64,000 bases of DNA from Tenggerimyces flavus (GTDB lineage Bacteria; Actinomycetota; Actinomycetes; Propionibacteriales; Actinopolymorphaceae): contig NZ_JAFBCM010000001.1 in the NCBI RefSeq assembly GCF_016907715.1, forward strand, positions 6,572,001 through 6,636,000, in the 5' to 3' direction. Under the pieces are notes generated by a model, which was not told the origin of the DNA, did not search any database, and saw nothing but the letters and a program-made list of their open reading frames with translations. A program made the position numbers and the translations under genes. Shown here piece by piece: positions 1 through 64,000 of this stretch. Each line of letters starts with the position of its first letter. Positions within the stretch are counted from its first letter, which is position 1.

Positions 1-645
1 GACAAGGAGCAGCGGGGCGTGACATGCCGCTACTCTATCCGTGGACTCCTGCATGGGCACGGCATTCATCAGGTTGCGCCGGCATCTTACACACCTGGGC
101 AACCTCGCCAACCACCGTTCTTGGACGGTGTCTTGTGTCCGGGAACGCATGCTGACACGCTTGAGCAGACCTGAGGATCGCCCCACGGCGTGACCGTTCC
201 GTCGCCTCCGCTCGACGCATCAACGGCATCACCCTGTCGATCTTGCGCTCCGGTCACGCCGACCAGGCAAGCGCGCCAGGTAGGCCCCGCCGTCAGCTCC
301 TTCGACTTAGAATCCAGGCCCCGGAGGCGATTGTTGCAGCAAAGCTCACCATGCTCCAGTTGAATCGGTCGCCACGACGTCGCAGCCCGCCGAACCTAGC
401 TGCACTTTCCATCAAGTTCGGGATGACCGAGAAGCGCACCCGCGACTACGACCTCGCCGGTGACTGTAGCGACCGTCCGAACGATCGCCTGTATCGGTCG
501 TCGGCCTATATGGATGGCGACGACTGCATCCGGCAGGCGATCGACACGGAGCCGACGGAGGGCGATATCGTGTATCCGCGAGACGCTGGGGGGAAGACCA
601 TGTTGCGGAGGCGGATTCGAAGCTTCTGAAGCGGATACGCCGGCC
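1..645. other. gene-free left edge, no recognisable content
   Basis: No frame in this stretch gives a protein I recognise, and the open frames are short, Arg/Pro/His-rich and lack a convincing ribosome site. It lies downstream of the glycosyltransferase that ends at 646. It may be degraded DNA at the border of the biosynthetic region. Confidence 0.4.
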
Positions 646-1797
646 TCACGGATGTGCTGCGGATGTCCGATCCCGAACCACGGCTCGGCAAGACGTTTGG
701 TCCCGCTCAGACAGAACATCCACGTAGAGCGTGACGTAGCGGTCGAGGCAGTGTCGGTGGTCGAACTTCTCCCTAGCTGTCCTTGAGCACCGTATGCGGT
801 CCAGGTCCTCAGTCATGCGGACTGCATCGATCAGATGTTCCAGGTTGTCCGGCGACACGACATAGCCGGTGAGGCCGCGATCTATCAGCTCAGCGGCTGC
901 ACCCCGTCCGTAGGAGACAACCGGAACGCCTATTGCCATCGCCTCCACCAAGACATACCCAAATGGCTCCTCCCATTTGACTGGAAAGAGGAGTGCCTGG
1001 GCCAATCGAAGCCTCTCGTACAGCGCCGCCCGCTTCAAGTGACCGTGGTAGTAGACGATGCCGCTACCGCGCACGAGCGGTTCGACTACGTTGTGGAAGT
1101 AGTCTTCGCAGTGTGGGGGAACCGGGCCGAAGATGTTGAGAGGCATCTCGAGGTGGTGAGCAGCCTCGATGGCGTCTTCCACGCCCTTCGTCGGATCGAT
1201 CCTGCCGACGAAAGCCAGCGATCCATCGGAATTGCCCTCGGTTGGCGGAAGATTGTCAGTTCGGACGCCGTTCCAGATGACAGGCGTGTTCGCAGGTAGG
1301 GCGTCCCAGCCGCGGCGCTGGCTTTCCGACACGCAACAGATGTGAGCCGTGTCCGCTGAAGCCATCACTGATACAGCACGTGCGAGCGCTGACGGGCCAG
1401 CTGGCGAGTGTAGTGTGTGGACTACGGGCTTCGGCGCCCACTTGGAGACATACAGAGGCACCGGAGAGAAGGAGTTGTTGTGTACTAGATCGATGGAGGG
1501 ATCCTCCATAGCGTCGATCACGATTCGGTGGAAGAGCTCGTCCTCGAAGTCCCGCTGATGCGCCACACCAAATCCGGGCATGAACGATAGTCTCGTCGGG
1601 TTGAGCACTCGACCGGGGTCGGTGCCAAATGTGCGAACCTCGACGTCGGCGATGCGTGTTCCCTTGCAGCCGTAAACCACAACCTCTATGCCGCGTTCCA
1701 ATAGCCCCTCAGCCAGGTCGTGGACAAATACCTCAGTACCTCCCGTGAACGGTTCCCGAATCGGATTCCAGAACAATGACAACAATGCGACTCGCAT
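646..1797 (-). CDS. GT4-family glycosyltransferase
   Basis: This 383-residue protein has the two-domain GT-B layout of family 4 glycosyltransferases. The N-terminus carries the Gly-rich GGTEVF acceptor loop near residues 19-24. The donor half begins with the typical VGRIDPTKG strand, and the EX7E-type motif reads EEPFGYVLVEA. It probably moves a sugar from a nucleotide donor onto the metabolite or a glycan; the substrate cannot be read from sequence. The start is an ATG preceded on the minus strand by AGGTGA three bases upstream. It is the leftmost gene that fits the sugar-rich cluster to its right. A small cysteine-containing frame (1806-2246) ends just upstream and could be co-transcribed. 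Confidence 0.85.
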   Translation of the reverse strand: MRVALLSLFWNPIREPFTGGTEVFVHDLAEGLLERGIEVVVYGCKGTRIADVEVRTFGTDPGRVLNPTRLSFMPGFGVAHQRDFEDELFHRIVIDAMEDPSIDLVHNNSFSPVPLYVSKWAPKPVVHTLHSPAGPSALARAVSVMASADTAHICCVSESQRRGWDALPANTPVIWNGVRTDNLPPTEGNSDGSLAFVGRIDPTKGVEDAIEAAHHLEMPLNIFGPVPPHCEDYFHNVVEPLVRGSGIVYYHGHLKRAALYERLRLAQALLFPVKWEEPFGYVLVEAMAIGVPVVSYGRGAAAELIDRGLTGYVVSPDNLEHLIDAVRMTEDLDRIRCSRTAREKFDHRHCLDRYVTLYVDVLSERDQTSCRAVVRDRTSAAHP

Positions 1798-1805
1798 AGG
1801 TCACC

Positions 1806-2246
1806 TCAATTTTGCTGGGTTCGCGACAGTTGCTCGGCCACGCAGCCGTCGCAACAGAAGTTTCGGTCAGGAAGTCGTAGGGTCGACACCGGAAGCAAGA
1901 TCGCGGCAGGAATGGTACAATCGGGGTCGATCTCCAACTCGTAAAGCGAGCCCGCCGATCGGTTGGTGCGACGGCGGATAGGCTGGTCATCATCTACAGC
2001 CAGGTCGCTCCGATCATCGCATGATGGGTAGAGGAAGCTACTCAACTGGTGGAGCTGGATTGGGTTAGCATCGCCATGGCAACGGATAGACTCGCGCCTT
2101 CCAAGGACACGTCTGAGGTCCTCGATTGATCCACTCCGCACAGGAGCCGGTCGCTCGCTCGTGAGGATCGCACGGAGGATAGCTTCATGATAGGGGATGA
2201 GCACATCCGTGTGGGGATAACGTGCACCTCTTTGGTGACTGCCCAA
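1806..2246 (-). CDS. possible small cysteine-containing protein
   Basis: This frame encodes up to 146 residues and ends 8 bases before the glycosyltransferase start at 1797. I do not recognise it. Codon choice is reasonably biased (many ATC, CTC, GAG and GAC), which suggests coding. The C-terminus carries a CCDGC cluster about 16 residues from the end, followed by a polar tail. The true start could be an internal GTG near the aspartate-valine-leucine stretch, about 14 codons in. A small Cys-rich protein in a cluster with two radical SAM enzymes could be a modified peptide, but no leader-core layout is evident. It could also be a chance frame. Confidence 0.35.
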   Translation of the reverse strand: MGSHQRGARYPHTDVLIPYHEAILRAILTSERPAPVRSGSIEDLRRVLGRRESIRCHGDANPIQLHQLSSFLYPSCDDRSDLAVDDDQPIRRRTNRSAGSLYELEIDPDCTIPAAILLPVSTLRLPDRNFCCDGCVAEQLSRTQQN

Positions 2247-2337
2247 GCGAAATGCGCGCGCGGAAGAGGAGATCCTCGAACTCCCACTGCGCTAAATACG
2301 CAGCGTCGTCTCGAGAGGGTCCAGATTCCGTCGCTGT

Positions 2338-2588
2338 CACCGCTAGACCTTGTGAACGTGTGCGGCCCGGAGATGAGATGTCAGAGGTGGCGGGCCGAAG
2401 GGCTCATCCAACGCATCGAGCACACCTACACCTGGATCCTCACCCCACACGGCCATCGCTTCGCCTCCTCTACACCAAGCTCCACGACCACGGTGCGATG
2501 TGCTCTTGCTCAGCGATCGCACGCGCCAACGGCGACGCGATTCGCCAGATGCGATCCATCCGCAGTGCCGCCACGAGGCATCACTGAC
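2338..2588 (+). pseudogene. frameshifted remnant of a winged-helix-like protein
   Basis: One frame reads a helix plus GLIQRIEHTYTWILTPHGHRFA (about 2385-2465), and the adjoining frame continues with LLYTKLHDH. Adding one C at about 2464 would restore a continuous FALLYTKLHDH reading. That order (recognition helix, Arg/Tyr wing, 'LTPxGxxxA', then 'LLYTKL') is common in the C-terminal part of a family of actinobacterial hypothetical or transposon-associated proteins. Upstream and downstream parts are not recognisable. It is a short decayed fragment between the cluster edge and the gene at 2730. Confidence 0.4.
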
Positions 2589-2729
2589 ACTCGTCACCCT
2601 GTGGGGTACGCAACGACCATCGGAATCCACCACCGCACATGCCCCGACCAGGCAAAGCCAGAAACTGGGCATCGACTGAGTTCATAGGTACGCATCCCAC
2701 GGTATCCGGGACAGGCCTTCGGGCACTGG

Positions 2730-3161
2730 CTATGTCCCGTCACGGTCCGTGGACCGGGTGCATACAGACGCGAGTGCAGATATCCGATGGCTCCGGACAG
2801 CAGCGCCGCGGGCCTCGTAGATCAACAGCAGCGCTTGCCTTCGTTCGACGGACTTCATCCACCCGATGTCGGCGTGTGCCCTTATGAACGCGAGTCTGAC
2901 ATCGGGCGGAACGACCAACGCCGACGGCTCACGTTCGGGCTCAAGCCAACCTTCGACGGTACTTCCGACCGGGCAACTTGACGGCACGACGACGGCCGAC
3001 ACATCGCCGCTCCTGAAGGCGAGAGCACGTCGTCTCCCATCTCCGAGGTCGAGTCGCACGCGCATCGCTCGGCGTTCCCCGAGCAGGGTTGCCGGCACTC
3101 CAACCACCATCAAGCCGCCGTGCCCGAAAACCTCTCCACGGATACGATGCCGCGCCGGCAC
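2730..3161 (-). CDS. YdeI/OmpD-associated (DUF1905-type) protein
   Basis: This frame of about 143 residues resembles the YdeI/OmpD-associated 'bacteriocin protection' family. A short beta-rich N-terminal part is followed by the typical 'LEPEREPSALVVPPDV' segment, and a helical C-terminus contains W-M-K-S-V-E-R-R then Y-E-A-R (compare W..LS.SHRRE...IEEAK in the family). It lies 22 bases downstream of the radical SAM gene on the same strand, with GGAGGG just before a GTG at 3161. A later ATG at 3110 is possible. The role of the family is poorly defined, and nothing else links it to the cluster. Confidence 0.5.
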   Translation of the reverse strand: MPARHRIRGEVFGHGGLMVVGVPATLLGERRAMRVRLDLGDGRRRALAFRSGDVSAVVVPSSCPVGSTVEGWLEPEREPSALVVPPDVRLAFIRAHADIGWMKSVERRQALLLIYEARGAAVRSHRISALASVCTRSTDRDGT

Positions 3162-3183
3162 ACCCTCCGAACCGACGTTGTTC

Positions 3184-4389
3184 CTAGTGGCGAGCACCGC
3201 TGAGCTCCTCACCGGCGAATTCGTAGTACCACAACGACCGATAGTTCGCCCAGGTCTGCGGACGCAGCGGCAAGTCGCGGAACATCTGCTCCAGTTGCCG
3301 GCGCGCTTGGAGATAGAACTCCAGCTGGTCCGATCCGCGCGTACCGAAGCTTTCCATGAACTTGTTGTGCGCCTGGAAGACCTGAAAATCCGGAAACTTC
3401 GTAACGACCTGACTGAGCTCGAAGAGGGCTTCCCGCACGACGTCGATCGGCTCCAGCCCCACAATATAGGTGAACGTGGCCTGGAACCCGCGATCCCGCG
3501 CCGCCACGAGGATGCGCGGCACTTCCTCTGGCCGGAGGCTTGCCTTCGAGTGCTTGAGAATGGCGCTCCGGTTCGTGAAGCATTCCAGAGTCATCACGAG
3601 AAAGAACGGCGCAACCTCCTCCGCGATCCGATCCATACCCGCCTCGGTCCTGATGACCGAGCTCAGCATGCCCAGCTGAGCTTTGCCACCATGCTTGGCG
3701 AGCGCCTCCCGTACCATCGCCAGATGATCGATGGCGGGCTCCTCCCAGTGGAAGCAGCCCGTCACGACGTTGACCTCGTCGAGCCCGCTCATGTCGGACC
3801 AGCTCTGCTCGGCCTCGATGATGCTGAAGCACTGATCGAGGTCGTCGAGAACCGCGAGCCGCGGGTCGGACGCACCCTCCAGCGTGTTGGGACAGAACAC
3901 ACAACCGGTGCACTGGCTGCGAGCGTTGGAGTTCAGCACCAACACGCGGCAGTGGTTGCGGAAGTATCCCCAGAGAGCGTCGTCGTGCTCTACCTCTTCG
4001 AGGTCGGCGATCAGTTGGTTGTCGAAGAACAGCTGGTCGCCTCTTACCAAGAACGGTGAATTTGCCCTTGCCAACGGCAGCCCCTGGCGCAGTGGCTCCT
4101 CAGGGCGGCTTCTTAGGTGCATCAGCATACGCGCCCGCGGGAACCCCGGGTCCGATCGTGCCCCGAACACGTTCAGCGCGATCATAAGTACGTCGTCGAA
4201 ACAAACGCCATACCGCTTGGCCAGCTCGTGCGCGTCGTACCAGTTCAACACCGACACCGCCAAGCCTCCCTCCGAATCAGCTCTCGCTACTAGGATGAAA
4301 AACGCCGTCCGATGGTCTCGGTGTTTCCTTGTCACCTGGCCGATCGGGCCGTTGTACGCCCCGTCAAGCTGCCGTAGCATTTCGCGCAT
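3184..4389 (-). CDS. radical SAM-like protein with CX2CX2C motif
   Basis: The 401-residue protein has a central cysteine motif CTGCVFCPN (C160, C163, C166 from this start). The CVFCPN half looks like a radical SAM iron-sulfur site, but the first spacing is two residues rather than the canonical three. The following segments (VVTGCFHWEE, then a glycine-rich VGLEP turn) fit a radical SAM TIM barrel. The reaction is unknown; a role in modifying the cluster product is inferred from position. This ATG overlaps the ATG of the divergent nucleotidyltransferase, so the shared promoter must lie inside one of the genes or a start is wrong. Alternatives are 4380, and 4482 which would overlap the divergent coding region. 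Confidence 0.7.
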   Translation of the reverse strand: MREMLRQLDGAYNGPIGQVTRKHRDHRTAFFILVARADSEGGLAVSVLNWYDAHELAKRYGVCFDDVLMIALNVFGARSDPGFPRARMLMHLRSRPEEPLRQGLPLARANSPFLVRGDQLFFDNQLIADLEEVEHDDALWGYFRNHCRVLVLNSNARSQCTGCVFCPNTLEGASDPRLAVLDDLDQCFSIIEAEQSWSDMSGLDEVNVVTGCFHWEEPAIDHLAMVREALAKHGGKAQLGMLSSVIRTEAGMDRIAEEVAPFFLVMTLECFTNRSAILKHSKASLRPEEVPRILVAARDRGFQATFTYIVGLEPIDVVREALFELSQVVTKFPDFQVFQAHNKFMESFGTRGSDQLEFYLQARRQLEQMFRDLPLRPQTWANYRSLWYYEFAGEELSGARH

Positions 4390-5329
4390 GTCACTCAAGG
4401 CCCTGATTAGTACGGCCGGCTTCGGCAGTCGACTCTTCCCGGTCGGGATCGCGATCAGCAAGGGAATGCTACCCGTGTGCAACCGCCCGATCGTGCACTA
4501 CTTGGTCACCGAGCTGATCGATGCCGGCATTCGTGAGATCGCCTTCGTAGCAAGGCCACGCGACGACCAGATCCGCCGATACTTCGAAGAAGACGAGCAC
4601 ACCAAACGCTACTTCCAGGAGGCCGGCTGGTCGGCCAAGTATACCCCGTTAGCCGATTGGTACGACCTGATCAACCAGGTCACGTTCACGTGGATCGAGC
4701 AGCCACCCGGCGCGTACGGAACCGCGATCCCCGCCCTGCTCGCACGCCGCTGGATCGGAGACTCCGACTGGATCTACTTGTCGGCCGACGACCTCGTCCT
4801 CCGGCAGGACGACGGCAGTGACCTGCGGGACCTTATCCGTGCCAGGGAGTTCGTCGGATGTCCCGCCGCACTTCAGGTCGTCGAGGTTTCGTGCGAGCGA
4901 CTCCGGCACTGCGGCGTCGTCGTACCGCGACGAGATCCTGATGGCCACGAATACGTCGCCGATGCCATCGAGAAGCCGAAGGTCGAGGACGCCGCCTCCA
5001 ACCTCGCGTCCATCTCTCGCTTCGTTCTCCCACCCGATGTCTTCGAGGTATTGGAAGCGCTTGGCCCAAATCCCGCCTCGGGCGAGTACGTCGCGCTCGA
5101 TGCGATCGCTCAGTACGCCAAGGTCAAACCTGTGCTGATCCACCGGGCCGCCGGAGAGCACTACGACTGTGGCCGAGTCGACGGTTGGATACGGGCTAAC
5201 CTGACCGTAGGCCGACGCGACGGCCTGCTCCAGCCCACCGAAGCTGAGCTGAACGACGTCGCGCGTCACGACGCGAGTATGCGCAGGCGCTCCGAGCTCT
5301 CCGCCTCGATGCGACGCCGCAGGCGATAG
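4388..5329 (+). CDS. GalU-like sugar-1-phosphate nucleotidyltransferase
   Basis: The 313-residue protein begins with the nucleotidyltransferase signature: TAGFGSRLFP, then K-G-M-L-P, matching GalU/RmlA-type enzymes that make an NDP-sugar from sugar-1-phosphate and NTP. Further family marks are the YGTAIPALLA segment and the SADDLVL metal-binding loop. GalU homologues are UDP-glucose enzymes, but the neighbouring heptose genes make a heptose-1-phosphate substrate plausible; base and sugar specificity are not readable. It is divergent from the radical SAM gene with overlapping start codons. Its last 64 bases overlap the 3' end of the sigma-factor gene on the other strand. Confidence 0.8.
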   Translation: MSLKALISTAGFGSRLFPVGIAISKGMLPVCNRPIVHYLVTELIDAGIREIAFVARPRDDQIRRYFEEDEHTKRYFQEAGWSAKYTPLADWYDLINQVTFTWIEQPPGAYGTAIPALLARRWIGDSDWIYLSADDLVLRQDDGSDLRDLIRAREFVGCPAALQVVEVSCERLRHCGVVVPRRDPDGHEYVADAIEKPKVEDAASNLASISRFVLPPDVFEVLEALGPNPASGEYVALDAIAQYAKVKPVLIHRAAGEHYDCGRVDGWIRANLTVGRRDGLLQPTEAELNDVARHDASMRRRSELSASMRRRRR

Positions 5330-5826
5330 AGGTGACACTTGACGGCGTACTCCGTGGAACCAGTGAGGGCGGCGATCCGGCGCAGGCTCAGACCGAAACC
5401 GTAGTAGAGATCGACCAGCATCTTGTCCCGCTCACCGAGAAGGCCTTGGACTTCTCGGCTGACCGTCTCACGATGAAGGTTGCCGAGCGCTTCCTCTTCG
5501 GCTGAGACTAAAACCCGCACATAACTGTCGTGGAGTGATGACGGCCACTCCCTTCTGGCGCGAATCGCCATCAGGTGCGTCGTACGCACGATGGCCTTCA
5601 GCCAGGCCTCGACCGCTCCTGTTCCCTTGAACTGATCCGCCCGTCCGATCGCCACGGCGATCGCGTCTTGTACCAGGTCTTCCGCTCCGTATCGATCCTT
5701 GCACAGGCTATAGGCATACCTAAGCATGCGCCGGTAGATATCCTCACGAGCGATTGTCTCGGCAACGATCATCCTCGGGTTCAGCATCATCCTGACCTCG
5801 TGATCTGTGGGATTTGTTTCACTCAT
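5266..5826 (-). CDS. ECF-type RNA polymerase sigma factor
   Basis: From an ATG at 5826 this encodes 186 residues. Region 2 is visible as RYAYSLCKDRYGAEDLVQDA, and region 4 as a helix-turn-helix around LSLRRIAALTGSTEYAVKCH, the short two-domain plan of group 4 (ECF) sigma factors. It should redirect RNA polymerase to a small promoter set, possibly this cluster. No anti-sigma gene lies next to it. It follows the DegT gene on the same strand after about 118 bases and converges on the nucleotidyltransferase with a 64-base overlap. An upstream in-frame start at 6006 is unlikely because it would run into the DegT gene. Confidence 0.8.
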   Translation of the reverse strand: MSETNPTDHEVRMMLNPRMIVAETIAREDIYRRMLRYAYSLCKDRYGAEDLVQDAIAVAIGRADQFKGTGAVEAWLKAIVRTTHLMAIRARREWPSSLHDSYVRVLVSAEEEALGNLHRETVSREVQGLLGERDKMLVDLYYGFGLSLRRIAALTGSTEYAVKCHLYRLRRRIEAESSERLRILAS

Positions 5827-5944
5827 GACTACCGTCGAGGCAGGAGCGCATATACGTCCTTTCGTGCGCTGAATCCTGCCCCTCCGGTCACGCCGACCGC
5901 GGTTCTGGACGATGCAAGCGCAAACGGCTCGGCCATAAGGGCCG

Positions 5945-7060
5945 TCATTCGAAGGCGGCGATCGAAGACCTAAGCTCCGCCACGATGCGTTCCTGCTGCT
6001 CCGCACTCATGCCAGGAAAGAGCGGCAGGGAAAGCACCTCGCCGGCGAGCCGCTCGCTGACCGGGTACTGGCCCGCCCGGCTCATGCTTTCGTTGAACGG
6101 TTTCTGCAAGTGAATGGGAATCGGGTAGTGCACGCCTGCTTGGACACCACGATTACGCAGGCGCGCGAGCACATCGTCTCGGTGCCGTACCCGTACGACG
6201 TAGAGGTGCCAGACAGGAACGTTCCCCGGCAATACATACGGCCTGCCTACGCCGTCGATTTCGAGCAGCTCGTCGTAGCGGGCGGCAAGCCTGCGGCGTT
6301 CATCGTTCCAACAATCGAGCCGGCGAAGCTTCGCTCGCAGGACAACCGCCTGGATCTCGTCCAATCGCGAGTTCGTCCCTATCACGTCATGGACGTACTT
6401 CTCCCGCGATCCATGGTTGCGCAGGCTGCGGACCTGGCTCGCGATCTCCGCGGAGCTCGTGAGCACAGCTCCGCCGTCGCCGAGCGCACCCAGGTTCTTG
6501 GACACGTGGAAGCTCGTCGCGGCAACCTGGCCAACGGATCCGGCGCGCATGCCGAACCGGCTGGCGCCTTGCGCCTGCGCGGCGTCCTCGACCATCAGCA
6601 CGTCGCGTTCCCGCAGATATGGTCGTAGCTCGTCCAGCGGCCAGGTCTGTCCGTAGAGATGCACAGGCAGGATGGCCCGTGCACCCTGCTCGACGCGGGA
6701 GGCGACCTGCTTTGGGTCGGCCAGCGCAGTCTGCTCGTCGACATCGACGAACACCGGCGTGGCACCGGCACGAACAACAGCGGAAGCGCTGGCGAAGAAG
6801 GAGTTCGCGGGTACGACCACGCGATCGCCGACAGCGACGCCAACCGCGCGCAACGCGAACTCCAACGCATCGGATCCGCTGTTCACCGTCACGCAGTAAC
6901 GCACGCCGCAGTAGCAGGCGAACTCCTCCTCGAACGCCGCGACCTCATCACCCAAGATAAATCTGCCGCTCTTGAGCACGCGATCCCAACCCTGCCTGAC
7001 CTCGTCCTCGATCTCCGCCAGCTGAGGCCCGGGATCCATCAGCGGAATTTCTTCCGTCAT
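5945..7060 (-). CDS. DegT/DnrJ/StrS-family sugar aminotransferase
   Basis: This 371-residue protein is a full-length fold-type I PLP aminotransferase of the DegT/DnrJ/EryC1/StrS family. It normally converts an NDP-keto-sugar to an NDP-amino-sugar with glutamate or glutamine as donor. The pyridoxal lysine is K188 in SFHVSKNLGALGDGG, and D159 in EDAAQAQG should bind the pyridine nitrogen. N-terminal SGSDAL and HLYG motifs are intact. It is preceded by the carrier-thioesterase gene with a 15-base gap, so both are probably co-transcribed. Together with the N-formyltransferase at 30911 it suggests an N-formylated amino sugar. Confidence 0.92.
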   Translation of the reverse strand: MTEEIPLMDPGPQLAEIEDEVRQGWDRVLKSGRFILGDEVAAFEEEFACYCGVRYCVTVNSGSDALEFALRAVGVAVGDRVVVPANSFFASASAVVRAGATPVFVDVDEQTALADPKQVASRVEQGARAILPVHLYGQTWPLDELRPYLRERDVLMVEDAAQAQGASRFGMRAGSVGQVAATSFHVSKNLGALGDGGAVLTSSAEIASQVRSLRNHGSREKYVHDVIGTNSRLDEIQAVVLRAKLRRLDCWNDERRRLAARYDELLEIDGVGRPYVLPGNVPVWHLYVVRVRHRDDVLARLRNRGVQAGVHYPIPIHLQKPFNESMSRAGQYPVSERLAGEVLSLPLFPGMSAEQQERIVAELRSSIAAFE

Positions 7061-7075
7061 CTGTCATCCACCGCG

Positions 7076-8155
7076 CTAGTGGTGCATGAACTGCCCCGAC
7101 GGCGCCCGGAGCGCGTGTGCTATGTGTCCACTGGCTTGCCGCGCTAGCTCGGTCACGGCCGGACGCATAAACATCTCGAAGTGATCACCGGGCACTCCTT
7201 GCACGTGCAGCTTACCGAGGACGCGTTCCCGCCAGCCGGCCGCGTCATTCCGGCCGGCCGCCTCACCTGGAACGAACAGGACGACCGATCCGGCATAGGG
7301 TTTCGGTTCGTACCGCGCGAAGGCACGCTCCGACGCCTCGTGTATGCGCAAGTGCCTGCGAACGAAGTCGACCGATACCGCGGGCGGTGCGATCTTGAGT
7401 TGCTTCCATCCGTCCAAGATGTACTCAAGTTGATCGTTCTGGTCGAGCGCGGCGAACTCCTTGAGTGTGACGGGGACGTCCTCCTCTGCGAAGAAGCCGT
7501 AGAGAAGTTCTGTCGGGGACGACGGCGTTCGCTTGCGTCTCGGCGGCGCGGCGTCGAACAGGATCACGAGCGGCACCTGAACGTCCCGTTCGGCCAGGGC
7601 GGTCGCCATCTCGAGCGCGATCAGTCCACCAGAGCAGTAACCACCCAGCAGGTACGTCCCACCCGGCGCGACCGCTACCAGATCGTCGGCATACCTGACC
7701 GCCAGCGACTGGATATCGTCGATAGGAAGCGAGTCGTCGTAGAGACCCGGCGGCTGGAACGCGTAAACCGCCCGTTCCGGCGCGAGCAGCTGCACGAAGT
7801 CGAATCCCCAGGTGATGTCGCCGGAGATGTCGTGCACGAGGAAGAGCGGCGGCGTCATTGCCGCCGAGGCGCGCAATGGCAAGGCAGTCGACCCCGACGG
7901 GAGCTTCGTCTCCTCACGGAGTACCGCCGCGAATTCCTCGATGGTCGGATAGTGAAAGTAGAGATAGAGCGGGAGCGTACGGCTGAAGGTCTCGCTGACG
8001 GCCTGGGTGACCTGGAGCAGCAGGATCGAGTTGCCGCCGATCAGGAAGAAGTTGTCTTCGACAGACACGTCGCGCATGCCGAGCACGTCCCGCCAGATGA
8101 TCGAAAGTGCCACCTCGAACGGGTCCCGCGGTCCAACGAACATGGTGTCCTCCAA
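7076..8155 (-). CDS. carrier protein-thioesterase didomain
   Basis: The 359-residue protein fuses an N-terminal acyl/peptidyl carrier domain (about residues 11-82) to an alpha/beta-hydrolase thioesterase (about 100-350). The phosphopantetheine serine is S43 in GGNSILLL. The thioesterase carries S175 in GYCSGG, D201 in LFDAAP and H325 in GDHFEMF, a plausible catalytic triad. Such a pair normally ends a nonribosomal peptide synthetase, but here it stands alone: no condensation, adenylation or ketosynthase domain is nearby. It may receive an acyl group from a trans-acting loader and release or transfer it to the sugar scaffold. It lies 6 bases after the HAD phosphatase gene and 15 bases before the DegT gene. 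Confidence 0.9.
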   Translation of the reverse strand: MEDTMFVGPRDPFEVALSIIWRDVLGMRDVSVEDNFFLIGGNSILLLQVTQAVSETFSRTLPLYLYFHYPTIEEFAAVLREETKLPSGSTALPLRASAAMTPPLFLVHDISGDITWGFDFVQLLAPERAVYAFQPPGLYDDSLPIDDIQSLAVRYADDLVAVAPGGTYLLGGYCSGGLIALEMATALAERDVQVPLVILFDAAPPRRKRTPSSPTELLYGFFAEEDVPVTLKEFAALDQNDQLEYILDGWKQLKIAPPAVSVDFVRRHLRIHEASERAFARYEPKPYAGSVVLFVPGEAAGRNDAAGWRERVLGKLHVQGVPGDHFEMFMRPAVTELARQASGHIAHALRAPSGQFMHH

Positions 8156-8161
8156 TGGTGT

Positions 8162-8842
8162 TCAGACCGGGCCATCGACCTGGCGCGACGTCCAGAGCCC
8201 GACCGCGAACCGCGCGGCTGCCTCAAGGTCGGCGAATACCGGATGATCCTCGGACACCGAGGCGAGTTGCTCGTGACCTCGGCCGGTCAGCACCAGACCG
8301 GATCGCAGGTCAGCGGCCCGACCGGCCATCAAGTCGGTCAGCGCGTCACCGACGAGAAAGCAGTCCGCCGGCTTCAACGCGAGCGCGGAAAGCGCCTCCT
8401 CGATCATTCCGGATGCGGGCTTCCGGCACGGACACCTGTCCCGCGGTGCGTGTGGGCAAAGGAAGCTGGCCGCCACATCGACGCCACGGCGCATCAGCAT
8501 CCCGAGCAGTCGGGTGTGCAGCCGCATGGCGCCGACCTCGCTCAACAATCCGTGCCCGACAGCGGCCTGGTTCGACACGATGACGATCAGCGCGCCGAAC
8601 GCCCTGGCGAGTCGCAAGGCACCAACCGCGCCCGGAAGGAGCCGCAGGTGACGCGGGCGCAAGATGTAGCCCCGCCGGTTCTCTACGATCACGCCATCGC
8701 GGTCGCAGACCAGTGCGTGCTTCGCGCCGCTACGGCTCGCGGTTTCGGATATCGACGCAAGCGGTCCAGGTCGGTCGACTGGCGCATGCCAGGTCGTACG
8801 ACCCACGCGATGGCTGGCCTGAGAGGCACGGTGATCTCGCAT
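8162..8842 (-). CDS. GmhB-like HAD phosphatase (heptose bisphosphate)
   Basis: The protein matches the HAD-III subgroup of D-glycero-D-manno-heptose-1,7-bisphosphate phosphatases. The catalytic loop reads CDRDGVIVEN, followed by a conserved SNQAAVGHGL segment. The zinc-binding loop with Cys and His (CPHAPRDRCPCRKP) is typical of GmhB, and VGDALTDLMAG is the last HAD motif. It should remove the 7-phosphate of heptose-1,7-bisphosphate. Partners are the isomerase at 24822 and the kinase at 25511. About 45 residues precede the catalytic loop, unusually long, so the true start may lie further in. The leader faces the divergent UvrA-like gene. Confidence 0.82.
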   Translation of the reverse strand: MRDHRASQASHRVGRTTWHAPVDRPGPLASISETASRSGAKHALVCDRDGVIVENRRGYILRPRHLRLLPGAVGALRLARAFGALIVIVSNQAAVGHGLLSEVGAMRLHTRLLGMLMRRGVDVAASFLCPHAPRDRCPCRKPASGMIEEALSALALKPADCFLVGDALTDLMAGRAADLRSGLVLTGRGHEQLASVSEDHPVFADLEAAARFAVGLWTSRQVDGPV

Positions 8843-8889
8843 CACCCAGGAGATGCTTCCAAACGCCTTCCGGTCGCATCTCTTCTACG

Positions 8890-11800
8890 ATGAGAAGCAT
8901 GTCGGACCTAGCGATAGTGATCCGCGGCGCTGCGGAGAACACGCTCCGTGACGTCGATGTCTCCTTCGGTAGGGGCGTGACGGCCGTCGTCGGAGTGTCG
9001 GGCTCGGGCAAGTCCTCACTGGTTTTCGACACGCTCTTCCACGAGGCCCGGCGACGCTTTCTAGAGACGTTGTCGCTCAGCTCACCGTGGTCCCATCTGC
9101 GTCCCGCGCTGGTACGGGCGATCGACGGGCTCGGACCGGCTGTGGCCGTCGCGCAGAACGTCGTCAACCACAACCCCAACTCCACCGTCGCCACCGCGAC
9201 GGGCATCCACCCGTTCCTCCGGGTGCTGTACGCATCGTTCGCGGTTCGTACCTGTCCGCGCTGTGGTGCGGAGCCAGGGTTCGTCGCCAGCGGCCGCGAG
9301 CAGCAGCTCAGCTGGCTGCGGCACTTCGCGGGAACCAGCGACAACGGCTTCGAGGTCGTCGTTCCACTGGTCAGGAAGGCCGAAGGCAGCCATCAGCGCC
9401 TGCTCGAGCTCCTCGTCGAGGAGTTCGGCGCCGAGGCGGTCGAGGTCGACGGAAACGTCTGGCGGCGTCAGCGATCGAAGGCCCTGCGCGCGGACGTACC
9501 GCACGACATCATGCTCAACCTGGCGTCCGTCACCCCGGCTACCGGTGCCGACGAGCTCCGCAGGATCCTCGATACCGGGCGAGAGCTCGGCAGCTCTCAG
9601 CTCGTGCTCAGACGCCCGAACGGTGAGGCGCACCAGCTCTCCCGGATCCCTTTGTGCCCGGCGTGCGGCGACCGGCTTCCGACCCTCCGCCCCACGGATT
9701 TCCGCACCGGGGACGTCCGCGGCTTCCGGCTCGGAGGCCTGACTCTCCAGGAGTACCTGGAGTTGTCCGTCTCGGAGGCGATGGCCGCCCTCTCCGGCTT
9801 CGAGGTGCCATCGGCGGCGGCCCGCCCCCTGGAAGACGTACGGGTCCGGCTCGCCGCGCTGGCGGCCGTGGAGCTCGGCTACCTGCCACTGGATCGGACG
9901 ACCCCCACCCTGTCGCGCGGTGAGGCCCAGCGGCTTCGGCTGGCAGTGCTCCTGGCAACCCCGGTGGAGGACCTGCTGCACGTCCTCGACGAGCCAACGA
10001 TCGGCCTGTCCGCGGAGCAGGTGGAGCGCCTGCTCCGGCAGTTCGGCAGGCTCCGCGGTCCTGTGGTGATGGTTGAGCACGACCGATGGGCGGTGGCACA
10101 AGCCGATCAGGTGGTAGAGCTCGGACCAGGTGGCGGTAGGAACGGCGGCGCCGTCACGTTCCGCGGAAGTCCTGCGGAGCTGTGGCAGTCGGACACGGTC
10201 ACCGGTCAGTGGTTCTCCGGGCGAGCCACCGCGCCGGCTCCACCTCGGCCGGCCTTCGGGGACGACCTCGGACTGCTGACCGTCCGCGGAGCCAGTGCCA
10301 ACAACCTGCGTGGCTTCGACTGTGCGATCCCCGTCGGTCGACTGACCGTCGTCACCGGGCCCTCAGGGGCGGGTAAGTCCACGTTCGCCCGCAACGTCGT
10401 GGTCGGTTCGCTCGAGGCCGGCGAGGCACGCGGATGCACCCAGCTGGAGGGACCCGGACTCCGGGCGATCACGGTCGACCAGAGCCCGATCGGTCGCAAC
10501 CCCCGTTCCAATCCGGCAACGTACACCGGGCTGGCGAGCCATGTCCGCAACCGCTTCGCGAAGTCCACCGGGCTGCCGGCGTCGGCGTTCTCGTTCAACC
10601 GATCCGACGGCGCCTGTCCCACCTGCTCAGGCATGGGTGCGGTCGAGCTCGAGCTGCCACACCTGCCCTCCGAATGGTTGACCTGTGAGACCTGCGACGG
10701 TCAGCGGTTCGGTCGTGATGTGCTCGAAGCTCGGATACCGCTGGCCGACGGCAAGCACTACGCGATCGCCGAGCTGTACGACAGCACGATCGAACGCGCC
10801 TTCGAGCTCCTGTCCGACGACAAGAAGTCCGCGCAGATCCTGACGCATCTCATCGACATCGGCCTGGGATATCTCACCCTCGGCCAGCCGTCACCGACGC
10901 TCTCCGGCGGTGAGGCCCAACGGGTCAAGCTCACCAAATGGCTGACCCGCGTGCGCGCCCGCGACCTGATCCTGCTCGACGAGCCGACGACGGGGTTGCA
11001 TCCGGCCGACCTGTCCCGCCTCACCGACATCCTTCACCGGTTGGTCCACCGCGGCTGCACGGTCCTGGTGGTCGAGCACCATCCGGACATCGTCGAGGTC
11101 GCGGACTGGGTGATTCGCCTTGGACCAGGTGGCGGACCCGAAGGTGGCCGGCTGCTCGGCGCCGGCACGGCGGGGTCCGTCCGGCAGCCGGTCAAACAGC
11201 CACGGCCTCGCGAACGACCCCGGCGACGGCCTCGCTCCTCGCCGGCGATCAGTGTCGTGGACGCCACGGCCAACAACCTGGACCATGTGACGGTCACGTT
11301 CCCGAAGAACGCGATCACTGCGATCGTGGGCCGCTCGGGTTCCGGCAAGTCGTCCTTGCTCACCGATGTGCTCGCAGCGGAAGCGAGCAGGCGGCTGCTG
11401 GAGTGCCTTTCGATGTACGAAAGGCAGTCGGTGAAGGAAGGGCCGGAGGCCGCGGTGGCCTCTGTCGAGGGACTCGGCCCAACGGTGACGATCGAGCCGG
11501 ATCGCAACCTCTGGAACCCACGCCGTACCGTCGGCACCGCAACCGACGTCAGCTTCCACGTCGGCGTGTTGCTCGCGTATGCCGGTACGGGCGGCGACGG
11601 GACGTTCCTGCCGAACCACTTCTCGCCGCAGTCCTACCGCGCCGCCTGCTTGACCTGTGGCGGAATGGGAACGGTTCCAGAGCCTCGTCCCGAGCGACTC
11701 ATCGTCAATCCGGCGGCGCCACTGTGCAAGGGCGCGATGTACTCGCCGGGATTCTTCCCGCACACGTACATGTCCAAGCCGGAGAACGGCGGCTACTGGA

Positions 11801-13557
11801 TGATCCAGGGCCTGGGTCAGCGCTACGGGTTCGACCCGTTCGAGACTCCTTGGGAGCAGATGACCGAATCCGCCCGGCAGGCCTTCCTGTTCGGCGAGCC
11901 CGGCGCGAAGGGATCGATACCCGACAAGTCCCGCTGGGTCGGGTTCTTCCCGGTCGTCGACGGCTGGGACCAAGGCGGTCTCTATCTCGACCATCTGATC
12001 TGCCCGGCCTGCGAAGGTGGCCGGCTGCGGCCGGAGTTCCTCGCCGTACGGTTGGCTGGAGCCAACCGCCACGACCTCCACCGGTGGCCGCTGGTCCGGG
12101 TCGCGGACGTGCTGGACGCCGTGCGGATCCCGGGCAACACGCCCAGCTGGGTTGCGACGTCCAGGACGGTTGTCCTTCGCCGCTTGCGTTTTCTGGCCGG
12201 CGTCGGACTGGGCTACCTCCACCTCGACAGAGGGTCGGCGACGCTCTCGGCCGGTGAGGCCCAACGCATCAAGCTCGCCTCGCTGCTCGGTGCCGACCTG
12301 TCCGGAATGACTGTGCTCCTCGACGAGCCCACTCGCGGCCTGCATCCGCGAGAGGTGGACGGCCTGGCCGACTCGCTGTGCCGGCTTCGGGACGCCGGCA
12401 ACACGATCGTTCTGGTCGACCACGATCCCGTGTTGGTCTCCCGGGCCGACCAGACGGTGGTGCTGGGGCCGGCCGCCGGTCGCGACGGAGGCCGCGTGTT
12501 GCAGCCTGCCTCGGAGAACGCGCGGGCTCTCGTACCCACGCGCCGGCCCACCGAGCGAACGTCGCCGCGCCGTACGCCAACCGGATGGATGACCGTGCGG
12601 AGCCCGAGCGAGAACAACCTTACGGGTGCCGACATCGGCATCGCCTTGGGCGTGTTCGCCGGGATCTGTGGTGTGTCCGGCTCCGGGAAATCCACGCTCG
12701 GTATCGACATCATCGCCAGAGCTCTGGCACCTTCGGTGCTGACTACGTCGGTGGCAATGGAACGCGTGCAGCCGGGAGCACATGACGGCATCGTCGGGGC
12801 TCCAACGAGAACGGTCTACTCGGATCAGAGCAGATCCGGCATCCAGTCACCTGGGCAGCACCTCGGAGTCTTGGCGGCACTGCGTCGTGCGTACGCGGCG
12901 ACGGTGGACGCGGCAGAGCTGGAGCTGACGGAGAAAGACCTCACGCCACGGTGCGACGCCTGCCATGGTCGCGGATTCATCAAGCAGGACATGGGATTCC
13001 TCCCTTCTATTACCAGTCCGTGCGACGTGTGCGAAGCCACGGGCTACCACTACGAAGCCCGTCGGCTCGTGGTTCGCGGGCACAGCTTGCCCGCGCTCGA
13101 GTCGAGGACCCTGGCCGAGGTGCTCGAACTGTGGCTCGACGTCACGGGCGTCGCCCGACCGCTCGAGGTCGCCTGCTCGCTGGGGTTGGGTTACCTACGG
13201 CTCGGCCAGCCGAGCCACAGCTTGTCGGGCGGCGAGGCGCAACGGCTGAAGCTCACCCGCGAGCTCCGCAAGAAGAACAGCAAACCCACCCTGTTCATTC
13301 TCGACGAGCCGACTGTAGGGCTCCATCCTCGGGACGTCGCCAGCCTGCGGACGGCGCTGGAAGAGCTCGTCGACACCGGTCATAGTGTTCTCGTCATCGA
13401 GCACGAGCCGAGCCTGCTCGCGGCATGCGACTGGCTCCTGGAGCTCGGACCGGGCGCAGGACCGGAAGGCGGGCAGGTGGTCGCCACCGGAACACCCGAG
13501 CAGCTCGCGAAGGCGCACACCCCGACCGCTCCCTACCTCGCCGAGGTGCTGCCGTGA
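8890..13557 (+). CDS. double-length UvrA-like protein with four ABC domains
   Basis: The 1555-residue protein is two UvrA-like units in one chain, each about 775 residues. Walker A motifs lie near residues 35 (GVSGSGKSS), 490 (GPSGAGKST), 814 (GRSGSGKSS) and 1261 (GVSGSGKST). The four ABC signatures are LSRGEAQR (about 341), LSGGEAQR (671), LSAGEAQR (1119) and LSGGEAQR (1444), each followed by a Walker B with DEPT. Several CXXC zinc-type pairs are present (CPRC, CPAC, CPTC/CETC, CDAC/CDVC). Normal UvrA has two ABC domains in about 950 residues and works as a dimer, so this looks like a fused dimer, with no clear UvrB-binding insert. UvrA-like proteins in antibiotic clusters (DrrC type) give self-resistance to DNA-binding drugs. 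ATG at 8899 is an alternative start. Confidence 0.92.
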   Translation: MRSMSDLAIVIRGAAENTLRDVDVSFGRGVTAVVGVSGSGKSSLVFDTLFHEARRRFLETLSLSSPWSHLRPALVRAIDGLGPAVAVAQNVVNHNPNSTVATATGIHPFLRVLYASFAVRTCPRCGAEPGFVASGREQQLSWLRHFAGTSDNGFEVVVPLVRKAEGSHQRLLELLVEEFGAEAVEVDGNVWRRQRSKALRADVPHDIMLNLASVTPATGADELRRILDTGRELGSSQLVLRRPNGEAHQLSRIPLCPACGDRLPTLRPTDFRTGDVRGFRLGGLTLQEYLELSVSEAMAALSGFEVPSAAARPLEDVRVRLAALAAVELGYLPLDRTTPTLSRGEAQRLRLAVLLATPVEDLLHVLDEPTIGLSAEQVERLLRQFGRLRGPVVMVEHDRWAVAQADQVVELGPGGGRNGGAVTFRGSPAELWQSDTVTGQWFSGRATAPAPPRPAFGDDLGLLTVRGASANNLRGFDCAIPVGRLTVVTGPSGAGKSTFARNVVVGSLEAGEARGCTQLEGPGLRAITVDQSPIGRNPRSNPATYTGLASHVRNRFAKSTGLPASAFSFNRSDGACPTCSGMGAVELELPHLPSEWLTCETCDGQRFGRDVLEARIPLADGKHYAIAELYDSTIERAFELLSDDKKSAQILTHLIDIGLGYLTLGQPSPTLSGGEAQRVKLTKWLTRVRARDLILLDEPTTGLHPADLSRLTDILHRLVHRGCTVLVVEHHPDIVEVADWVIRLGPGGGPEGGRLLGAGTAGSVRQPVKQPRPRERPRRRPRSSPAISVVDATANNLDHVTVTFPKNAITAIVGRSGSGKSSLLTDVLAAEASRRLLECLSMYERQSVKEGPEAAVASVEGLGPTVTIEPDRNLWNPRRTVGTATDVSFHVGVLLAYAGTGGDGTFLPNHFSPQSYRAACLTCGGMGTVPEPRPERLIVNPAAPLCKGAMYSPGFFPHTYMSKPENGGYWMIQGLGQRYGFDPFETPWEQMTESARQAFLFGEPGAKGSIPDKSRWVGFFPVVDGWDQGGLYLDHLICPACEGGRLRPEFLAVRLAGANRHDLHRWPLVRVADVLDAVRIPGNTPSWVATSRTVVLRRLRFLAGVGLGYLHLDRGSATLSAGEAQRIKLASLLGADLSGMTVLLDEPTRGLHPREVDGLADSLCRLRDAGNTIVLVDHDPVLVSRADQTVVLGPAAGRDGGRVLQPASENARALVPTRRPTERTSPRRTPTGWMTVRSPSENNLTGADIGIALGVFAGICGVSGSGKSTLGIDIIARALAPSVLTTSVAMERVQPGAHDGIVGAPTRTVYSDQSRSGIQSPGQHLGVLAALRRAYAATVDAAELELTEKDLTPRCDACHGRGFIKQDMGFLPSITSPCDVCEATGYHYEARRLVVRGHSLPALESRTLAEVLELWLDVTGVARPLEVACSLGLGYLRLGQPSHSLSGGEAQRLKLTRELRKKNSKPTLFILDEPTVGLHPRDVASLRTALEELVDTGHSVLVIEHEPSLLAACDWLLELGPGAGPEGGQVVATGTPEQLAKAHTPTAPYLAEVLP

Positions 13558-14528
13558 CCGATCCCCTTGCCCTACTGTTGTGTGAGCGCTCAGCCGCCCT
13601 GAGATATCGCGTGCTGGCCGAGCTCATGGACGTTCCGCCAGACGATCCCGAGCTGCACGACCTTGGCCGGCAACGAGAGGTAGAGGCGGCCGAGCTGGAC
13701 GCCGGCTCCGCAACGGGCGTCAAGGAGCTCAGCTGGGCCCTTTGCCGATACTCCTACCAGGGCGTCGACCGATCCCATTGGGAGGTCGCCGCGATCGCCG
13801 AGCGGGTTTTCGACAGCCAGGCGGCAGATGGCTCGTTCCCGCTGAACCTGTTCAGGCGTGGACGGCGGGAAAGCGTCTACTCAATGGCCCCGCTTCAGGT
13901 TGCCTTGCCGCTACGAGGCCTCGCGGCCGCCGGCTACGCGACCGACGCGCGTGCGGAGCGGGCGTACGACTGGCTGCTCAGCCATCAACTCGACGACGGT
14001 GCCTGGCCGATGGGTATGGCGCACGGCCAGCCAGGCTTCATCGCCGGCTATCGCAAGCTGCCGGGCTCCAAGGGCTGCCGTGCAACGACCGAAGGCGTCC
14101 TGGCCTGCCTCGTGCTACACCCCGACCGGTCGCGTGCACCGTACACGCGCGCCGCGCTGGACCGCCTCCTGCAGCGAGAGACCAGGGACGAATGGGCATT
14201 GGGCACCGAGGTGGCGCGGCTCACGGGACGAGAACCGGCAGCCGGCTTCGTCACGTTCTATGCGCGGTTCGACCTCGCCTTCCTGCTCGACCTCGCCTCG
14301 CGTGCGGGCGCATCGCTCGATGACGCGAGGGTCGCGGATCTGGTCGAGTTCCTGATGGACCGCCGCGGCCAGTTCGGGCTCTGGGAGCATCCGGCATATC
14401 CGGAGCTGAGCCGCTGGCTCACGTTCGACATCTTGTCGAGCCTGCGCCGCCTGCGATCCGGGGCCTGGTCCGGCCTCGCCCCCCGCGTGCCGTTCCGTGC
14501 CTACCCGACCCACCACCGACGGTTCTAG
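13554..14528 (+). CDS. terpene-cyclase-like alpha/alpha-toroid protein
   Basis: The start is a GTG that overlaps the UvrA stop by four bases (GTGA), so translation is probably coupled. The 324-residue product carries repeats of the prenyltransferase/squalene-oxidase type: SQAADGSFPLNLF near residue 90, LSHQLDDGAWPMGM near 145, and RGQFGLWEHP near 265. These resemble QW-type segments of alpha/alpha toroids. There is no DXDD or DDXXD metal/protonation motif, so cyclase activity is doubtful. Such toroids also occur as noncatalytic binding domains. Coupling to the UvrA-like gene suggests a shared role in resistance or DNA handling; this is inference. Confidence 0.7.
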   Translation: MTDPLALLLCERSAALRYRVLAELMDVPPDDPELHDLGRQREVEAAELDAGSATGVKELSWALCRYSYQGVDRSHWEVAAIAERVFDSQAADGSFPLNLFRRGRRESVYSMAPLQVALPLRGLAAAGYATDARAERAYDWLLSHQLDDGAWPMGMAHGQPGFIAGYRKLPGSKGCRATTEGVLACLVLHPDRSRAPYTRAALDRLLQRETRDEWALGTEVARLTGREPAAGFVTFYARFDLAFLLDLASRAGASLDDARVADLVEFLMDRRGQFGLWEHPAYPELSRWLTFDILSSLRRLRSGAWSGLAPRVPFRAYPTHHRRF

Positions 14529-14534
14529 CCGTAC

Positions 14535-14553
14535 GCGGCCAGACGTCGGCCGC
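14535..14553 (+). terminator. possible hairpin between convergent genes
   Basis: A perfect 6-bp stem (GCGGCC/GGCCGC) with a 7-base loop lies 7 bases after the stop at 14528, in the 59-base gap to the convergent gene. There is no T-run after it, so it is at best a weak or bidirectional actinobacterial-type terminator. Confidence 0.3.
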
Positions 14554-14587
14554 GGCGGGTCCGGCTGCCACCAATCCACGGGACACT

Positions 14588-16204
14588 CTAACCCGCGGCC
14601 CGGATCAGGAACGCGAGATGGCGTTCGAACGGCGGCGAGAGCACGCGCGCGACCGGGCCGGTCACTTCCGCCGTGCCGATGAGCGTGCCGGCCGCGTCGT
14701 CGTACCAGCTCAGCTCGCACCGACCATACGGCAGTCCGGAGACTTCGAGCTCCACCGGATCGCACGCCGGCCCGGTCGCCGTGAGGAGATCCGGTCGCAG
14801 TCTTCGCGTAGTCACGGACAGGTGGTCGATGGCCTCGTCAACCGCCGCGCATGCCCGGTCGACGGCGTTTCCGTTCCTGAGCAGCAGGCTGATGCCTCGA
14901 CGGCACGAGTAGTTGTACGGATCGATCGCCTGGTCGGCCGCCTGGAGGCCGGCTCGCCAACAGTCCACCGCATGCAACCGAAGATCCAGGTTGCCGGGCC
15001 GGGTCGGGCCTGCCGCCAGGGCACGTTCGATGTCCGCGGCGAGATCCGCGCGCCGGGTGTCGCGAAGCAGCCAGCCGACCATCCGGTCCCGCGTGGCGGA
15101 CGCGAACGCGAACACCGAGTCCGAACCAACCTTCAGATCCGTGGCCAGGTTGCGCACCGCGCCACGACCCGGTGCCAACGCCCAGATCCGTTGGAGACCT
15201 CGCAGGTCGACCAGTTCCGCAGAGGTTGGCGTCCATCGAAGTCGAGACAGCGGCACCCGTCGGCGAGCGCTGAAACCCTCGTCGTTGACAGGGATATGGA
15301 GACCCGACCCAGCACCGCCAGAGGCGTAGTGGGCCCACCGTAGGTTGTGCAGCAGCTCGGCGCGGAAGGCCTGATCCGGCCTGGGCAGTCCCGGGTCGTA
15401 GAATTGCCCGATGATTCCCGACTCCGTGTCCTGCACCGGTCGGAGGTCAGGCAGGCGGTCGAGGCAGTAGGCGATCGCGTTGCCCACATGCAGTGCGCCG
15501 TCGATTCGGTTGACCGGGAACTCGATGGACTCCGCGTACGGATGAAACGCCACGAAGTCGAGCTCCGCGAGGCCGAGGAGCCAGTCTGGCGGGATCGGAT
15601 TCACCGAGCTCGCTGTCACCAGCCGGGTGGCGCCGATCCGCCGGTCCTCGGCGCGCACGCGCTCGGTCAGGCGTGCGACAAAGGATGCCAGCTCACCGAA
15701 GCCCACCTGGTAGAGGTTCTCGCACTGGTTCACCACCTCCCACCCCAGCAGGGCGGGCGAATCCTCGAACGCCGCAACCACCTCGCGGCAGCGCCGTACC
15801 AACAGCTCCATCGCCGCAGGACTTGTGAGGACGTCCGTCGGTGTCGCACAGGTCCCGTTGAAGACCGTGAGACCGAGGTCGAACCGGGACCGCGGCTCGT
15901 AGATGTCGGTCAGGTGCGACGGGCTGAACAGGACGACCAGAACCCGGAGCCCGAACCGTTCTGCCGCCGTCCGGAGCGCGCGGAGCCCTTCGGCATCAAC
16001 CTCCCCCGCCTCGTGGAAGTCGGACCAGATCCTGACCGTGGTCACGCCTGCGTCGGCGAGTCTCCGCATCCCGTCACCGGTGAGCCCTTCCACCTTCGGG
16101 GCCGCGAACCCGCAGACGCTGAACGGTTCGTCGCCGGCGGCAAGATAGCTCGAGCCGGACGGGGCGCGGACGGCGCTGTCGCTGAGAATCCCGGCACTCT
16201 TCAT
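14588..16204 (-). CDS. clan-A glycosidase-like protein lacking the acid/base Glu
   Basis: From the ATG at 16204 this is 538 residues: a TIM barrel of GH5/clan-A type (about 25-360) followed by an all-beta-looking C-terminal part. The family acid/base strand normally reads 'N-E'; here it is GWEVVNQ (N159, Q160). The nucleophile position is kept as E261 in DTESG, with H221 in FHPYAES. The protein is similar along its length to the one at 27660: both have N159 without the following Glu, and both have a 'C(A/E)TPTD(V/I)LT' segment. It may bind or remodel the cluster's glycan, act as a transglycosidase with altered chemistry, or be inactive. It stands alone on the minus strand, divergent from the FAD enzyme. 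Confidence 0.72.
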   Translation of the reverse strand: MKSAGILSDSAVRAPSGSSYLAAGDEPFSVCGFAAPKVEGLTGDGMRRLADAGVTTVRIWSDFHEAGEVDAEGLRALRTAAERFGLRVLVVLFSPSHLTDIYEPRSRFDLGLTVFNGTCATPTDVLTSPAAMELLVRRCREVVAAFEDSPALLGWEVVNQCENLYQVGFGELASFVARLTERVRAEDRRIGATRLVTASSVNPIPPDWLLGLAELDFVAFHPYAESIEFPVNRIDGALHVGNAIAYCLDRLPDLRPVQDTESGIIGQFYDPGLPRPDQAFRAELLHNLRWAHYASGGAGSGLHIPVNDEGFSARRRVPLSRLRWTPTSAELVDLRGLQRIWALAPGRGAVRNLATDLKVGSDSVFAFASATRDRMVGWLLRDTRRADLAADIERALAAGPTRPGNLDLRLHAVDCWRAGLQAADQAIDPYNYSCRRGISLLLRNGNAVDRACAAVDEAIDHLSVTTRRLRPDLLTATGPACDPVELEVSGLPYGRCELSWYDDAAGTLIGTAEVTGPVARVLSPPFERHLAFLIRAAG

Positions 16205-16314
16205 GTGTCGCTCTCCGATTCGATCCAAACCGAAGATGCCATGCGGGCACCGGCCGTCGCGTGACGCCTTTCGGCTTCGGCGCATCCAAGGTTTGCGAGG
16301 TGGAGGTGGCAGCC

Positions 16315-17787
16315 ATGGCAAGACGTGTCGTAGTCATCGGGGCAGGCCCAGCCGGCCTGGCGGCAGCGGATGTGCTGGCGTCCGCCGGTTATGTGACAAC
16401 AGTGATCGAAGCCGGAGACCGGCCCGGCGGACTGTCGGCGACCGAACGGGTCGGCGACTTCGCCTTCGACTACGGCGGGCATCGCCTGATCAGCCGTAAC
16501 CAACGGATCGTCGACTTCGCCGAGGACCTCATCGGCGACGACCTGATTCGTGGCACGCGAGTCTCCCGGCTGCTCTTCAAAGGCCGGTTCTGGTCGCAGC
16601 CGTTGGAGATGGCCGATGCGATGCGCGGACTCACGCCCGGCATGGCGGCGCGGGCGTTCCTGGGCTACCTGGCCGCCGGCCGGTACCGGCTGAGGAACGG
16701 CAACCACCAACAGGCCAGCTTCGAGGACTGGGTGGTTGCTCGGTTCGGTCGCCCGCTCTACAGCATGTTCTTCGGTCCGTACACCGCCAAGGTCTGGGGC
16801 GTCGACCCCTCGCGGATCGCGGCCGCTTGGGCTCCGCGCCGGATCATGGTCGGCGGGCTCGCCAGCCTGATCAAGTCGGTGCTCGTTTCCGACCAGCATC
16901 GGCCCGGTACAACCGTCCGGCGCTTTCTCTACCCACGGCTGGGCGTCGGCCAGCTGTACGAAGCGCTCGAGCAGCGATGCATCGCGGCGGGGACGGAGTT
17001 CCGCTACGGTCTCGTCGCGGACTCGGTCGAGCTGCGCACCGACGAGGTCGTCGTCGGTACGAAGCCTGCCTGCGACTCGAGCGCACCGGCGGAGCCGATG
17101 GAGGTCGCGGCCGACGCCGTGATCAGCACCGCCCCGTTGCCCAACCTCGTACACGCCCTTCGCCCCGCCCCGCCGGCAGAGGTACTTTCCGCCGCCGGCC
17201 AACTGCACTATCGAGGGATCGTCTTCGTGTTCGTCCTGCTCGACCGATCGGTCGCCCTCGGCTGGGACGCACTCTACGTACCCGAGCCCGACTATCTCTT
17301 CTTCCGCGTCGAGGAACCAAGCTTGTGGAGCAGTGCACTGGTGCCAGAAGGCAAGACATCGCTCTGCTTCGAGATCGCCGCTTCGCCGGGTGACCGAACC
17401 TGGGAGGCCGACGATGAGGAGCTGGTCGACAGGTGTCTCGAGGACTTCGCCCGGATCGGTTTCGTCATCTCCGTCCGGGAGGTCATCGCGGCGAAGGTCG
17501 CAAGACAGCCGCATGTCTACCCGATGCAGCTGGTGGAGACCGAGGTGCAACGAATACGCTGCCTGAACTGGATCGACGAGCTGTCGCCCCGGGTCCAAAG
17601 TGTCGGCAGGCAAGGCGCGTTCGCCTATCTCGACATGGACAACTCCATCGAACGAGGCTGGGCCGCCGCAAAGGTGGTCCAAGGCGAAGCCAGTGCGTCT
17701 GACGGAGCGCTCGACGGCGAGTTCGTGTCCGATGTGCAGTATCTGTGGGATTCCCGACGAGACCTGGCCGGACTGAACAATGACTAG
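16315..17787 (+). CDS. FAD/NAD(P)-dependent oxidoreductase (UDP-galactopyranose mutase-like)
   Basis: The 490-residue protein opens with the dinucleotide-binding motif VVVIGAGPAGLAAADVLASA and E-A-G-D-R-P-G-G-L-S, as in UDP-galactopyranose mutase, amine oxidases and protoporphyrinogen oxidase. YGGHRLI and a C-terminal FAYLDMDNSIERGWAAA segment near the flavin complete the fold. It could oxidise or isomerise an NDP-sugar or a lipid-linked sugar. The ATG at 16315 has GGAGGTGG upstream and is preferred over a GTG at 16261. It is the first of five genes (16315-21966) whose ends all overlap by a few bases, so they form one transcription and translation unit. Confidence 0.8.
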   Translation: MARRVVVIGAGPAGLAAADVLASAGYVTTVIEAGDRPGGLSATERVGDFAFDYGGHRLISRNQRIVDFAEDLIGDDLIRGTRVSRLLFKGRFWSQPLEMADAMRGLTPGMAARAFLGYLAAGRYRLRNGNHQQASFEDWVVARFGRPLYSMFFGPYTAKVWGVDPSRIAAAWAPRRIMVGGLASLIKSVLVSDQHRPGTTVRRFLYPRLGVGQLYEALEQRCIAAGTEFRYGLVADSVELRTDEVVVGTKPACDSSAPAEPMEVAADAVISTAPLPNLVHALRPAPPAEVLSAAGQLHYRGIVFVFVLLDRSVALGWDALYVPEPDYLFFRVEEPSLWSSALVPEGKTSLCFEIAASPGDRTWEADDEELVDRCLEDFARIGFVISVREVIAAKVARQPHVYPMQLVETEVQRIRCLNWIDELSPRVQSVGRQGAFAYLDMDNSIERGWAAAKVVQGEASASDGALDGEFVSDVQYLWDSRRDLAGLNND

Positions 17788-18901
17788 AACAGCGACGTAC
17801 GCTCGTCTCGCGCTGAGCCGCAAACGCAACACCGCGCCGGCTTATCTCATCCATCACGTCACTGACCGCTGCAACGCCAAGTGCCGGCACTGTTTCATCG
17901 TGCACGACGGCGCCTACGCGATACCGGACGGAGTGACTCACGGAGACGTCCTTACACTGCAGGAGATCGAGCGGCTCACAAAGACGTTGGGGCCGAACCT
18001 CTATACCGTGCAGCTCACTGGCGGCGAACCCCTGCTCCGGGCCGACCTACTCGGCATCATCCGGGCCTACTACGCCAGCTCGGCTGTCAGTTACGTACAG
18101 GTGTGCAGCAACGGATGGTTCACCCAACGCTCCGCCGCGCTCGCCGAAGCCGTACTGACCGAAGACCCCCGTAGACGGTTCGGATTCGTGATCTCCGTCG
18201 ACGACGTCGAAGCCCGGCACGACGAGAACCGGAAGATGGCCGGCCTGTTCGAAGCCCTCGTCGGCACGATCCGTGCGCTCCAGGAGCTGCAGAAGTCGTT
18301 CGAGGGACTCCAGGTGTCGGTGAACGTCACCGTGACCAAGCACAACCAGGATCGGTTGCACGAGATCTACACGTACCTCACTAGCAAGCTCGGCATCCAG
18401 AACGTCATGAGCACGTTGATTCGCGGTACGCCGGCCGACCCGAACGCTGGTGGCGTCGACATCGACAAGTACGAAGCGTTCGTCGAGGCTTGCGCCGACG
18501 GCTGGATGCGGGGTCAGTACAGGGGCTTCGGAAACTTTCTCGAAGCCCGGTTGGTCAATGCCCAGAACGTGCTCACAAGACGCAGAAACGTCGCCCTGGC
18601 CCGTGATCCCACTGAACACAACGTCTGCTATGCCGGTGACCTCAGCGGAGTGGTCTACGCCGACGGCACCGTCGCCTTCTGCGAGGAGGTCCCGCTCGTC
18701 GTCGGGAACCTGCGCGACTGGGACTTCGACTTCACCGCCCTGTGGCGCAGCGATCTGGCCGCACGCGTGCGGGCCCGCCGCGATGCCACGCCGTGCAAGT
18801 GCACGCACGAGTGCTTCGCGGTCTGCAACACTTTGTTCAACCCGCGCAACTGGCCGAGGTTGGCGCTCATCGCCGCACGAGGACCGCATGGCGACGCCTA
18901 G
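17780..18901 (+). CDS. radical SAM enzyme with SPASM-like C-terminus
   Basis: The 373-residue protein has the canonical CX3CX2C site CNAKCRHC near residue 33, the QLTGGEPLL motif and a full barrel. A C-terminal cysteine set (NVCYAG, FCEE, then C-K-C-T-H-E-C-F-A-V-C) is typical of a SPASM or twitch domain holding auxiliary clusters. SPASM enzymes often modify peptides or carry out carbon-centred redox chemistry on sugars and cyclitols. No precursor peptide gene is recognisable, so a carbohydrate or other small molecule is the more likely substrate. It overlaps the FAD gene by 8 bases and the glycosyltransferase by 14. Confidence 0.88.
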   Translation: MTRTATYARLALSRKRNTAPAYLIHHVTDRCNAKCRHCFIVHDGAYAIPDGVTHGDVLTLQEIERLTKTLGPNLYTVQLTGGEPLLRADLLGIIRAYYASSAVSYVQVCSNGWFTQRSAALAEAVLTEDPRRRFGFVISVDDVEARHDENRKMAGLFEALVGTIRALQELQKSFEGLQVSVNVTVTKHNQDRLHEIYTYLTSKLGIQNVMSTLIRGTPADPNAGGVDIDKYEAFVEACADGWMRGQYRGFGNFLEARLVNAQNVLTRRRNVALARDPTEHNVCYAGDLSGVVYADGTVAFCEEVPLVVGNLRDWDFDFTALWRSDLAARVRARRDATPCKCTHECFAVCNTLFNPRNWPRLALIAARGPHGDA

Positions 18902-19844
18902 CGTACGCACGGTTCCGGTGGCGGCAGTGGTTCCGGCGCGCGACTCGGCGTCGGTGTGGCGTGCCGTCTCGGCGATCCAGGCGGGGACACTGACGCCGGC
19001 CGAGATCGTCGTCGTCGACGACGGAAGCCGCCAACCCGTTGACGCCATCGAGTCCGCGACGATCCTGCGTACCGGTGGTATCGGACGAGCAGGGGCTCGA
19101 AACCTCGGCGCTCGAAGCACCACCGCACCACTACTCTGGTTCGTCGATTCAGACGTCGTGGTCGAACCGGACACGCTTTCGCTGTTGCATATCGAGCTCG
19201 CCAAGGGCATGGACGGCGTCATGGGCGTGTACAGCGAGAGCCGGCGCAGCGGGTACGAGGAGTTTCGACTTACCCATCAGCGCTTTCACGTCGCAGCCCA
19301 CCAGGAGCCACGGCATGTCTCGGCTGCCTGCCTGCTGGTTCGGCGTACGTGCTTCGACCGGATAGGCGGCTTCCCCCATCTGCCGGCCATGGAGGACGTG
19401 GCGTTCGGACTTGCGGGAACGAAGCTGGGATACCGGTGGCGCAGTGTGCTGGCCGCCACCGTCGAGCACCTGCCGCGGCCGGGCGCTTTCGCGCTGCTGC
19501 GGCGGGACCATCGCGAACGCGGCGGGTCTGCGGTCGAGTTGCTGGCCGGCCACGGTCCAGTTCTCGAGCACGCCGCCGCGCCCCGCGAACTGGTGGCCGC
19601 GGCGGCGTCCCTGGTCGCGCTTGCCTGCCCATTCCTACCTCGACGGCTCGGCGGTAGAGCGCCCATCAGGCTGGTCGCGTTGGCCGCGTGGTTTGCCGCC
19701 GACTGGCCGTGGCTCGGTTACGCCGTACGCAGGAAGGGCTGGCGGTTCGCCGTTCGTAGCGTGTTCTGGCTGGTGCTCTTCCGCACCGCCGTCGCCAGCG
19801 GAGCTGTGCGCGCCGGCCTTCGTCGCCTGAGGAGGTCCACGTGA
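18888..19844 (+). CDS. GT2-family glycosyltransferase
   Basis: The 318-residue protein is a GT-A enzyme of family 2. VVVDDGS at residues 41-47 binds the nucleotide, and DSD at 87-89 is the metal-binding DxD. The segment PAMEDVAF near 165-170 provides the usual ED pair. C-terminal hydrophobic stretches (about 225-300) suggest membrane association, as in glycosyltransferases acting on lipid-linked or surface sugars. The ATG lies inside the 3' end of the radical SAM gene (14-base overlap). The stop overlaps the next start as GTGA. Confidence 0.85.
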   Translation: MATPSVRTVPVAAVVPARDSASVWRAVSAIQAGTLTPAEIVVVDDGSRQPVDAIESATILRTGGIGRAGARNLGARSTTAPLLWFVDSDVVVEPDTLSLLHIELAKGMDGVMGVYSESRRSGYEEFRLTHQRFHVAAHQEPRHVSAACLLVRRTCFDRIGGFPHLPAMEDVAFGLAGTKLGYRWRSVLAATVEHLPRPGAFALLRRDHRERGGSAVELLAGHGPVLEHAAAPRELVAAAASLVALACPFLPRRLGGRAPIRLVALAAWFAADWPWLGYAVRRKGWRFAVRSVFWLVLFRTAVASGAVRAGLRRLRRST

Positions 19845-20764
19845 TCGCTGTCATCGGCCTCGGCGACTGGGGCTCGAAGCATCTGGCGACGCTGGGTTCG
19901 CTTGTCGGCCCCGCCGAGGTGGTTGGCGTCGACGACTGTCCCGATCGACGATCGGCCGCCGAGCAGCTCGGTTTCCGTACCGTCGCAGCCGTCGACCAGC
20001 TGCCAGAGGACATCTCCTCTGCCGTCGTCGCGACACCGACACCGACTCACGCCGCCATAGCGGCCCCGCTGCTGGAGCAGGGCGTCGCGCTCCTGGTCGA
20101 GAAGCCGTTGGCAGCCGACTGCCAGGAGGCCGGGCAGCTCGTCCGACTCGCAGAGCTGCGCGGCGTGCCGTTGATGGTCGGACATGTCTTCCTCTTCCAG
20201 CGAGCATACGCACGCCTTCGGGAAACGCTGGCTGGACTCGGGCCACTGCGCACGCTGAGCATCGAGCGGCGGACGCCAGGCCTGGTGAAACGAGAGTCCG
20301 GCGCCTGGCTCGAGTTGGCACCGCACGAGATCGCGACCGCTCTCGACCTCGGTGCGCTCGCCGATCGCGTCGATGTCGAGCCGTTGCGACGCTGGTCCGT
20401 CACCGGTGTCGGCAGAGAGGACGGTGCGTCGGGCCGGTTCACCACGGACTCGACCACCGTGGAAATCTCGTGCTCGTGGCTGTCCGCCGTACGTTCGCGA
20501 CGGGTATGGGCGATCGCGGAGTCCGGCCAGGCCCTGCTCGTGGACGACGGGCGCGAGCAGTGGCTAGCGGTCTGGTCCGGGCAGAGCACGTGGACCCGTC
20601 GAGAGCCGATCGAGCCTACGTGGGAAGACGTTTCGGGACCACCACCGCTCCGCACGGAGTGGGAGAGCTTCCTCGCGGCCATGCACGAAGGCGGGCCGAT
20701 CCGTTCGGACGGCAGGCTCGGCCTGCGCGTGGTGGAGCTGCTGACGAAGGGAGAGTCGACGTGA
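19841..20764 (+). CDS. Gfo/Idh/MocA-family oxidoreductase
   Basis: This 307-residue NAD(P)-dependent sugar or cyclitol dehydrogenase has an N-terminal Rossmann motif (VIGLGDWGSKH) and the diagnostic EKPL at 87-90. A C-terminal alpha/beta domain carries H near 'LAPHEIATALDL'. It likely oxidises or reduces an NDP-sugar hydroxyl, for example giving the ketone for the DegT aminotransferase. The GTG start has GGAGGT upstream and overlaps the GT2 stop. Confidence 0.87.
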   Translation: MIAVIGLGDWGSKHLATLGSLVGPAEVVGVDDCPDRRSAAEQLGFRTVAAVDQLPEDISSAVVATPTPTHAAIAAPLLEQGVALLVEKPLAADCQEAGQLVRLAELRGVPLMVGHVFLFQRAYARLRETLAGLGPLRTLSIERRTPGLVKRESGAWLELAPHEIATALDLGALADRVDVEPLRRWSVTGVGREDGASGRFTTDSTTVEISCSWLSAVRSRRVWAIAESGQALLVDDGREQWLAVWSGQSTWTRREPIEPTWEDVSGPPPLRTEWESFLAAMHEGGPIRSDGRLGLRVVELLTKGEST

Positions 20765-21966
20765 GCGACACCTGGACAATCGGCGAGCTCAGCGCAGCGC
20801 CGCGCCTGCTGCCTCAGTGGATCGTGCAAACCGGGCCGATCACGCTTCCGGCGCCGGTGAGCGCGCTGCGGAGCAGCCGTGGCGGGATGGCCGAGATCCG
20901 AACTTCGCAAGGCTTCATGGCCCTGCTCGACGCCGACGGTCGGCCCAAGCACGACCTGTACCTGCTCCAGCAGCAAATCGCCACGGAGTCCTCGTACCCC
21001 ATGGCCCGCAGGCGCTATCCGACGCGGGTTCCACTGCTGGTCCGCCGTAAGGTGGCTCGGTTCGAGCACGAGTTGCGGCGGCTGCGCGGTGTCCGTTGCC
21101 GGCCGGCGTTCGCACCGGCAGGCGATGCCGTCGGTGCGCTCGCGCGGCACGCCGACCAACTGGTGGAGCGCACTCCTTGGCCGGACGACAAGCGATCCGC
21201 CTTCGTCGTCACGCATGACGTCGAGGCCGAGTGCCCGGATCGGGTGGTCCAGCTCGCCCGCAGCGAAGCCGAGCTGGGGATCCGCGCGACATATTTCCTG
21301 ATACCGAGTCAATGGCGTGACCAGGCGCTGCCAGAACAACTGCGCGAGCTCGGTCACGAGGTCGCCTGCCATGGCCTGGACCACTCCGGCCGGGAGGCGA
21401 ATGCCCCACTCGCCGACTTCGACGCGGTCATCCGCAAGCTGGGGTTGGGGCCGCCGCTCGGCTACCGCAGTCCACACTTCGCATGTCCCGACGCGCATGC
21501 CATGCGCGTTGGTGCGCTGTTCGCCTACGACAGCTCACGGCCGGATACGCGATGGCGCGGGCGACGGATCGGCTGGCTCGGCTGCGAAACCATCTTCCCG
21601 TTCGTCGAGCACAACAACACCATCCAGCTGCCTGTAACGCTGCCGACCGACCTCGACCTGCTCGACGACGGCTACGACTGGTCGAAGGTACGTCTCGCGT
21701 GGCGCGTCAAGTGGCGTTGGATATCCGACGCACGCGGGCTGGGTCTGCTGTGTACGCACATTCCGGCGCCCGGCGGCGAGACCGAGGTCTTGCCGTTTCT
21801 CACGGAGCTGGTGGGTGACGACCAGGCCTGGATCGGAACTGCGGGGGAGCTTGCCGAATTCCTGACGGCTAAGGCTCGTCCCGACGGCACGTTGCGGCCA
21901 TGGGCCGAGCTGGCACCCGTGCCGGTCGTGCGCCACCAGCTCTCACTCACGCCGCTATCTGGCTGA
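20761..21966 (+). CDS. NodB-type polysaccharide deacetylase
   Basis: The 401-residue protein has an N-terminal part of unknown role (about 1-140) and a NodB homology domain (about 145-380). Metal-site motifs are THDVE at 151-155 (catalytic and metal Asp D153) and H204/H208 in HGLDHS; YRSPHF is motif 3. It probably removes an N-acyl or O-acyl group from a sugar, exposing an amine for later formylation or acylation. It is the last gene of the five-gene operon. The GTG start overlaps the previous stop. Its 3' end overlaps the convergent gene at 21955 by 12 bases. Confidence 0.8.
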   Translation: MSDTWTIGELSAAPRLLPQWIVQTGPITLPAPVSALRSSRGGMAEIRTSQGFMALLDADGRPKHDLYLLQQQIATESSYPMARRRYPTRVPLLVRRKVARFEHELRRLRGVRCRPAFAPAGDAVGALARHADQLVERTPWPDDKRSAFVVTHDVEAECPDRVVQLARSEAELGIRATYFLIPSQWRDQALPEQLRELGHEVACHGLDHSGREANAPLADFDAVIRKLGLGPPLGYRSPHFACPDAHAMRVGALFAYDSSRPDTRWRGRRIGWLGCETIFPFVEHNNTIQLPVTLPTDLDLLDDGYDWSKVRLAWRVKWRWISDARGLGLLCTHIPAPGGETEVLPFLTELVGDDQAWIGTAGELAEFLTAKARPDGTLRPWAELAPVPVVRHQLSLTPLSG

Positions 21967-22704
21967 GGTTTCGCAAGGGTCGCTCGTACCTCCCACCGCT
22001 TGGAGGATCCTGTCTCCGAGATCGGGCCGTTCAGTGTCCTCGAGGTCGACGCCGGTCCTGCGTACAGGCATCGTCGCCGATTCAGCCGTGAGCAGGTAGC
22101 TGAGCCAGGCGCGCTGCCGCGCCAGGAGGTCCTCGATGATGCGTTCCTGGATCGGGTTCTGCCTTGGCCTCGAGGTCGTTTGCTGACGTGCGACCTGTCG
22201 CAGGCGGTCAACCATCGTCACCAGCATCGCTTGCGGATCCGACGTGAAGTCGACATCCGGCAGCTCCTCCAGCGCGGCACCGAGACCGTGCAGCAACCGT
22301 TCGAACTCCATCCGCAAGGTCAACCGGGACGGCCGAGCCGGCGCGACCCGAATCGTCGCCGGATGACAGCCGTACGTTGGCAGCTTAGCGGCCAGTCCGT
22401 CCACGAGCACCGCGCCGGCACAGTCGCTGACCAACGCAACCGGCGGCGAGTCGAGTCGCACGATCTGTTCTACGTAACCGGCCACCAGGGTTTCCAGCTT
22501 CGGCACCTCTTCGGTGTCACAGCTCGCGAGGTCACCGACGACGTCCAGCCGATAGAGAGCATGCCCGCGGCGGGTTCGCTCGACCGCCTCCACCAGCACG
22601 TTCCCCAGCGGGCGCGAGGGTGGTGGCCGGAAGAAGTCGACCACGAGAATAGGCTCCTTGCTTTGCGCGGTGAGGCGAACGATGGCCGTCGGCCATGCTG
22701 TCAT
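21955..22704 (-). CDS. unknown protein coupled to the FkbH enzyme
   Basis: This 249-residue protein starts at an ATG overlapping the FkbH stop (ATGA), so the two are translated together. I do not recognise the family. The N-terminal half looks alpha/beta with a strand ending VVDFFRPPPSRPLG and a later ALVSDCAGAVLVDGLAAKL segment. The C-terminal half is mostly helical and charged. No GXSXG motif is present, though SDCAG sits where an alpha/beta-hydrolase nucleophile might. It may act on the acyl group carried by the fused carrier; that rests only on gene order. Confidence 0.7.
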   Translation of the reverse strand: MTAWPTAIVRLTAQSKEPILVVDFFRPPPSRPLGNVLVEAVERTRRGHALYRLDVVGDLASCDTEEVPKLETLVAGYVEQIVRLDSPPVALVSDCAGAVLVDGLAAKLPTYGCHPATIRVAPARPSRLTLRMEFERLLHGLGAALEELPDVDFTSDPQAMLVTMVDRLRQVARQQTTSRPRQNPIQERIIEDLLARQRAWLSYLLTAESATMPVRRTGVDLEDTERPDLGDRILQAVGGTSDPCETSAR

Positions 22705-24782
22705 GGCACGGTTCCTCCGATCCTCGCCTGTCGCAGGTCGTGCACTGCCTGCACGAGCCGGTCGAAACGGACGCCGTCCTCGAGGACCTCGTCGAGTGAG
22801 AGCTGTACCTCGAAGGCGTCGTGCAGGTCTGCGAGGAACCAGACCAGCTCGAGAGAAGTGCCACCGGTGCCGAAGAACTCGTCTTGCGGCGTGACCGGCG
22901 GCCTTCCCAACCGACGCGCCCACAGGGCCGCGACAGTTGAGCTGACCTGTTCTCCAGCAAGGTCGCCGGCCGGAGTTCCGGATTCCTCGACGGCCGCCAG
23001 GACGCGATGCGCGTCGTTCAACTCGTTGGCGATGTGTTCCACGAGCCGCCACGGCATGCGCTCCGCTGCGGGCGAGGATTCGGAGGTGGGTACCGCGTCG
23101 CTGCTCGCGGAGTGCTCACCTGCGTGACGATCCGGATCGTACGCCGCGCCGGCCGCCAGCTCGGACGAGAGAACCAAGGCGGGACGGTCGTCGTGAAGCC
23201 GGGCCTCCTCGACGCCCAGACCGTCGAGGAATTCCAACGCGGGTTGGTTGCGCCCGGTCCGGACGCAGTCGAAAGTGATCCGCTTCAGGCCGCTCGCCCG
23301 GGCGGCCTGGCCGAGCCGCCGCACCATTTGGTGTTCGACGCCGCGTCCGAGCACCCGGCAACTCAATAGGAACGAACGGATCCGGAGGACTTCTTCGTCA
23401 TGGTCGTAGACCATTAGTCCCACGACGCCGTACGTGTCGAAGTGATCCTCCACTTCGACGATCAGGGCACGGGTACGTCGAGGCAGGTTCGCGAACTCCG
23501 CTGCCGACCAGCGTCGGCCGGTCAGGTTGAACTGGTTGGTTCGCGCGGTGAGTTGCGCCATCCGGGCGTGGTGCCGCTGCGTCGCTGCCGAGATCGTCAC
23601 TGTCGTGCCGAGTTGAGCCAAGTAGTCCGAAAGGGACGGTGCGGTTCGCCGGAGTCGCCTGCGTTCACGTTCGACTCGGTAGTGCCGGGTACGGTGGTGG
23701 TCGGCATCCGTCACGTTCCGGGTGTCGAGCGGCCAGCAGTGCCGGACAAACCGCGCGGCGCGCTCGGCGGAGTTGGGCAGACGCAGTGCGAGGACCTCCG
23801 GACAGTTCACTCGCACTTCAGCGCATTCCACTGGACTGTCGTCGAGGAAGACGAACGAGTCGAGCGCGAGGTTCAGCTCGGCTGCCAGGCTCCTGAGATT
23901 TTCTGACTTCGGCCGCCAGTTCACCCTCGCCGCTGCCACGTGCTCTTCGCGAACCACCATGTCCGGGTGCTTCGCGAGGACCTTCATGACGTCGGACTCG
24001 TCGTTCTTGCTACACAGGCAGAGCAGCCGTCCGTTCTGAACCTGTGCCACCAGGAACTCCTGCAGCGCCCGCCGGTGTGAACCTATCCGGATCCCCGGTA
24101 CGCCGTCCTCGGCGACGTAGCCGTCCCACAAGGTGGCGTCACAGTCCACGACGAGCACCTTCGGCCGCGGAATCTCGGCCGCGAGCGTCCTTCGTACCAC
24201 ATGCGTTCCGGCGGCTGCGTAGAAGAGGGCGGTGTAAGGAATCTGCGCAAGCCGGTCTGTGAACGCCGAATAGTAGTCGCCGGTGCGCGCCAGACCGCTC
24301 TCCGCCAGCAGGCTAGCGGACTCGCTGACGTTAACGCTGTCCACGGAGCGCAACCTGGCGACGAGATCGTGCTCGACATTGGCCACGATCCGGGCCGCAC
24401 TCCGGTCCTGTTGGACGCCGGGCGACGGCGGGCACGTAACGACGGTGAAGGATCGGCCGGAACTCGCCGCCGCGACGACACTGGCTTCGAACAGGTCGGC
24501 GCCCGACTCGATCGCCCTTCGCCATCCGCTGTGCGTGATTCGCCGAGTCGCGGCGAGATCCTCGACCCTCAGCAGGACGGCATTGGTTCCATCCCGATGC
24601 TCCAGGAGCGGGCCGTCCGAGTCAGTGAGGTCGGCGAGCAACCGCTGCGGTGTTCCGAGGCGCACGTCGTGAGGAATGCCGAGAAGTCTTGCCCAGAAGC
24701 TGAAAACCGGTCCGAGTGGATCGGTTGGAAAGGAGGCCAGCACTGCCAGTTTGAGCCCCTTCCCGAGACCGGTCCCACGCAC
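22701..24782 (-). CDS. FkbH-type HAD enzyme fused to a carrier domain
   Basis: The 693-residue protein has an N-terminal domain (about 1-200), then the FkbH HAD core with catalytic VVDCDATLWDG (D213 and D215) and FLDDSPVE. A GNAT-like part follows at about 385-545, and an acyl-carrier domain at about 605-690 with the phosphopantetheine serine near S643 in GTGGTSLEL. FkbH enzymes load a glyceryl unit from 1,3-bisphosphoglycerate onto a carrier protein; here the carrier is built in. The three-carbon unit could be passed to the sugar scaffold or to the lone carrier-thioesterase at 7076. The start is a GTG with AAGGAGGG upstream. It lies 39 bases after the GmhA-like gene. Confidence 0.88.
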   Translation of the reverse strand: MRGTGLGKGLKLAVLASFPTDPLGPVFSFWARLLGIPHDVRLGTPQRLLADLTDSDGPLLEHRDGTNAVLLRVEDLAATRRITHSGWRRAIESGADLFEASVVAAASSGRSFTVVTCPPSPGVQQDRSAARIVANVEHDLVARLRSVDSVNVSESASLLAESGLARTGDYYSAFTDRLAQIPYTALFYAAAGTHVVRRTLAAEIPRPKVLVVDCDATLWDGYVAEDGVPGIRIGSHRRALQEFLVAQVQNGRLLCLCSKNDESDVMKVLAKHPDMVVREEHVAAARVNWRPKSENLRSLAAELNLALDSFVFLDDSPVECAEVRVNCPEVLALRLPNSAERAARFVRHCWPLDTRNVTDADHHRTRHYRVERERRRLRRTAPSLSDYLAQLGTTVTISAATQRHHARMAQLTARTNQFNLTGRRWSAAEFANLPRRTRALIVEVEDHFDTYGVVGLMVYDHDEEVLRIRSFLLSCRVLGRGVEHQMVRRLGQAARASGLKRITFDCVRTGRNQPALEFLDGLGVEEARLHDDRPALVLSSELAAGAAYDPDRHAGEHSASSDAVPTSESSPAAERMPWRLVEHIANELNDAHRVLAAVEESGTPAGDLAGEQVSSTVAALWARRLGRPPVTPQDEFFGTGGTSLELVWFLADLHDAFEVQLSLDEVLEDGVRFDRLVQAVHDLRQARIGGTVP

Positions 24783-24821
24783 GCTGCATCCCTCCTTCGT
24801 AGTGCTCTTAGGTCGCCACGT

Positions 24822-25442
24822 TCACAGCGGATTGGGGGCAGTAGTGACAGGCAAGCGCGATGGCTCCACGGGACGCGCCGTCGCGGCCACCTGGCCGCGC
24901 TCCCGGTCAGCCAGGAGTTGCCGGACGACCGCATGGCCTACCGACAGGTGGACGTCCTCCGCAACCTCTGGAACATCGGAGCCGACGCAGATCGTGAGGT
25001 CGGCGAGTTCGGCCAGCGAGGAATCCTTCCTGCCAGTAAGGGCGACGAGAAAACCCCTGACCGTGCGACAAGAACGCGCGGCGGCAAGCAGGTTCGGCGA
25101 TTCGCCGCTGGTAGTGATCAATACGACGATGTCCTGGGGCCGCGCCAGTCGTTCTATCGGTTCGGCGAAGGTCCGCTCGAATCCGTCGTCGTTGCCGATC
25201 GCGGTCAAGAGCGGAACGCAGCCGCACAGATCGAAGGCGCGAACGCCGGCACGTCTACCCCAGTCGGCTGCCAGGTGCTGGGCGGTCGCGGCGCTGCCGC
25301 CGTTGCCCGCGACCAGGACGGCGCGGCCGTGCTCGCGTGCCTGCCGCAAGACATCGACCAGTTCCGAACAGGCCGGTGACTGGAGGATCCCGAGCCTGCC
25401 GGTCACGTCGCCTAGGTGCGTTGTCATCATGTCCGTTCGCAT
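24822..25442 (-). CDS. GmhA-like phosphoheptose isomerase (SIS domain)
   Basis: About 200 residues with one SIS domain. GNGGSAATAQHLAADW is the phosphosugar-binding loop of GmhA, TTSGESPN is the second, and V-A-E-D-V-H-L-S-V-G-H near the end matches the GmhA metal and active-site helix. GmhA converts sedoheptulose-7-phosphate to D-glycero-D-manno-heptose-7-phosphate, the committed step of heptose nucleotide synthesis. It heads the minus-strand unit with the FkbH fusion and faces the kinase gene across a gap of about 70 bases that must hold the divergent promoters. The start may instead be the ATG at 25430 or 25427. Confidence 0.85.
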   Translation of the reverse strand: MRTDMMTTHLGDVTGRLGILQSPACSELVDVLRQAREHGRAVLVAGNGGSAATAQHLAADWGRRAGVRAFDLCGCVPLLTAIGNDDGFERTFAEPIERLARPQDIVVLITTSGESPNLLAAARSCRTVRGFLVALTGRKDSSLAELADLTICVGSDVPEVAEDVHLSVGHAVVRQLLADRERGQVAATARPVEPSRLPVTTAPNPL

Positions 25443-25510
25443 GACAGCTCCGGTTGTTCGATCTCACCGAACTCTTCATACCTCTCACTGATGCATCGGA
25501 AGGCCACCTC

Positions 25511-26524
25511 GTGTCGCGATCTCCTTACGGACAAGGTGCAATACGGGTCGTCGCGCCGCTGAAGGCCGGGCTCGCGGGCGGCGGCAGCGATCTCCCGTCC
25601 TACTACGAGGCGAGCCCCGGCCAGTGCCTGAACCTCGCGCTGGACATCGCCGTCACCGTGACGTACACATCCGCCTCCGCGCCCGGCCAGGCCTCGTTCA
25701 CTGTTCCCGAGCCGGCCGATGTCAGGTTGGGCACGACGATGGTCGACGCCGTAGGACTCACCCGAACAGGTGATGTCCACGTCCGGCTCGCCGCCGGCCC
25801 CGGCCGTGGGCTCGGCTGTTCCAGCGCGCTCGCCGTCGCACTGGTCATGGTTCAACGGGCGCTCTCCGGCCTGCCCGCGACTCCGGGCGATGTGGCCGAG
25901 GCGGCCTGGCGGCTGGAGGCATGCGAACTGGCTCAGCCGGTCGGCAAGCAGGACCACTACGCTTCAGCGTTCGGCGGTGTGAACGAGTTCAGCTTCCGGC
26001 CAGAGGGAGTTGGCGTGCATCCCTTACGCCTGTCTCCGCCGGGTGCCGAGCTGTTGGAGAACAGTCTGCTGGTCGCGAGCGTCGGCGAGCCCCGCACAGC
26101 ACGGGACACCCTGAGCCGTCAAAACGACAGCTGCCGGAACGGCGTCGACTCGGTCCGGGCCGCCATCGCTGAGCGAGTCCGCCTTGTGCCGGAGTTCCGT
26201 ACGGCGCTGGCCGCCGGTGACCACGCCAGACTCGCGCGTCTGATGCGCTACGACTGGTCGGTCAAGGCAGGCCTCGACCCAGGCATGTACGACGTGACTG
26301 TCGAAGCGGCCTTGGCTCAGGCTGTCGACGTGGGAGCCCTGGCCGCCCGGCTGCTCGGCGCCGGGCGCAGCGGCTATCTCCTGCTCCTGGCCCCACCCGG
26401 CCGGCGCGACGCCATCGTGCGAGTGCTTGGCGCGCATTTCCGTGATGTCCGGCCGGTCCGTCCATCCCGGCGTGGCGTGTGGCTCGGCCGTGCCGGAGAG
26501 GCGATCCGAAAGGTGCCAGTATGA
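25511..26524 (+). CDS. GHMP kinase, HddA-like heptose-7-phosphate kinase
   Basis: About 337 residues of the GHMP kinase fold. The N-terminus has PLKAGLAGGGSDLPSYYE, as in D-glycero-D-manno-heptose-7-phosphate kinases (HddA). The ATP loop GPGRGLGCSSALAVAL and GKQDHYASAFGG are the other family marks. It should phosphorylate heptose-7-phosphate at C1. A GTG at 25511 with GGAAGG seven bases upstream is chosen; an ATG at 25454 would add 19 residues lacking family character. The stop overlaps the epimerase start (ATGA). Confidence 0.85.
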   Translation: MSRSPYGQGAIRVVAPLKAGLAGGGSDLPSYYEASPGQCLNLALDIAVTVTYTSASAPGQASFTVPEPADVRLGTTMVDAVGLTRTGDVHVRLAAGPGRGLGCSSALAVALVMVQRALSGLPATPGDVAEAAWRLEACELAQPVGKQDHYASAFGGVNEFSFRPEGVGVHPLRLSPPGAELLENSLLVASVGEPRTARDTLSRQNDSCRNGVDSVRAAIAERVRLVPEFRTALAAGDHARLARLMRYDWSVKAGLDPGMYDVTVEAALAQAVDVGALAARLLGAGRSGYLLLLAPPGRRDAIVRVLGAHFRDVRPVRPSRRGVWLGRAGEAIRKVPV

Positions 26525-27654
26525 CAACAGCATTGGTGACCGGTGGTGCCGGTCTGATCGGCTCGCACATCGTCGATGCCCTTTGCGAGGCAGGGCACGA
26601 GGTCCGCGTACTCGACAAGCTGGTCGAGCCGACTCACCAGGGCAGGCCAGACTGGTTGCGCCCCGACGTGGACTACGTGATAGGCGACATCCGCAGCCCT
26701 ACGGACCTGCGGCGGGCCCTGCAAGGCGTCGAAGTGCTCTTCCACCTGGCCGCGTTCGGCGGATTCGCTCCGGGCGCCGCGGACTACTTCGAAACCAATG
26801 TCACCTCCTACGCCCGGATCCTGGAAGTGGCACAAGCCCTTGGCGGTCGACTCCGGACGGCCGTCGTCGCATCCAGTCAAGCGATCTACGGCGAAGGCAC
26901 GGCAACCTGTCCCGAGCACGGGGCTTTCGACGCGGCCCTGCGGTCGGCGGAAGATCTGGAACGTGGGCGATGGACGGTCCCTTGCCCTGCATGTGGCGCC
27001 GACGCGACACCCAGCCCGACGCCGGAGTCGGCAACCGCCGCTCCGAACAGCCCGTATGCGCTGTCGAAACTGTTCCTGGAAACCGCTGGGCTCCGGCTGG
27101 GCCCTGCCTATGGCGTGTCGACCACGATGATGCGGTTCGGCCTCACGTTCGGCCGACGGCAGAGCCCGACGAACCCCTACTGTGGAATCGTTTCGTTGTT
27201 CACCCAGCGAATGCTGCGCAACAAGCCCATCCTGATCTACGAGGACGGCAGGCAGCGCCGGGACTTCATCTCTGCCCGCGACGTCGCCCGTGCATGCGTC
27301 CTTACGGCCTTCGACGACCGCGCGTCCGGCCGGGTGTTCAATGTCGGGACCGGGCTGGGTACGAAGGTGCTCGACGTCGTCCATCGGCTCGCGGAGTTGC
27401 TCGGTGTCGAACCTTCGGCGGTGATGCCGGGTTGGTACCGCGTGGGCGAGGTGCGTGACCTGATCACCGATGCCACCGCGCTGTCCGTGCTCGGTTGGAA
27501 GCCGGAAGTGTCACTTGAGGACGCCCTTACCGACTTCGTCGCTTGGTTCCGGGAGCGTCCGCTGCCGCCTGATCCGTTCCCCGCCGGGGTTCGGCACATG
27601 CGCGCGGCCGGCATCGTCCGGACCAGGTCCCGTCCCATCGACTTCGACGACTGA
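26521..27654 (+). CDS. NAD-dependent sugar epimerase/dehydratase with Cys/His insert
   Basis: The 377-residue extended SDR has GGAGLIG at 8-14, S118/S119 in ASSQAIYG, and Y179-X3-K183 in YALSK, so the catalytic set is complete. Between the Ser and Tyr is an insert with C130, H133, C155 and C158 (CPEH and CPAC), likely a zinc knuckle, which occurs in one branch of NDP-sugar epimerases. It may epimerise or oxidise the heptose nucleotide. It is coupled to the heptose kinase and converges on the gene ending at 27660, leaving only 5 bases between stops. Confidence 0.85.
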   Translation: MTTALVTGGAGLIGSHIVDALCEAGHEVRVLDKLVEPTHQGRPDWLRPDVDYVIGDIRSPTDLRRALQGVEVLFHLAAFGGFAPGAADYFETNVTSYARILEVAQALGGRLRTAVVASSQAIYGEGTATCPEHGAFDAALRSAEDLERGRWTVPCPACGADATPSPTPESATAAPNSPYALSKLFLETAGLRLGPAYGVSTTMMRFGLTFGRRQSPTNPYCGIVSLFTQRMLRNKPILIYEDGRQRRDFISARDVARACVLTAFDDRASGRVFNVGTGLGTKVLDVVHRLAELLGVEPSAVMPGWYRVGEVRDLITDATALSVLGWKPEVSLEDALTDFVAWFRERPLPPDPFPAGVRHMRAAGIVRTRSRPIDFDD

Positions 27655-27659
27655 GCTCG

Positions 27660-29288
27660 CTATCCGGCGGGATCCACGGCGACGACCGTCTCGAACACCT
27701 CTGGTAGCTCGATCTCGCCGCGCATCTGTCCGGCCTCGATGACTTCGCCGCTCGACAGATCGTAGCAGCGGAATCCGCGGGAGCGACGTTCGATCGGCAG
27801 GTCGATCCTCAGTCCGCCCAGGTTACGCGCCGGAGCGCTGACGTCGAGACCGTTCAACAGCCGCCACACCTTGTCGAGCTCGCCCCGGACCCGTTCCTGG
27901 GCTACGTCGTCGAGCCTGCTGTCGAGCAGCTTTCCTATCAGTGCCCGGCTACCAGGGTTCCAGACGCACGCACCGACCGCCTCGAGGGCTGCCCGCCCGG
28001 CGTCATATCCCAACAGTGGCGACACATCCGGATCGCTGTCGAGGGCTCGCCGCACCAGATCCATCCGTTCGGCGAGCCGCAGATCCGAGGCCACCCACAA
28101 CAAGACTGAGCCGTCGTCGGCTCCCGCCGCCACGCACATGGTTCCTTGCGGCGCACGGATCCGCACGGGCCTCGGATCGATGGTCTGCAACAACGGATCC
28201 CTTACCAAGCGGCGAAACGCTCGCTCCTCGGGCTCCAGAGCAGCTGGCAGCGTCGCTGGAACACCTCGAACCTGATCCGTCATCCGCATCGGATCCAGTT
28301 CCGCGTCTGCGCCGGTATCTGCGCCCGTGTCCACCTCTGGGCGCACGTCAGGGTCACTTGGCACCGGCGGTACGAGCAGTGGGCTGCCCGCGCCTCCGGC
28401 ACACAGATGGGCTGCGGTGGTGTTACGCCGCCATCTCCTGAGCAGGCTGCTCGGAAGCAGTGGCTGGTCGCGTAGGAACAGATGCAGGATCGGCCCGTAC
28501 TCCATGCAGTAGACGGGTCGTCCAGGTGGACGCCGGCGACATGCCTCAGCCGTGGCTACAGCGACTTCCCAGGCGCCTTGCACACTGTCGACCGGAGAAT
28601 AGACAGCGGGTGAATAGCAGTGCAGCGCCACGATGTCATGCGAGGGGCAGTCGTAGAACGACGACCAAATCGGCAACGGATCGAACGACGTAACCGCTTT
28701 GAGCCGGCGCTTGCCGTCACCGCGCTCTCGTTGGTCCAGCCAGGATGTGGCAGCGCGCTGAAACGACTCGAGCACCGGGAAGGGGGCCTGATATATCCCG
28801 TCGGTCTGGCTGTTGACCACGCAGGCCCACACGGAGTCGGCATCCTGACATGCCTCGACAAATCCGTCGACCCGCTGCCGGGAGATCTCCGCAGCCGCTT
28901 CCGTCGTCAGGATGTCCGTGGGCGTCTCACAGGACTGCCGGTAAGCATTGTTGGTCCGCTTCAGGTTCGGGGTGGGTATGAAAAGGTCCGACAGCTCGCC
29001 GAGATTGAGCATCGTTACCGCCGTGCGTATTCCAGCCTCGCCCGCTGCCGCCAGAATCCGTGGCAGTTCGTCGGGCAGCCTGCCTGACTCATTGGGATCC
29101 GGCCAGATTCGCACGGTGTTGCAACCCCAGGCGGCCATCCGTTCGAACTCGCCAGGTCCGAGGGCCATGGGCGTCGCACAGCACCATCCGCTGGGAAACC
29201 ACCGTTCGCCGTCCGCCACGAAGTACGGTCCGTTCGAATCGATGCTCACACCAGAGCCGTCCCGGCGCTCCAAGTCAGACGTCACCAC
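27660..29288 (-). CDS. clan-A glycosidase-like protein, paralogue of 14588
   Basis: From the GTG at 29288 (AGGAGA six bases upstream) this is 542 residues. It aligns in plan with the protein at 14588: W-F/G-W opening, NTVRIW, CETPTDILT, then the acid/base strand. That strand reads CVVNS (N159, S160) instead of N-E. H223 in LHCYS and E263 in YCMEYG occupy the other clan-A active-site positions. Loss of the acid/base residue in both copies argues that it is not random decay. They may bind a glycan, act as scaffold, or carry out glycosyl transfer with substrate-assisted chemistry. The GTG at 29303 and the one at 29285 are alternative starts. Confidence 0.7.
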   Translation of the reverse strand: MVTSDLERRDGSGVSIDSNGPYFVADGERWFPSGWCCATPMALGPGEFERMAAWGCNTVRIWPDPNESGRLPDELPRILAAAGEAGIRTAVTMLNLGELSDLFIPTPNLKRTNNAYRQSCETPTDILTTEAAAEISRQRVDGFVEACQDADSVWACVVNSQTDGIYQAPFPVLESFQRAATSWLDQRERGDGKRRLKAVTSFDPLPIWSSFYDCPSHDIVALHCYSPAVYSPVDSVQGAWEVAVATAEACRRRPPGRPVYCMEYGPILHLFLRDQPLLPSSLLRRWRRNTTAAHLCAGGAGSPLLVPPVPSDPDVRPEVDTGADTGADAELDPMRMTDQVRGVPATLPAALEPEERAFRRLVRDPLLQTIDPRPVRIRAPQGTMCVAAGADDGSVLLWVASDLRLAERMDLVRRALDSDPDVSPLLGYDAGRAALEAVGACVWNPGSRALIGKLLDSRLDDVAQERVRGELDKVWRLLNGLDVSAPARNLGGLRIDLPIERRSRGFRCYDLSSGEVIEAGQMRGEIELPEVFETVVAVDPAG

Positions 29289-29444
29289 GCGATATCTCCT
29301 CACGTCGCAGAGCAGTTGCCGAGCCTAGGCATCACAGATGCATCGAAGGCCCTCACAGTCGCTCCCGCGAGTGCGACTCGACATGCGACGTCGGCGGCCT
29401 CACCTGCATCCCATGAACGAGTTCTTCGTGGGAGGAGATGTGCT

Positions 29445-30185
29445 GTGGAGGACTATTCGGTATCGACGTATGGCGACACCGTTGCCGGAATCTACGACGG
29501 CTGGCACGGCCTGTGGGAGGATCCCGCCGATGCTGTCGAGTATCTGGCGAAGTTGGCCGATGGCGGACGCGTGCTCGAGCTCGGTATCGGCACCGGCCGG
29601 GTGGCCATCCCGTTGGCGGCCCGCGGGCTCGACGTACAAGGCGTCGACGCGTCGGCGGAGATGGTACGGGTGATGCGGACGAAGCCGGGCGGCGATCTGC
29701 CGGTCATCATCGGAGACGCCGCGGACGTCGCCAACCTGGTATCTGGAAGCTTCTCCCTGATCTACTGCGTCTTCAGCAGCTTCTACGGAATCCTGACCCA
29801 GAAAGAACAGCTGCGCTGCCTGTCCGGCGTCTTCGATCGCCTCCAGCCAGGTGGCTCGTTCGTCGTGGAGACGTTCTACCCGGATCTGACGAAGTTCAGC
29901 AACAACAAAAGCCTCGAGCTGTTCCACTTCACACCCGAACGCATCAGCATCTGGGCCAGTCGGCACGACAAGCTGGCCCAGACGATCCACACTGAAGACC
30001 TCCACGTCCGGAACGGATCCGTTCAGGCCTACCCCGTGAAGGTGCGTTATGTCTGGCCGGCCGAGCTCGACCTCATGACGCGGCTCAGTGGCCTTGAGCT
30101 GGTGTCCCGCCAAGCCGACTGGAACGGTCAGGAGTTCACGTCCAGGTCGTTCAACTACATTACGACGTATCGTAAGCCTGGATAG
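29445..30185 (+). CDS. class I SAM-dependent methyltransferase
   Basis: The 246-residue protein has motif I VLELGIGTGR (43-52), an acidic end of strand 2 (GVDAS), and a motif IV-like region ending 'SFYGILTQKEQL'. The C-terminal part is beta-rich. It likely O- or N-methylates the sugar or the final product. The GTG start has GGAGGAGA six bases upstream, which sets it well. It is followed after 50 bases by the LuxR-type regulator on the same strand. Confidence 0.85.
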   Translation: MEDYSVSTYGDTVAGIYDGWHGLWEDPADAVEYLAKLADGGRVLELGIGTGRVAIPLAARGLDVQGVDASAEMVRVMRTKPGGDLPVIIGDAADVANLVSGSFSLIYCVFSSFYGILTQKEQLRCLSGVFDRLQPGGSFVVETFYPDLTKFSNNKSLELFHFTPERISIWASRHDKLAQTIHTEDLHVRNGSVQAYPVKVRYVWPAELDLMTRLSGLELVSRQADWNGQEFTSRSFNYITTYRKPG

Positions 30186-30235
30186 GGCTACACCAAAGCG
30201 ACCAGGTTCCAAGAGACACGTGTCGGGGGAGTTCC

Positions 30236-30859
30236 ATGGACCAAACTTCGACAGTCGTCGTCGGGGATCCGTCACCTCTGTTCCTACGCGGCGTAGAACA
30301 CGCCTACGCCCGGCCTGGCTCGCTGCTTGTGGCGCCCAGTCACTTCTCCCTTTCAACGTTGCTCGACACCACCGAGCCTGACGTCGTGCTGGTCAACCCG
30401 CGCCTCTGGCCGGCCTCCGGGCTGCATCGTGCGGCCGCGCTGGCGAGCCGCCTGGTAACGGTTGACTTGGGAATCATCGTCGACGCGGCGACACCGTCGG
30501 AACTCAGGCGCACCAAGCTGCTTCGTTTCGCCGCGTACATCGACAAGCGTCATCTGAGCGCACGTGGTCTTAACGACATACTCACTGCTCTGTTCGCCCG
30601 CGAGACGAAGTTCTTGACGGCGATGTCGACGGACAGGCCACTCGTGCCCGAGCTCAGCGGCCGCGAGCTGGATCTGCTGGAACTGCTCGCCAGCGGTCTG
30701 GAATCGCGTGAGATCGCGCGTAGGCTGCGGATCGGCGAGCGCACCATCAAGATGCTCATCGGAAACGTGCTCCGCCGGCTGGGGGCCGAGAACCGCGCCC
30801 ACGCGGTCGCGATCGCCTGTGAGCTGGAACTGATATCCGGGTGGGAGATCGACGCCTGA
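30236..30859 (+). CDS. atypical NarL/LuxR-family regulator
   Basis: The 207-residue protein has a receiver-like N-terminal domain and a LuxR helix-turn-helix (about 138-195: LSGRELDLLELLASGLESREIA...RTIKMLIGNVLRRLGAENR). The phospho-acceptor position is Asn (N54 in VVLVNPRLW), and the acidic pocket is reduced to a single GDP at 10-12, while the switch lysine K104 is kept. It cannot be phosphorylated in the usual way, so it is likely controlled by a ligand or by protein contact. No histidine kinase is adjacent. A second regulator of identical length and design lies at 39116. Confidence 0.85.
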   Translation: MDQTSTVVVGDPSPLFLRGVEHAYARPGSLLVAPSHFSLSTLLDTTEPDVVLVNPRLWPASGLHRAAALASRLVTVDLGIIVDAATPSELRRTKLLRFAAYIDKRHLSARGLNDILTALFARETKFLTAMSTDRPLVPELSGRELDLLELLASGLESREIARRLRIGERTIKMLIGNVLRRLGAENRAHAVAIACELELISGWEIDA

Positions 30860-30910
30860 TAGTGCAACCGCATTACTGGCGCTGATCCTTCGAGCGGCTC
30901 CGGAAGCTGG

Positions 30911-31876
30911 TCAACCCCTTTCCAGCTTGCGGATCCGCTCTTCGAGTTCGGAAACCCGGCAGCGCAGGGCCGTGATCGCCTCCAGCGGATCGAGTCCGAG
31001 CAGGGTTCCGATCCGCCAGCTCGGAGAATCGGCGGGAGCCCCGCCGATGTGCTGTACGCGCTCCACGACGATTGTGCTGTCACCAGTCTTGACGATAGGG
31101 CCGCTCGACGTCCGGCCGACGACCAGACCGGGAGTGCATCGGTACGAGGGTGCATCCAAGCGCTGCCGGGCGGCCCAGACGATGAGCTCCCCGTCCCCCA
31201 GCCAGGTTCTTGCGCCCGTCCCGGGGATAGTCAGAGCTCTTACCTGATTGACGATTTCGACACTGCTTCTCGACCAGTCGATCCGGTCGTCGCACGGGTG
31301 GCGCTCGGCGAAGTACGTAGCCAGGCGAGGATCCTGGGGACTTCTCGAGTCCGCTCGCTGCTCGATCAACCGCACCGCCTCGGCGAGCAGGTCAGACAGC
31401 TCGGCACCGATTAGCGCGAGGATGTGGCCATAGTCCTCGTCGGGCTCGATGGCGAGGACGCGCTGGACGATGATGTCGCCGGAATCGATGCCCACGTCCA
31501 TGTGATGCACCGTCAGTCCGAGCCTCGGTTCGCCGTTCTGGATCGCCCACATGACGACACCAGTGCCTCGATACGTTGGAAGCAGCCCGGGGTGCGCGTT
31601 TATGGCGGCCACCGTGGGGATCGTGAGTGTGCTGGCCGGCAGGATCCTGTCGTAGTCGACCGAGACCAGCAGCTCCGGCGTATCGTCCCGGAGGACGTCC
31701 TCCAACCTGCTGTCGTGCGGCGGCCGGACTGGTATGCCCAGGTTGCCAGCCGCCCGCACCAGGTCGGACGATCGTTGCCAGGAAGGTACGACACAGATGA
31801 TGGCATGCCGGTCGGCCACCAACCTGTGGAGGCATGCCGCTGCAAAGTCTCCGCCAGCCAGAAGCGCGATCCGCAT
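30911..31876 (-). CDS. formyltransferase (sugar N-formyltransferase-like)
   Basis: The 321-residue protein belongs to the methionyl-tRNA/sugar formyltransferase family that uses 10-formyl-tetrahydrofolate. The catalytic triad is intact: N93 and H95 in INAHPGLLP, and D131 in DVGIDSGDII. A middle part resembles the C-terminal domain of Fmt-type enzymes, and the last 20 residues form a charged heptad helix (possible coiled coil). In this setting an amino sugar made by the DegT enzyme is the likely acceptor. It is a single minus-strand gene, divergent from the ABC exporter. Confidence 0.85.
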   Translation of the reverse strand: MRIALLAGGDFAAACLHRLVADRHAIICVVPSWQRSSDLVRAAGNLGIPVRPPHDSRLEDVLRDDTPELLVSVDYDRILPASTLTIPTVAAINAHPGLLPTYRGTGVVMWAIQNGEPRLGLTVHHMDVGIDSGDIIVQRVLAIEPDEDYGHILALIGAELSDLLAEAVRLIEQRADSRSPQDPRLATYFAERHPCDDRIDWSRSSVEIVNQVRALTIPGTGARTWLGDGELIVWAARQRLDAPSYRCTPGLVVGRTSSGPIVKTGDSTIVVERVQHIGGAPADSPSWRIGTLLGLDPLEAITALRCRVSELEERIRKLERG

Positions 31877-31984
31877 CCGTGCTCCACTCGTCAGTCGTCA
31901 TCGCACATCTGATGCGCACGCTTGTTCATAGGTCGCGTCCGGTCTCCAAGCGAAGCGGGCGGGAAGCAATTAGGCTAAGGCCAC

Positions 31985-33682
31985 ATGGGTGGTCCTCCGT
32001 TCAAAGTCCTGGGCACTCCGGACCTGCGTACCCCGACCCGTTACCTCACCTGGATGGCACGTACCCAGCTCAGTGTTTTGCTGGGCGAGGCGGCATTTAG
32101 CGTGTTAGGTCTCGGGATGGCGGCTGTCGTTCCGTATGTCCTGGGCAGGACAATCGACGATGGGCTGACAGCTGGGAACGCGAGCGCCCTCCTCGCTTGG
32201 GCATCTGCGCTGCTCTGCGCCGGCGCCCTCCAGGCCGTCGGCGGCATCTACCAGCACAGGATGTCCATCCTGGCCTACTGCAATGCCGCGTTTCGCACCG
32301 TGCAGCTTCTGACCAGGAAGGCAACCGAGCTGGGTGGCGCGCTGCCACGTCAGGTCGCGACCGGCGAGGTCGTCACCGTCGGAGTTTCGGACATCAAGTG
32401 GATCGGCGCCGGCGTTGAGGTGTCGTCAACGGCCATCGGCTTGCTGGTGGCGTTCGCCGTTGTCACCGTCGCGCTCCTAGGAATGTCCGGTCTGCTAGGC
32501 CTCGTCGTTCTGCTGGGGACTCCACTGCTCTTGATCACGATCAGTGCGGTGATCCGCCCCCTTGCCAAGCGGCAGGGTCTCCATCGTGAGCAGATCGGCC
32601 AGTTGTCCAGGCTGGGCGTCGATATCGCCACTGGCATCAGGGTTCTACGCGGCATTGGCGGCGAGCGGTCGTTCGCGGAACGCTATCGCCTCGCCTCGCT
32701 GAAGGCCAGGACCGCGGGGGTGCACGCCGGCCGCTACGACGCGACGCTGCAAGCGGCGCAGGTACTGCTTCCGGGCGCCTTCGTCGTCCTGGTCGTCTGG
32801 CTGGGCGGCCGATTCGTGGTTGGCGACCAGATCACCCCCGGAGATCTCGTCGCCATGTACGCCTACGCGACGTTCCTGGTCAACCCGCTCCGGGCGGCCG
32901 CCGACCTGTTTACGAGCATCGCCAACGCCCTGGTGTCCGCTCGCCGGACGATCCGGATCCTTAGCCTCCACCCGGAGTTGGCGGATCCAGAGACTCCTCG
33001 CAATCCGCCGTCTTCTGGGGACCTCGTCGATGCCGGGTCCGGTTTCACCGCGCGGGCCGGGATGTTCACGGCCGTAGCGGCTGACGTACCCGAGGCGGCC
33101 GGGCGAGTCGCCGATCGGCTCGGTCGCTACGTCGACTCCGGAGTCACGTACGGAAAGGTTCCGTTGAGCGACTTGAGGCTCGCGGATGTGCGCCAGCGGA
33201 TACTCGTTGTCGACGCCGAAGCGGCCATGTTCACCGGGCCGCTGCGTGACGAGCTCGACCCGTTCGGCGAGGGAGACACCAGGCTAAAGGCAGCGATCAC
33301 GGCCGCGTCCGCTGACGACATCGTGGAGGCACTGCCGAACCATCTCGATACGGAGGTGGACGGCCTCGGACGTAGCTTCTCCGGTGGCCAACGACAGCGA
33401 CTGATCTTAGCGCGAGCTCTGCTCTTCGACCCGGATGTCCTGGTGCTGGTAGACCCTACGTCCGCGGTAGACGCACACACAGAGGCCCGAATCGCGGAAC
33501 AGCTGCTCTCCTTCCGGTCTGGGCGCACGACCATCGTGATGTCGACCAGCCCCGCGCTGCTGGATCGGGCCGACCGGGTCGCGTTCCTCACCGAAGCGGG
33601 CGTCGTCGCGGACGGCACACATCGCGAGCTCTTGACCAGCCAGCCACAGTATCGGGCTCTGGTCACGAAGGGAGAGGTGTGA
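31985..33682 (+). CDS. ABC exporter half-transporter with degenerate NBD
   Basis: The 565-residue protein has an N-terminal six-helix exporter domain (about 30-310) and a nucleotide-binding domain. That domain has lost Walker A (TAVAADVPEAAG near 360), the catalytic Glu (VLVDPT near 487) and the H-loop, but keeps a perfect signature FSGGQRQRL near 465. It must pair with the next gene, whose domain has the complementary pattern. The pair would export the cluster product. The stop overlaps the partner's ATG. Confidence 0.88.
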   Translation: MGGPPFKVLGTPDLRTPTRYLTWMARTQLSVLLGEAAFSVLGLGMAAVVPYVLGRTIDDGLTAGNASALLAWASALLCAGALQAVGGIYQHRMSILAYCNAAFRTVQLLTRKATELGGALPRQVATGEVVTVGVSDIKWIGAGVEVSSTAIGLLVAFAVVTVALLGMSGLLGLVVLLGTPLLLITISAVIRPLAKRQGLHREQIGQLSRLGVDIATGIRVLRGIGGERSFAERYRLASLKARTAGVHAGRYDATLQAAQVLLPGAFVVLVVWLGGRFVVGDQITPGDLVAMYAYATFLVNPLRAAADLFTSIANALVSARRTIRILSLHPELADPETPRNPPSSGDLVDAGSGFTARAGMFTAVAADVPEAAGRVADRLGRYVDSGVTYGKVPLSDLRLADVRQRILVVDAEAAMFTGPLRDELDPFGEGDTRLKAAITAASADDIVEALPNHLDTEVDGLGRSFSGGQRQRLILARALLFDPDVLVLVDPTSAVDAHTEARIAEQLLSFRSGRTTIVMSTSPALLDRADRVAFLTEAGVVADGTHRELLTSQPQYRALVTKGEV

Positions 33683-35427
33683 TGAGCTCCGAGGACGCGA
33701 AGCTTCCGGTCGCCGAGACCCCAGAAGTCCGCAAGCAGGTAAGGACCCTGATCGTCCGGCACCAACGCGCGGTCGTGCTCCTTCTGGTGCTGCACTCCAC
33801 TGCCGCCATACTCGGGCTGGCGGTCCCGCGCCTCCTGGGTGACCTCGTAGACGATGTGCACCAAGGCACGACAGCGGCGAGGGTCGACCAGGTCGCCGTG
33901 CTGATCCTTGCGTTCATCATCGGCCAGACTCTCTTCACCTGGCTCGCCAGATACACGTCGATCCGGCTCGGCGAGTCGGTCTTCGCCCGGCTGCGCGAGG
34001 AGTTCGTGGACAACGTGCTACGGATTCCGCTCGGTATGGTCGAGAGAGCTGGCGCCGGCGACCTCGTGACCAGGATGGTGCGGGACGTGGACCAGTTGGC
34101 CGGCAGCGTCCGGTTCGCGGTGCCGGAAAGCGCCATCGCCTTGATCACGGCGCTCTTCACGATCGGTGCGGTTGTCCTCGTCGGTCCGATCCTGGGCCCG
34201 ATCGCCTTGGTGGGTATACCGATCATCTGGCTTGGCAGTCGGTGGTACCTGCGCCGGGCGGGGGATGCCTACCTCGAACAGAGTGCCTTGTACGGCAAGT
34301 TGACCAGCACCCTCGCCGAGACGGTCCAGGGCGGGCGCAGCGTCGAGGCACTGCGGCTGGAGCGGCTTCGGGTCGAGCACGGCGATCGCGATATCGCTGA
34401 GCTCTACGCCAGCGAGCGTTACACTTTGCGGCTGCGGTCGATCTGGTTCGCGGCCATGCAGACCGGTCATCTGGTTCCGGTGGTGGCGACACTGCTGATT
34501 GGTGGTCTGCTCTATCAGCGGGGCGTGGTTTCGCTTGGTCAGGTAACCGCTGCGACACTGTACGTCCAGCAACTGGCCGATCCGCTCGATCGGTTGTTGA
34601 CCTGGTCCGATCAGCTCCAGCTCGGCGCGGCATCGATGCGCCGTCTGCTCGGCGTCGCCACGGTACCGGACGATCGCTGGCCGACACAGGGATCGCCGCA
34701 CGACGAGCATATCGTCGCACGAGGAGTACGTTTCGCCTACCGTCAGGACCATGATGTTCTGCATGGCGTCGATCTCGACATCAGACCCGGCGAAAGGCTG
34801 GCCGTCGTAGGCGTCTCCGGTGCGGGCAAGTCGACGTTCAGCCGGCTGCTGGCCGGTATCCATCCGCCGCGCTCCGGTGTCGCAACTGTAGGAGGCATCC
34901 CCCTCGTGTCGTTGCAGCCGGAGGAGCTACGCCGGCACGTCGCCCTGGTGACCCAGGAGCAGCACATTTTCCTCGGTACCGTTCGTGACAACCTGCTCCT
35001 GGGTAGGCCCGACGCCACCAGCGAACAGATCCGGGCCGCGCTCGTCGCCACGGACTCGCTCGGCTGGGTGGAGCGGCTGCCGGAAGGCTTGGACACCATC
35101 GTCGGAGATGGTGCGCAGAGGCTGTCACCTGCGGAGGCGCAACAGGTCGCGCTCGCGCGCTTGGTGTTGGCCGATCCGCACACTCTCGTACTCGACGAGG
35201 CAACCGCGATGCTCAACCCTCGGGCTGCCCGCCATCTTGAGCGATCTCTGGCCGGGGTTCTGGAGGGACGGACGGTGGTGGCAATCGCGCACCGGCTGCA
35301 CACGGCTCGGGACGCCGATCGGATCGCTGTTATGGACGACGGCCGAATCGTGGAGGTCGGCACACACGACGAGCTGATCGCGGCTGACGGCGACTATGCT
35401 GCGCTCTGGCGCTCCTGGACTTCGTAG
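33682..35427 (+). CDS. ABC exporter half-transporter, catalytic partner
   Basis: The 581-residue protein has six membrane helices (about 35-315) and a nucleotide-binding domain with intact Walker A (GVSGAGKST near 376), Walker B plus Glu (LVLDEAT near 503) and H-loop (AIAHR). Its signature is degenerate, LSPAEAQQ near 481. In the heterodimer its Walker motifs face the intact LSGGQ of the partner, giving one competent ATP site and one dead site, as in other asymmetric exporters. ATG at 33682 is preferred; a GTG one codon upstream is possible. Confidence 0.9.
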   Translation: MSSEDAKLPVAETPEVRKQVRTLIVRHQRAVVLLLVLHSTAAILGLAVPRLLGDLVDDVHQGTTAARVDQVAVLILAFIIGQTLFTWLARYTSIRLGESVFARLREEFVDNVLRIPLGMVERAGAGDLVTRMVRDVDQLAGSVRFAVPESAIALITALFTIGAVVLVGPILGPIALVGIPIIWLGSRWYLRRAGDAYLEQSALYGKLTSTLAETVQGGRSVEALRLERLRVEHGDRDIAELYASERYTLRLRSIWFAAMQTGHLVPVVATLLIGGLLYQRGVVSLGQVTAATLYVQQLADPLDRLLTWSDQLQLGAASMRRLLGVATVPDDRWPTQGSPHDEHIVARGVRFAYRQDHDVLHGVDLDIRPGERLAVVGVSGAGKSTFSRLLAGIHPPRSGVATVGGIPLVSLQPEELRRHVALVTQEQHIFLGTVRDNLLLGRPDATSEQIRAALVATDSLGWVERLPEGLDTIVGDGAQRLSPAEAQQVALARLVLADPHTLVLDEATAMLNPRAARHLERSLAGVLEGRTVVAIAHRLHTARDADRIAVMDDGRIVEVGTHDELIAADGDYAALWRSWTS

Positions 35428-35505
35428 GGGCCTCCATCTGACACTTCCAGTCTCGTTGCGGCATCTTTGCTTGGAAGACTGGCCCGCCAATCAGAGGAGG
35501 CCATT

Positions 35506-36054
35506 GTGCCGTTGGCGATCGAGCTGTATTTCGATGAGCCGGCCGAGGAAAGCGTGCGGACCGCATGGGGCGCTCTCGAGCATGCCGGCATACCTGTCCT
35601 TCCCAAGCAGCGTGGGTTCGATTATCGTCCGCACATTACTTTGGCCGTCTGTGAGCCGGCGGATCCCGAGCGCATGGTCGCTACCCTGGGCTCCATCGCA
35701 TCGGACCTCGACATCCGTGTCGTGCTGTCCGGTGCTGGATTCTTTGTCGACGCCGAGCGCCTGATCGCGTTCCTCACCGTCACCCAGTCGGAGGAACTCC
35801 TCCACGTGCACCGTCTCGTAACGGACGCACTCCAAGCCGCCGACCGACCCCGGCCACACTATGCGAGGGGTGCATGGACTCCTCATTGCACCTTGCCCTT
35901 CGAAGGTTCCGCCGATGACATCATCGACGTGCTAAGAGAAGAGGCCAGCTTGCCCATATCGGCCACGGTTTCGGGGATGCACCTGATCGACCTCGAGACC
36001 GAGAGGTTGATCGCGAAACTCGACCGTGCGACGACAGTGCCGGTCGGTCCATGA
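35506..36054 (+). CDS. 2H-phosphoesterase/2'-5' RNA ligase-like protein
   Basis: The 182-residue protein carries two HXT motifs, H43-X-T45 (RPHITLA) and H127-X-T129 (TPHCTLPF), with the spacing of 2H phosphoesterases such as LigT/ThpR. These act on cyclic phosphates of nucleotides or sugars. The GTG start has AGGAGG five bases upstream, better than an upstream ATG at 35467. It is coupled by ATGA overlap to the aminotransferase gene, so a role in the pathway, perhaps on a cyclic phosphate intermediate, is possible but unproven. Confidence 0.82.
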   Translation: MPLAIELYFDEPAEESVRTAWGALEHAGIPVLPKQRGFDYRPHITLAVCEPADPERMVATLGSIASDLDIRVVLSGAGFFVDAERLIAFLTVTQSEELLHVHRLVTDALQAADRPRPHYARGAWTPHCTLPFEGSADDIIDVLREEASLPISATVSGMHLIDLETERLIAKLDRATTVPVGP

Positions 36055-37247
36055 AACTGGCAGCTCGGCTCGACGACGTCCGCCCTTATGCGCACGCCGA
36101 GTTGGAGCGAACCATCGCCGCCGCACGGACCAGCGGGCGGGACGTGATCTCGCTAGCGAGCGGGAACCTCGACCTACCGGCTCCAGCTTTCGTCATCGAG
36201 GAGCTCGCCCGGGCCGCGCACAGTCAGGAGAGCCACCGTTATCCAGCCTTCACAGGCTTGCCTGACTTTCGCCGCGCTGTTGCCGACTTCTACGAGACGC
36301 GTTTCGACGTACACATAGACGCGGATACTCAGGTGCTGCCCCTCATCGGATCCAAGGACGGCATCGCTCACCTGCCCTGGTCCGTGATCGACCCGGGTGA
36401 TGTCGCACTCGTTCCCGAGCCTACCTATCCCGTCTACGCCGTCGCGACGAAGCTTGCCGGAGGCCGGCCGGTGGCTGTCTCCCTTCGAAACGAGAGCTCC
36501 TGGTTCCCGGAGCTCGATGCGATCCCGACCGCGATGGCGGATCGAGCCGAGATATTCTGGCTCAACTACCCCGCCAACCCAACCGGTGCGGTCGCTGACC
36601 TGGAACAGCTCGAACACGCGGTGGCGTTCGCGGCCCGGCACGAGATCCTGTTGTGCTACGACAACGTCTATTCCGAGATCACCTTTGACGGCTTCGTCGC
36701 TCCGTCCGTGCTGCGGGTTCCCGGCGCGCTCGACGTCGCTGTGGAGTTCGGTTCGTTCTCCAAGACCTTCAACATGGCAGGCTGGCGGGTCGGCTGGCTG
36801 GTTGGGAATCCGAGGGTGGTCGAGGCACTGGGCCGGCTGAAGACGAACATCGACTCAGGCGTGTTCACTGCGGTGCAGCGTGCGGCCGTCCGCGCGCTTT
36901 CCAGTGGACTGCCACATCTGCCGGAACTGGTGCGTACGTATCAGCGCCGACGGGATCTGGTAGTCGCGACGTTCACGGCCGCAGGCTGGTCTTGTGCCGC
37001 ACCCAAGGGCGGTATCTCCGTCTGGGTCAAAACCCCCGCCGACGAGTCATCGACGTCCTGCGCCTCCAGGCTGCTGGACGAGACCGGCGTGCTGGTTGCG
37101 CCCGGGGCGGCCTACGGCGCGGGTGGCGACGGCTACGTCCGGGTCGCGCTGGCAGTGCCGGACCAACTGCTCGACGACGCCTGCGCGCGACTGCGATCCG
37201 CCCTACCCCTCGCCGCCGAAGCGATGCAGGTCTCCTTCCGGAGCTGA
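36051..37247 (+). CDS. class I/II PLP aminotransferase (DapL/AspC-like)
   Basis: The 398-residue fold-type I enzyme has the pyridoxal lysine K238 in SFSKTFNMAGWRVGW, N176 in NYPANPTGA, and D204 in CYDNVYSE. The overall layout matches LL-diaminopimelate and aspartate-type aminotransferases. It could supply an amino acid building block or transaminate a pathway keto acid. It overlaps the 2H gene by four bases and is followed after two bases by the membrane glycosyltransferase. Confidence 0.85.
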   Translation: MKLAARLDDVRPYAHAELERTIAAARTSGRDVISLASGNLDLPAPAFVIEELARAAHSQESHRYPAFTGLPDFRRAVADFYETRFDVHIDADTQVLPLIGSKDGIAHLPWSVIDPGDVALVPEPTYPVYAVATKLAGGRPVAVSLRNESSWFPELDAIPTAMADRAEIFWLNYPANPTGAVADLEQLEHAVAFAARHEILLCYDNVYSEITFDGFVAPSVLRVPGALDVAVEFGSFSKTFNMAGWRVGWLVGNPRVVEALGRLKTNIDSGVFTAVQRAAVRALSSGLPHLPELVRTYQRRRDLVVATFTAAGWSCAAPKGGISVWVKTPADESSTSCASRLLDETGVLVAPGAAYGAGGDGYVRVALAVPDQLLDDACARLRSALPLAAEAMQVSFRS

Positions 37248-37249
37248 GC

Positions 37250-38755
37250 ATGGAACCGAGCGCTGTCGTCGTCGCGTGTGTGTTCAGTGTGCTGGCTCTG
37301 GTCAGGCTGGGCTCGCAGCCGCTCAGGCTCGACGAAGCCAGGACGGCATTGCTGGCGGACGCGGTGCGGGCGACAGGGCTGCCACGGGACACTTCTGAAG
37401 GTCCTTCCCTCTTCCCGTCGAGTGAGCTCGCCCCCAACGGGCTGTGCGTTCTCCACACCCCCTTGCAGTTCTACCTGGCTGCCCTGGGCCGCGCCGTCAA
37501 GCCGACACCATTCGCTACCAGGTTGCCGTTCGTGCTCGTCGCCATCGCAGGAGTTTGGGGCGCGGTGGCACTCGCGGACCGCTTGTCGCCTGGAGCCGGC
37601 GTCTATACCGGGCTGCTGCTCCTTCAGGTTCCCGTCCTGCTCCTCCTGCGCCAGGCCAGGTACTATCCGGTCGTCTTCGCGGCGCGAGTCTTCGCGCTGT
37701 GGTCGCTCTTCCTCGACCAGATGTGGATGGCTGCGCTCGCGGGCCTGCTCCTGGCAGCCGCGGAGTGGAGCGGATACTTGGCAACGCTTGCCGCGAGCGT
37801 CGCCGGTGCTGTGTTCGGCGCCTGGTCGTTCGTTGAAGTCGCCGGGCTGTCCAGCGGCATCTGCATCGTCTTGGTGTGGGCCTGGCTACGCCGTGATGTA
37901 GAGGCGCCAGTTCCCCTGCACAAGAACTTCGTCGATGGTTTTCTCGAGTCGTTTTGGACTTACTTCTGGAAACTGCACTGCGCCTTCGCGCCGATCATCC
38001 CGATCGCAATCGCGGTCCTGCTGGTATCGGCCTCGATTCCGATCGAGGTCGTCGCCGGGCTGGGCTGGATCGTCCTGGCCCATCTGGGACTTCGCTCGGT
38101 CACTCCGGTCCTCTTCACCAGGTACCTCACCCCCGCGGTGGCGCCGGCCGCGATAGCCATGGGGCTTGCGCTACAGGCGATCGCCGAACGATCCACGGCA
38201 CTGGCGGTCGTGCTCGCCGCCCTCACCGCCGCCACGAACGCGCTCCACATCGGCCCCCTCACCCTGCTGCCCCCGCGGGTGGTCCGGCGGGTCGCGTTCC
38301 TGCGCTGCCCAGGTGGATCACATCTCGCCCGAGAGGCGCCAGAGGACTTGGACCGGAGGATACGAGTGCTGCAGGTGGACTTCGTCCGGGAGCTCGTCAA
38401 ACCGCCCATGACCCGGTCAGGTGAGCTAGCGCGCTGGCTACCGGCGGGAAGCACCGTACTCATCGGTCACACCGAAGCCGCGACGTTGCAGGTCGCCGGG
38501 CCACACCTGCGTGTCGTGCCCTGGGGTGTCAGGAAGTCGTTGGAGCGCGAGCACCTTGCCCGCCGGCCACCCGACTTCGTGGTGCTCGGTGACCTCGATC
38601 GCCCCTTTGCCGCGCTAAACGGAGACCGCGCCGACTACGAGCTCCGGGTCGTGTCCGCTCCGGACGTGCTCCTCGGCAACGGTGAGACGCCAGAACGCCA
38701 CGTGTTTCGTGACGACCAGGTTCCATGGGGAGTCGAGGTGCACGCCAGATGCTGA
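37250..38755 (+). CDS. GT-C-type membrane glycosyltransferase
   Basis: The 501-residue protein has about ten membrane segments and the plan of GT-C enzymes (ArnT/PMT/GT39-like), which use polyprenyl-phosphate sugars outside the membrane. Near the N-terminus RLDEARTALLA gives the acidic pair of loop 1, and HTPLQFYLAALGR matches the conserved H-x-P-L-x-x-x-L segment. The last 140 residues are soluble. It may glycosylate the exported product or a cell-envelope molecule. It overlaps the small membrane protein downstream. Confidence 0.75.
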   Translation: MEPSAVVVACVFSVLALVRLGSQPLRLDEARTALLADAVRATGLPRDTSEGPSLFPSSELAPNGLCVLHTPLQFYLAALGRAVKPTPFATRLPFVLVAIAGVWGAVALADRLSPGAGVYTGLLLLQVPVLLLLRQARYYPVVFAARVFALWSLFLDQMWMAALAGLLLAAAEWSGYLATLAASVAGAVFGAWSFVEVAGLSSGICIVLVWAWLRRDVEAPVPLHKNFVDGFLESFWTYFWKLHCAFAPIIPIAIAVLLVSASIPIEVVAGLGWIVLAHLGLRSVTPVLFTRYLTPAVAPAAIAMGLALQAIAERSTALAVVLAALTAATNALHIGPLTLLPPRVVRRVAFLRCPGGSHLAREAPEDLDRRIRVLQVDFVRELVKPPMTRSGELARWLPAGSTVLIGHTEAATLQVAGPHLRVVPWGVRKSLEREHLARRPPDFVVLGDLDRPFAALNGDRADYELRVVSAPDVLLGNGETPERHVFRDDQVPWGVEVHARC

Positions 38756-39174
38756 GCGGCGTCACGATACTCTCGGCTCTCATGGTGCTGGCCGGGCTCG
38801 TGCAGTGGCGCCGGCGTCGGCTACCACACCCTCCGCCGCTCGTCTCACGGATCCGTGTTCGTGCTCGACGTTGCGCGAACGAAGTCCACGTGGAGTTTCT
38901 CGGTGCACGCGGGCTGGCGCTCAGTTTTCACGACGCGAGCTGGGAGCCCGAGGTTGACGTGACCGATGCAAGCGGGCCGCTCACCCTGGTCTCCTCCGCA
39001 GACGTCCGGTCCTACCGGCTCGCCACGGCCAGGCGGGACGTTCTCCTCGTCGGTGTCTGGGAGCAGCTCACGTTCGCCAGGCTCGCGCTGTCCGTGGACC
39101 TGGAGCAGGGCCGGATCACGCCAGCACCCTCGCATCGGTCGGCGTCAAGATCCCGCGTCGATAGGCCTGCATGA
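38749..39174 (+). CDS. small membrane-anchored protein of unknown function
   Basis: 141 residues: one N-terminal membrane helix (about 3-19) followed by RRRR and a beta-rich domain with alternating hydrophobic residues. No family was recognised. The start lies 7 bases inside the end of the GT-C gene, so it is co-translated and probably assists it. The last 59 bases overlap the convergent regulator gene. Confidence 0.65.
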   Translation: MLSGVTILSALMVLAGLVQWRRRRLPHPPPLVSRIRVRARRCANEVHVEFLGARGLALSFHDASWEPEVDVTDASGPLTLVSSADVRSYRLATARRDVLLVGVWEQLTFARLALSVDLEQGRITPAPSHRSASRSRVDRPA

Positions 39175-39739
39175 CAGCCTCCGCGCGATTTGCCGTCTCA
39201 AGCTTCGTGATGACGCGCCTGATGTCGACTTTGACGGTTCGCTCGGCCAGGAACAAAGCCTCGGCTATCTGGCGGACCGTCATTCCGGTGCTCATGAGCC
39301 GCAACACCTCGAGCTCTCGTTGGTGGAGCTCAGGCTGGTCGAAGACGAGCTCCTCGCCGCACAAGAACACCTGCCCTCCGGCCAGCAGGCTGCGAATCAC
39401 ACAATCGAGCATCTCGGCTGTCAAGTAACGTTTGTCGATGTAGGCGTTCGGGTGGACTCTGCGCAGGTGAACGCCGTGCCACCGAGACGTCTGGTCGGTC
39501 AGGACGCCAACGGTCCGGAGCCGCTGCCGTTGCCGCACCGAAGCGAGCTTCTGCCAGCCGTTGCGCGCCCAGATCATGGGATTGAATAGAACGATGTCCG
39601 GTTCGTAGCTTCGAAATGACTCTTCCACACTTCCCGCATCGTCGACCAACCTCGCCTCGACGCCGATTTCGACGCATGCGCATGCCACCCCGTCGAGGAA
39701 GATTGGGCAAGGATCTCCCACCAAGATGTTTGGACTCAT
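39116..39739 (-). CDS. atypical NarL/LuxR-family regulator, second copy
   Basis: From the ATG at 39739 this is 207 residues, the same length as the regulator at 30236 and alike in design. The receiver-like domain has Asn at the acceptor site (N53 in IVLFNPMIW) and keeps the switch lysine (K103 in YIDKRY). The LuxR helix-turn-helix runs from about 140 (HQRELEVLRLMSTGMTVRQIA...RTVKVDIRRVITKLETANR). It ends a minus-strand unit with sulfotransferase and glycosyltransferases. Two such regulators may form a heterodimer or a cascade for the cluster. Confidence 0.83.
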   Translation of the reverse strand: MSPNILVGDPCPIFLDGVACACVEIGVEARLVDDAGSVEESFRSYEPDIVLFNPMIWARNGWQKLASVRQRQRLRTVGVLTDQTSRWHGVHLRRVHPNAYIDKRYLTAEMLDCVIRSLLAGGQVFLCGEELVFDQPELHQRELEVLRLMSTGMTVRQIAEALFLAERTVKVDIRRVITKLETANRAEAVMQAYRRGILTPTDARVLA

Positions 39740-39770
39740 GCCGACTCCGGCAGCCCGTGTCGCACCTCGC

Positions 39771-40403
39771 CTACTGATGAGGTCCCTGCTCACTGGTGCC
39801 GACCACACCGTTCCCGAAACGGTAGCCAAACAACTCGACCTCTTCGGCATAGAACTCGGCGACCAGATCCACCAGCTCGGGGGTGAACTGATCGAGGTAA
39901 TTGGACCCGTCGCCGATGACAAGCCGGCTGAGCGGACGATCAGCCAACCCCAGAGCATCTCTCACGTGTGCGAAGTCAGCCTCCAGCCGCTCGTACCGGC
40001 CAACGAAGTCAACCAGGATCTCGCCGTCCTGGTTCGTGATCCATTTCAACTGTGGCGCGAGACTCTCGTAGCCAAGATACCGCAGGAGAAACGTACGGAA
40101 GGTCATCTCGCTACTGTCCACTGCTAGCCAGACGCGGTGAGCAGCATCTCGCATGACGTTGCGGTACCAAGAGTACGCACGGGCCCATGGATTTCGGACG
40201 AACGCGAACTTGTAATAGGAGGAGAAGATCTTCGCCGGCAGCGTCCGCTGGAACTCCAGAATGGCGCGGTGGTCCTGCTGTCCTCGCATGCTGTTCACGT
40301 TGTAGAAGCCACATGCGTGCTCGATGGCCGTACCACCCGTCTTTGGAATGTGTACGAAGATACAGCGAAGTTCATGTGAAACGTTGGGTATCATCGCATC
40401 CAC
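39771..40403 (-). CDS. carbohydrate sulfotransferase-like protein
   Basis: The 210-residue protein has the PAPS 5'-phosphosulfate loop IPKTGGTAIE (K21) and the 3'-phosphate motif FAFVRNPWARAYSWY (R69, S77). This order and spacing match the Sulfotransfer_2 family acting on carbohydrates or lipids. It suggests that the product or a surface glycan is sulfated. It lies 12 bases after the GT4 gene and 31 before the regulator. An ATG at 40394 is an alternative start. Confidence 0.8.
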   Translation of the reverse strand: MDAMIPNVSHELRCIFVHIPKTGGTAIEHACGFYNVNSMRGQQDHRAILEFQRTLPAKIFSSYYKFAFVRNPWARAYSWYRNVMRDAAHRVWLAVDSSEMTFRTFLLRYLGYESLAPQLKWITNQDGEILVDFVGRYERLEADFAHVRDALGLADRPLSRLVIGDGSNYLDQFTPELVDLVAEFYAEEVELFGYRFGNGVVGTSEQGPHQ

Positions 40404-40415
40404 CTCTGCTACTGC

Positions 40416-41540
40416 TCATTGCTCAAGCAGCCTTGTGAACTCGTTCTCGTCCAGCGCGTCGACGAACGAAAGGGCCGCGGCTCTCGACCTTCGACTCAGA
40501 TCCGCATAGGTGCTCGCATCATCGACCAACAGGTCGAGCGTCTCGACCCAGGGACGAATATCGGTCGTGCGGGTCAGCACCGGCCGCGGGTTCAGGTTCT
40601 CGTCGAGCTGGTCGGATCGGTAGCCGTCGATTCCGGAGACCGGCAGGATGTGGTCCACACCTAGCTTCGCCTCGGGCAGCCCGCCCTGGTCGCTTGCCAC
40701 CACTGGAATCCCGCGCAGCATCGCCTCCACGACCACCGCTGGGAAACCCTCCGACCACAGCGACGGGACGAGCAGGACCCTGGTCTTCCGGTATATCTCG
40801 TCGATGTCGTCGACCGGATCCATCAACGCGAGGTTGCCCACAGCACGCATGGCCGACAGGTCGGCGCTCGTCGTCGCCCAGCCGATGCTGGCCGCGAAGC
40901 TGACGGCTGGTCGTTGTCCCGCCAAAGCGAGGAACACCGGAAGGCCTTTGATCGTGGACGCGTTGATCAGTGTGACGAACTGGCCATCCGCCTTGCCCAG
41001 CCACGGAAACGGGCCTTGACCGTACATGGGTGCTCGGATCACCACCGCCGGGCATCGCAACCACTCACAGATGTAGTCGCGCAGCCACTTGCTGATGGTG
41101 AAGATCCTGTCGACCTTCTCGAACAGACCAGCACCTTCGTCGTAAGGAAAGAAGCGATACGGACCCACCGGCAGTGTGCTGGCCGAGTGTGCGACGTAGC
41201 CGATCGCTCCAGTTCTCCGTCGAAGCGCTAGGGAAAGCAAGCTGCACGTGCTGTCCTCCGAAAGGATCACCCAGTCCCACGTCCGCTCGACTAGGGTCGC
41301 TTCCAGTCCGCGGACCATTTCGGCGAGGCCTACGAACACTCTCGTCTCGACCCGCTCGGATGATCGCGACGAGAGCTTCGTAGGCCGTTCCCGGCCGTTT
41401 CCCGCATACTTCTCGTCGAGTGCGACGACAACACACTCATGCCCGCCCCTGGCCAGCGTTTCCACGATGGCACGGTTGGCGCGACTGGCACCGGTCAACG
41501 CCCGCTGGTAACTGAGCGGTTGAACCCAAAGTACATGCAC
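40416..41540 (-). CDS. GT4-family glycosyltransferase
   Basis: The protein of about 374 residues has GT-B architecture. The donor domain is weakly conserved but carries PSLWSEGFPAVVVEAMLRGIPVVASDQGG with the EX7E motif of family 4. The N-terminal acceptor domain starts VHVLWVQPLSYQRALTGASRAN. The GTG at 41540 has AGGAGG upstream and is preferred; an in-frame start at 41570 would add ten residues. Its neighbours are another glycosyltransferase and a sulfotransferase, so a sulfated oligosaccharide moiety is plausible. Confidence 0.8.
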   Translation of the reverse strand: MHVLWVQPLSYQRALTGASRANRAIVETLARGGHECVVVALDEKYAGNGRERPTKLSSRSSERVETRVFVGLAEMVRGLEATLVERTWDWVILSEDSTCSLLSLALRRRTGAIGYVAHSASTLPVGPYRFFPYDEGAGLFEKVDRIFTISKWLRDYICEWLRCPAVVIRAPMYGQGPFPWLGKADGQFVTLINASTIKGLPVFLALAGQRPAVSFAASIGWATTSADLSAMRAVGNLALMDPVDDIDEIYRKTRVLLVPSLWSEGFPAVVVEAMLRGIPVVASDQGGLPEAKLGVDHILPVSGIDGYRSDQLDENLNPRPVLTRTTDIRPWVETLDLLVDDASTYADLSRRSRAAALSFVDALDENEFTRLLEQ

Positions 41541-41579
41541 GGGCCCTCCTTGTGGCAGTTCGTGGATCAAGATCCGGCA

Positions 41580-42518
41580 CTAGAGACCGATCTGCGGACG
41601 GCTGCTCCCACCGTCGTCAATTCGGTCGAGCACGGCCGCGAACAGGCCCGGATCACGGCACAGGTTCTCGCTCGTCTTTCCGCCGTTGTGTGAGGCGAAG
41701 TAGTGGCAGAGCACACGACGCTCAGCTCTGGGCAGCCACTCCCACGGCCCGGACCGGTACGGCTCGCCGAGACTGTGCGCCGCCTTCCCAAGCCGGCCGC
41801 CCAGCAGCGAGTAGAACATCTGCGTGACGTAGCGCGGGGCACCCAAGACGGTCGGCGGAGTCTTTCGCATCAGATGCTCAAGGAAATCGGCGTCGAAGAA
41901 ACGACCGCGGTCCGTGCAGGCGAAGCCGCAGCACATGTACGGAACGTAGGGCGCGTCAGGAAACGCGTCGGGTATCCAGTGGACTCCCTGAGGTTCCCAA
42001 CCCTCCTCGGGTGAGTAAAGGAGCGCCACCTCACCGGGATCCTTCGTCCACTGTGCGACTTCGGTGGGTGTGTCGAAGAACAGGATGTCACTGTCCATAC
42101 CGATGACCATGTCGGCGTCGCTCAGCATGAAGTAGTCGGTCAGTTGCAGGATACGTACATTGCGCCGGCGAACCGAGGAGATCAAAGGATAGTCCGTCAG
42201 CAGATCGGCCATCATCGCGTCGGCGGCGGCTCGGGTAACGACGTCGACGCCGAGGACGTGCTGCCGCAAGATTGCCCTGTCGGCGTCGGTGATCGTGCCG
42301 TCGTCATGGACGACCGCCGAGAAGTCATGCCAGTAGTACGCAAGCGACTTCATTGCGAACAAGTAGAGTGGAAGGTGTTCGTGGGAGACCAGGGAGTGCA
42401 CTTCGACACGCCTGTTTCCGGTTGTCGCCGTGGGCGGTGTGCTGAACAGCCGTTCCGTCAGGCGCAATGCCGTTTGCTGAATAGTGTCGGGGAGGTTTTG
42501 TGTCACGGTGTGCTCCAT
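41580..42518 (-). CDS. GT-A-like glycosyltransferase with DxD
   Basis: From the ATG at 42518 this is 312 residues. VIGMDSDILFF gives the metal-binding DxD, and a following region with CCGF and a C-terminal CHYFASHNGGK fits GT8-type or related GT-A folds, though I could not place the family. It is the first gene of the four-gene minus-strand unit ending at 39116. The roughly 400 bases upstream, up to the IS element, should contain its promoter. Confidence 0.65.
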   Translation of the reverse strand: MEHTVTQNLPDTIQQTALRLTERLFSTPPTATTGNRRVEVHSLVSHEHLPLYLFAMKSLAYYWHDFSAVVHDDGTITDADRAILRQHVLGVDVVTRAAADAMMADLLTDYPLISSVRRRNVRILQLTDYFMLSDADMVIGMDSDILFFDTPTEVAQWTKDPGEVALLYSPEEGWEPQGVHWIPDAFPDAPYVPYMCCGFACTDRGRFFDADFLEHLMRKTPPTVLGAPRYVTQMFYSLLGGRLGKAAHSLGEPYRSGPWEWLPRAERRVLCHYFASHNGGKTSENLCRDPGLFAAVLDRIDDGGSSRPQIGL

Positions 42519-42918
42519 TGAGTTCAGATTCCCATAACCGACTCGCCGACAAACCTCCAACCTCCAACGCTTGGTTCGCCGACGACCTGCCCGTGTCGTT
42601 CGCAACAACGCCGCCGAACGCGAAATCCGCATGGATCCAGCTCCGACAGAACTTGTCCGGCTACCTACGGACCCTGACAGGCTGCACCAGACGAGACCCC
42701 TCAACTTGGCCGTTATTAACCTTACCCCGAAGATTGCCTAAAGTTGCATGGAATACCAGCGGATCTAGCTCCAGATCCATAGCCGGGAACGGAGAGTGCA
42801 TTGGCGATGTTACGAAGCACGTTCGCCGATCCGGCGAATGGGTCCACCACACGTGACACACGTTGGCGGAGACTAGTGCTACTGGTCGTCCAGAACGGTC
42901 AGGAGGCGATGCGCCACG
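42519..42918. other. intergenic region before the IS element
   Basis: About 400 bases without a credible gene. It contains locally A/T-richer DNA (near 42710-42760) that could hold the promoter of the minus-strand glycosyltransferase unit. No clear -10/-35 pair was assigned. Confidence 0.4.
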
Positions 42919-42924
42919 GCTAGA
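42919..42924 (+). repeat. target-site duplication, left copy (GCTAGA)
   Basis: GCTAGA directly precedes the left end of the IS481 element and is repeated at 44025-44030. The NCTAGN form and 6-bp size are typical of IS481-family insertion. Confidence 0.85.
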
Positions 42925-44024
42925 TGTACTCGGTCAGGACGTTGGTGACGGCGTGGGTTGTTGACGTAGCGAAGACCTCCGGATGCGGTGGAGATAGCCG
43001 TCTTCACCAGTCCGGAGGTCTTCATGTCCCGCCGTAATGCCCGTTTGATCGTGCATGGTCGGCTGCTCCTGGTCGACCGGGTCCGTCGGCAGCGCCGGCC
43101 TGTGGCGCATGTGGCCAAGGAGCTCGGGATCTCCCGGCAGTGCGCGCACCGCTGGGTCGCTCGGTTCCTGGCCGAGGGCGAGGCTGGGCTGGTGGACCGC
43201 TCGTCGCGCCCGCACCACTCGCCTCGTCAGACGCCGGTCGAGGTCGAGACGACGGTGGTGGCCGCCCGCCGGGAGCTGCGCCGCGGCCAGGACTGGTTGG
43301 GACCCGAACTCGGAGTCCCGGCCAGAACGGTGTCGCGGATTCTTCGCCGCCACCAGCTGCCCTACCTGCGCGAGTGTGATCCCCTGACCGGTGAGGTCAT
43401 CCGCGCGTCGAAGACCACCACGATCCGCTACGAACGCGACCGCCCCGGCGCACTGGTGCACTGGTGCACATGGACGTGAAGAAGGTCGGCCGGATCCACG
43501 ACGGCGGAGGCTGGCGAGCACACGGTCGCGAACACGGCCAGACCAGCGCCCAGAAACGAGCACGGATCGGTTTCGACTACGTCCACTCCGTCGTCGATGA
43601 CCACTCCCGGTTCGCCTACTCCGAGATCCTGCCCGACGAACTGGGCGCCACCTGCGCCGGGTTCTTGCTCCGCGCCGCGGCCTACCTCACCGCGCACGGC
43701 ATCACCCGGATCGAGCAGGTCATGACCGACAACCACCTCAGCTACAAACGCTCACGCGCCTTCCGCGACGCCGTCACCAGCCTCGGCGCCACACAAATTT
43801 TCATCAAGCCCCACTGCCCCTGGCAGAACGGCAAGGTCGAGCGCTACAACCGCACCCTGCAAACCGAATGGGCCTACGCCAAAGTCTTCCTCAGCAACAC
43901 CCAACGCACCACAGCACTAGCCCCATGGCTCACCTTCTACAACACAGAACGCCGACACACCGCACTCGCAGGCAAACCCCCAACCAGCCGCCTACAACAG
44001 TCACCAACCTGACGGCCGAGTACA
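42925..44024 (+). mobile_element. IS481-family insertion sequence
   Basis: The 1100-bp element is bounded by terminal inverted repeats that both start TGTACTCGG; over 25 bp the two ends match at 20 positions, including the inner TTGGTGAC. A perfect 6-bp duplication GCTAGA flanks it, so it inserted as a unit and has not been rearranged since. It carries one transposase, broken by a frameshift. It lies at the junction between the biosynthetic cluster and the decayed metal-transport operon. Confidence 0.9.
43024..44012 (+). pseudogene. IS481 transposase, frameshifted
   Basis: The N-terminal part (43024-43479) has the helix-turn-helix region (HVAKELGISRQCAHRWVARF) and ends prematurely after ALVHWCTWT. 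The catalytic part (43464-44012) continues in another frame with the three DDE residues in HMDVK, MTDNHLSY and NGKVERYNR. At the break the bases TGGTGCAC occur twice in tandem (about 43454-43469); removing one copy restores ALVHMDVKKVGRI. The lesion is therefore a simple 8-bp duplication and suggests a recently inactivated element, unless translation slips or a hybrid protein is made. Confidence 0.88.
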
Positions 44025-44030
44025 GCTAGA
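44025..44030 (+). repeat. target-site duplication, right copy (GCTAGA)
   Basis: Perfect direct repeat of 42919-42924, directly after the right inverted repeat. Confidence 0.85.
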
Positions 44031-44189
44031 GCCTGGCAGACCGGCACACTCGATGGCGGTTCTCCCGAGAACGACGAGCCCATGCCTCCTGCTTGCACGG
44101 CGTCCCGACCTCGGGACGAGGACTCGAATGCTAAATAGCAGGGTCGATTGCAACAACTGCCTCGTCTAGTCACGGAAGGGGAAACTGAC

Positions 44190-44642
44190 GGCTGGACAAG
44201 GTCGAGGGATCGGGCGAGCTCGCCGTCTTCGAGTTCGACTCGTTCGGGCAACCCAAGGTGACCTTTCAACTCTGGCGACGGCGTGCCTGACTCGTTCAGC
44301 GTTCCGTTGGGCACACGAGCACGGGAACTGGGCGTTCACCAAAGAGGGCGTATACGAGCTGACGTCTACGCACTCCGCGCAACTCGCTGGCGGAACGACT
44401 TCGAGCGAACCGCGGTCGTCCGCTTCGCCGTCGGCGACGTCGACGTTCCGACCTCTGCGGCCGCCAGCACCACCAGCTTGAGCAGCACGCAGCAGACCGC
44501 CGCCCGGAGCAGCAGTGGCTGCGCGCTCGCCAAGACGGGCGGCGACGCCAGCACGTCGTTCACGACCGCCAGCGTCCTGCTCGGCGCCGGAGCCCTGCTC
44601 ACCGCCGGCTCGGCGTTCCGGCGGCGGAAGCGCAAGCCATGA
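44190..44642 (+). pseudogene. anchored-repeat wall protein remnant
   Basis: Pieces of an actinobacterial surface-anchored domain appear in successive frames: GSGELAVFEFDSFGQP (about 44195-44255), FNSGDGVPDSF (about 44265-44300), AHEHGNWAFTKEGVYELT (about 44312-44365), then VVRFAVGDVDV. The C-terminus (in frame to 44642) has a sortase-type signal LAKTGG, a hydrophobic helix and RRRKRK. This is the wall-anchored protein that accompanies 'anchored repeat' ABC transporters, here broken by at least three frameshifts and missing its N-terminus. Its stop overlaps the start of the binding-protein remnant. Confidence 0.75.
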
Positions 44643-45298
44643 GGACGATTCGCCCTATCCTGATCGCTGCTCTGAGCCTGGCCGTCGGCTGTTCTGGTGC
44701 AGCGGCGCGGGAACGACAGGAAGCAAGCTCACCGTCGTGACCACCACCGAGACCCTCGCAGACCTAGCCCAGCAGGTCGGCGGGGATCGGGTCGAGGTGA
44801 GCTCGCTGGTCCCAGCGGGCGGCGACCCGCACTCGTACGAGCCCACACCAGCCGACGCCGGCCGCGTCGCGAAGGCAGACGTGACGTTCACCAACCACTC
44901 CTGCTCGAGGAACAGTCGCTGATCAAGACCATCGACTCCAACGCCCGCAAGGACGCGCCGAGTGTCTCGCTCGCGGAGGCGTCCGAGAGCTACGGCGCGC
45001 ACGTGATCCCACTGGTGGAGAACATCGGACTCGACGTGCTGTGGCTCGGACTTCGCGTGCAGGGCAAGGGATCCGAGCGCGGCGCGACCCGTACGTCGTC
45101 GGTCCAGCTGTACCCGACGAAGCTCTCCGGACCGGGCGAGCTCGTCGTCTACCTCACCGAGGCGCTCGGCCAGCCAGATGTGTACTTCGACTCCGCGCGG
45201 TGTCCCCCTTTGTTTGGATCGGCGCGGCCGGAGTGGTCGTGGTGGTCTTCGCCGCGATCGCCGCCGCAACGCTGCGGAGAAGGAATGTGGGCCCGTGA
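44639..45298 (+). pseudogene. metal ABC transporter substrate-binding protein, decayed
   Basis: The ATG at 44639 opens a lipoprotein signal peptide (LSLAVGCSG) that runs into a stop at about 44740. The next frame continues KLTVVTTTETLADLAQQVGGDRVEVSSLVPAGGDPHSYEPTP, the N-terminal lobe of ZnuA/TroA-type proteins with its metal-binding His. A third frame then gives LLLEEQSLIKTIDSNARK and a repeat-type region, and a last piece is a membrane helix with LRRRN. At least three frameshifts and a large internal loss make it non-functional. It matches the substrate-binding member of anchored-repeat transporters. Confidence 0.8.
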
Positions 45299-46022
45299 CC
45301 GCGCTCCTCACGCTGCAGAACGTGTCGGTCGAGCTCGGTGGCCGGCTCGCGCTCCGCAACGTCGACCTCAGTATCGACACCGGCGAGCTGGTCGGCATGA
45401 TCGGCCCGAACGGAGCGGGCAAGACCACCTTGCTACGTGCGGTCCTCGGGCTGCTCCCATGCCGAAGCGGCAGCATCAGCCCCGGCGATGAGCGCGTCGG
45501 CTACGTGCCGCAGCGGCACGAGTTCGTCTGGGACTTCCCTATCGACGTGATGAGAACCGTGCTGACTGGCCGCACCCGGCAGATCGGCTGGTTCGGCCGC
45601 CCGGGCAAGGCGAACCGCGAGGCAGTTGACAACGCGCTGGAACGCGTCGGCATGACGGAGCTCCAGGACCGGCCGATCGGCGAGCTCTCCGGTGGCCAAC
45701 GGCAGCGCGTGCTGGTCGCCCGCGCGCTCGCGGTCGAGCCGCGGTTGCTCTTGCTGGACGAGCCGTTCACCGGGCTGGACGTTCCCACGCAGGAGGTCCT
45801 GACCGCGCTACTCCGCGAGCTGCGCGACGAGGCAAGGCTGTGCTGATGACCACGCACGACCTTCCAGCGGCGGCTGAGCTGTGCAGCCGGTTATGCCTGC
45901 TGAACGAGACTGTCATCGCCGAAGGGCCGCCGGACGAGTTGCGTGATCCGGCGATCTGGCTGCGCGCGTTCGGGGTCGCACGGTCCGAGCGGCTGCTGCA
46001 TTCGCTCGGGGTGACGCGGTGA
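45295..46022 (+). pseudogene. metal ABC transporter ATP-binding protein, one frameshift
   Basis: The first 183 residues (45295-45846) are an intact ABC domain: Walker A GPNGAGKTT, signature LSGGQRQRV, Walker B LLLLDEP. The frame then stops after DEARLC. The next frame (45840-46022) continues VLMTTHDL with the H-loop His and the normal C-terminus. A single missing base near 45830 (GAGGCAAG for an expected GAGGGCAAG-type reading) explains the break. A sequencing error is possible for this gene alone, but its three neighbours are also broken. Confidence 0.82.
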
Positions 46023-46435
46023 ACGGGCTCGGCGCGTTCCTCACCGAACCCTGTCAGCAGGTGTTCATGCAACGCGCGTTCCTCGTCGCGATGATGTCCG
46101 CGATCGTGTGCGGCGTGATCGGCAGCCACGTGGTGCTGCGCGGCATGGCGTTCATCGGCGACGCGGTCGCGCACGCTGTGTTCCCGGGCATCGCGATCGC
46201 GTTCGTCCTGCAGACGAGCCTCGTGGTGGGTGGCGTTCTGGCTGGGTTGCTGACGGCGATCGCGGTGGCCGTATTCGCGCAGAACCGACGGCTCAAGGAG
46301 GACACCGTCATCGGCGTGTTCTTCGCGGGTGCGTTCGGTCTCGGCATCGTGATCCTCAGCACGGCACCGGGGTACGGCGGTTCGCTCGACAGGTCGTGGT
46401 CACCGTCGAAGCGACGAAGCGGCAGCGACGTCTGA
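46019..46435 (+). pseudogene. metal ABC transporter permease, truncated
   Basis: The first 125 or so residues match a ZnuB/ABC-3 permease (MQRAFLVAMMSAIVCGVIGSHVV..., EDTVIGVFFAGAFGLGIVILSTAPGYGGSL) with three or four membrane helices. After GSLD the reading becomes unrelated (RSWSPSKRRSGSDV) and stops. A normal permease is about 270-290 residues, so the second half is deleted. It starts with a GTG overlapping the stop of the ATP-binding remnant, the original operon layout. Confidence 0.8.
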
Positions 46436-47163
46436 TCGCCGTATTTGTGGATGCGGAGTCCGTACGCAGCGGAGCCGTACGGACGCTAGACCACACGAAC
46501 CCGGAACGACCGCAAGCCTCCGCCCGCGAGTGGTGCCACACCGCGCTCTGAGACCGAGTTCTCGGAGGGATGCGGACCATGCCTCCGTCTCAATCGGCGA
46601 AACGAACACGACGCAGATCTGAAGCACGGTCTCGACAGACTCCCGGCAGGCATCGTGCTCCGCTGACTCGCGCCATCTTTCTTCGTGCCGGCGGATCGCG
46701 GACACCGAACACGCCGTCGCCAGGACACGGCGGAGGACAGACGGAGGGAACACGTGGCGAACAGGCAGGATCCGACACCCGAATTCGTTGGGGAGCCGGC
46801 TCAAGCGCTTCGCGGCCCCAGCGCCGCCGTCGCCACTGTGATCTGCGGAGTGAAGATCTACGGGGTCATCGACGCCGTGAAGGACCTGATCAACGCAGCG
46901 GCGGACCTCTCCACGATCATGCGGCTCACTCCAGACAGCGGGTATAGCGACCTCGTCGCGGACGAATCCAGCCGGCGCCGCACTCGGTACGAAGCTCCTC
47001 GCCAACTCCAACGATCCGATGTGGAAATGAGATCGGCGCTCAACTCCGCGACGGCCAGATGGGATCGCGGGACATCGTCAGCGCCGCCGATGTGGACATC
47101 GAGGTCCGGCTGGCCATAAGCCGACCGGCCTGTCCACCTGGCGTCCATCACAACAAGGAGACC
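46436..47163. other. gene-poor scar region
   Basis: No intact gene. A GTG-started frame near 46754 gives a short hydrophobic stretch (AVATVICGVKIYGVIDAVKDLINAAADL), and a later frame gives EIGAQLRDGQMGSRDIVSAADVDIEVRLAI. These may be pieces of one lost gene, but I cannot name it. The region lies between the transporter remnants and the MBL hydrolase. Confidence 0.35.
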
Positions 47164-48024
47164 ATGATGACCAGCTCCCAGATCCCGATGAGCGACCCCG
47201 TGCTCATCGCCCCGGAGACATGGCTGATTCCCAACCTGGCCGCCGCTGGACCCAGCCAATTTCTTCCGGTCAACTCGCTGCTCATCCGCGGCAGCGAGCC
47301 GATCATCGTCGATACCGGCGCCCCCATCCATCGCCAACGATGGCTGGACCTGGTCTTTTCCTTGGTCGATCCGGAGGACGTGCGCTGGATCTTTCTGTCA
47401 CACGACGACAGCGACCACATCGGAGGACTCGCGGACGCCTTGGCGATGTGCCCATCGGCGACGATGGTGACCAACTTCTTCGCCACGGAGCGGCTGTCTC
47501 TAGAGCGGTCCCTGCCGATCAAGCGGCTTCGCTGGCTCGAGCCAGGTGACAGCTTCCTCGCCGGAGACCGTCAGATGCGTCTGGTGCTACCACCGATCTT
47601 CGATGGCCCCACCACCCGTGGCCTGTTCGATGAACGCACCGGCGTGTTGTGGGGCGTTGACTCGTTCGCGGCCATGACCACCGGCTCCGTGCACCACCGC
47701 GACGACATACCCGAAGACCTCTACGACGAGTCGTTCGCGCTGCTCAACAGCCTCGTCTCACCGTGGCATCAGTGGCTGGACCCGGCACGCTACCAACGCC
47801 ATGTCGACTCCGTCGCCGACCTGCACCCCGACACCGTCGCCACCGCACACGGGCCGCTGCTGACCGGCGACGCCATCGGCGACGCCTTCAACCGAGTTCG
47901 ATCCATGGCCGCCGCCTCATGCGTGACTCCGCCGGGCCAGTCCGCACTCGACGAGCTCATCGCCGCAATGTCGGTTGACCAAGAGGCCGCACGAACGCAG
48001 TCAACTCCGAGGGCATCGGCGTAG
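47164..48024 (+). CDS. MBL-fold metallo-hydrolase (flavodiiron-like motif)
   Basis: The 286-residue protein has the metal motif H80-X-D82-X-D84-H85 in FLSHDDSDHIGG and a later H in ATAHGP. The H-X-(E/D)-X-D-H form and the opening (NSLLIRGSEPIIVDTG) resemble the beta-lactamase-fold half of flavodiiron proteins and related hydrolases; no flavodoxin domain is present. The ATG has AAGGAGA upstream, and a second ATG follows directly. Its substrate is unknown. No operon partner is visible. Confidence 0.8.
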   Translation: MMTSSQIPMSDPVLIAPETWLIPNLAAAGPSQFLPVNSLLIRGSEPIIVDTGAPIHRQRWLDLVFSLVDPEDVRWIFLSHDDSDHIGGLADALAMCPSATMVTNFFATERLSLERSLPIKRLRWLEPGDSFLAGDRQMRLVLPPIFDGPTTRGLFDERTGVLWGVDSFAAMTTGSVHHRDDIPEDLYDESFALLNSLVSPWHQWLDPARYQRHVDSVADLHPDTVATAHGPLLTGDAIGDAFNRVRSMAAASCVTPPGQSALDELIAAMSVDQEAARTQSTPRASA

Positions 48025-48349
48025 AAGGAGATCGACCGCGCCAGGATTTCTCCATGACCGTCCGTCGCCGCGCAGTCGCCAATGGTGCCATCCCATAAGC
48101 TTCGCGTCCGGCGCGCCCTGGGCAGACCGAACTGCTCTTTGCGGCCGTGGTGTGGGATATTCGCGGCTAGTCATGGGATGGCAAGGTCGATCGAGACGGC
48201 CAGGACAGCGCCGCCACGTGCCCGCCGTCAAAGCGCAGTCGATCCCCCCGGGGCAGTGTGCCTAGCAGGATCAGTCGAGTCAACGGTCCGGGCGCACCCG
48301 TAGCCCGCCGCGCGCTCACGGCTCCGGGTAGGTGCGGCATGATCCGAGC
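48025..48349. other. intergenic, nothing recognised
   Basis: About 325 bases between the MBL hydrolase and the VOC gene. No convincing gene, RNA or repeat was seen. Confidence 0.4.
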
Positions 48350-48730
48350 ATGCGCTCTCGAACAGAAGGCATGTGGTGGGGAACAGCTATCGAAGCGCCC
48401 GACCCTGGAGGCTTGGCGAGGTTCTACTCAGCACTTCTCGGGTGGCCCGTCGGTCACGAGGAGCCAAGGACGGCGATACTCGCGGCTCCCGAGGGATCGA
48501 TCTACATCGTGTTTCAGCAGGCGACTGACTACCAACCCCCCGTATGGCCGCCCATCCAGGGGAAGCAGCGTCCGATGATGCACTTCGACTTCCAGGTCGG
48601 GGACCTCGACTCCGCCGTCGCTGACGCGGTCGCCCTGGGAGCCACCGTGGCCGCCGTACAGCCGCAGGAGAACGTCCGCGTCCTCTTCGACCCAGCCGGG
48701 CACCCGTTCTGCGTGTGCCGAGACGACTGA
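48350..48730 (+). CDS. VOC-family (glyoxalase/bleomycin-resistance fold) protein
   Basis: The 126-residue protein has the beta-alpha-beta-beta-beta vicinal oxygen chelate fold. It starts with W-G-T-A-I-E-A-P-D-P and F-Y-S-A-L-L-G-W-P-V, and ends with VLFDPAGHPFCVCRD. Only some usual metal ligands are visible (H in MMHFDF, H near DPAGHPF), so activity is uncertain. An upstream GTG at 48332 could add six residues. It stands alone, converging on the lactonase gene. Confidence 0.8.
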   Translation: MRSRTEGMWWGTAIEAPDPGGLARFYSALLGWPVGHEEPRTAILAAPEGSIYIVFQQATDYQPPVWPPIQGKQRPMMHFDFQVGDLDSAVADAVALGATVAAVQPQENVRVLFDPAGHPFCVCRDD

Positions 48731-48761
48731 TCACCACCCGCGAGACCACGCTAACGACCCG

Positions 48762-49622
48762 TCAGCCGGCGAAGGGGAGGGCCTCGAGGCCGCGCACTCC
48801 GGTGGAAGCACGGAAGATGCTGCCTGCCTCGGGTTGGTCGGTCTCGGCGAGGCCATCGCGAGACGTGGTGATGTAGAGCTCGTCGAGGTTCGCCCCACCG
48901 AACGTGCAGGCGGTGATGTTGCTTACGGGTAGCTCGACGACTCCGTCGAGCTGACCGGCCGGCGAGTAGCGACGCACTGCCGAGCCTCCGAACAAGGCGA
49001 CCCACAGGTAGCCCTCGCCGTCGATCGTCATCCCGTCCGGACCGCCCTCCCCCGCCGGGATCTCCACCACCATGCGCCTGCTCTCCACAACGAGGCCGAC
49101 GTCAGGCTCGTAGTCGAAGACGTCCACCCGCCGCGTCGGGGTGTCGATGTAGTACGCGAGACTTCCGTCCGGACTCCAGGCCAGGCCGTTCGAGATCGTG
49201 ACGCCTTCGAAGACCACCGAAGTCGAACGATCCGCGTCGAGGCGGTATAGCGCACCCGCGCCCGGTGTGGTGTCGTACGCCATGGATCCGCAATAGAAAC
49301 GTCCGTCCGGGTCAGTCCCACCGTCGTTCATCCGGACCAGCTTGCTCGTCCACAGCTGCTCGAGCCGCTCGATCGAGCCGTCCTTGCCCACCAGGACAAA
49401 CCCCCGCTCGACCGCAACCACCATCCCCCCAGAGACGCGGGGACGGATCGCCGCGGCAATGTCGTCCAAGTGCAGCCGGGCAACGCTTCCAGACGGAAGG
49501 TCGACGGTCAGGACGTCGCCCGCGAGCATGTCCACGAGTCTGAGTCCGCCCCAGTCCTCGTGCCAGACGGGCCCCTCCCCGTGGAACGAGATCGGTGACG
49601 TGACCTGTTCGACAGCAGCCAT
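48762..49622 (-). CDS. SMP-30/gluconolactonase-family lactonase
   Basis: The 286-residue six-bladed propeller of the SMP-30/LRE family has GEGPVWHE with the metal Glu, then NDGGTDPDGRF, TISNGLAWSPDG and GGPDGMTID, where the metal and catalytic Asn/Asp lie. It hydrolyses sugar lactones to acids. It is the last gene on the minus strand in the sugar-import unit, 57 bases after the GntR gene, so it fits oxidative breakdown of the imported sugar. Confidence 0.88.
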   Translation of the reverse strand: MAAVEQVTSPISFHGEGPVWHEDWGGLRLVDMLAGDVLTVDLPSGSVARLHLDDIAAAIRPRVSGGMVVAVERGFVLVGKDGSIERLEQLWTSKLVRMNDGGTDPDGRFYCGSMAYDTTPGAGALYRLDADRSTSVVFEGVTISNGLAWSPDGSLAYYIDTPTRRVDVFDYEPDVGLVVESRRMVVEIPAGEGGPDGMTIDGEGYLWVALFGGSAVRRYSPAGQLDGVVELPVSNITACTFGGANLDELYITTSRDGLAETDQPEAGSIFRASTGVRGLEALPFAG

Positions 49623-49679
49623 GCGTGGGTTCTCCTTGGTCCAGAGTCGACAAAGACCAAGTGCGGCGCGACGACTAGA

Positions 49680-50345
49680 TCAGGTGGACCACATGAGCTC
49701 GGCGTTCTTCATGCCTTCCGCCAACGACTTGAGGGTCGCCTTCTCGGCGGCATCCGCCTTGCCAGCCGCGATCGCCGTGACGAGCGGACGGTGGGCCGAC
49801 ATGATCTGGGTCTTGTTGCTTTGCTCGTTGGTCAATGTCAGCAGCGTTTGGATGATGCCTGACAGCGGCTCCCAGGTCGCCAACAATCGGCGGTGGTGAG
49901 CAGCGATCATGACTTCACGGTGGAACGCGATGTCAACGGCAGCGATGGACTCGGAGTCGCCGATCTTCGCCGCCTCATCGAACTGCTTGATGATGCGCCG
50001 CAGGTTGGTGATGTTCTCCGGTACGGCGGCCTTGGCTGCGAGCTGTGCGCCGCGGACCTCGAGGACGGCTCGCACCTCGTACAGCTCACGGATGTCGTCG
50101 AGCGTCATGCCGACAACGAATGCGCCGCGTCTCGGCTCGTTCTGGATCAGCCCCTCGTGCGACAGCCTGATCAGCGCCTCCCGCACCGGGACGCGGCTCA
50201 CGCCGAACCGCCGGGCAAGTGGAAGCTCCCGCAGATGCTCGCCGGGCTTCAGCTCACGGCTGACGATCGCGTAGCGCAACCTGGACGCGACGAGCTGCCA
50301 GAGGTCGGCACGTTCCACCGTGTCGGGCGCGAACTCGGACATCAT
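49680..50345 (-). CDS. GntR/FCD-type transcriptional regulator
   Basis: The 221-residue protein has an N-terminal winged helix (about 15-80: LARRFGVSRVPVREALIRLSHEGLI) and an FCD ligand domain (about 90-210) with metal-site His residues (AFHREVM, SAHRPLV). Proteins of this family usually repress sugar-acid or uronate genes until a ligand binds. A CAGTATACAG site at 50410 sits 65 bases upstream of its start and probably gives autoregulation. It likely controls the import and catabolic genes to its right. Confidence 0.88.
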   Translation of the reverse strand: MMSEFAPDTVERADLWQLVASRLRYAIVSRELKPGEHLRELPLARRFGVSRVPVREALIRLSHEGLIQNEPRRGAFVVGMTLDDIRELYEVRAVLEVRGAQLAAKAAVPENITNLRRIIKQFDEAAKIGDSESIAAVDIAFHREVMIAAHHRRLLATWEPLSGIIQTLLTLTNEQSNKTQIMSAHRPLVTAIAAGKADAAEKATLKSLAEGMKNAELMWST

Positions 50346-50409
50346 CGCTCCCTCCCGTCAGTCGAGCCGTCACGTGGCCGGCGGCGCCCCCTCCCGGGAA
50401 CGTGTCAGT

Positions 50410-50419
50410 CAGTATACAG
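50410..50419 (+). promoter_or_regulatory. candidate GntR operator 1 (CAGTATACAG)
   Basis: A near-palindrome around GTATAC in front of the GntR gene at 50345, in the gap after the permease gene. It is one of five such sites. Confidence 0.55.
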
Positions 50420-50470
50420 ACGTCAGACTTGCCCATGATGGAGGTGCGCGTCCACACTCACTTGGGTGTC

Positions 50471-51388
50471 TCACCCTTGGATCCCGCTCACGATCAGCCC
50501 ACGCAGGAAGTACCGCTGGGTGAAGAAGAAGATGACGATGGGAACAAGTGTGATCAAGGTCGCTACGGCCATGATCTCGTTGAAGGGGTGCGGTTTGTAT
50601 CCCAGCCCGGACTGCTGCGTCTGCTGCCAGGCCTGCAGGCTCAGGGCGAGCGTGTACTTCGCCTGATCCGTCAGATAGATGAGCGGGCCGAAGTAGTCGT
50701 TCCACTGCTCGGTGAACGTGAAGATGGCCAACGCAGCAAGGGCGGGCTTGGACTGCGGCAGGATGATGTGCCAGAAGATTCTCAGGCGGCCGCAGCCATC
50801 CACCATCGCCGCATCGTCGTACTCCTTGGGAATACTCAGGTAGAACTGGCGCATCATGAAGATGAAGAACGCCGACCCCACGCCGAAGAACGACGGAACC
50901 GTCAACGGCAGGAAGGTGTTGAGCCAGCCCAGGTCGCGGAAGATCAGGTACTGCGGAATGAGCGTCACGTAGTAGGGCAGCATCATCGTCCCCAACACAA
51001 GAACGAAGAGTACGTTCCTTCCTGGGAACCGCAGGCGTGCGAACGCGTAGGCGACCAGTGGCACGCTCACGAGGCGACCGATCTCCACCGCCACCAGGAT
51101 GATCAGTGTATTACTGAGGCCCTGGGCGAACGGGAACGCGGACAGGACCTTCCCGTAGTTTCCCCACTCGAACGATGACGGAATGAGGTCCGGCGGAAAC
51201 AGCAGGACGTCGGTCTCCGGCTTCAGCGACGTCGACACGAGCCAGTAGAACGGGAACGCGAACATCAGCGCGCCACCGATCAGCAGGACATAGAGCAGCA
51301 CGCGCCAGGTGACGCTGCGCCCGCGAACATTGCGTTCGACGATCCGCTCCGGGTCATCGACCTGCGGCCGAGCACTGAGAACGGCCAT
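50471..51388 (-). CDS. carbohydrate ABC transporter permease (MalG-type)
   Basis: The 305-residue inner-membrane permease has six predicted helices and the EAA-type loop EYDDAAMVDGCGRLRIFWHIILPQSKPAL characteristic of CUT1 sugar importers. It follows the first permease after 3 bases and forms the channel with it. No ATPase gene is present in the locus, so a shared MsiK-like ATPase encoded elsewhere is likely, as is common in actinomycetes. Confidence 0.92.
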   Translation of the reverse strand: MAVLSARPQVDDPERIVERNVRGRSVTWRVLLYVLLIGGALMFAFPFYWLVSTSLKPETDVLLFPPDLIPSSFEWGNYGKVLSAFPFAQGLSNTLIILVAVEIGRLVSVPLVAYAFARLRFPGRNVLFVLVLGTMMLPYYVTLIPQYLIFRDLGWLNTFLPLTVPSFFGVGSAFFIFMMRQFYLSIPKEYDDAAMVDGCGRLRIFWHIILPQSKPALAALAIFTFTEQWNDYFGPLIYLTDQAKYTLALSLQAWQQTQQSGLGYKPHPFNEIMAVATLITLVPIVIFFFTQRYFLRGLIVSGIQG

Positions 51389-51391
51389 GAC

Positions 51392-52348
51392 CTACCGACC
51401 CCCGTACTCGTAGTAGACGGCTCGCCGCGCCACCAGCAACGTCACGAGCGTCAGCACCATCATGATCAGAACGAGCACCCATGCGAGAGCCGACGCGTAA
51501 CCCATCTGGAAGTCCTGCCATCCGTTCCGGTACAGGTAGAGCACGTAGAAGAGCGACGCGTTGTTCGGACCTCCGTTGGTGACGATGTAGCCGGCCGTGA
51601 AGATCTGGAACGACGCGATCAGCCCGGTGACGAACTGGAACAGGATGACCGGCGAGGTCATCGGGATGCTGATGTGGATCAGGCGATGCCACGCGTTGGC
51701 ACCGTCGATCTCCGCCGCGTCGTACAACGTGCTGGGTACTTGTTGGAGCGCGGCGAGGTAGAGGATCATCCCACCACCCGCGCCCCACAGCGTCATGATG
51801 ACGAACGCCGGGAGTACCCACTCCTCCGAGGCGAACCACTGCGGACCTTCGACACCGAACTGCCGCAGCACTCCGTTCACCAACCCGTACTGGCCGTTGA
51901 AGATCCAGGACCAGAGGAAGGCACCGGCGATCGCCGGCACGAGCGACGGCAGGAAGTACGCCGTACGCCACACCCGGAGCCATCGCACCCGCTGGTTCAG
52001 GAGCATCGCGATCGCGTAGCCGATGACAACGCTTCCCGGCACGGCGAAGGCCGAGTAGACGGCTGTGACTCGCAGCGACTTCCAGAAGAGCTCGTCCTCC
52101 AGCAGGTCCCGGTAGTTGTCGAGGCCTGCCCAGGTAGGTCCGCCGAGGATCGGGTAGTGCGTGAACGAGTAGTACCCCGAAATGATGAGCGGATAGGCCG
52201 TGAACACGACGAACCCGATAAGCCACGGAAGGATGCACAGATAGGCGATCCCCACCTCACGACGGGACATCGGATGCTGCCACCAGTGGCGCCGCGGCGT
52301 GCTGCGAACAGGGCCGTCACGCTTCACCTGAGGTGTGGTCGCAACCAT
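51392..52348 (-). CDS. carbohydrate ABC transporter permease (MalF-type)
   Basis: This 318-residue permease has six helices and the EAA loop (LYDAAEIDGANAWHRLIHISIPMTSPV). It is the MalF/UgpA-type partner of the permease at 50471. It lies 24 bases after the binding-protein gene in the same unit. Confidence 0.92.
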   Translation of the reverse strand: MVATTPQVKRDGPVRSTPRRHWWQHPMSRREVGIAYLCILPWLIGFVVFTAYPLIISGYYSFTHYPILGGPTWAGLDNYRDLLEDELFWKSLRVTAVYSAFAVPGSVVIGYAIAMLLNQRVRWLRVWRTAYFLPSLVPAIAGAFLWSWIFNGQYGLVNGVLRQFGVEGPQWFASEEWVLPAFVIMTLWGAGGGMILYLAALQQVPSTLYDAAEIDGANAWHRLIHISIPMTSPVILFQFVTGLIASFQIFTAGYIVTNGGPNNASLFYVLYLYRNGWQDFQMGYASALAWVLVLIMMVLTLVTLLVARRAVYYEYGGR

Positions 52349-52372
52349 GCGTTCCTCCGCATCTAGCCGTGT

Positions 52373-53746
52373 CTACTCCCCCGCCGCACGCCGACCGTCG
52401 TCGATCTCCTTGTCCACGCGCTGTTTCGCTTCGGTCAGCGCGTCCTTGGCCGTCGCCTTGCCCAGGATGATCTGGTCGAGCGCTGACTCGATCGCGTTCT
52501 GCGTCGCCGTGCTGGCGTAGCGGCCGAACCACCGCGGGTAGACGGTAACGTTCTCCGCGTTGGCGGGGAGCGGCGACATTCCCTTGATTCGCGAGAGGTT
52601 GATCAGCGCGATCGTCTTCGGAGTTCCCTCCGGCGACGCGTCGACGATCGGCAGCGGATCGTAGGAGGGAACGGAGCTGAACTGGAGGAACTTGGTCCGC
52701 ACCTCAGTGTTCGTGGTGAACGTGATCGCCCAGTCGAGCGCGGCTTCCTGGAACTTCGACTGCGCGTTGACGCACAGCGAGCCTCCACCGAAACAGTGGA
52801 CCTTGCGGTTCGCATACGGCAGGTGGAAATACGACATCGGGAAGTTGTTCTCCTCGGGGTACGCACTCGGAGTCGACAGCTGGAGGGTGGCGACGCATCG
52901 CTTGGCCAGATACGTACCGCCACGGACCGAAGTCTCGGTGCCGGTAGGAACCGCGACCTTGTGCTTGACGAACAGGTCCGCGATCTGCTGCGCCGCACCG
53001 ATGGCGGGCTCGGAGTCGAGCATCGACTTCGACTCGCCGTAGTTCCAGTCGTCGTCGTAGAGCGTTCCGCCGAGGTCGTACAGGAGCGTGACGAAGAAGG
53101 ACGCGTTCGTCGGAACGCTGCCCAGCCCGTACTGCTCGACGACGCCGTTGCGGCCGACCTTCGTCCCGGCCTTGAGCCAGTCGACGAACGTGTCCCACTT
53201 CCAGGTGTCGAAGGTCGGACTGCCCCACACCGGCATGTCCTCCGCGATGCCACTTTCCTCGGCCATGCCCTTGTTCACCATCACGATGAAGTCCTGGGCG
53301 GTATACAGCGACAGGCTGGAGATCTTGCCCTCGAAGCCCGACTCCTTCGCCTGGTCGACATTCCACTTGCTCATGTCGATCTTTCGCTCTTTCAGCCGCT
53401 CGTCGAACGGAACGTAGAGCTGCTCGTGCGGGAAGAGGTTTCCGTTCCAGTACGCGTCGATCAGGAACAGGTCCGGAGCCGTACCACTCGCGAGCTGAGT
53501 GAAGATCTTCTCCGGTGCATAGGAGTACACCTGATGCGCGATCTTGATGCCCGTTTCCTTCTCCATGGTTGGGAAGTAGTTGTCGAACTGCCCACCCCAC
53601 CAGTCGCTCAGTCCCAGCGTCGACGGCTTCTTCGCGGTTCCGCTCTCCGGCGAGTTGCCGCACGAAGCGAGAAACGCTGCCGCGGAGGTCGCGGCACCGG
53701 CAATCAACATCTGCCGCCGGCTCAGTGTCGGGTTGAAGGTGGACAT
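52373..53746 (-). CDS. sugar ABC transporter substrate-binding lipoprotein
   Basis: The 457-residue family 1 extracellular solute-binding protein has an N-terminus with twin arginines (LSRRQMLIAG) and a lipobox LASC, so it is probably exported, perhaps by Tat, and lipid-anchored outside the membrane. The body reads as a large two-lobed sugar binder. It is the first gene of the import operon. A perfect CAGTATACTG palindrome lies about 220 bases upstream at 53970. Confidence 0.92.
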   Translation of the reverse strand: MSTFNPTLSRRQMLIAGAATSAAAFLASCGNSPESGTAKKPSTLGLSDWWGGQFDNYFPTMEKETGIKIAHQVYSYAPEKIFTQLASGTAPDLFLIDAYWNGNLFPHEQLYVPFDERLKERKIDMSKWNVDQAKESGFEGKISSLSLYTAQDFIVMVNKGMAEESGIAEDMPVWGSPTFDTWKWDTFVDWLKAGTKVGRNGVVEQYGLGSVPTNASFFVTLLYDLGGTLYDDDWNYGESKSMLDSEPAIGAAQQIADLFVKHKVAVPTGTETSVRGGTYLAKRCVATLQLSTPSAYPEENNFPMSYFHLPYANRKVHCFGGGSLCVNAQSKFQEAALDWAITFTTNTEVRTKFLQFSSVPSYDPLPIVDASPEGTPKTIALINLSRIKGMSPLPANAENVTVYPRWFGRYASTATQNAIESALDQIILGKATAKDALTEAKQRVDKEIDDGRRAAGE

Positions 53747-53969
53747 CGAACCTCCTGGAAGTTCCCGACGGGCTTGGCTCTGTGTCTACCATGCCTCGTT
53801 GGATCTGATCACGGAATTGCCGAACTCTCAGCTGCGCTCGATGCGGCTGAATGACTCTCGTCGAATGTGGGTTCGGTGCCCGGCACACGAACGTGCGGCC
53901 CGTCTCCCAGCGATCACTTGTCAGCCGTGGCGGGTCAGCCTCGCAACGCCTGAGTGATCCTATTGGTTA

Positions 53970-53979
53970 CAGTATACTG
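53970..53979 (+). promoter_or_regulatory. candidate GntR operator 2 (CAGTATACTG)
   Basis: A perfect 10-bp palindrome in the roughly 305-base gap between the aldolase stop (54052) and the binding-protein start (53746), the promoter region of the importer. The rest of this gap holds no gene. Confidence 0.6.
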
Positions 53980-54051
53980 CCGCCGATCATAGTGACGATG
54001 CCGTGGAACGTCAACGTTAACGCCCGCGTTATGCGTTCGTAATGGTCTTCG

Positions 54052-54813
54052 TCAGCCGATGTCACGCAGCAGCTGCGCAGCAGCGTCGCTCAACAGGGAC
54101 ATGTCCGACGGCACAGCGAGCATCCGGAAACCCTCGTCCCGCCACCGCCGGACGAGCCCTGCGTTGCCGCACGCGATGCCGGCGACGATGCCGCGCGCCT
54201 TGCATGCCTTGAGGACCGTCTCGATGAGCTCGAGATGTACCGGCTCCGTCGGGTCCGCGGAAGGCAGGAAGCCCGCGGAGATCGCCAGGTCGCTCGGCCC
54301 TACGAAGACCGCGTCGATACCAGGCACCGCGAGGATGTCGTCGACGCTCGCGACGGCGTCCACTGTCTCGACCATCACCGCGCAGATGACGTTCCGGTTG
54401 GCGGTCGCCGGCGCGTACTCCTGGTCGTACAGGGATGGCCGCACCGGCCCCCAACTGCGGTTACCACGCGGGGGGAACCGGCATGCCTCGGTCGCAAGGC
54501 GTGCGTCCTCCGGGGAGTTCACCATCGGGACGATGACGCCCTGCGCGCCGGCGTCGAGCGCCTTCATGATCGCGCTCGGTTCGTTCCACGGAACTCGGAC
54601 CAGCGCCGGCACACCTGCGTTCGACAGGGCCGGGAGCATGACCGCCAGATCCTCGAACCCGACCAGACCGTGCTGGGCGTCGATCACCACCCAGTCGAAG
54701 CCAGCGACGCCGAGCAGCTCGGCCGAGATCGCGGATGGGATCGCGCACCACCCGCCAATCGTTGGCTGGTCAAGCTCCCAGAGATCCCGTAGGGCTTCCA
54801 ATCGTGCTGCCAT
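54052..54813 (-). CDS. HpcH/HpaI-family aldolase
   Basis: This 253-residue class II (metal-dependent) pyruvate aldolase barrel has DWVVIDAQHGL, VPMVNSPEDA, VETVDAV and FVGPSDLA as family motifs. It cleaves 2-keto-3-deoxy acids to pyruvate and an aldehyde, the last step of many uronate and sugar-acid pathways. It overlaps the isomerase gene by 44 bases on the same strand. Confidence 0.9.
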   Translation of the reverse strand: MAARLEALRDLWELDQPTIGGWCAIPSAISAELLGVAGFDWVVIDAQHGLVGFEDLAVMLPALSNAGVPALVRVPWNEPSAIMKALDAGAQGVIVPMVNSPEDARLATEACRFPPRGNRSWGPVRPSLYDQEYAPATANRNVICAVMVETVDAVASVDDILAVPGIDAVFVGPSDLAISAGFLPSADPTEPVHLELIETVLKACKARGIVAGIACGNAGLVRRWRDEGFRMLAVPSDMSLLSDAAAQLLRDIG

Positions 54814-55750
54814 CTGTCAACCTATCGTCGTGTGGTGGCGCGCCTCCGGAGCTCCGGACAGCGGTCGGTTCGTGAGCGCCGGTCCGCGCGACGAGCTCCT
54901 TCGTCACCCTCGCCAGCATGGTCGTCGCGGACTCCCGGGCGCGCTCCTCCCATGCGAAGACGCAGACCGTCGCGATGCCGTCGAAGCGGAGACGTCGAAG
55001 CCCGCCGAAGAAGGCGTCCCAGTCGACTTCACCCTCGCCGATGTCGAGGTGTTGATGGATTCGTGCGGTCGAACCCGGCGGGTTGACGATGTACCTGAGC
55101 CCGGACGAGCCGCGATGGTTGAACGAGTCGGCGAGGTGAACGTGCGCGAGCCTCGGCGCTGCGTAGTCGAGCATGGCGCCGACGTCACCCTCGCCGTCAT
55201 CGAGGTGGAACGTGTGCGGCGCGCAGTAGAGGTAGTTGACCCACGGCCGGTCGATCGCCCGTACGAGGTCGACCGCCGCGGTGTTGCGCTCGCAGAAGTC
55301 GTCTGGATGCGCCTCGAGATTGAGGGCTACGCCCTCTCGTTCGAAGATCGGCAGTAGTTCCTCGAGGGAACGCCAGAACTGCCCCTCGCTGGCCGCTGAC
55401 TGGTCCGGCCGCCCGTTGAACTCGGAGTTCATCACTTCGCATCCGAGCTCTACGCATATCTCGATGGCTCGTTTCCAGTAACGCACCGCTGCGGACCGCG
55501 CATCCTCGTCTGGTCCGGACCAGCGGTAGAGCGGAAGGACCGAGGCGATCTCGACACCGGACTCCCGGAGAGCGGACTTGACCTCCGCGATCCTCGCCGC
55601 ATCCGCGCGCGGATGGACGAAGAACGGGAGGAAGTCCTCGCGCGGCGAGAGCTCAAGGTACTGGTAGCCAAGGTCAGCAGCCTCGTGGATGACACCAGGA
55701 AGCGGGAGCCCGCGGAGCATGTAGGGATCCAACGCGATCTTCACGATCAC
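54770..55750 (-). CDS. sugar phosphate isomerase/epimerase (AP-endonuclease 2 fold)
   Basis: The 326-residue xylose-isomerase-like TIM barrel has metal-ligand positions visible as E in NSEFNG, E/H in NLEAHPDD, H in APHTFHLDD, H in LAHVHLAD, and H-Q-H-L-D-I-G-E-G-E-V-D-W near the end. Homologues act as sugar or inositol isomerases, epimerases or dehydratases. The last 40 or so residues are low-complexity and overlap the aldolase start. The GTG start lies 32 bases from operator 3. Confidence 0.87.
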   Translation of the reverse strand: MIVKIALDPYMLRGLPLPGVIHEAADLGYQYLELSPREDFLPFFVHPRADAARIAEVKSALRESGVEIASVLPLYRWSGPDEDARSAAVRYWKRAIEICVELGCEVMNSEFNGRPDQSAASEGQFWRSLEELLPIFEREGVALNLEAHPDDFCERNTAAVDLVRAIDRPWVNYLYCAPHTFHLDDGEGDVGAMLDYAAPRLAHVHLADSFNHRGSSGLRYIVNPPGSTARIHQHLDIGEGEVDWDAFFGGLRRLRFDGIATVCVFAWEERARESATTMLARVTKELVARTGAHEPTAVRSSGGAPPHDDRLTDGSTIGSPTGSLGA

Positions 55751-55781
55751 TCACCTCACACTCGGCAGCGGATACGGCCGA

Positions 55782-55791
55782 TTGTATACTG
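55782..55791 (+). promoter_or_regulatory. candidate GntR operator 3 (TTGTATACTG)
   Basis: Lies between the hydroxyacid dehydrogenase stop (55808) and the isomerase start (55750), at the expected promoter of the isomerase-aldolase pair. It keeps the GTATAC core and one full arm. Confidence 0.55.
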
Positions 55792-55807
55792 CCGACGGGT
55801 GAGAGCG

Positions 55808-56875
55808 TCAATCATTCCTCAGCAGCGGCGAGCGACCCAACTCGACCGGAACCTGCACACCGTCGGCCGGACGATCCACCAACGGGCGGCGTGGGGTGAT
55901 GTCACGGTTGACGCAGGCGCGCGGCCACCAGCCACGTGCCAGATCGACCAGGGTGTCCACGGAGAGTCGCCAGCTGTCGTAGTAGAAGGTGTTGGAGTAC
56001 CCGGCGATGTGTGGCGTGATGACGACGTTCTCGAGTCGCAGCAGCGGATCGCTCGGATCCGGTGGCTCACGCTCGAGAACGTCGAGACCAGCCCCGCTGA
56101 TCCAGCCCTCCGACAGCGCTTGGGCGAGCGCTGCCTGGTCGACGAGCGGGCCGCGTGCGGTGTTGATGAGGACGCTGTCCTCGCGCATCGTCATGAGCTC
56201 CGCCTTGCCGAGGAGGTGGTGGGTCTCAGGCGTCAACGGGCAGTGCAGCGAGACGATCTGGGCGGAGCTCAACACCTCGTGCAGGCTTCGCCGGACGACA
56301 CCGTACTCCTCGAACACCTCGTCGCCGACGTACGGATCGGTCGCGACGACCGAGAGCTCGAAACCCCGCATCCGGCTGACGAGAGCTCTCGCGATGGATC
56401 CGAAGCCGATCAGGCCAAGAGTCTGGTTCTTGACGTTCCCCTGCGGCCATGCCTGGAACCTGTCCCACATCCCGGAGTGCACCAAGCGCGCCTGCGTCGC
56501 GACTTGCCGCAGCAGGGTGAGGATCAGCGCCGCCGAGTGCTCAGCCACCGCCTCGCCACCGGCCTCCGGCGTGATCGCGACGACGATTCCGGCAGCGCTC
56601 GCCTCGGCCAGGGGGACGTTGTCGGTGCCCGTTCCGGTACGGAGCAAGGCGATACAACGCGGCAGCTCCGGCAGGCAGTCGGCGGTGATGACCCTGCTGC
56701 CCCCGAACACCCACAGCGCATCGGCGTCGTGTCCGAGCTCGATCACGTCGGCCCGCGACGTGCACTCGCCGCTCACCAGGTCGACCTCGGCGTTGTCGAG
56801 TCGCTGCCGGACCCAGTCCGGAACGGTCTCACCGTCGAGGGCGACCAGCGCAACCTTGAAGTTCGCCATCGTCAT
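55808..56875 (-). CDS. D-2-hydroxyacid dehydrogenase
   Basis: About 355 residues of the D-isomer-specific 2-hydroxyacid dehydrogenase family. The NAD-binding motif is GLIGFGSIARAL, and the catalytic set is R in NTARGPLV, E in DVLEREPPD and H in ITPHIAGYS. The N-terminal substrate domain contains RTGTGTDNV. It would interconvert a hydroxy acid and keto acid in the sugar-acid route. ATG at 56869 is an alternative start. It follows the SDR gene by 49 bases. Confidence 0.9.
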   Translation of the reverse strand: MTMANFKVALVALDGETVPDWVRQRLDNAEVDLVSGECTSRADVIELGHDADALWVFGGSRVITADCLPELPRCIALLRTGTGTDNVPLAEASAAGIVVAITPEAGGEAVAEHSAALILTLLRQVATQARLVHSGMWDRFQAWPQGNVKNQTLGLIGFGSIARALVSRMRGFELSVVATDPYVGDEVFEEYGVVRRSLHEVLSSAQIVSLHCPLTPETHHLLGKAELMTMREDSVLINTARGPLVDQAALAQALSEGWISGAGLDVLEREPPDPSDPLLRLENVVITPHIAGYSNTFYYDSWRLSVDTLVDLARGWWPRACVNRDITPRRPLVDRPADGVQVPVELGRSPLLRND

Positions 56876-56924
56876 GCTCCCTCGACCAGTCGTCGCGGCG
56901 ATTCGGACATCTTCTTTCCCAGGC

Positions 56925-58439
56925 TCACAGCATCGGACGGTCGAACGGATGGCTTGTCTGGAGGCTGACCTGCAACCCGGTCAAGGCGGACTCCCGCATG
57001 ACCGTCACCACGACCTCGGCGAGGTCCTCCTTGCTGGACGGAGCGCCCAGACCGGCGACGACCGCAGGCGAGCTCGTCGCCTCGGCGATCACGGTGTTGA
57101 GGCGAACGCCGTGCTGCCGCATGGTGTCCGAGAGGTCATCGGTGGCGTAGATCAACGCGGCGTTCGCGGCGCCGAAGGCGGGCGAGCAGGCGGCACCGGT
57201 CAGACCAGCGGCATCGGCGACGAACGTCACCGCACCACCGGCCGGGAGAACGTCGACCGCAGCGTTCGCCAACACCCACGGCACCCGGAAGTCGGCGGCG
57301 AGTTCGTCGGCCCACTCCGCCGGCCCTTGGCTGAACAGGTCGCCACCGGGGTCCGGCCGGGCGGCGAAGACGATTCCAGCCAGCGGTCCGACGCTCTCGA
57401 GCCAGGTACGTACGGCGGACTTGTCCGTGCACGTCGGATCGGGACTCACGGCAGCCGGATGGCCGGCCTTCTCCAGTCGCGAGACCAATGCCGCGGCCGT
57501 TGCCTGGTTGGCGCTGACGATCGCGGTCACCGCACGCCGATCCGGCGGCGGGAGGGCGGCGACGACGGCTGACTGTGCGGCCGTGGCGAGGCGGTCGCGG
57601 AGCATCATCGCCATGATGCCGCCGTTGACGAGGAACTCGTTGCCCGTCACGATGCTGGCCGCGTCGGACGCGAGGTAGAGGGCTGCCTCGGCGACGTCCT
57701 CCGCGGTAGCGAGCTCCCCCAGCGGATGGATCTCGCGGAAGGCCTCGATCAGGTTCTCCCTCGCCTCACGCGGATCGTCTCCGTGCGTCATGGGTTCGGA
57801 CGAGAACGCCCCCTGGTCGCCCTCCATCAGGCGGACGATCGCCTCGTGCCGGCGGAGGTCGTGGATCGGCGTGTAGATGTTGCCTGGGAGCACGGCGTTG
57901 ACCCGGACATGGTCCGGCGCGTGTGCGAGCGCGGCGTATCTGGTCAGGGTGTGCACCGCCGCCTTGCTGCTCCCGTAGACGCCGGCGCGGGCGGACCGCA
58001 AGCCCGCATGCGAACCAGTGTTGACGATCGACCCACCGCCACCGTCACGCATCAGCCGGATCGCTTCGCGCATGCCCCAGGCGACGCCCAACGCGTTGAT
58101 GCGCAGCAACCTCCACCAGCCGGCCGCGTCTCCGCTCGACTGGCTTCCAATCCCCGCGTTGTTGACGAACACGTCGAGCCGCCCGTACTCGCCGGCCACC
58201 GTGTCGACCGCGGCGGCCACGGACTCGGGATCCGCGACGTTCAGCTCCAGGAAGATCGCGTCTCCGCCGGCCTCGCGGATCTCCGCCAGCACCTCGCGTC
58301 CGGCCACACCATTGACGTCCGCGACGCACACCGCGGCGCCTTCGCGGGCGAACAGGCGACACATCGCCGCGCCTATCCCGGAGGCTCCCCCGGTGACGAC
58401 CGCGACCTTTCCGCTCAGCCTGCCAAGGCCACGACGCAT
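56925..58439 (-). CDS. SDR with a second, degenerate SDR domain
   Basis: From the ATG at 58439 this is 504 residues. Domain 1 (about 8-275) is a complete short-chain dehydrogenase: TGGASGIG at 16-23, NNAG, S143, Y155-X3-K159. Domain 2 (about 290-504) keeps the Rossmann-like order (VTAIVSANQATAAALV, then FVADAAGLTG and FGAANAALIYAT) but has lost the glycine motif and the Tyr-Lys pair, so it is probably structural. Typical SDRs are about 250 residues. Operator 4 lies about 150 bases upstream. Confidence 0.87.
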   Translation of the reverse strand: MRRGLGRLSGKVAVVTGGASGIGAAMCRLFAREGAAVCVADVNGVAGREVLAEIREAGGDAIFLELNVADPESVAAAVDTVAGEYGRLDVFVNNAGIGSQSSGDAAGWWRLLRINALGVAWGMREAIRLMRDGGGGSIVNTGSHAGLRSARAGVYGSSKAAVHTLTRYAALAHAPDHVRVNAVLPGNIYTPIHDLRRHEAIVRLMEGDQGAFSSEPMTHGDDPREARENLIEAFREIHPLGELATAEDVAEAALYLASDAASIVTGNEFLVNGGIMAMMLRDRLATAAQSAVVAALPPPDRRAVTAIVSANQATAAALVSRLEKAGHPAAVSPDPTCTDKSAVRTWLESVGPLAGIVFAARPDPGGDLFSQGPAEWADELAADFRVPWVLANAAVDVLPAGGAVTFVADAAGLTGAACSPAFGAANAALIYATDDLSDTMRQHGVRLNTVIAEATSSPAVVAGLGAPSSKEDLAEVVVTVMRESALTGLQVSLQTSHPFDRPML

Positions 58440-58584
58440 TTGCCTCTCCCCACACGGTTTGGTCGGCTGACGCCGCATATGCCGCACCACCGGAGACCGG
58501 ACGTCCAGCACACAGAGATCCGGCCCGACGTCGGTCCCGATCCGAGATGTCCGCGGGGCCTCGATGCCTCGCCGCACCTGATCA

Positions 58585-58594
58585 CAGTATACCG
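58585..58594 (+). promoter_or_regulatory. candidate GntR operator 4 (CAGTATACCG)
   Basis: Between the Rieske gene stop (58640) and the SDR start (58439). It matches nine of ten positions of the palindrome. Confidence 0.55.
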
Positions 58595-58639
58595 TTTGGA
58601 GGAGGTTGCAAAGGTCGACTTGACGCGATCGGGTACAGC

Positions 58640-58960
58640 TCAGCCGATCCCGAGATAGACCGTGCCGTTCTCGACCTTGACCGGGTACGTCTGCAGGTCA
58701 TCGATCGCCGGAGCGCCACGCGCCTCGCCGGTGGCGTAGTCGAAGCGGCCGTTGTGCTTCGGACATTCGATGATGTTGTCCATCACGAGGCCGTTACAGA
58801 GCAGCTCGCGTTCGTGCGTGCAGTGACCCGCGGTGGCGTAGAACTCATCGGCAGGCGATCGGTAGATCGCGTAGTCCGTTCCCTCGTGCTCGAACGGGAC
58901 GACATCTTCAGGATCGATGTCGTCGACCTGACATGCCGCGATCCAGGATCCCTCAGCCAT
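58640..58960 (-). CDS. Rieske [2Fe-2S] ferredoxin (MocE-like)
   Basis: The 106-residue Rieske domain has ligands C47-X-H49 (GHCTHE) and C66-X2-H69 (ECPKHNGRF). It carries electrons to an oxygenase. Its gene overlaps the desaturase-type gene by 8 bases, so that membrane di-iron protein is the obvious partner. This pairing resembles MocE and MocD of rhizobial rhizopine catabolism. No reductase gene is seen in the window. Confidence 0.9.
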   Translation of the reverse strand: MAEGSWIAACQVDDIDPEDVVPFEHEGTDYAIYRSPADEFYATAGHCTHERELLCNGLVMDNIIECPKHNGRFDYATGEARGAPAIDDLQTYPVKVENGTVYLGIG

Positions 58961-60035
58961 ACGGCTGAGCCGTTCCGTCGGAGATCCGATGGAACGGTGC
59001 CGCGTCGGGCGGCAGGTCGCGTCGGATGTAGTACGACTGGTCCTTCAGCTGCCTCAGGATCGCCGGAATGATCTCGCGGTAGGCCGCCACGAGCGAGGGG
59101 TACGCCGGGGCGAGGTCGTGGTTGATCTCGTCGTGCAGCTCGGGAAGCCGGTGGTAGGGGACCATCGGGAACATGTGGTGCTCGACGTGATAGTTCATGT
59201 TCCAGTAGAGGAAGCGGTGGATGGGTCCCAGCAGCACCGTGCGGGTGTTGAGGCGGTGGTCGAGGACGTTCTCGCCCATGCCCGCGTGCTGCGTCAACCC
59301 GTAGACGATGTGCATGAACGTGCCGTAGAGACGTGGACCGCCAATGAGCACTACTGGAAGCAGCGAGCCGGTCAGCACGCATCCAGCGCCGACCGCGACG
59401 TAGATCGCAACCCAGATCCGTGCGGTCCGGTAGACCTTGCCCGCTTGGGACTCCGGGATGAAGGTACGTTCGTCCTCCCGGAGCCGGCCGGACGCGTGCA
59501 GCACCATGTCTCGCATCGCGAGCGGTACGTCCACCAGGCCGAGGAGGTTGGCGCAGATGCGGGCGAGCCGCGCGGGCCGCATGGCGGCGATTTCGGGGTC
59601 ACGGCCGACGATCAAGGTGTCCGTGTGGTGTCGCGCGTGGCTCCATCGCCAGACGGTCGGGTCGCGCATGATGCAGAACGACGCCACCTGGTAGAGCGCG
59701 TCATTCATCCAGCGAGTGGCGAAGGCTGTGCCGTGACCCGACTCGTGCCAGCGAGAGTCGGAGGCCGAGCCGTACAAGATGCCGTAGACGAGGAACAACG
59801 GAACGGCCAGCCACGATCCCCAGAGCAGCGCGCCGCCGGCTCCGGTCACCGCCATCAGACCGATCCACAGTGCGGTGTCGCGGATCGCTGGCCCGTCACT
59901 CCGACGCATCAGCTGCTTCATCCTGGCCCGAGGCACCTCGGAGCGGAACCAGTCGCCGTCGACGAGGCCGGCCGCGGCCGCCCGTTCTCCTTCGGGACCG
60001 ACCAGGCTGTATCGCTCGAGACGCTCCTTGCCCAT
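58953..60035 (-). CDS. membrane di-iron oxygenase/desaturase (MocD-like)
   Basis: The 360-residue protein has the three His boxes of membrane fatty-acid desaturases and hydroxylases: H97-X3-H101 (HESGH), H133-X2-H136-H137 (HARHH) and H283-X2-H286-H287 (HVEHH), plus four or so membrane helices. With the coupled Rieske ferredoxin it forms an oxygenase like the MocD-MocE pair needed to use the O-methylated cyclitol 3-O-methyl-scyllo-inosamine. In a sugar catabolic locus, O-demethylation is more likely than lipid desaturation. Operator 5 lies about 150 bases upstream. Confidence 0.88.
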   Translation of the reverse strand: MGKERLERYSLVGPEGERAAAAGLVDGDWFRSEVPRARMKQLMRRSDGPAIRDTALWIGLMAVTGAGGALLWGSWLAVPLFLVYGILYGSASDSRWHESGHGTAFATRWMNDALYQVASFCIMRDPTVWRWSHARHHTDTLIVGRDPEIAAMRPARLARICANLLGLVDVPLAMRDMVLHASGRLREDERTFIPESQAGKVYRTARIWVAIYVAVGAGCVLTGSLLPVVLIGGPRLYGTFMHIVYGLTQHAGMGENVLDHRLNTRTVLLGPIHRFLYWNMNYHVEHHMFPMVPYHRLPELHDEINHDLAPAYPSLVAAYREIIPAILRQLKDQSYYIRRDLPPDAAPFHRISDGTAQPYG

Positions 60036-60183
60036 GAGCGATCACCTCCGTCCAGATAGGCCGTACCACGAGACTCTCACCTCGGCGGGCTCCCGGGGAA
60101 GCGAACGGCGACATCGCCCAGGTCCAGCTCAGGACAACGTCGCGCGGACGTCGGCCCGCGGTACTTCTCAAGCCTTCACGGAT

Positions 60184-60193
60184 CAGTATACTG
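60184..60193 (+). promoter_or_regulatory. candidate GntR operator 5 (CAGTATACTG)
   Basis: A perfect palindrome in the gap between the divergent oxygenase (start 60035) and GH127-like gene (start 60244), placed to control both. Confidence 0.6.
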
Positions 60194-60243
60194 TCATCAC
60201 TTCCCGCCTCGAGAAGGCCCTCGGCCCGAACCGGAGAATCGCC

Positions 60244-62121
60244 ATGCCATCAGGAAACCCGGACCACGGCACGCAGACCCCCGACACCCTCGATCTCGCC
60301 GACTATGGCCGCCTGGCCATCAACGGCGTCCTGGGCTCGTGCGATCCCGACCGCGGCTACGAGAACTACTTCCTGACGTTCTTCGACGTGAACCCCGCCT
60401 ACATGATCCACTTCGGCAGCCAGGTGAGCGGGGTGCTGCCGAAGTACGTCGAGGCGATGCCGTTGCTTCGCGCGATGACGGGTTCCAGCCAGGACAACGA
60501 CATCGAGAAGGCGATGCTCGACTCCGTGCTGCAGAACACCGCCGAGGACGGACTCATCTACGACCGCGCGTCGGAGGACCGGCCGTGGAACACCGGCATC
60601 GGCTATGGCGTGACCGGCTGGAACGAGGACTACTCCAACCTCGCCGGAGACGGGCGACTGCTCACCGGCTTCCTCTACTACCACCAGGCGACGGGCGACG
60701 ACGCGTGGAAGGAGCACGCACGGCGCACGGCGGAGCGGATGCTCGAGCTCGCCATCGTCAAGGACGACTACGCGTACTACCCGAACGTCGGACTGGGCAA
60801 CGACTTCAGCTATCCGCGGGTGTCCGGATGGACCCACACCGACGAGCCCGACCGGGAGTTCGAGGGCTCGGAGGGGATGACGAAGTTCTATCTCCTGCAG
60901 CCCGTTCGCGGCCTCGCCCGGTGGTACACGGCGACCGGCGACGAACGGTTCCTGGACCTCTCGAGGCGGCTGGTGAACTTCTGCCTCCGTCCCAAGTTCT
61001 GGGGTGGGTTGGGCGACATCGAGCCGCTCGCCGGCGCCGAGCACGGACACTTCTGGGGCCACTACCACGGGCACGCCGCCGCGATACGCGGTCTGCTCGA
61101 CTATGCGATCGCCGCGGACGACTATCGCGTGAAGCAGTTCGTACGCGACTCCTACGAGTACGCGCGGCATCACGGGATCCACCGGCTGGGCGTGTTTCCG
61201 GCGTCTGGCAGCAACACGGAGGGCTGCACGGTCGCCGACATGGTCGCGCTCGCCGTCAAGCTCACCGAGTCGGGCATCGGCGAGTACTGGGAGGACGTGG
61301 ACCAGTACGTACGCAACGGACTGCTCGCCATCCAGGCCACCGACCTCGACGAGCTCAAGCGGGTGTCCGAAGCCGGGCGCGAGCGCCCGCCGGACGCGCC
61401 GTGGGGCGGCGACGGCGACATGCGCTTCAACGGGTACGGCGGCGTCCTGGCAGGGCAGGAGACGACCGATCGCGTGCTGGAGCGGGCCATCGGTCAGTTC
61501 GGCCACCTCGACGGCGCCCGCCATCTCAAGCCTCGATTAATGCACTGCTGCACGGGGAACGGCGCGCAGGCGCTCTACCACGCCTGGGAAGCGATCACAC
61601 GACGTTCGGGCTCGACCGGCGAGGTCAACCTCTGGCTCAACCGCCGCTCGCCCTGGCTCGATGTCGCGAGCTGGCTTCCGCACGTGGGCCGGCTTTCCCT
61701 GCAGAACAAGGGACTCGAGCGGATCGCGGTCCGCATCCCGGCGTGGGCACCGCTCGGCTCACTGCGCTGTACCATCGACGGGCAGGACGCCAGGCCCGAC
61801 CGCGTCGGTGATCGCGTTCTGTTCAGCGGCCTCTCCGGCAACGAGCAGCTCACGCTGGAGGTCGCCGTCGGTGTCGAGCGGGCCAGCTACACCCTCGCCA
61901 ACCTCAACCAGCGCGCGTACGGCTTCGGCCACGGCGGCGCGGAAGAGTACGACTGCGAGTTCAAGGGAAACACCGTGCTCAGCGTCGGCCCGGATCGCGT
62001 CGCGCCCGGTGGTCAGGACTTCGGCTGGTACCGGCTGTTCCAGCGCGAGCACCTGCGCGCCGACGACGCACCGATGAAGGAGACGCCGGCGTACGTCCAC
62101 GGCCAGATCGTCAACTGGTAA
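60244..62121 (+). CDS. GH127-like (DUF1680) glycoside hydrolase
   Basis: The 625-residue protein has an alpha/alpha-barrel and a C-terminal beta part. The cysteine/zinc site of GH127/GH146 beta-L-arabinofuranosidases is conserved: E326-X-C328 (TEGC) and C435-C436 (HCCTGN). It likely cleaves a furanosidic or related sugar from the imported compound. No signal peptide is visible, so it acts in the cytoplasm after uptake. The ATG has a modest GGAGA upstream; upstream in-frame starts would cross operator 5. Confidence 0.85.
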   Translation: MPSGNPDHGTQTPDTLDLADYGRLAINGVLGSCDPDRGYENYFLTFFDVNPAYMIHFGSQVSGVLPKYVEAMPLLRAMTGSSQDNDIEKAMLDSVLQNTAEDGLIYDRASEDRPWNTGIGYGVTGWNEDYSNLAGDGRLLTGFLYYHQATGDDAWKEHARRTAERMLELAIVKDDYAYYPNVGLGNDFSYPRVSGWTHTDEPDREFEGSEGMTKFYLLQPVRGLARWYTATGDERFLDLSRRLVNFCLRPKFWGGLGDIEPLAGAEHGHFWGHYHGHAAAIRGLLDYAIAADDYRVKQFVRDSYEYARHHGIHRLGVFPASGSNTEGCTVADMVALAVKLTESGIGEYWEDVDQYVRNGLLAIQATDLDELKRVSEAGRERPPDAPWGGDGDMRFNGYGGVLAGQETTDRVLERAIGQFGHLDGARHLKPRLMHCCTGNGAQALYHAWEAITRRSGSTGEVNLWLNRRSPWLDVASWLPHVGRLSLQNKGLERIAVRIPAWAPLGSLRCTIDGQDARPDRVGDRVLFSGLSGNEQLTLEVAVGVERASYTLANLNQRAYGFGHGGAEEYDCEFKGNTVLSVGPDRVAPGGQDFGWYRLFQREHLRADDAPMKETPAYVHGQIVNW

Positions 62122-62278
62122 GGGGATCGCGCTCTCAGAGGCGCGCCCTAGGCCGTGTCTGTCGTGGTTGAGGGGCTTGGGATTGCGGTGTCTGAGGTGA
62201 TCGGAGCGAGGTGGGCTTGCGTGTGGTCGCCTTACACGGTCAGTGGCCGCTCTACCTGGCGTCTACCCGGCGTAAAGT

Positions 62279-62310
62279 GGCCAATGATCATGTAAACATG
62301 ATCGTTGGCC
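62279..62310. repeat. 32-bp inverted repeat between convergent genes
   Basis: Two 15-base arms (GGCCAATGATCATGT and its complement with one mismatch) are separated by AA. It lies between the stops of the GH127-like and second GntR genes. The two-base centre makes it more like an operator or recombination site than a normal terminator hairpin, but termination for both genes is possible. Confidence 0.5.
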
Positions 62311-62356
62311 CCCGGGGCCGGACCAGTCGAACCCACCGCCGGACGAAAGATCGAGG

Positions 62357-63022
62357 CTAGTCGAACGAGGAGAACAGCCGCTTCCGGGTGTACTGGTAGT
62401 GCCGCCGGATAGCCTCGGTCGCGGCTGTCAGGTCCTGCGCCATCACCGCGTCAGCCATCTCCTGGTGGATCTTCCCCAGCGGCGCGGCGGTCAGGCTGCG
62501 GTCGGTCTTGCTCGCGGTCACCAGCAACAGCAACGTCTGGTGTGCCATCTGCTCATACATCGTCGACAGCCGTTTGTTCTTCGCCAGCTGGACGATCGAC
62601 TGATGGAACGCCTTGTCCGCCTTGACCGCGGCGTTCCAGTCCTCGCCCTGCCACGCCTCGATCATAAGGTCATACGCACGCGACACCTCGCAGATCTCCG
62701 CGTCGGTGGCGATGCCGAGGCTCTCGCGGACGGCCTGCACCTCGAGCGCCTCGCGCACGGCGTAGACCTCCATGAGGTCAGCCTGGGTGATCGTGCACAC
62801 GACAGTCCCTCGGCGGGGCAGGTCGGCCACCAGACCCTCGCGGGCGAGCTCGCGCAGCGCTTCCCTGACGGGTCCTCGGCTGACCCCGAACCGGCCAGCG
62901 ATGTCGGTCTCGACGAGCTTGCGCCCGGCGGTCAGCTCGCCGGCGAGGATCGCCGCGCGCAGACGGTCCGCGACGATCTCCCAGGTCGACTGGACCTGGA
63001 CGAGGTCGAACTCTGAGGACAT
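62357..63022 (-). CDS. second GntR/FCD-type regulator
   Basis: The 221-residue protein has a winged helix (about 15-75: DIAGRFGVSRGPVREALRELAREGLV) and an FCD domain with H in AFHQSIV and KIHQEM. It has the same length and layout as the regulator at 49680, but the sequence differs in the recognition helix (SRGPVREALR versus SRVPVREALI). It may control the cupin/SDR genes upstream or share the GTATAC sites. Confidence 0.88.
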   Translation of the reverse strand: MSSEFDLVQVQSTWEIVADRLRAAILAGELTAGRKLVETDIAGRFGVSRGPVREALRELAREGLVADLPRRGTVVCTITQADLMEVYAVREALEVQAVRESLGIATDAEICEVSRAYDLMIEAWQGEDWNAAVKADKAFHQSIVQLAKNKRLSTMYEQMAHQTLLLLVTASKTDRSLTAAPLGKIHQEMADAVMAQDLTAATEAIRRHYQYTRKRLFSSFD

Positions 63023-63063
63023 GACACCCCCGACTCATGGGATCACTGACGCGACATCGGCGG

Positions 63064-63486
63064 TCAGGCGACGAGATGCCAACCTTTCGTCGCGTCGACG
63101 CGCGGCCAGGTCGCGAGTTCCTCCTCGACTCCCTCGAGTTGGCTCATCGCACCGCCGATGCACCAGAAGATCTCGAACACCTCATCGGAGAAGTTGTGCA
63201 CACGATGCCGTCGCGTGGCTGGGATGTTGATCACGTCGCCGCTCGTCATCACGTGTCGGACGCCTTCCAGGATGATCTCGGCAGTCCCCCGGACGACGTA
63301 GTAGACCTCGTCGAACGGGTGCGCGTCCTCGTGAATCGTGGCGCCCGGCGCGATCCAGACGAAGCCCGCGCAGAGGTTCTTGGCGCCGAGGGCGTCGGCG
63401 ATCAGCACGACGTCGCGCATCCCGCCGTCGGGCGACTCGATGATCTCGGCATCGACGGTACGGATGGGCGATTCGCCAACTGTCAT
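63064..63486 (-). CDS. cupin-domain protein
   Basis: The 140-residue single cupin has the metal-binding motif 1 H-E-D-A-H-P-F-D-E-V-Y-Y-V-V-R-G and motif 2 ending in RRHRVHNF, so the 3-His-1-Glu set is largely present. Small cupins in sugar loci act as isomerases, dioxygenases or sugar sensors. The ATG at 63486 has AAAGGA upstream. It follows the SDR gene by 26 bases and precedes the second GntR gene by 41. Confidence 0.82.
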   Translation of the reverse strand: MTVGESPIRTVDAEIIESPDGGMRDVVLIADALGAKNLCAGFVWIAPGATIHEDAHPFDEVYYVVRGTAEIILEGVRHVMTSGDVINIPATRRHRVHNFSDEVFEIFWCIGGAMSQLEGVEEELATWPRVDATKGWHLVA

Positions 63487-63512
63487 GGCGGTGTCCTTTC
63501 GATCGAAGTCCT

Positions 63513-64000
63513 TCATACCGGCGTCGGTGTCACGATGACGTGCCCGTCGACGACCGTCGTTCGCTGCTTCGGGCCGGAGCCGATCTCGGCACCGCCGCTC
63601 ACGACGAGCTCGGTGCCCGTGATGAACGAAGCCTTCGCGCTCGCCAGGAAGAAGCACGTATGCGCGACCTCCTCCGGCGTACCGCTGCGACCCATCCATT
63701 GCCAGCTCTCGATGACGTTGTGCAGCTCGGTCGGGTCGTCCAACGAGGACTCGAGCCGGCGGCGCGACTCGGTCACGATGTTGCCCGGCAGGACAGTGTT
63801 GACCCGGACACCGGAGTGCACCTCGTCGATCGCCACAGCCTTACTGAACGACGCGATTGCGCCCTTGGTCGCGCTATAGATCGACACGCGGTCGTGGCCG
63901 ACCAGGCCCGCGACGCTGCCGATGTTGACGATCGACCCCTTGCTCCGACGGAGGTGCGGCAACGTCGCCCTCGTCGTCAGGATGCAGCTCAGCAGGTTGG
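63513..64000 (-). CDS. short-chain dehydrogenase, 5' end outside window
   Basis: The C-terminal 161 or so residues of an SDR: SIVNIGSVAGL with the catalytic Ser, Y-X3-K in IYSATKGA, then NTVLPGNIVT and the usual GGAEIG end. The reading frame stays open to the window edge (…NLLSCILTTRATLPHL), so the N-terminal NAD-binding part lies beyond. It is probably in one unit with the cupin and the second GntR gene. Confidence 0.85.
   Translation of the reverse strand, partial: NLLSCILTTRATLPHLRRSKGSIVNIGSVAGLVGHDRVSIYSATKGAIASFSKAVAIDEVHSGVRVNTVLPGNIVTESRRRLESSLDDPTELHNVIESWQWMGRSGTPEEVAHTCFFLASAKASFITGTELVVSGGAEIGSGPKQRTTVVDGHVIVTPTPV

Follow-up and report, generated by a model that had tools for sequence, protein, structure and literature searches.

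The window analysed here, a stretch of 64,000 nt from Tenggerimyces flavus, encodes a double UvrA whose two fused units carry complementary accessory domains, and whose gene is directly followed by one for a squalene-cyclase-like partner. We hold this architecture, and the two-gene module, with high confidence. Our preferred explanation, to which we give just short of an even chance, is that the pair represents a single-chain UvrA pseudo-dimer and its partner, and that an additional, diverged copy was taken into a heptose-type gene cluster for self-protection.

Four ABC cassettes in one reading frame

The frame is open from the ATG at 8890 to the stop at 13557 (1555 residues); an in-frame GTG at 8713 is an alternative start and adds 59 residues. 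The first-pass annotation had proposed four ABC domains in this one chain, and each is present with a Walker A (residues 35, 490, 814 and 1261), a Walker B (residues 366, 696, 1144 and 1471) and a signature (residues 341, 671, 1119 and 1445). The positions given there were right for all Walker A motifs and the first three signatures; the fourth signature starts at residue 1445, not 1444. The motif coordinates below come from motif searches.

8890..13557, plus strand: double UvrA, 1555 aa, four ABC cassettes (translation, NCBIfam TIGR00630, motifs)
8992..9018, plus strand: Walker A 1 (GVSGSGKSS)
9910..9933, plus strand: signature 1, non-canonical LSRGE, kept in 19/19 public loci
10357..10383, plus strand: Walker A 2 (GPSGAGKST)
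10900..10923, plus strand: signature 2, LSGGE
11329..11355, plus strand: Walker A 3 (GRSGSGKSS)
12244..12267, plus strand: signature 3, non-canonical LSAGE, kept in 19/19 public loci
12670..12696, plus strand: Walker A 4 (GVSGSGKST)
13222..13245, plus strand: signature 4, LSGGE

The NCBIfam model TIGR00630 (uvrA) covers the whole chain in four stretches with 1051.8 bits, against a cut-off of 729.8, which places the protein in the UvrA superfamily. Together with the four cassettes in one open frame, this bears out the earlier suggestion of a covalently fused UvrA pair. Four cassettes per chain also set the protein apart from canonical class I UvrA, which has two. Single TIGR00630 stretches in the host genome search remained below the cut-off.

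The two halves share 33% identity over 804 aligned columns and are therefore no recent tandem copy. GC3 varies little over the frame (0.76-0.86). Between residues 741 and 815 the frame has four possible start codons, all GTG (741, 790, 800 and 813), and none of them lies in the basic linker that joins the halves.

Walker residues are conserved at all four ATP sites, so that a loss of ATPase activity is not indicated. Signature I is LSGGE in the host's own UvrA; in the window protein, half 1 has LSRGE and half 2 has LSAGE instead. Since the distal site of UvrA combines ATP-binding domain II with signature domain I, as described in the available part of PMC6486640, the distal site of each half would carry its own fixed deviation (LSRGE or LSAGE), provided that each half has the architecture of UvrA. 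The fourth signature of one public locus (L027) falls outside the strict pattern.

The accessory domains are divided between the halves

That the two halves differ in detail had also been proposed. They differ by whole domains, and do so in every double UvrA that we aligned.

8890..11220, plus strand: half 1 (residues 1-777), ABC-I with zinc module 1 and a UvrB-binding-like domain, without insertion domain, then ABC-II (motifs, alignments, hhalign, model)
9253..9666, plus strand: zinc module 1 pairs (C122/C125 and C256/C259) with the UvrB-binding-like domain between them (hhalign, column counts)
11167..11247, plus strand: basic linker between the halves, P-R rich, ..RRRPRSS (alignment A1)
11221..13554, plus strand: half 2 (residues 778-1555), ABC-I with zinc module 2 and an insertion domain, without UvrB-binding domain, then ABC-II (motifs, alignments, hhalign, model)
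11647..12012, plus strand: zinc module 2 pairs (C920/C923 and C1038/C1041) with the insertion (DNA-binding) domain between them (PF17755, hhalign)

Domain columns were defined on the host's own canonical UvrA (119 columns for the UvrB domain, 121 for the insertion domain), and 25 double proteins were aligned, 22 of them distinct and three being second views of the same genomes. All 25 first halves fill 85-111 of the 119 UvrB-domain columns and 15-33 of the 121 insertion-domain columns; in all 25 second halves the corresponding figures are 0-9 and 87-107. For the window protein they are 111/119 and 15/121 in half 1, and 1/119 and 100/121 in half 2. The two domains never occur in the same unit, so that the window protein lies outside class I UvrA. 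Nor does it fall into class II, which is marked by the absence of the UvrB-binding domain and zinc module 1, as both are found in half 1 and only half 2 taken alone lacks them. Zinc module 3 is present in both halves (C576/C599 and C1355/C1378), module 1 in half 1 only and module 2 in half 2 only.

Profile comparisons gave the same picture. With hhalign, the half-1 family region corresponds to residues 120-235 of the host's own UvrA (probability 95.4, E 2e-8) and the half-2 family region to its residues 267-419 (probability 98.3, E 1.2e-14). The Pfam family PF17755 (UvrA_DNA-bind) matches 20/20 second halves at E<=0.1; on half 2 of the window protein it reaches E 1.3e-4 and 22.6 bits, just below the gathering score of 23.2. 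The Pfam UvrB-domain family, whose accession we take to be PF17760, gave no match to the window double UvrA at E 0.01 or to its half 1 at E 0.1. Most relatives retain a shrunken CxxC pair at the former UvrB-domain site of half 2, which is lost in the window copy, and a MAG labelled Pseudomonadales has a close CxxC pair in half 1 at the former insertion-domain site. These residual pairs look like the remains of deletions. As judged from alignments and profiles, the complementarity of the halves, with a UvrB-binding-like domain in half 1 and an insertion domain in half 2, appears well supported.

Structure prediction suggests that each half folds like a UvrA protomer. The halves were modelled separately, with mean pLDDT of 81.7 for half 1 (md8b25ed44edd) and 81.4 for half 2 (me7396abbb61b). 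In Foldseek, half 1 is closest to chain A of 3uwx, the UvrA of a UvrA-UvrB complex (E 1.2e-59, TM 0.64 by query length, rmsd 10.3), among 39 UvrA-type matches with TM 0.53-0.71 by query length and an often large rmsd, so that its domain placing is unsure. Half 2 best matches UvrA 9gxw (E 5.9e-64, TM 0.83). VIA-align superposed half 1 on UvrA 6n9l, a construct without residues 117-399 (Z 35.4, rmsd 3.6, 585 residues aligned), and on Ecm16 7sh1 (Z 31.8, rmsd 5.0, 571 aligned). From these models of separate halves we infer a single-chain pseudo-dimer.

A cyclase-like gene is linked to the double UvrA

The gene behind the double UvrA starts with a GTG at 13554 that overlaps the UvrA stop codon (TGA, 13555-13557).

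13554..14528, plus strand: partner gene, 324 aa, squalene-cyclase-like with QW-type motifs, without DXDD(T/S) (flank searches, profiles, motif scan)

A partner gene is found directly 3' of the double UvrA in 24/24 other loci in which both the gene and its flank are present (three of these being second views), and in all 24 a possible partner start overlaps the UvrA stop. Another 24 short loci around first-half or junction matches (L051-L074) end before the partner's place, gave no match and were not counted. Partner length in the family is about 300-347 residues. Among 293 genomes of the order, the same 20 hold the partner and the double UvrA; the Fisher value of 2e-31 for this association ignores kinship: outside the host, the other 19 of the 20 genomes represent two genus codes, so that few independent events stand behind it, and the partner profile was built partly from the same genomes. 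An extra fragment is seen in one of the genomes (G003), and in another (G486) the partner match is interrupted by a TAG. In the phylum sample, the partner accompanies the double UvrA in all three genomes that have one. Co-occurrence fails there only in G382, which has a weak partner match (E 2.6e-13, 21% identity) on a 5.9-kb contig without UvrA match.

When 11 loci were compared, the double UvrA and the partner were the widely shared genes. An upstream phosphotransferase-like gene (named by eye) was considered as a third member and rejected, being present in only 6/19 public loci and absent beside both the window copy and a second double UvrA of the host; it has no PDB match at E 0.001.

The partner sequence contains QxDGSW-type motifs, and its profile matches squalene-hopene cyclase in the PDB (2sqc, E 1.3e-13). 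PF13243 reaches 11/11 partner members at E<=1 (best E 9.8e-9); on the window partner it scores 15.9 bits, below the gathering score of 26.1, and the best member may pass. No Pfam family exceeds its threshold on the window partner. The acid motif of squalene-hopene cyclase, DXDD(T/S), is absent from all 11 members; a bare DXDD occurs in three, near residue 27 in two and near residue 272 in one. Neither the double UvrA nor the partner matches a nuclease family. From these features, the partner may be a non-catalytic subunit of the toroid type, binding a ligand or a protein, and is probably needed for the same job as the double UvrA.

Distribution and history of the family

Scanning the genome_contigs collection with the window protein alone returned no confirmed relative. 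The same scan with alignment A1 returned 24 loci, of which 19 are double UvrAs and five (L046-L050) were dropped as short generic ABC matches. The 19 comprise 12 from Kribbella, three from Actinopolymorpha, one from Microlunatus, and MAGs labelled Actinomycetes, Anaerolineae and Pseudomonadales (such labels can be wrong); each has four Walker A motifs in an open frame of 1554-1733 residues. Besides the window, 21 distinct loci carry a double UvrA. Two loci truncated by their ends (L053 and L054) were excluded from trees and counts.

A first-half query at E<=1e-50 detected the gene in 3/396 sampled Actinomycetota genomes and in 20/293 genomes of the order, one of which (G483) has an internal TAG. 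A query across the junction, at E 1e-40, was too strict, as it overlooked the host's second copy, and the resulting count of 1/198 was not used.

A tree with the halves aligned separately had been suggested as a check. In a tree with 12 of the 22 distinct double proteins, all first halves group together, as do all second halves (SH-aLRT 100 for each clade), the order inside both clades is broadly alike, and half 2 stands apart from the host's UvrA2-like proteins. The tree is a quick one with long branches, unrooted and undated for the fusion, and its three single-unit UvrAs are all from the host. As the halves group by position with a similar inner order, one old fusion is the simplest reading, and a likely one from this tree. 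The age of the family and its linked partner also imply that the fusion did not arise in the window cluster.

An origin of the module from phages or plasmids was considered and rejected. Viral contig scans returned no relative of the window double UvrA or of the partner alignment, and no partner match was found in plasmids or phages. The window double UvrA has matches in 709 plasmid records, all below 60% identity; the best 25 are annotated uvrA with matched spans of about 2.5 kb and are thus single units.

The window copy is a diverged second copy

The host genome is a single contig of 8.52 Mb. Its second double UvrA, encoded elsewhere, is 47% identical to the window copy, and the genome has in addition a canonical uvrA, two UvrA2-like genes and uvrB. 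A second, weak UvrB match in the host covers UvrB positions 156-293 and lies in a 1250-aa frame, which we take to be Mfd.

Among the 20 genomes of the order with a double UvrA, only the host has two full copies; the other 19 have one. The second host copy is 69-78% identical to copies from Actinopolymorpha, Kribbella steppae and Microlunatus. The window copy, by comparison, has at most 54% identity to any other sequence in the tree for each half, and 49-52% over 437 residues to all others in the order sample; no close orthologue of it was found among the genomes sampled. The divergence is greatest in the accessory domains. The UvrB-like domain is 33% identical to those of five relatives that share 72% among themselves, and the insertion domain 36% against 61%, while other regions of the window copy are 53-67% identical to the relatives, which share 79-90%. 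Such divergence of both accessory domains fits a new target and a new effector, or a relaxed constraint.

The surrounding genes suggest a heptose-type product

Neighbouring genes were assigned by family matches, with gene starts called mechanically.

in 3884-5329: nucleotidyltransferase (family match)
5945..7060, minus strand: DegT/DnrJ sugar aminotransferase (family match)
7076..8155, minus strand: carrier protein fused to a thioesterase (family match)
8162..8845, minus strand: HAD phosphatase like GmhB (heptose bisphosphate 7-phosphatase), divergent from the double UvrA (family match below the curated cut-off)
22701..24782, minus strand: FkbH domain with a carrier domain (family match)
25454..26524, plus strand: GHMP kinase like HddA (heptose 7-phosphate kinase; 81.6 bits, below the cut-off of 600)

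As called, 44 bases separate the start codons of the GmhB-like gene and the double UvrA. The minus-strand side also encodes a sigma-factor-like protein. On the plus strand, the pair is followed by genes for two proteins without family, a flavin amine oxidase, a radical SAM/SPASM protein, a glycosyltransferase and a MocA-type oxidoreductase. Further on lie the FkbH-carrier gene (minus strand), the HddA-like kinase, an epimerase/dehydratase, a methyltransferase, a formyltransferase (minus strand) and two ABC exporter genes.

The kinase, phosphatase and nucleotidyltransferase genes suggest an NDP-heptose route, and the product may be an amino sugar derived from NDP-heptose. Presumably these genes resemble those of the septacidin, spicamycin or hygromycin B pathways. 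The first-pass annotation had described the cluster as lacking an assembly line. This stands insofar as no NRPS or PKS module was found among the ORFs scanned, but the carrier-thioesterase and FkbH-carrier proteins qualify it. Its proposed DNA-acting product stays a conjecture: the neighbours point to the amino sugar, and a DNA binder is not directly indicated by any of them.

Comparison with known proteins

The window protein shares with canonical UvrA (class I, TIGR00630) the plan of ABC-I and ABC-II, the zinc modules, and a UvrB-binding-like and an insertion domain, each somewhere in the chain; it differs in having two protomers per chain with the accessory domains divided between them. Two UvrA units per chain are likewise described by the model PRK00635/NF001885 (1809 positions), which we take to be the chlamydial double UvrA. 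This model aligns across the window junction, residues 283-899 matching positions 418-1054, with 683.1 bits, well short of its cut-off of 3054. With position 418 at residue 283, its first half would offer space for both accessory domains, and beyond the match the model extends for another 755 positions, compared with 656 residues in the window protein. Judging from this spacing of profile positions, a complementary split is not indicated there. A double UvrA as such is therefore not new, PRK00635 being a precedent for the fusion and not for the split.

The partner shares QW-type motifs and the profile match to 2sqc with squalene-hopene cyclase (631 residues), but has about half its length and lacks DXDD(T/S) in all 11 members.

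Half 2 has the plan of class II proteins (UvrA2, DrrC and Ecm16), in which the insertion domain is kept and the UvrB-binding domain and zinc module 1 are lost, as laid out in the accessible sections of PMC10192343. The same text describes a cluster setting and presumed self-protection for DrrC and Ecm16, as here. Unlike class II proteins, half 2 is fused to a half bearing a UvrB domain, is followed by the partner gene, and belongs to a clade apart from the host's own UvrA2-like proteins.

Among open PMC papers, searched by titles and the starts of abstracts, we found no report of the complementary split or of the linked partner, nor of a cyclase-like partner of UvrA-type proteins.

Possible functions of the module

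Ordinary UvrA makes an assembly of four ATP sites and one groove from two identical chains. In the window protein, half 1 and half 2 would pair through the basic linker to give the same four-site, one-groove assembly. It would be lopsided: half 1 alone supplies a UvrB-binding-like domain, and half 2 alone a DNA-reading insertion domain. By opening and closing under ATP, it could scan DNA and act at a distorted or drug-loaded site. The partner would probably contribute as a binding subunit, for a ligand or a protein, and not as a cyclase. The host keeps a standing module elsewhere, and the window copy would guard against the product of its own cluster.

By analogy with known resistance proteins, this self-protective role of the window copy is tentatively favoured, at slightly less than even confidence. 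It had been proposed in the first-pass annotation together with a DNA-acting product. The part concerning protection draws partial support from the biosynthetic setting, the extra diverged copy and the resistance conferred by single-unit DrrC and Ecm16; the product's action on DNA does not. In the parts available of PMC10192343 and PMC10413001, Ecm16 and DrrC protect producers without UvrB and are said to lack the UvrB-binding domain, and drug-stimulated ATPase activity needs the native insertion domain (PMC10192343). The eight cluster-borne UvrA-like proteins tabulated in that portion of PMC10192343 have 756-874 residues. Proteins of that size, and the lack of a UvrB-binding domain in Ecm16 and DrrC, contrast with the window chain, which counts against self-protection. 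So does the cluster, where nothing demands DNA as a target, and so does the single full copy of the module in 19 of the 20 genomes of the order, which implies a general ordinary role.

Half 1 might alternatively recruit exactly one UvrB (or Mfd) while half 2 reads the lesion, so that the protein would initiate true excision repair with UvrB loaded onto a single strand; the window copy would then mend damage made by the product. We regard this as unlikely, if worth keeping in view. It is consistent with the UvrB-binding-like domain in half 1 of all 25 aligned proteins, with the hhalign match of this region to UvrA 120-235, and with the host's uvrB and second UvrB match, presumably Mfd. In E. 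coli UvrA, according to the text available of PMC3025350, removal of the UvrB-binding domain abolishes repair and removal of the insertion domain affects damage recognition. But the UvrB-like domain is among the most diverged parts of the window copy, no UvrB-domain Pfam family is detected in it, and a nuclease-family match is missing from both linked genes.

Quite unlikely is a general module for genome maintenance or defence, spread horizontally, which would lie in the cluster by chance or serve the whole cell. The patchy occurrence in the phylum and the order, extending to MAGs labelled Anaerolineae and Pseudomonadales, would agree with it, as would the finding that only the double UvrA and its partner, and not the phosphotransferase-like gene, are widely shared. 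Against it, the window pair is followed by more genes on the same strand and lies 44 bases from a divergent cluster gene, and the window copy is a second, diverged one beside a standing copy. PADLOC does not favour defence either: its 56 families matching the double UvrA are, for the best 25 (mad3 and mad8 on top), by name ABC- or OLD-type ATPase models, and three partner proteins gave no match.

A working terpenoid-type cyclase, which would make the pair biosynthetic rather than protective, is very improbable. The profile match to squalene-hopene cyclase and the contact of PF13243 with all members speak for it, but the window partner stays below the PF13243 gathering score, DXDD(T/S) is missing throughout, and the same partner stands behind double UvrAs of distant taxa. 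Finally, virtually no credence is due to a chain created by joining two uvrA genes in assembly or sequencing, or by overlooking a stop and start between two genes, since the same fusion with four Walker A motifs recurs in the host's second copy and 19 public loci, the domain split is identical in every double UvrA aligned, and the linker has no start codon.

In a more far-reaching reading, the module may constitute an undescribed two-gene system for DNA scanning, in which an asymmetric single-chain UvrA with one UvrB-type contact and one lesion-reading domain works with an obligate toroid partner that captures a displaced ligand or replaces UvrB as effector, the window copy being refitted as the resistance device of a heptose-type product. 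This full proposal is speculative, and we would put it somewhat below an even chance. The available part of a review (PMC7835731) treats as unsettled whether the complex is UvrA2B2 or UvrA2B1, and how two UvrB become one at the lesion. As a natural protein, the double UvrA would combine a single UvrB-type domain with a single insertion domain in fixed order, and either could be altered alone, which is impossible in a homodimer. That its gene is so closely linked to one for a cyclase-like protein suggests that UvrA-type proteins can have such a partner, and the module could mark clusters that carry their own resistance.

Biosynthetic genes around the window module

The double UvrA and its squalene-cyclase-like partner lie among genes of an apparent NDP-heptose route, which are accompanied by aminotransferase, formyltransferase, radical SAM and FkbH-carrier genes and by exporters. 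On the right side, the transposase pieces are possibly the border of the cluster.

Window 3884-35427: HddA-like kinase, GmhB-like phosphatase and nucleotidyltransferase of the apparent NDP-heptose route, together with the accompanying genes named above
Window 39771-40403 (-): sulfotransferase-family protein
Window 40416-41570: glycosyltransferase, adjoining the sulfotransferase-family protein
Window 42988-44012: two ORFs with parts of an IS481-type transposase, namely its helix-turn-helix and its integrase core

Other UvrA-type genes of the host

Outside the window, a second copy of the module stands in the host genome (C1), with a double UvrA of 1549 aa and a partner of 303 aa. Since two further UvrA2-like proteins are encoded there, the UvrA-type genes of the host number five, including the canonical one.

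L009:6672-12229 (-): second module copy, double UvrA and partner
L010:126-2411: UvrA2-like protein, 761 aa
L011:109-2514: UvrA2-like protein, 801 aa

Module variation in other genomes

A phosphotransferase-like gene, named by eye, is found upstream of the double UvrA in six of the 19 public loci.

L029:8657-9982: phosphotransferase-like gene (same place in L028, L032, L035, L040 and L041)

The other copies share 40-86% identity with the L029 reference; the gene was absent beside both the window double UvrA and the second host copy. Single internal TAG codons were observed in the double UvrA of G483 and in the partner of G486, two genomes of the order-level sample, and decay may therefore be under way in some module copies.
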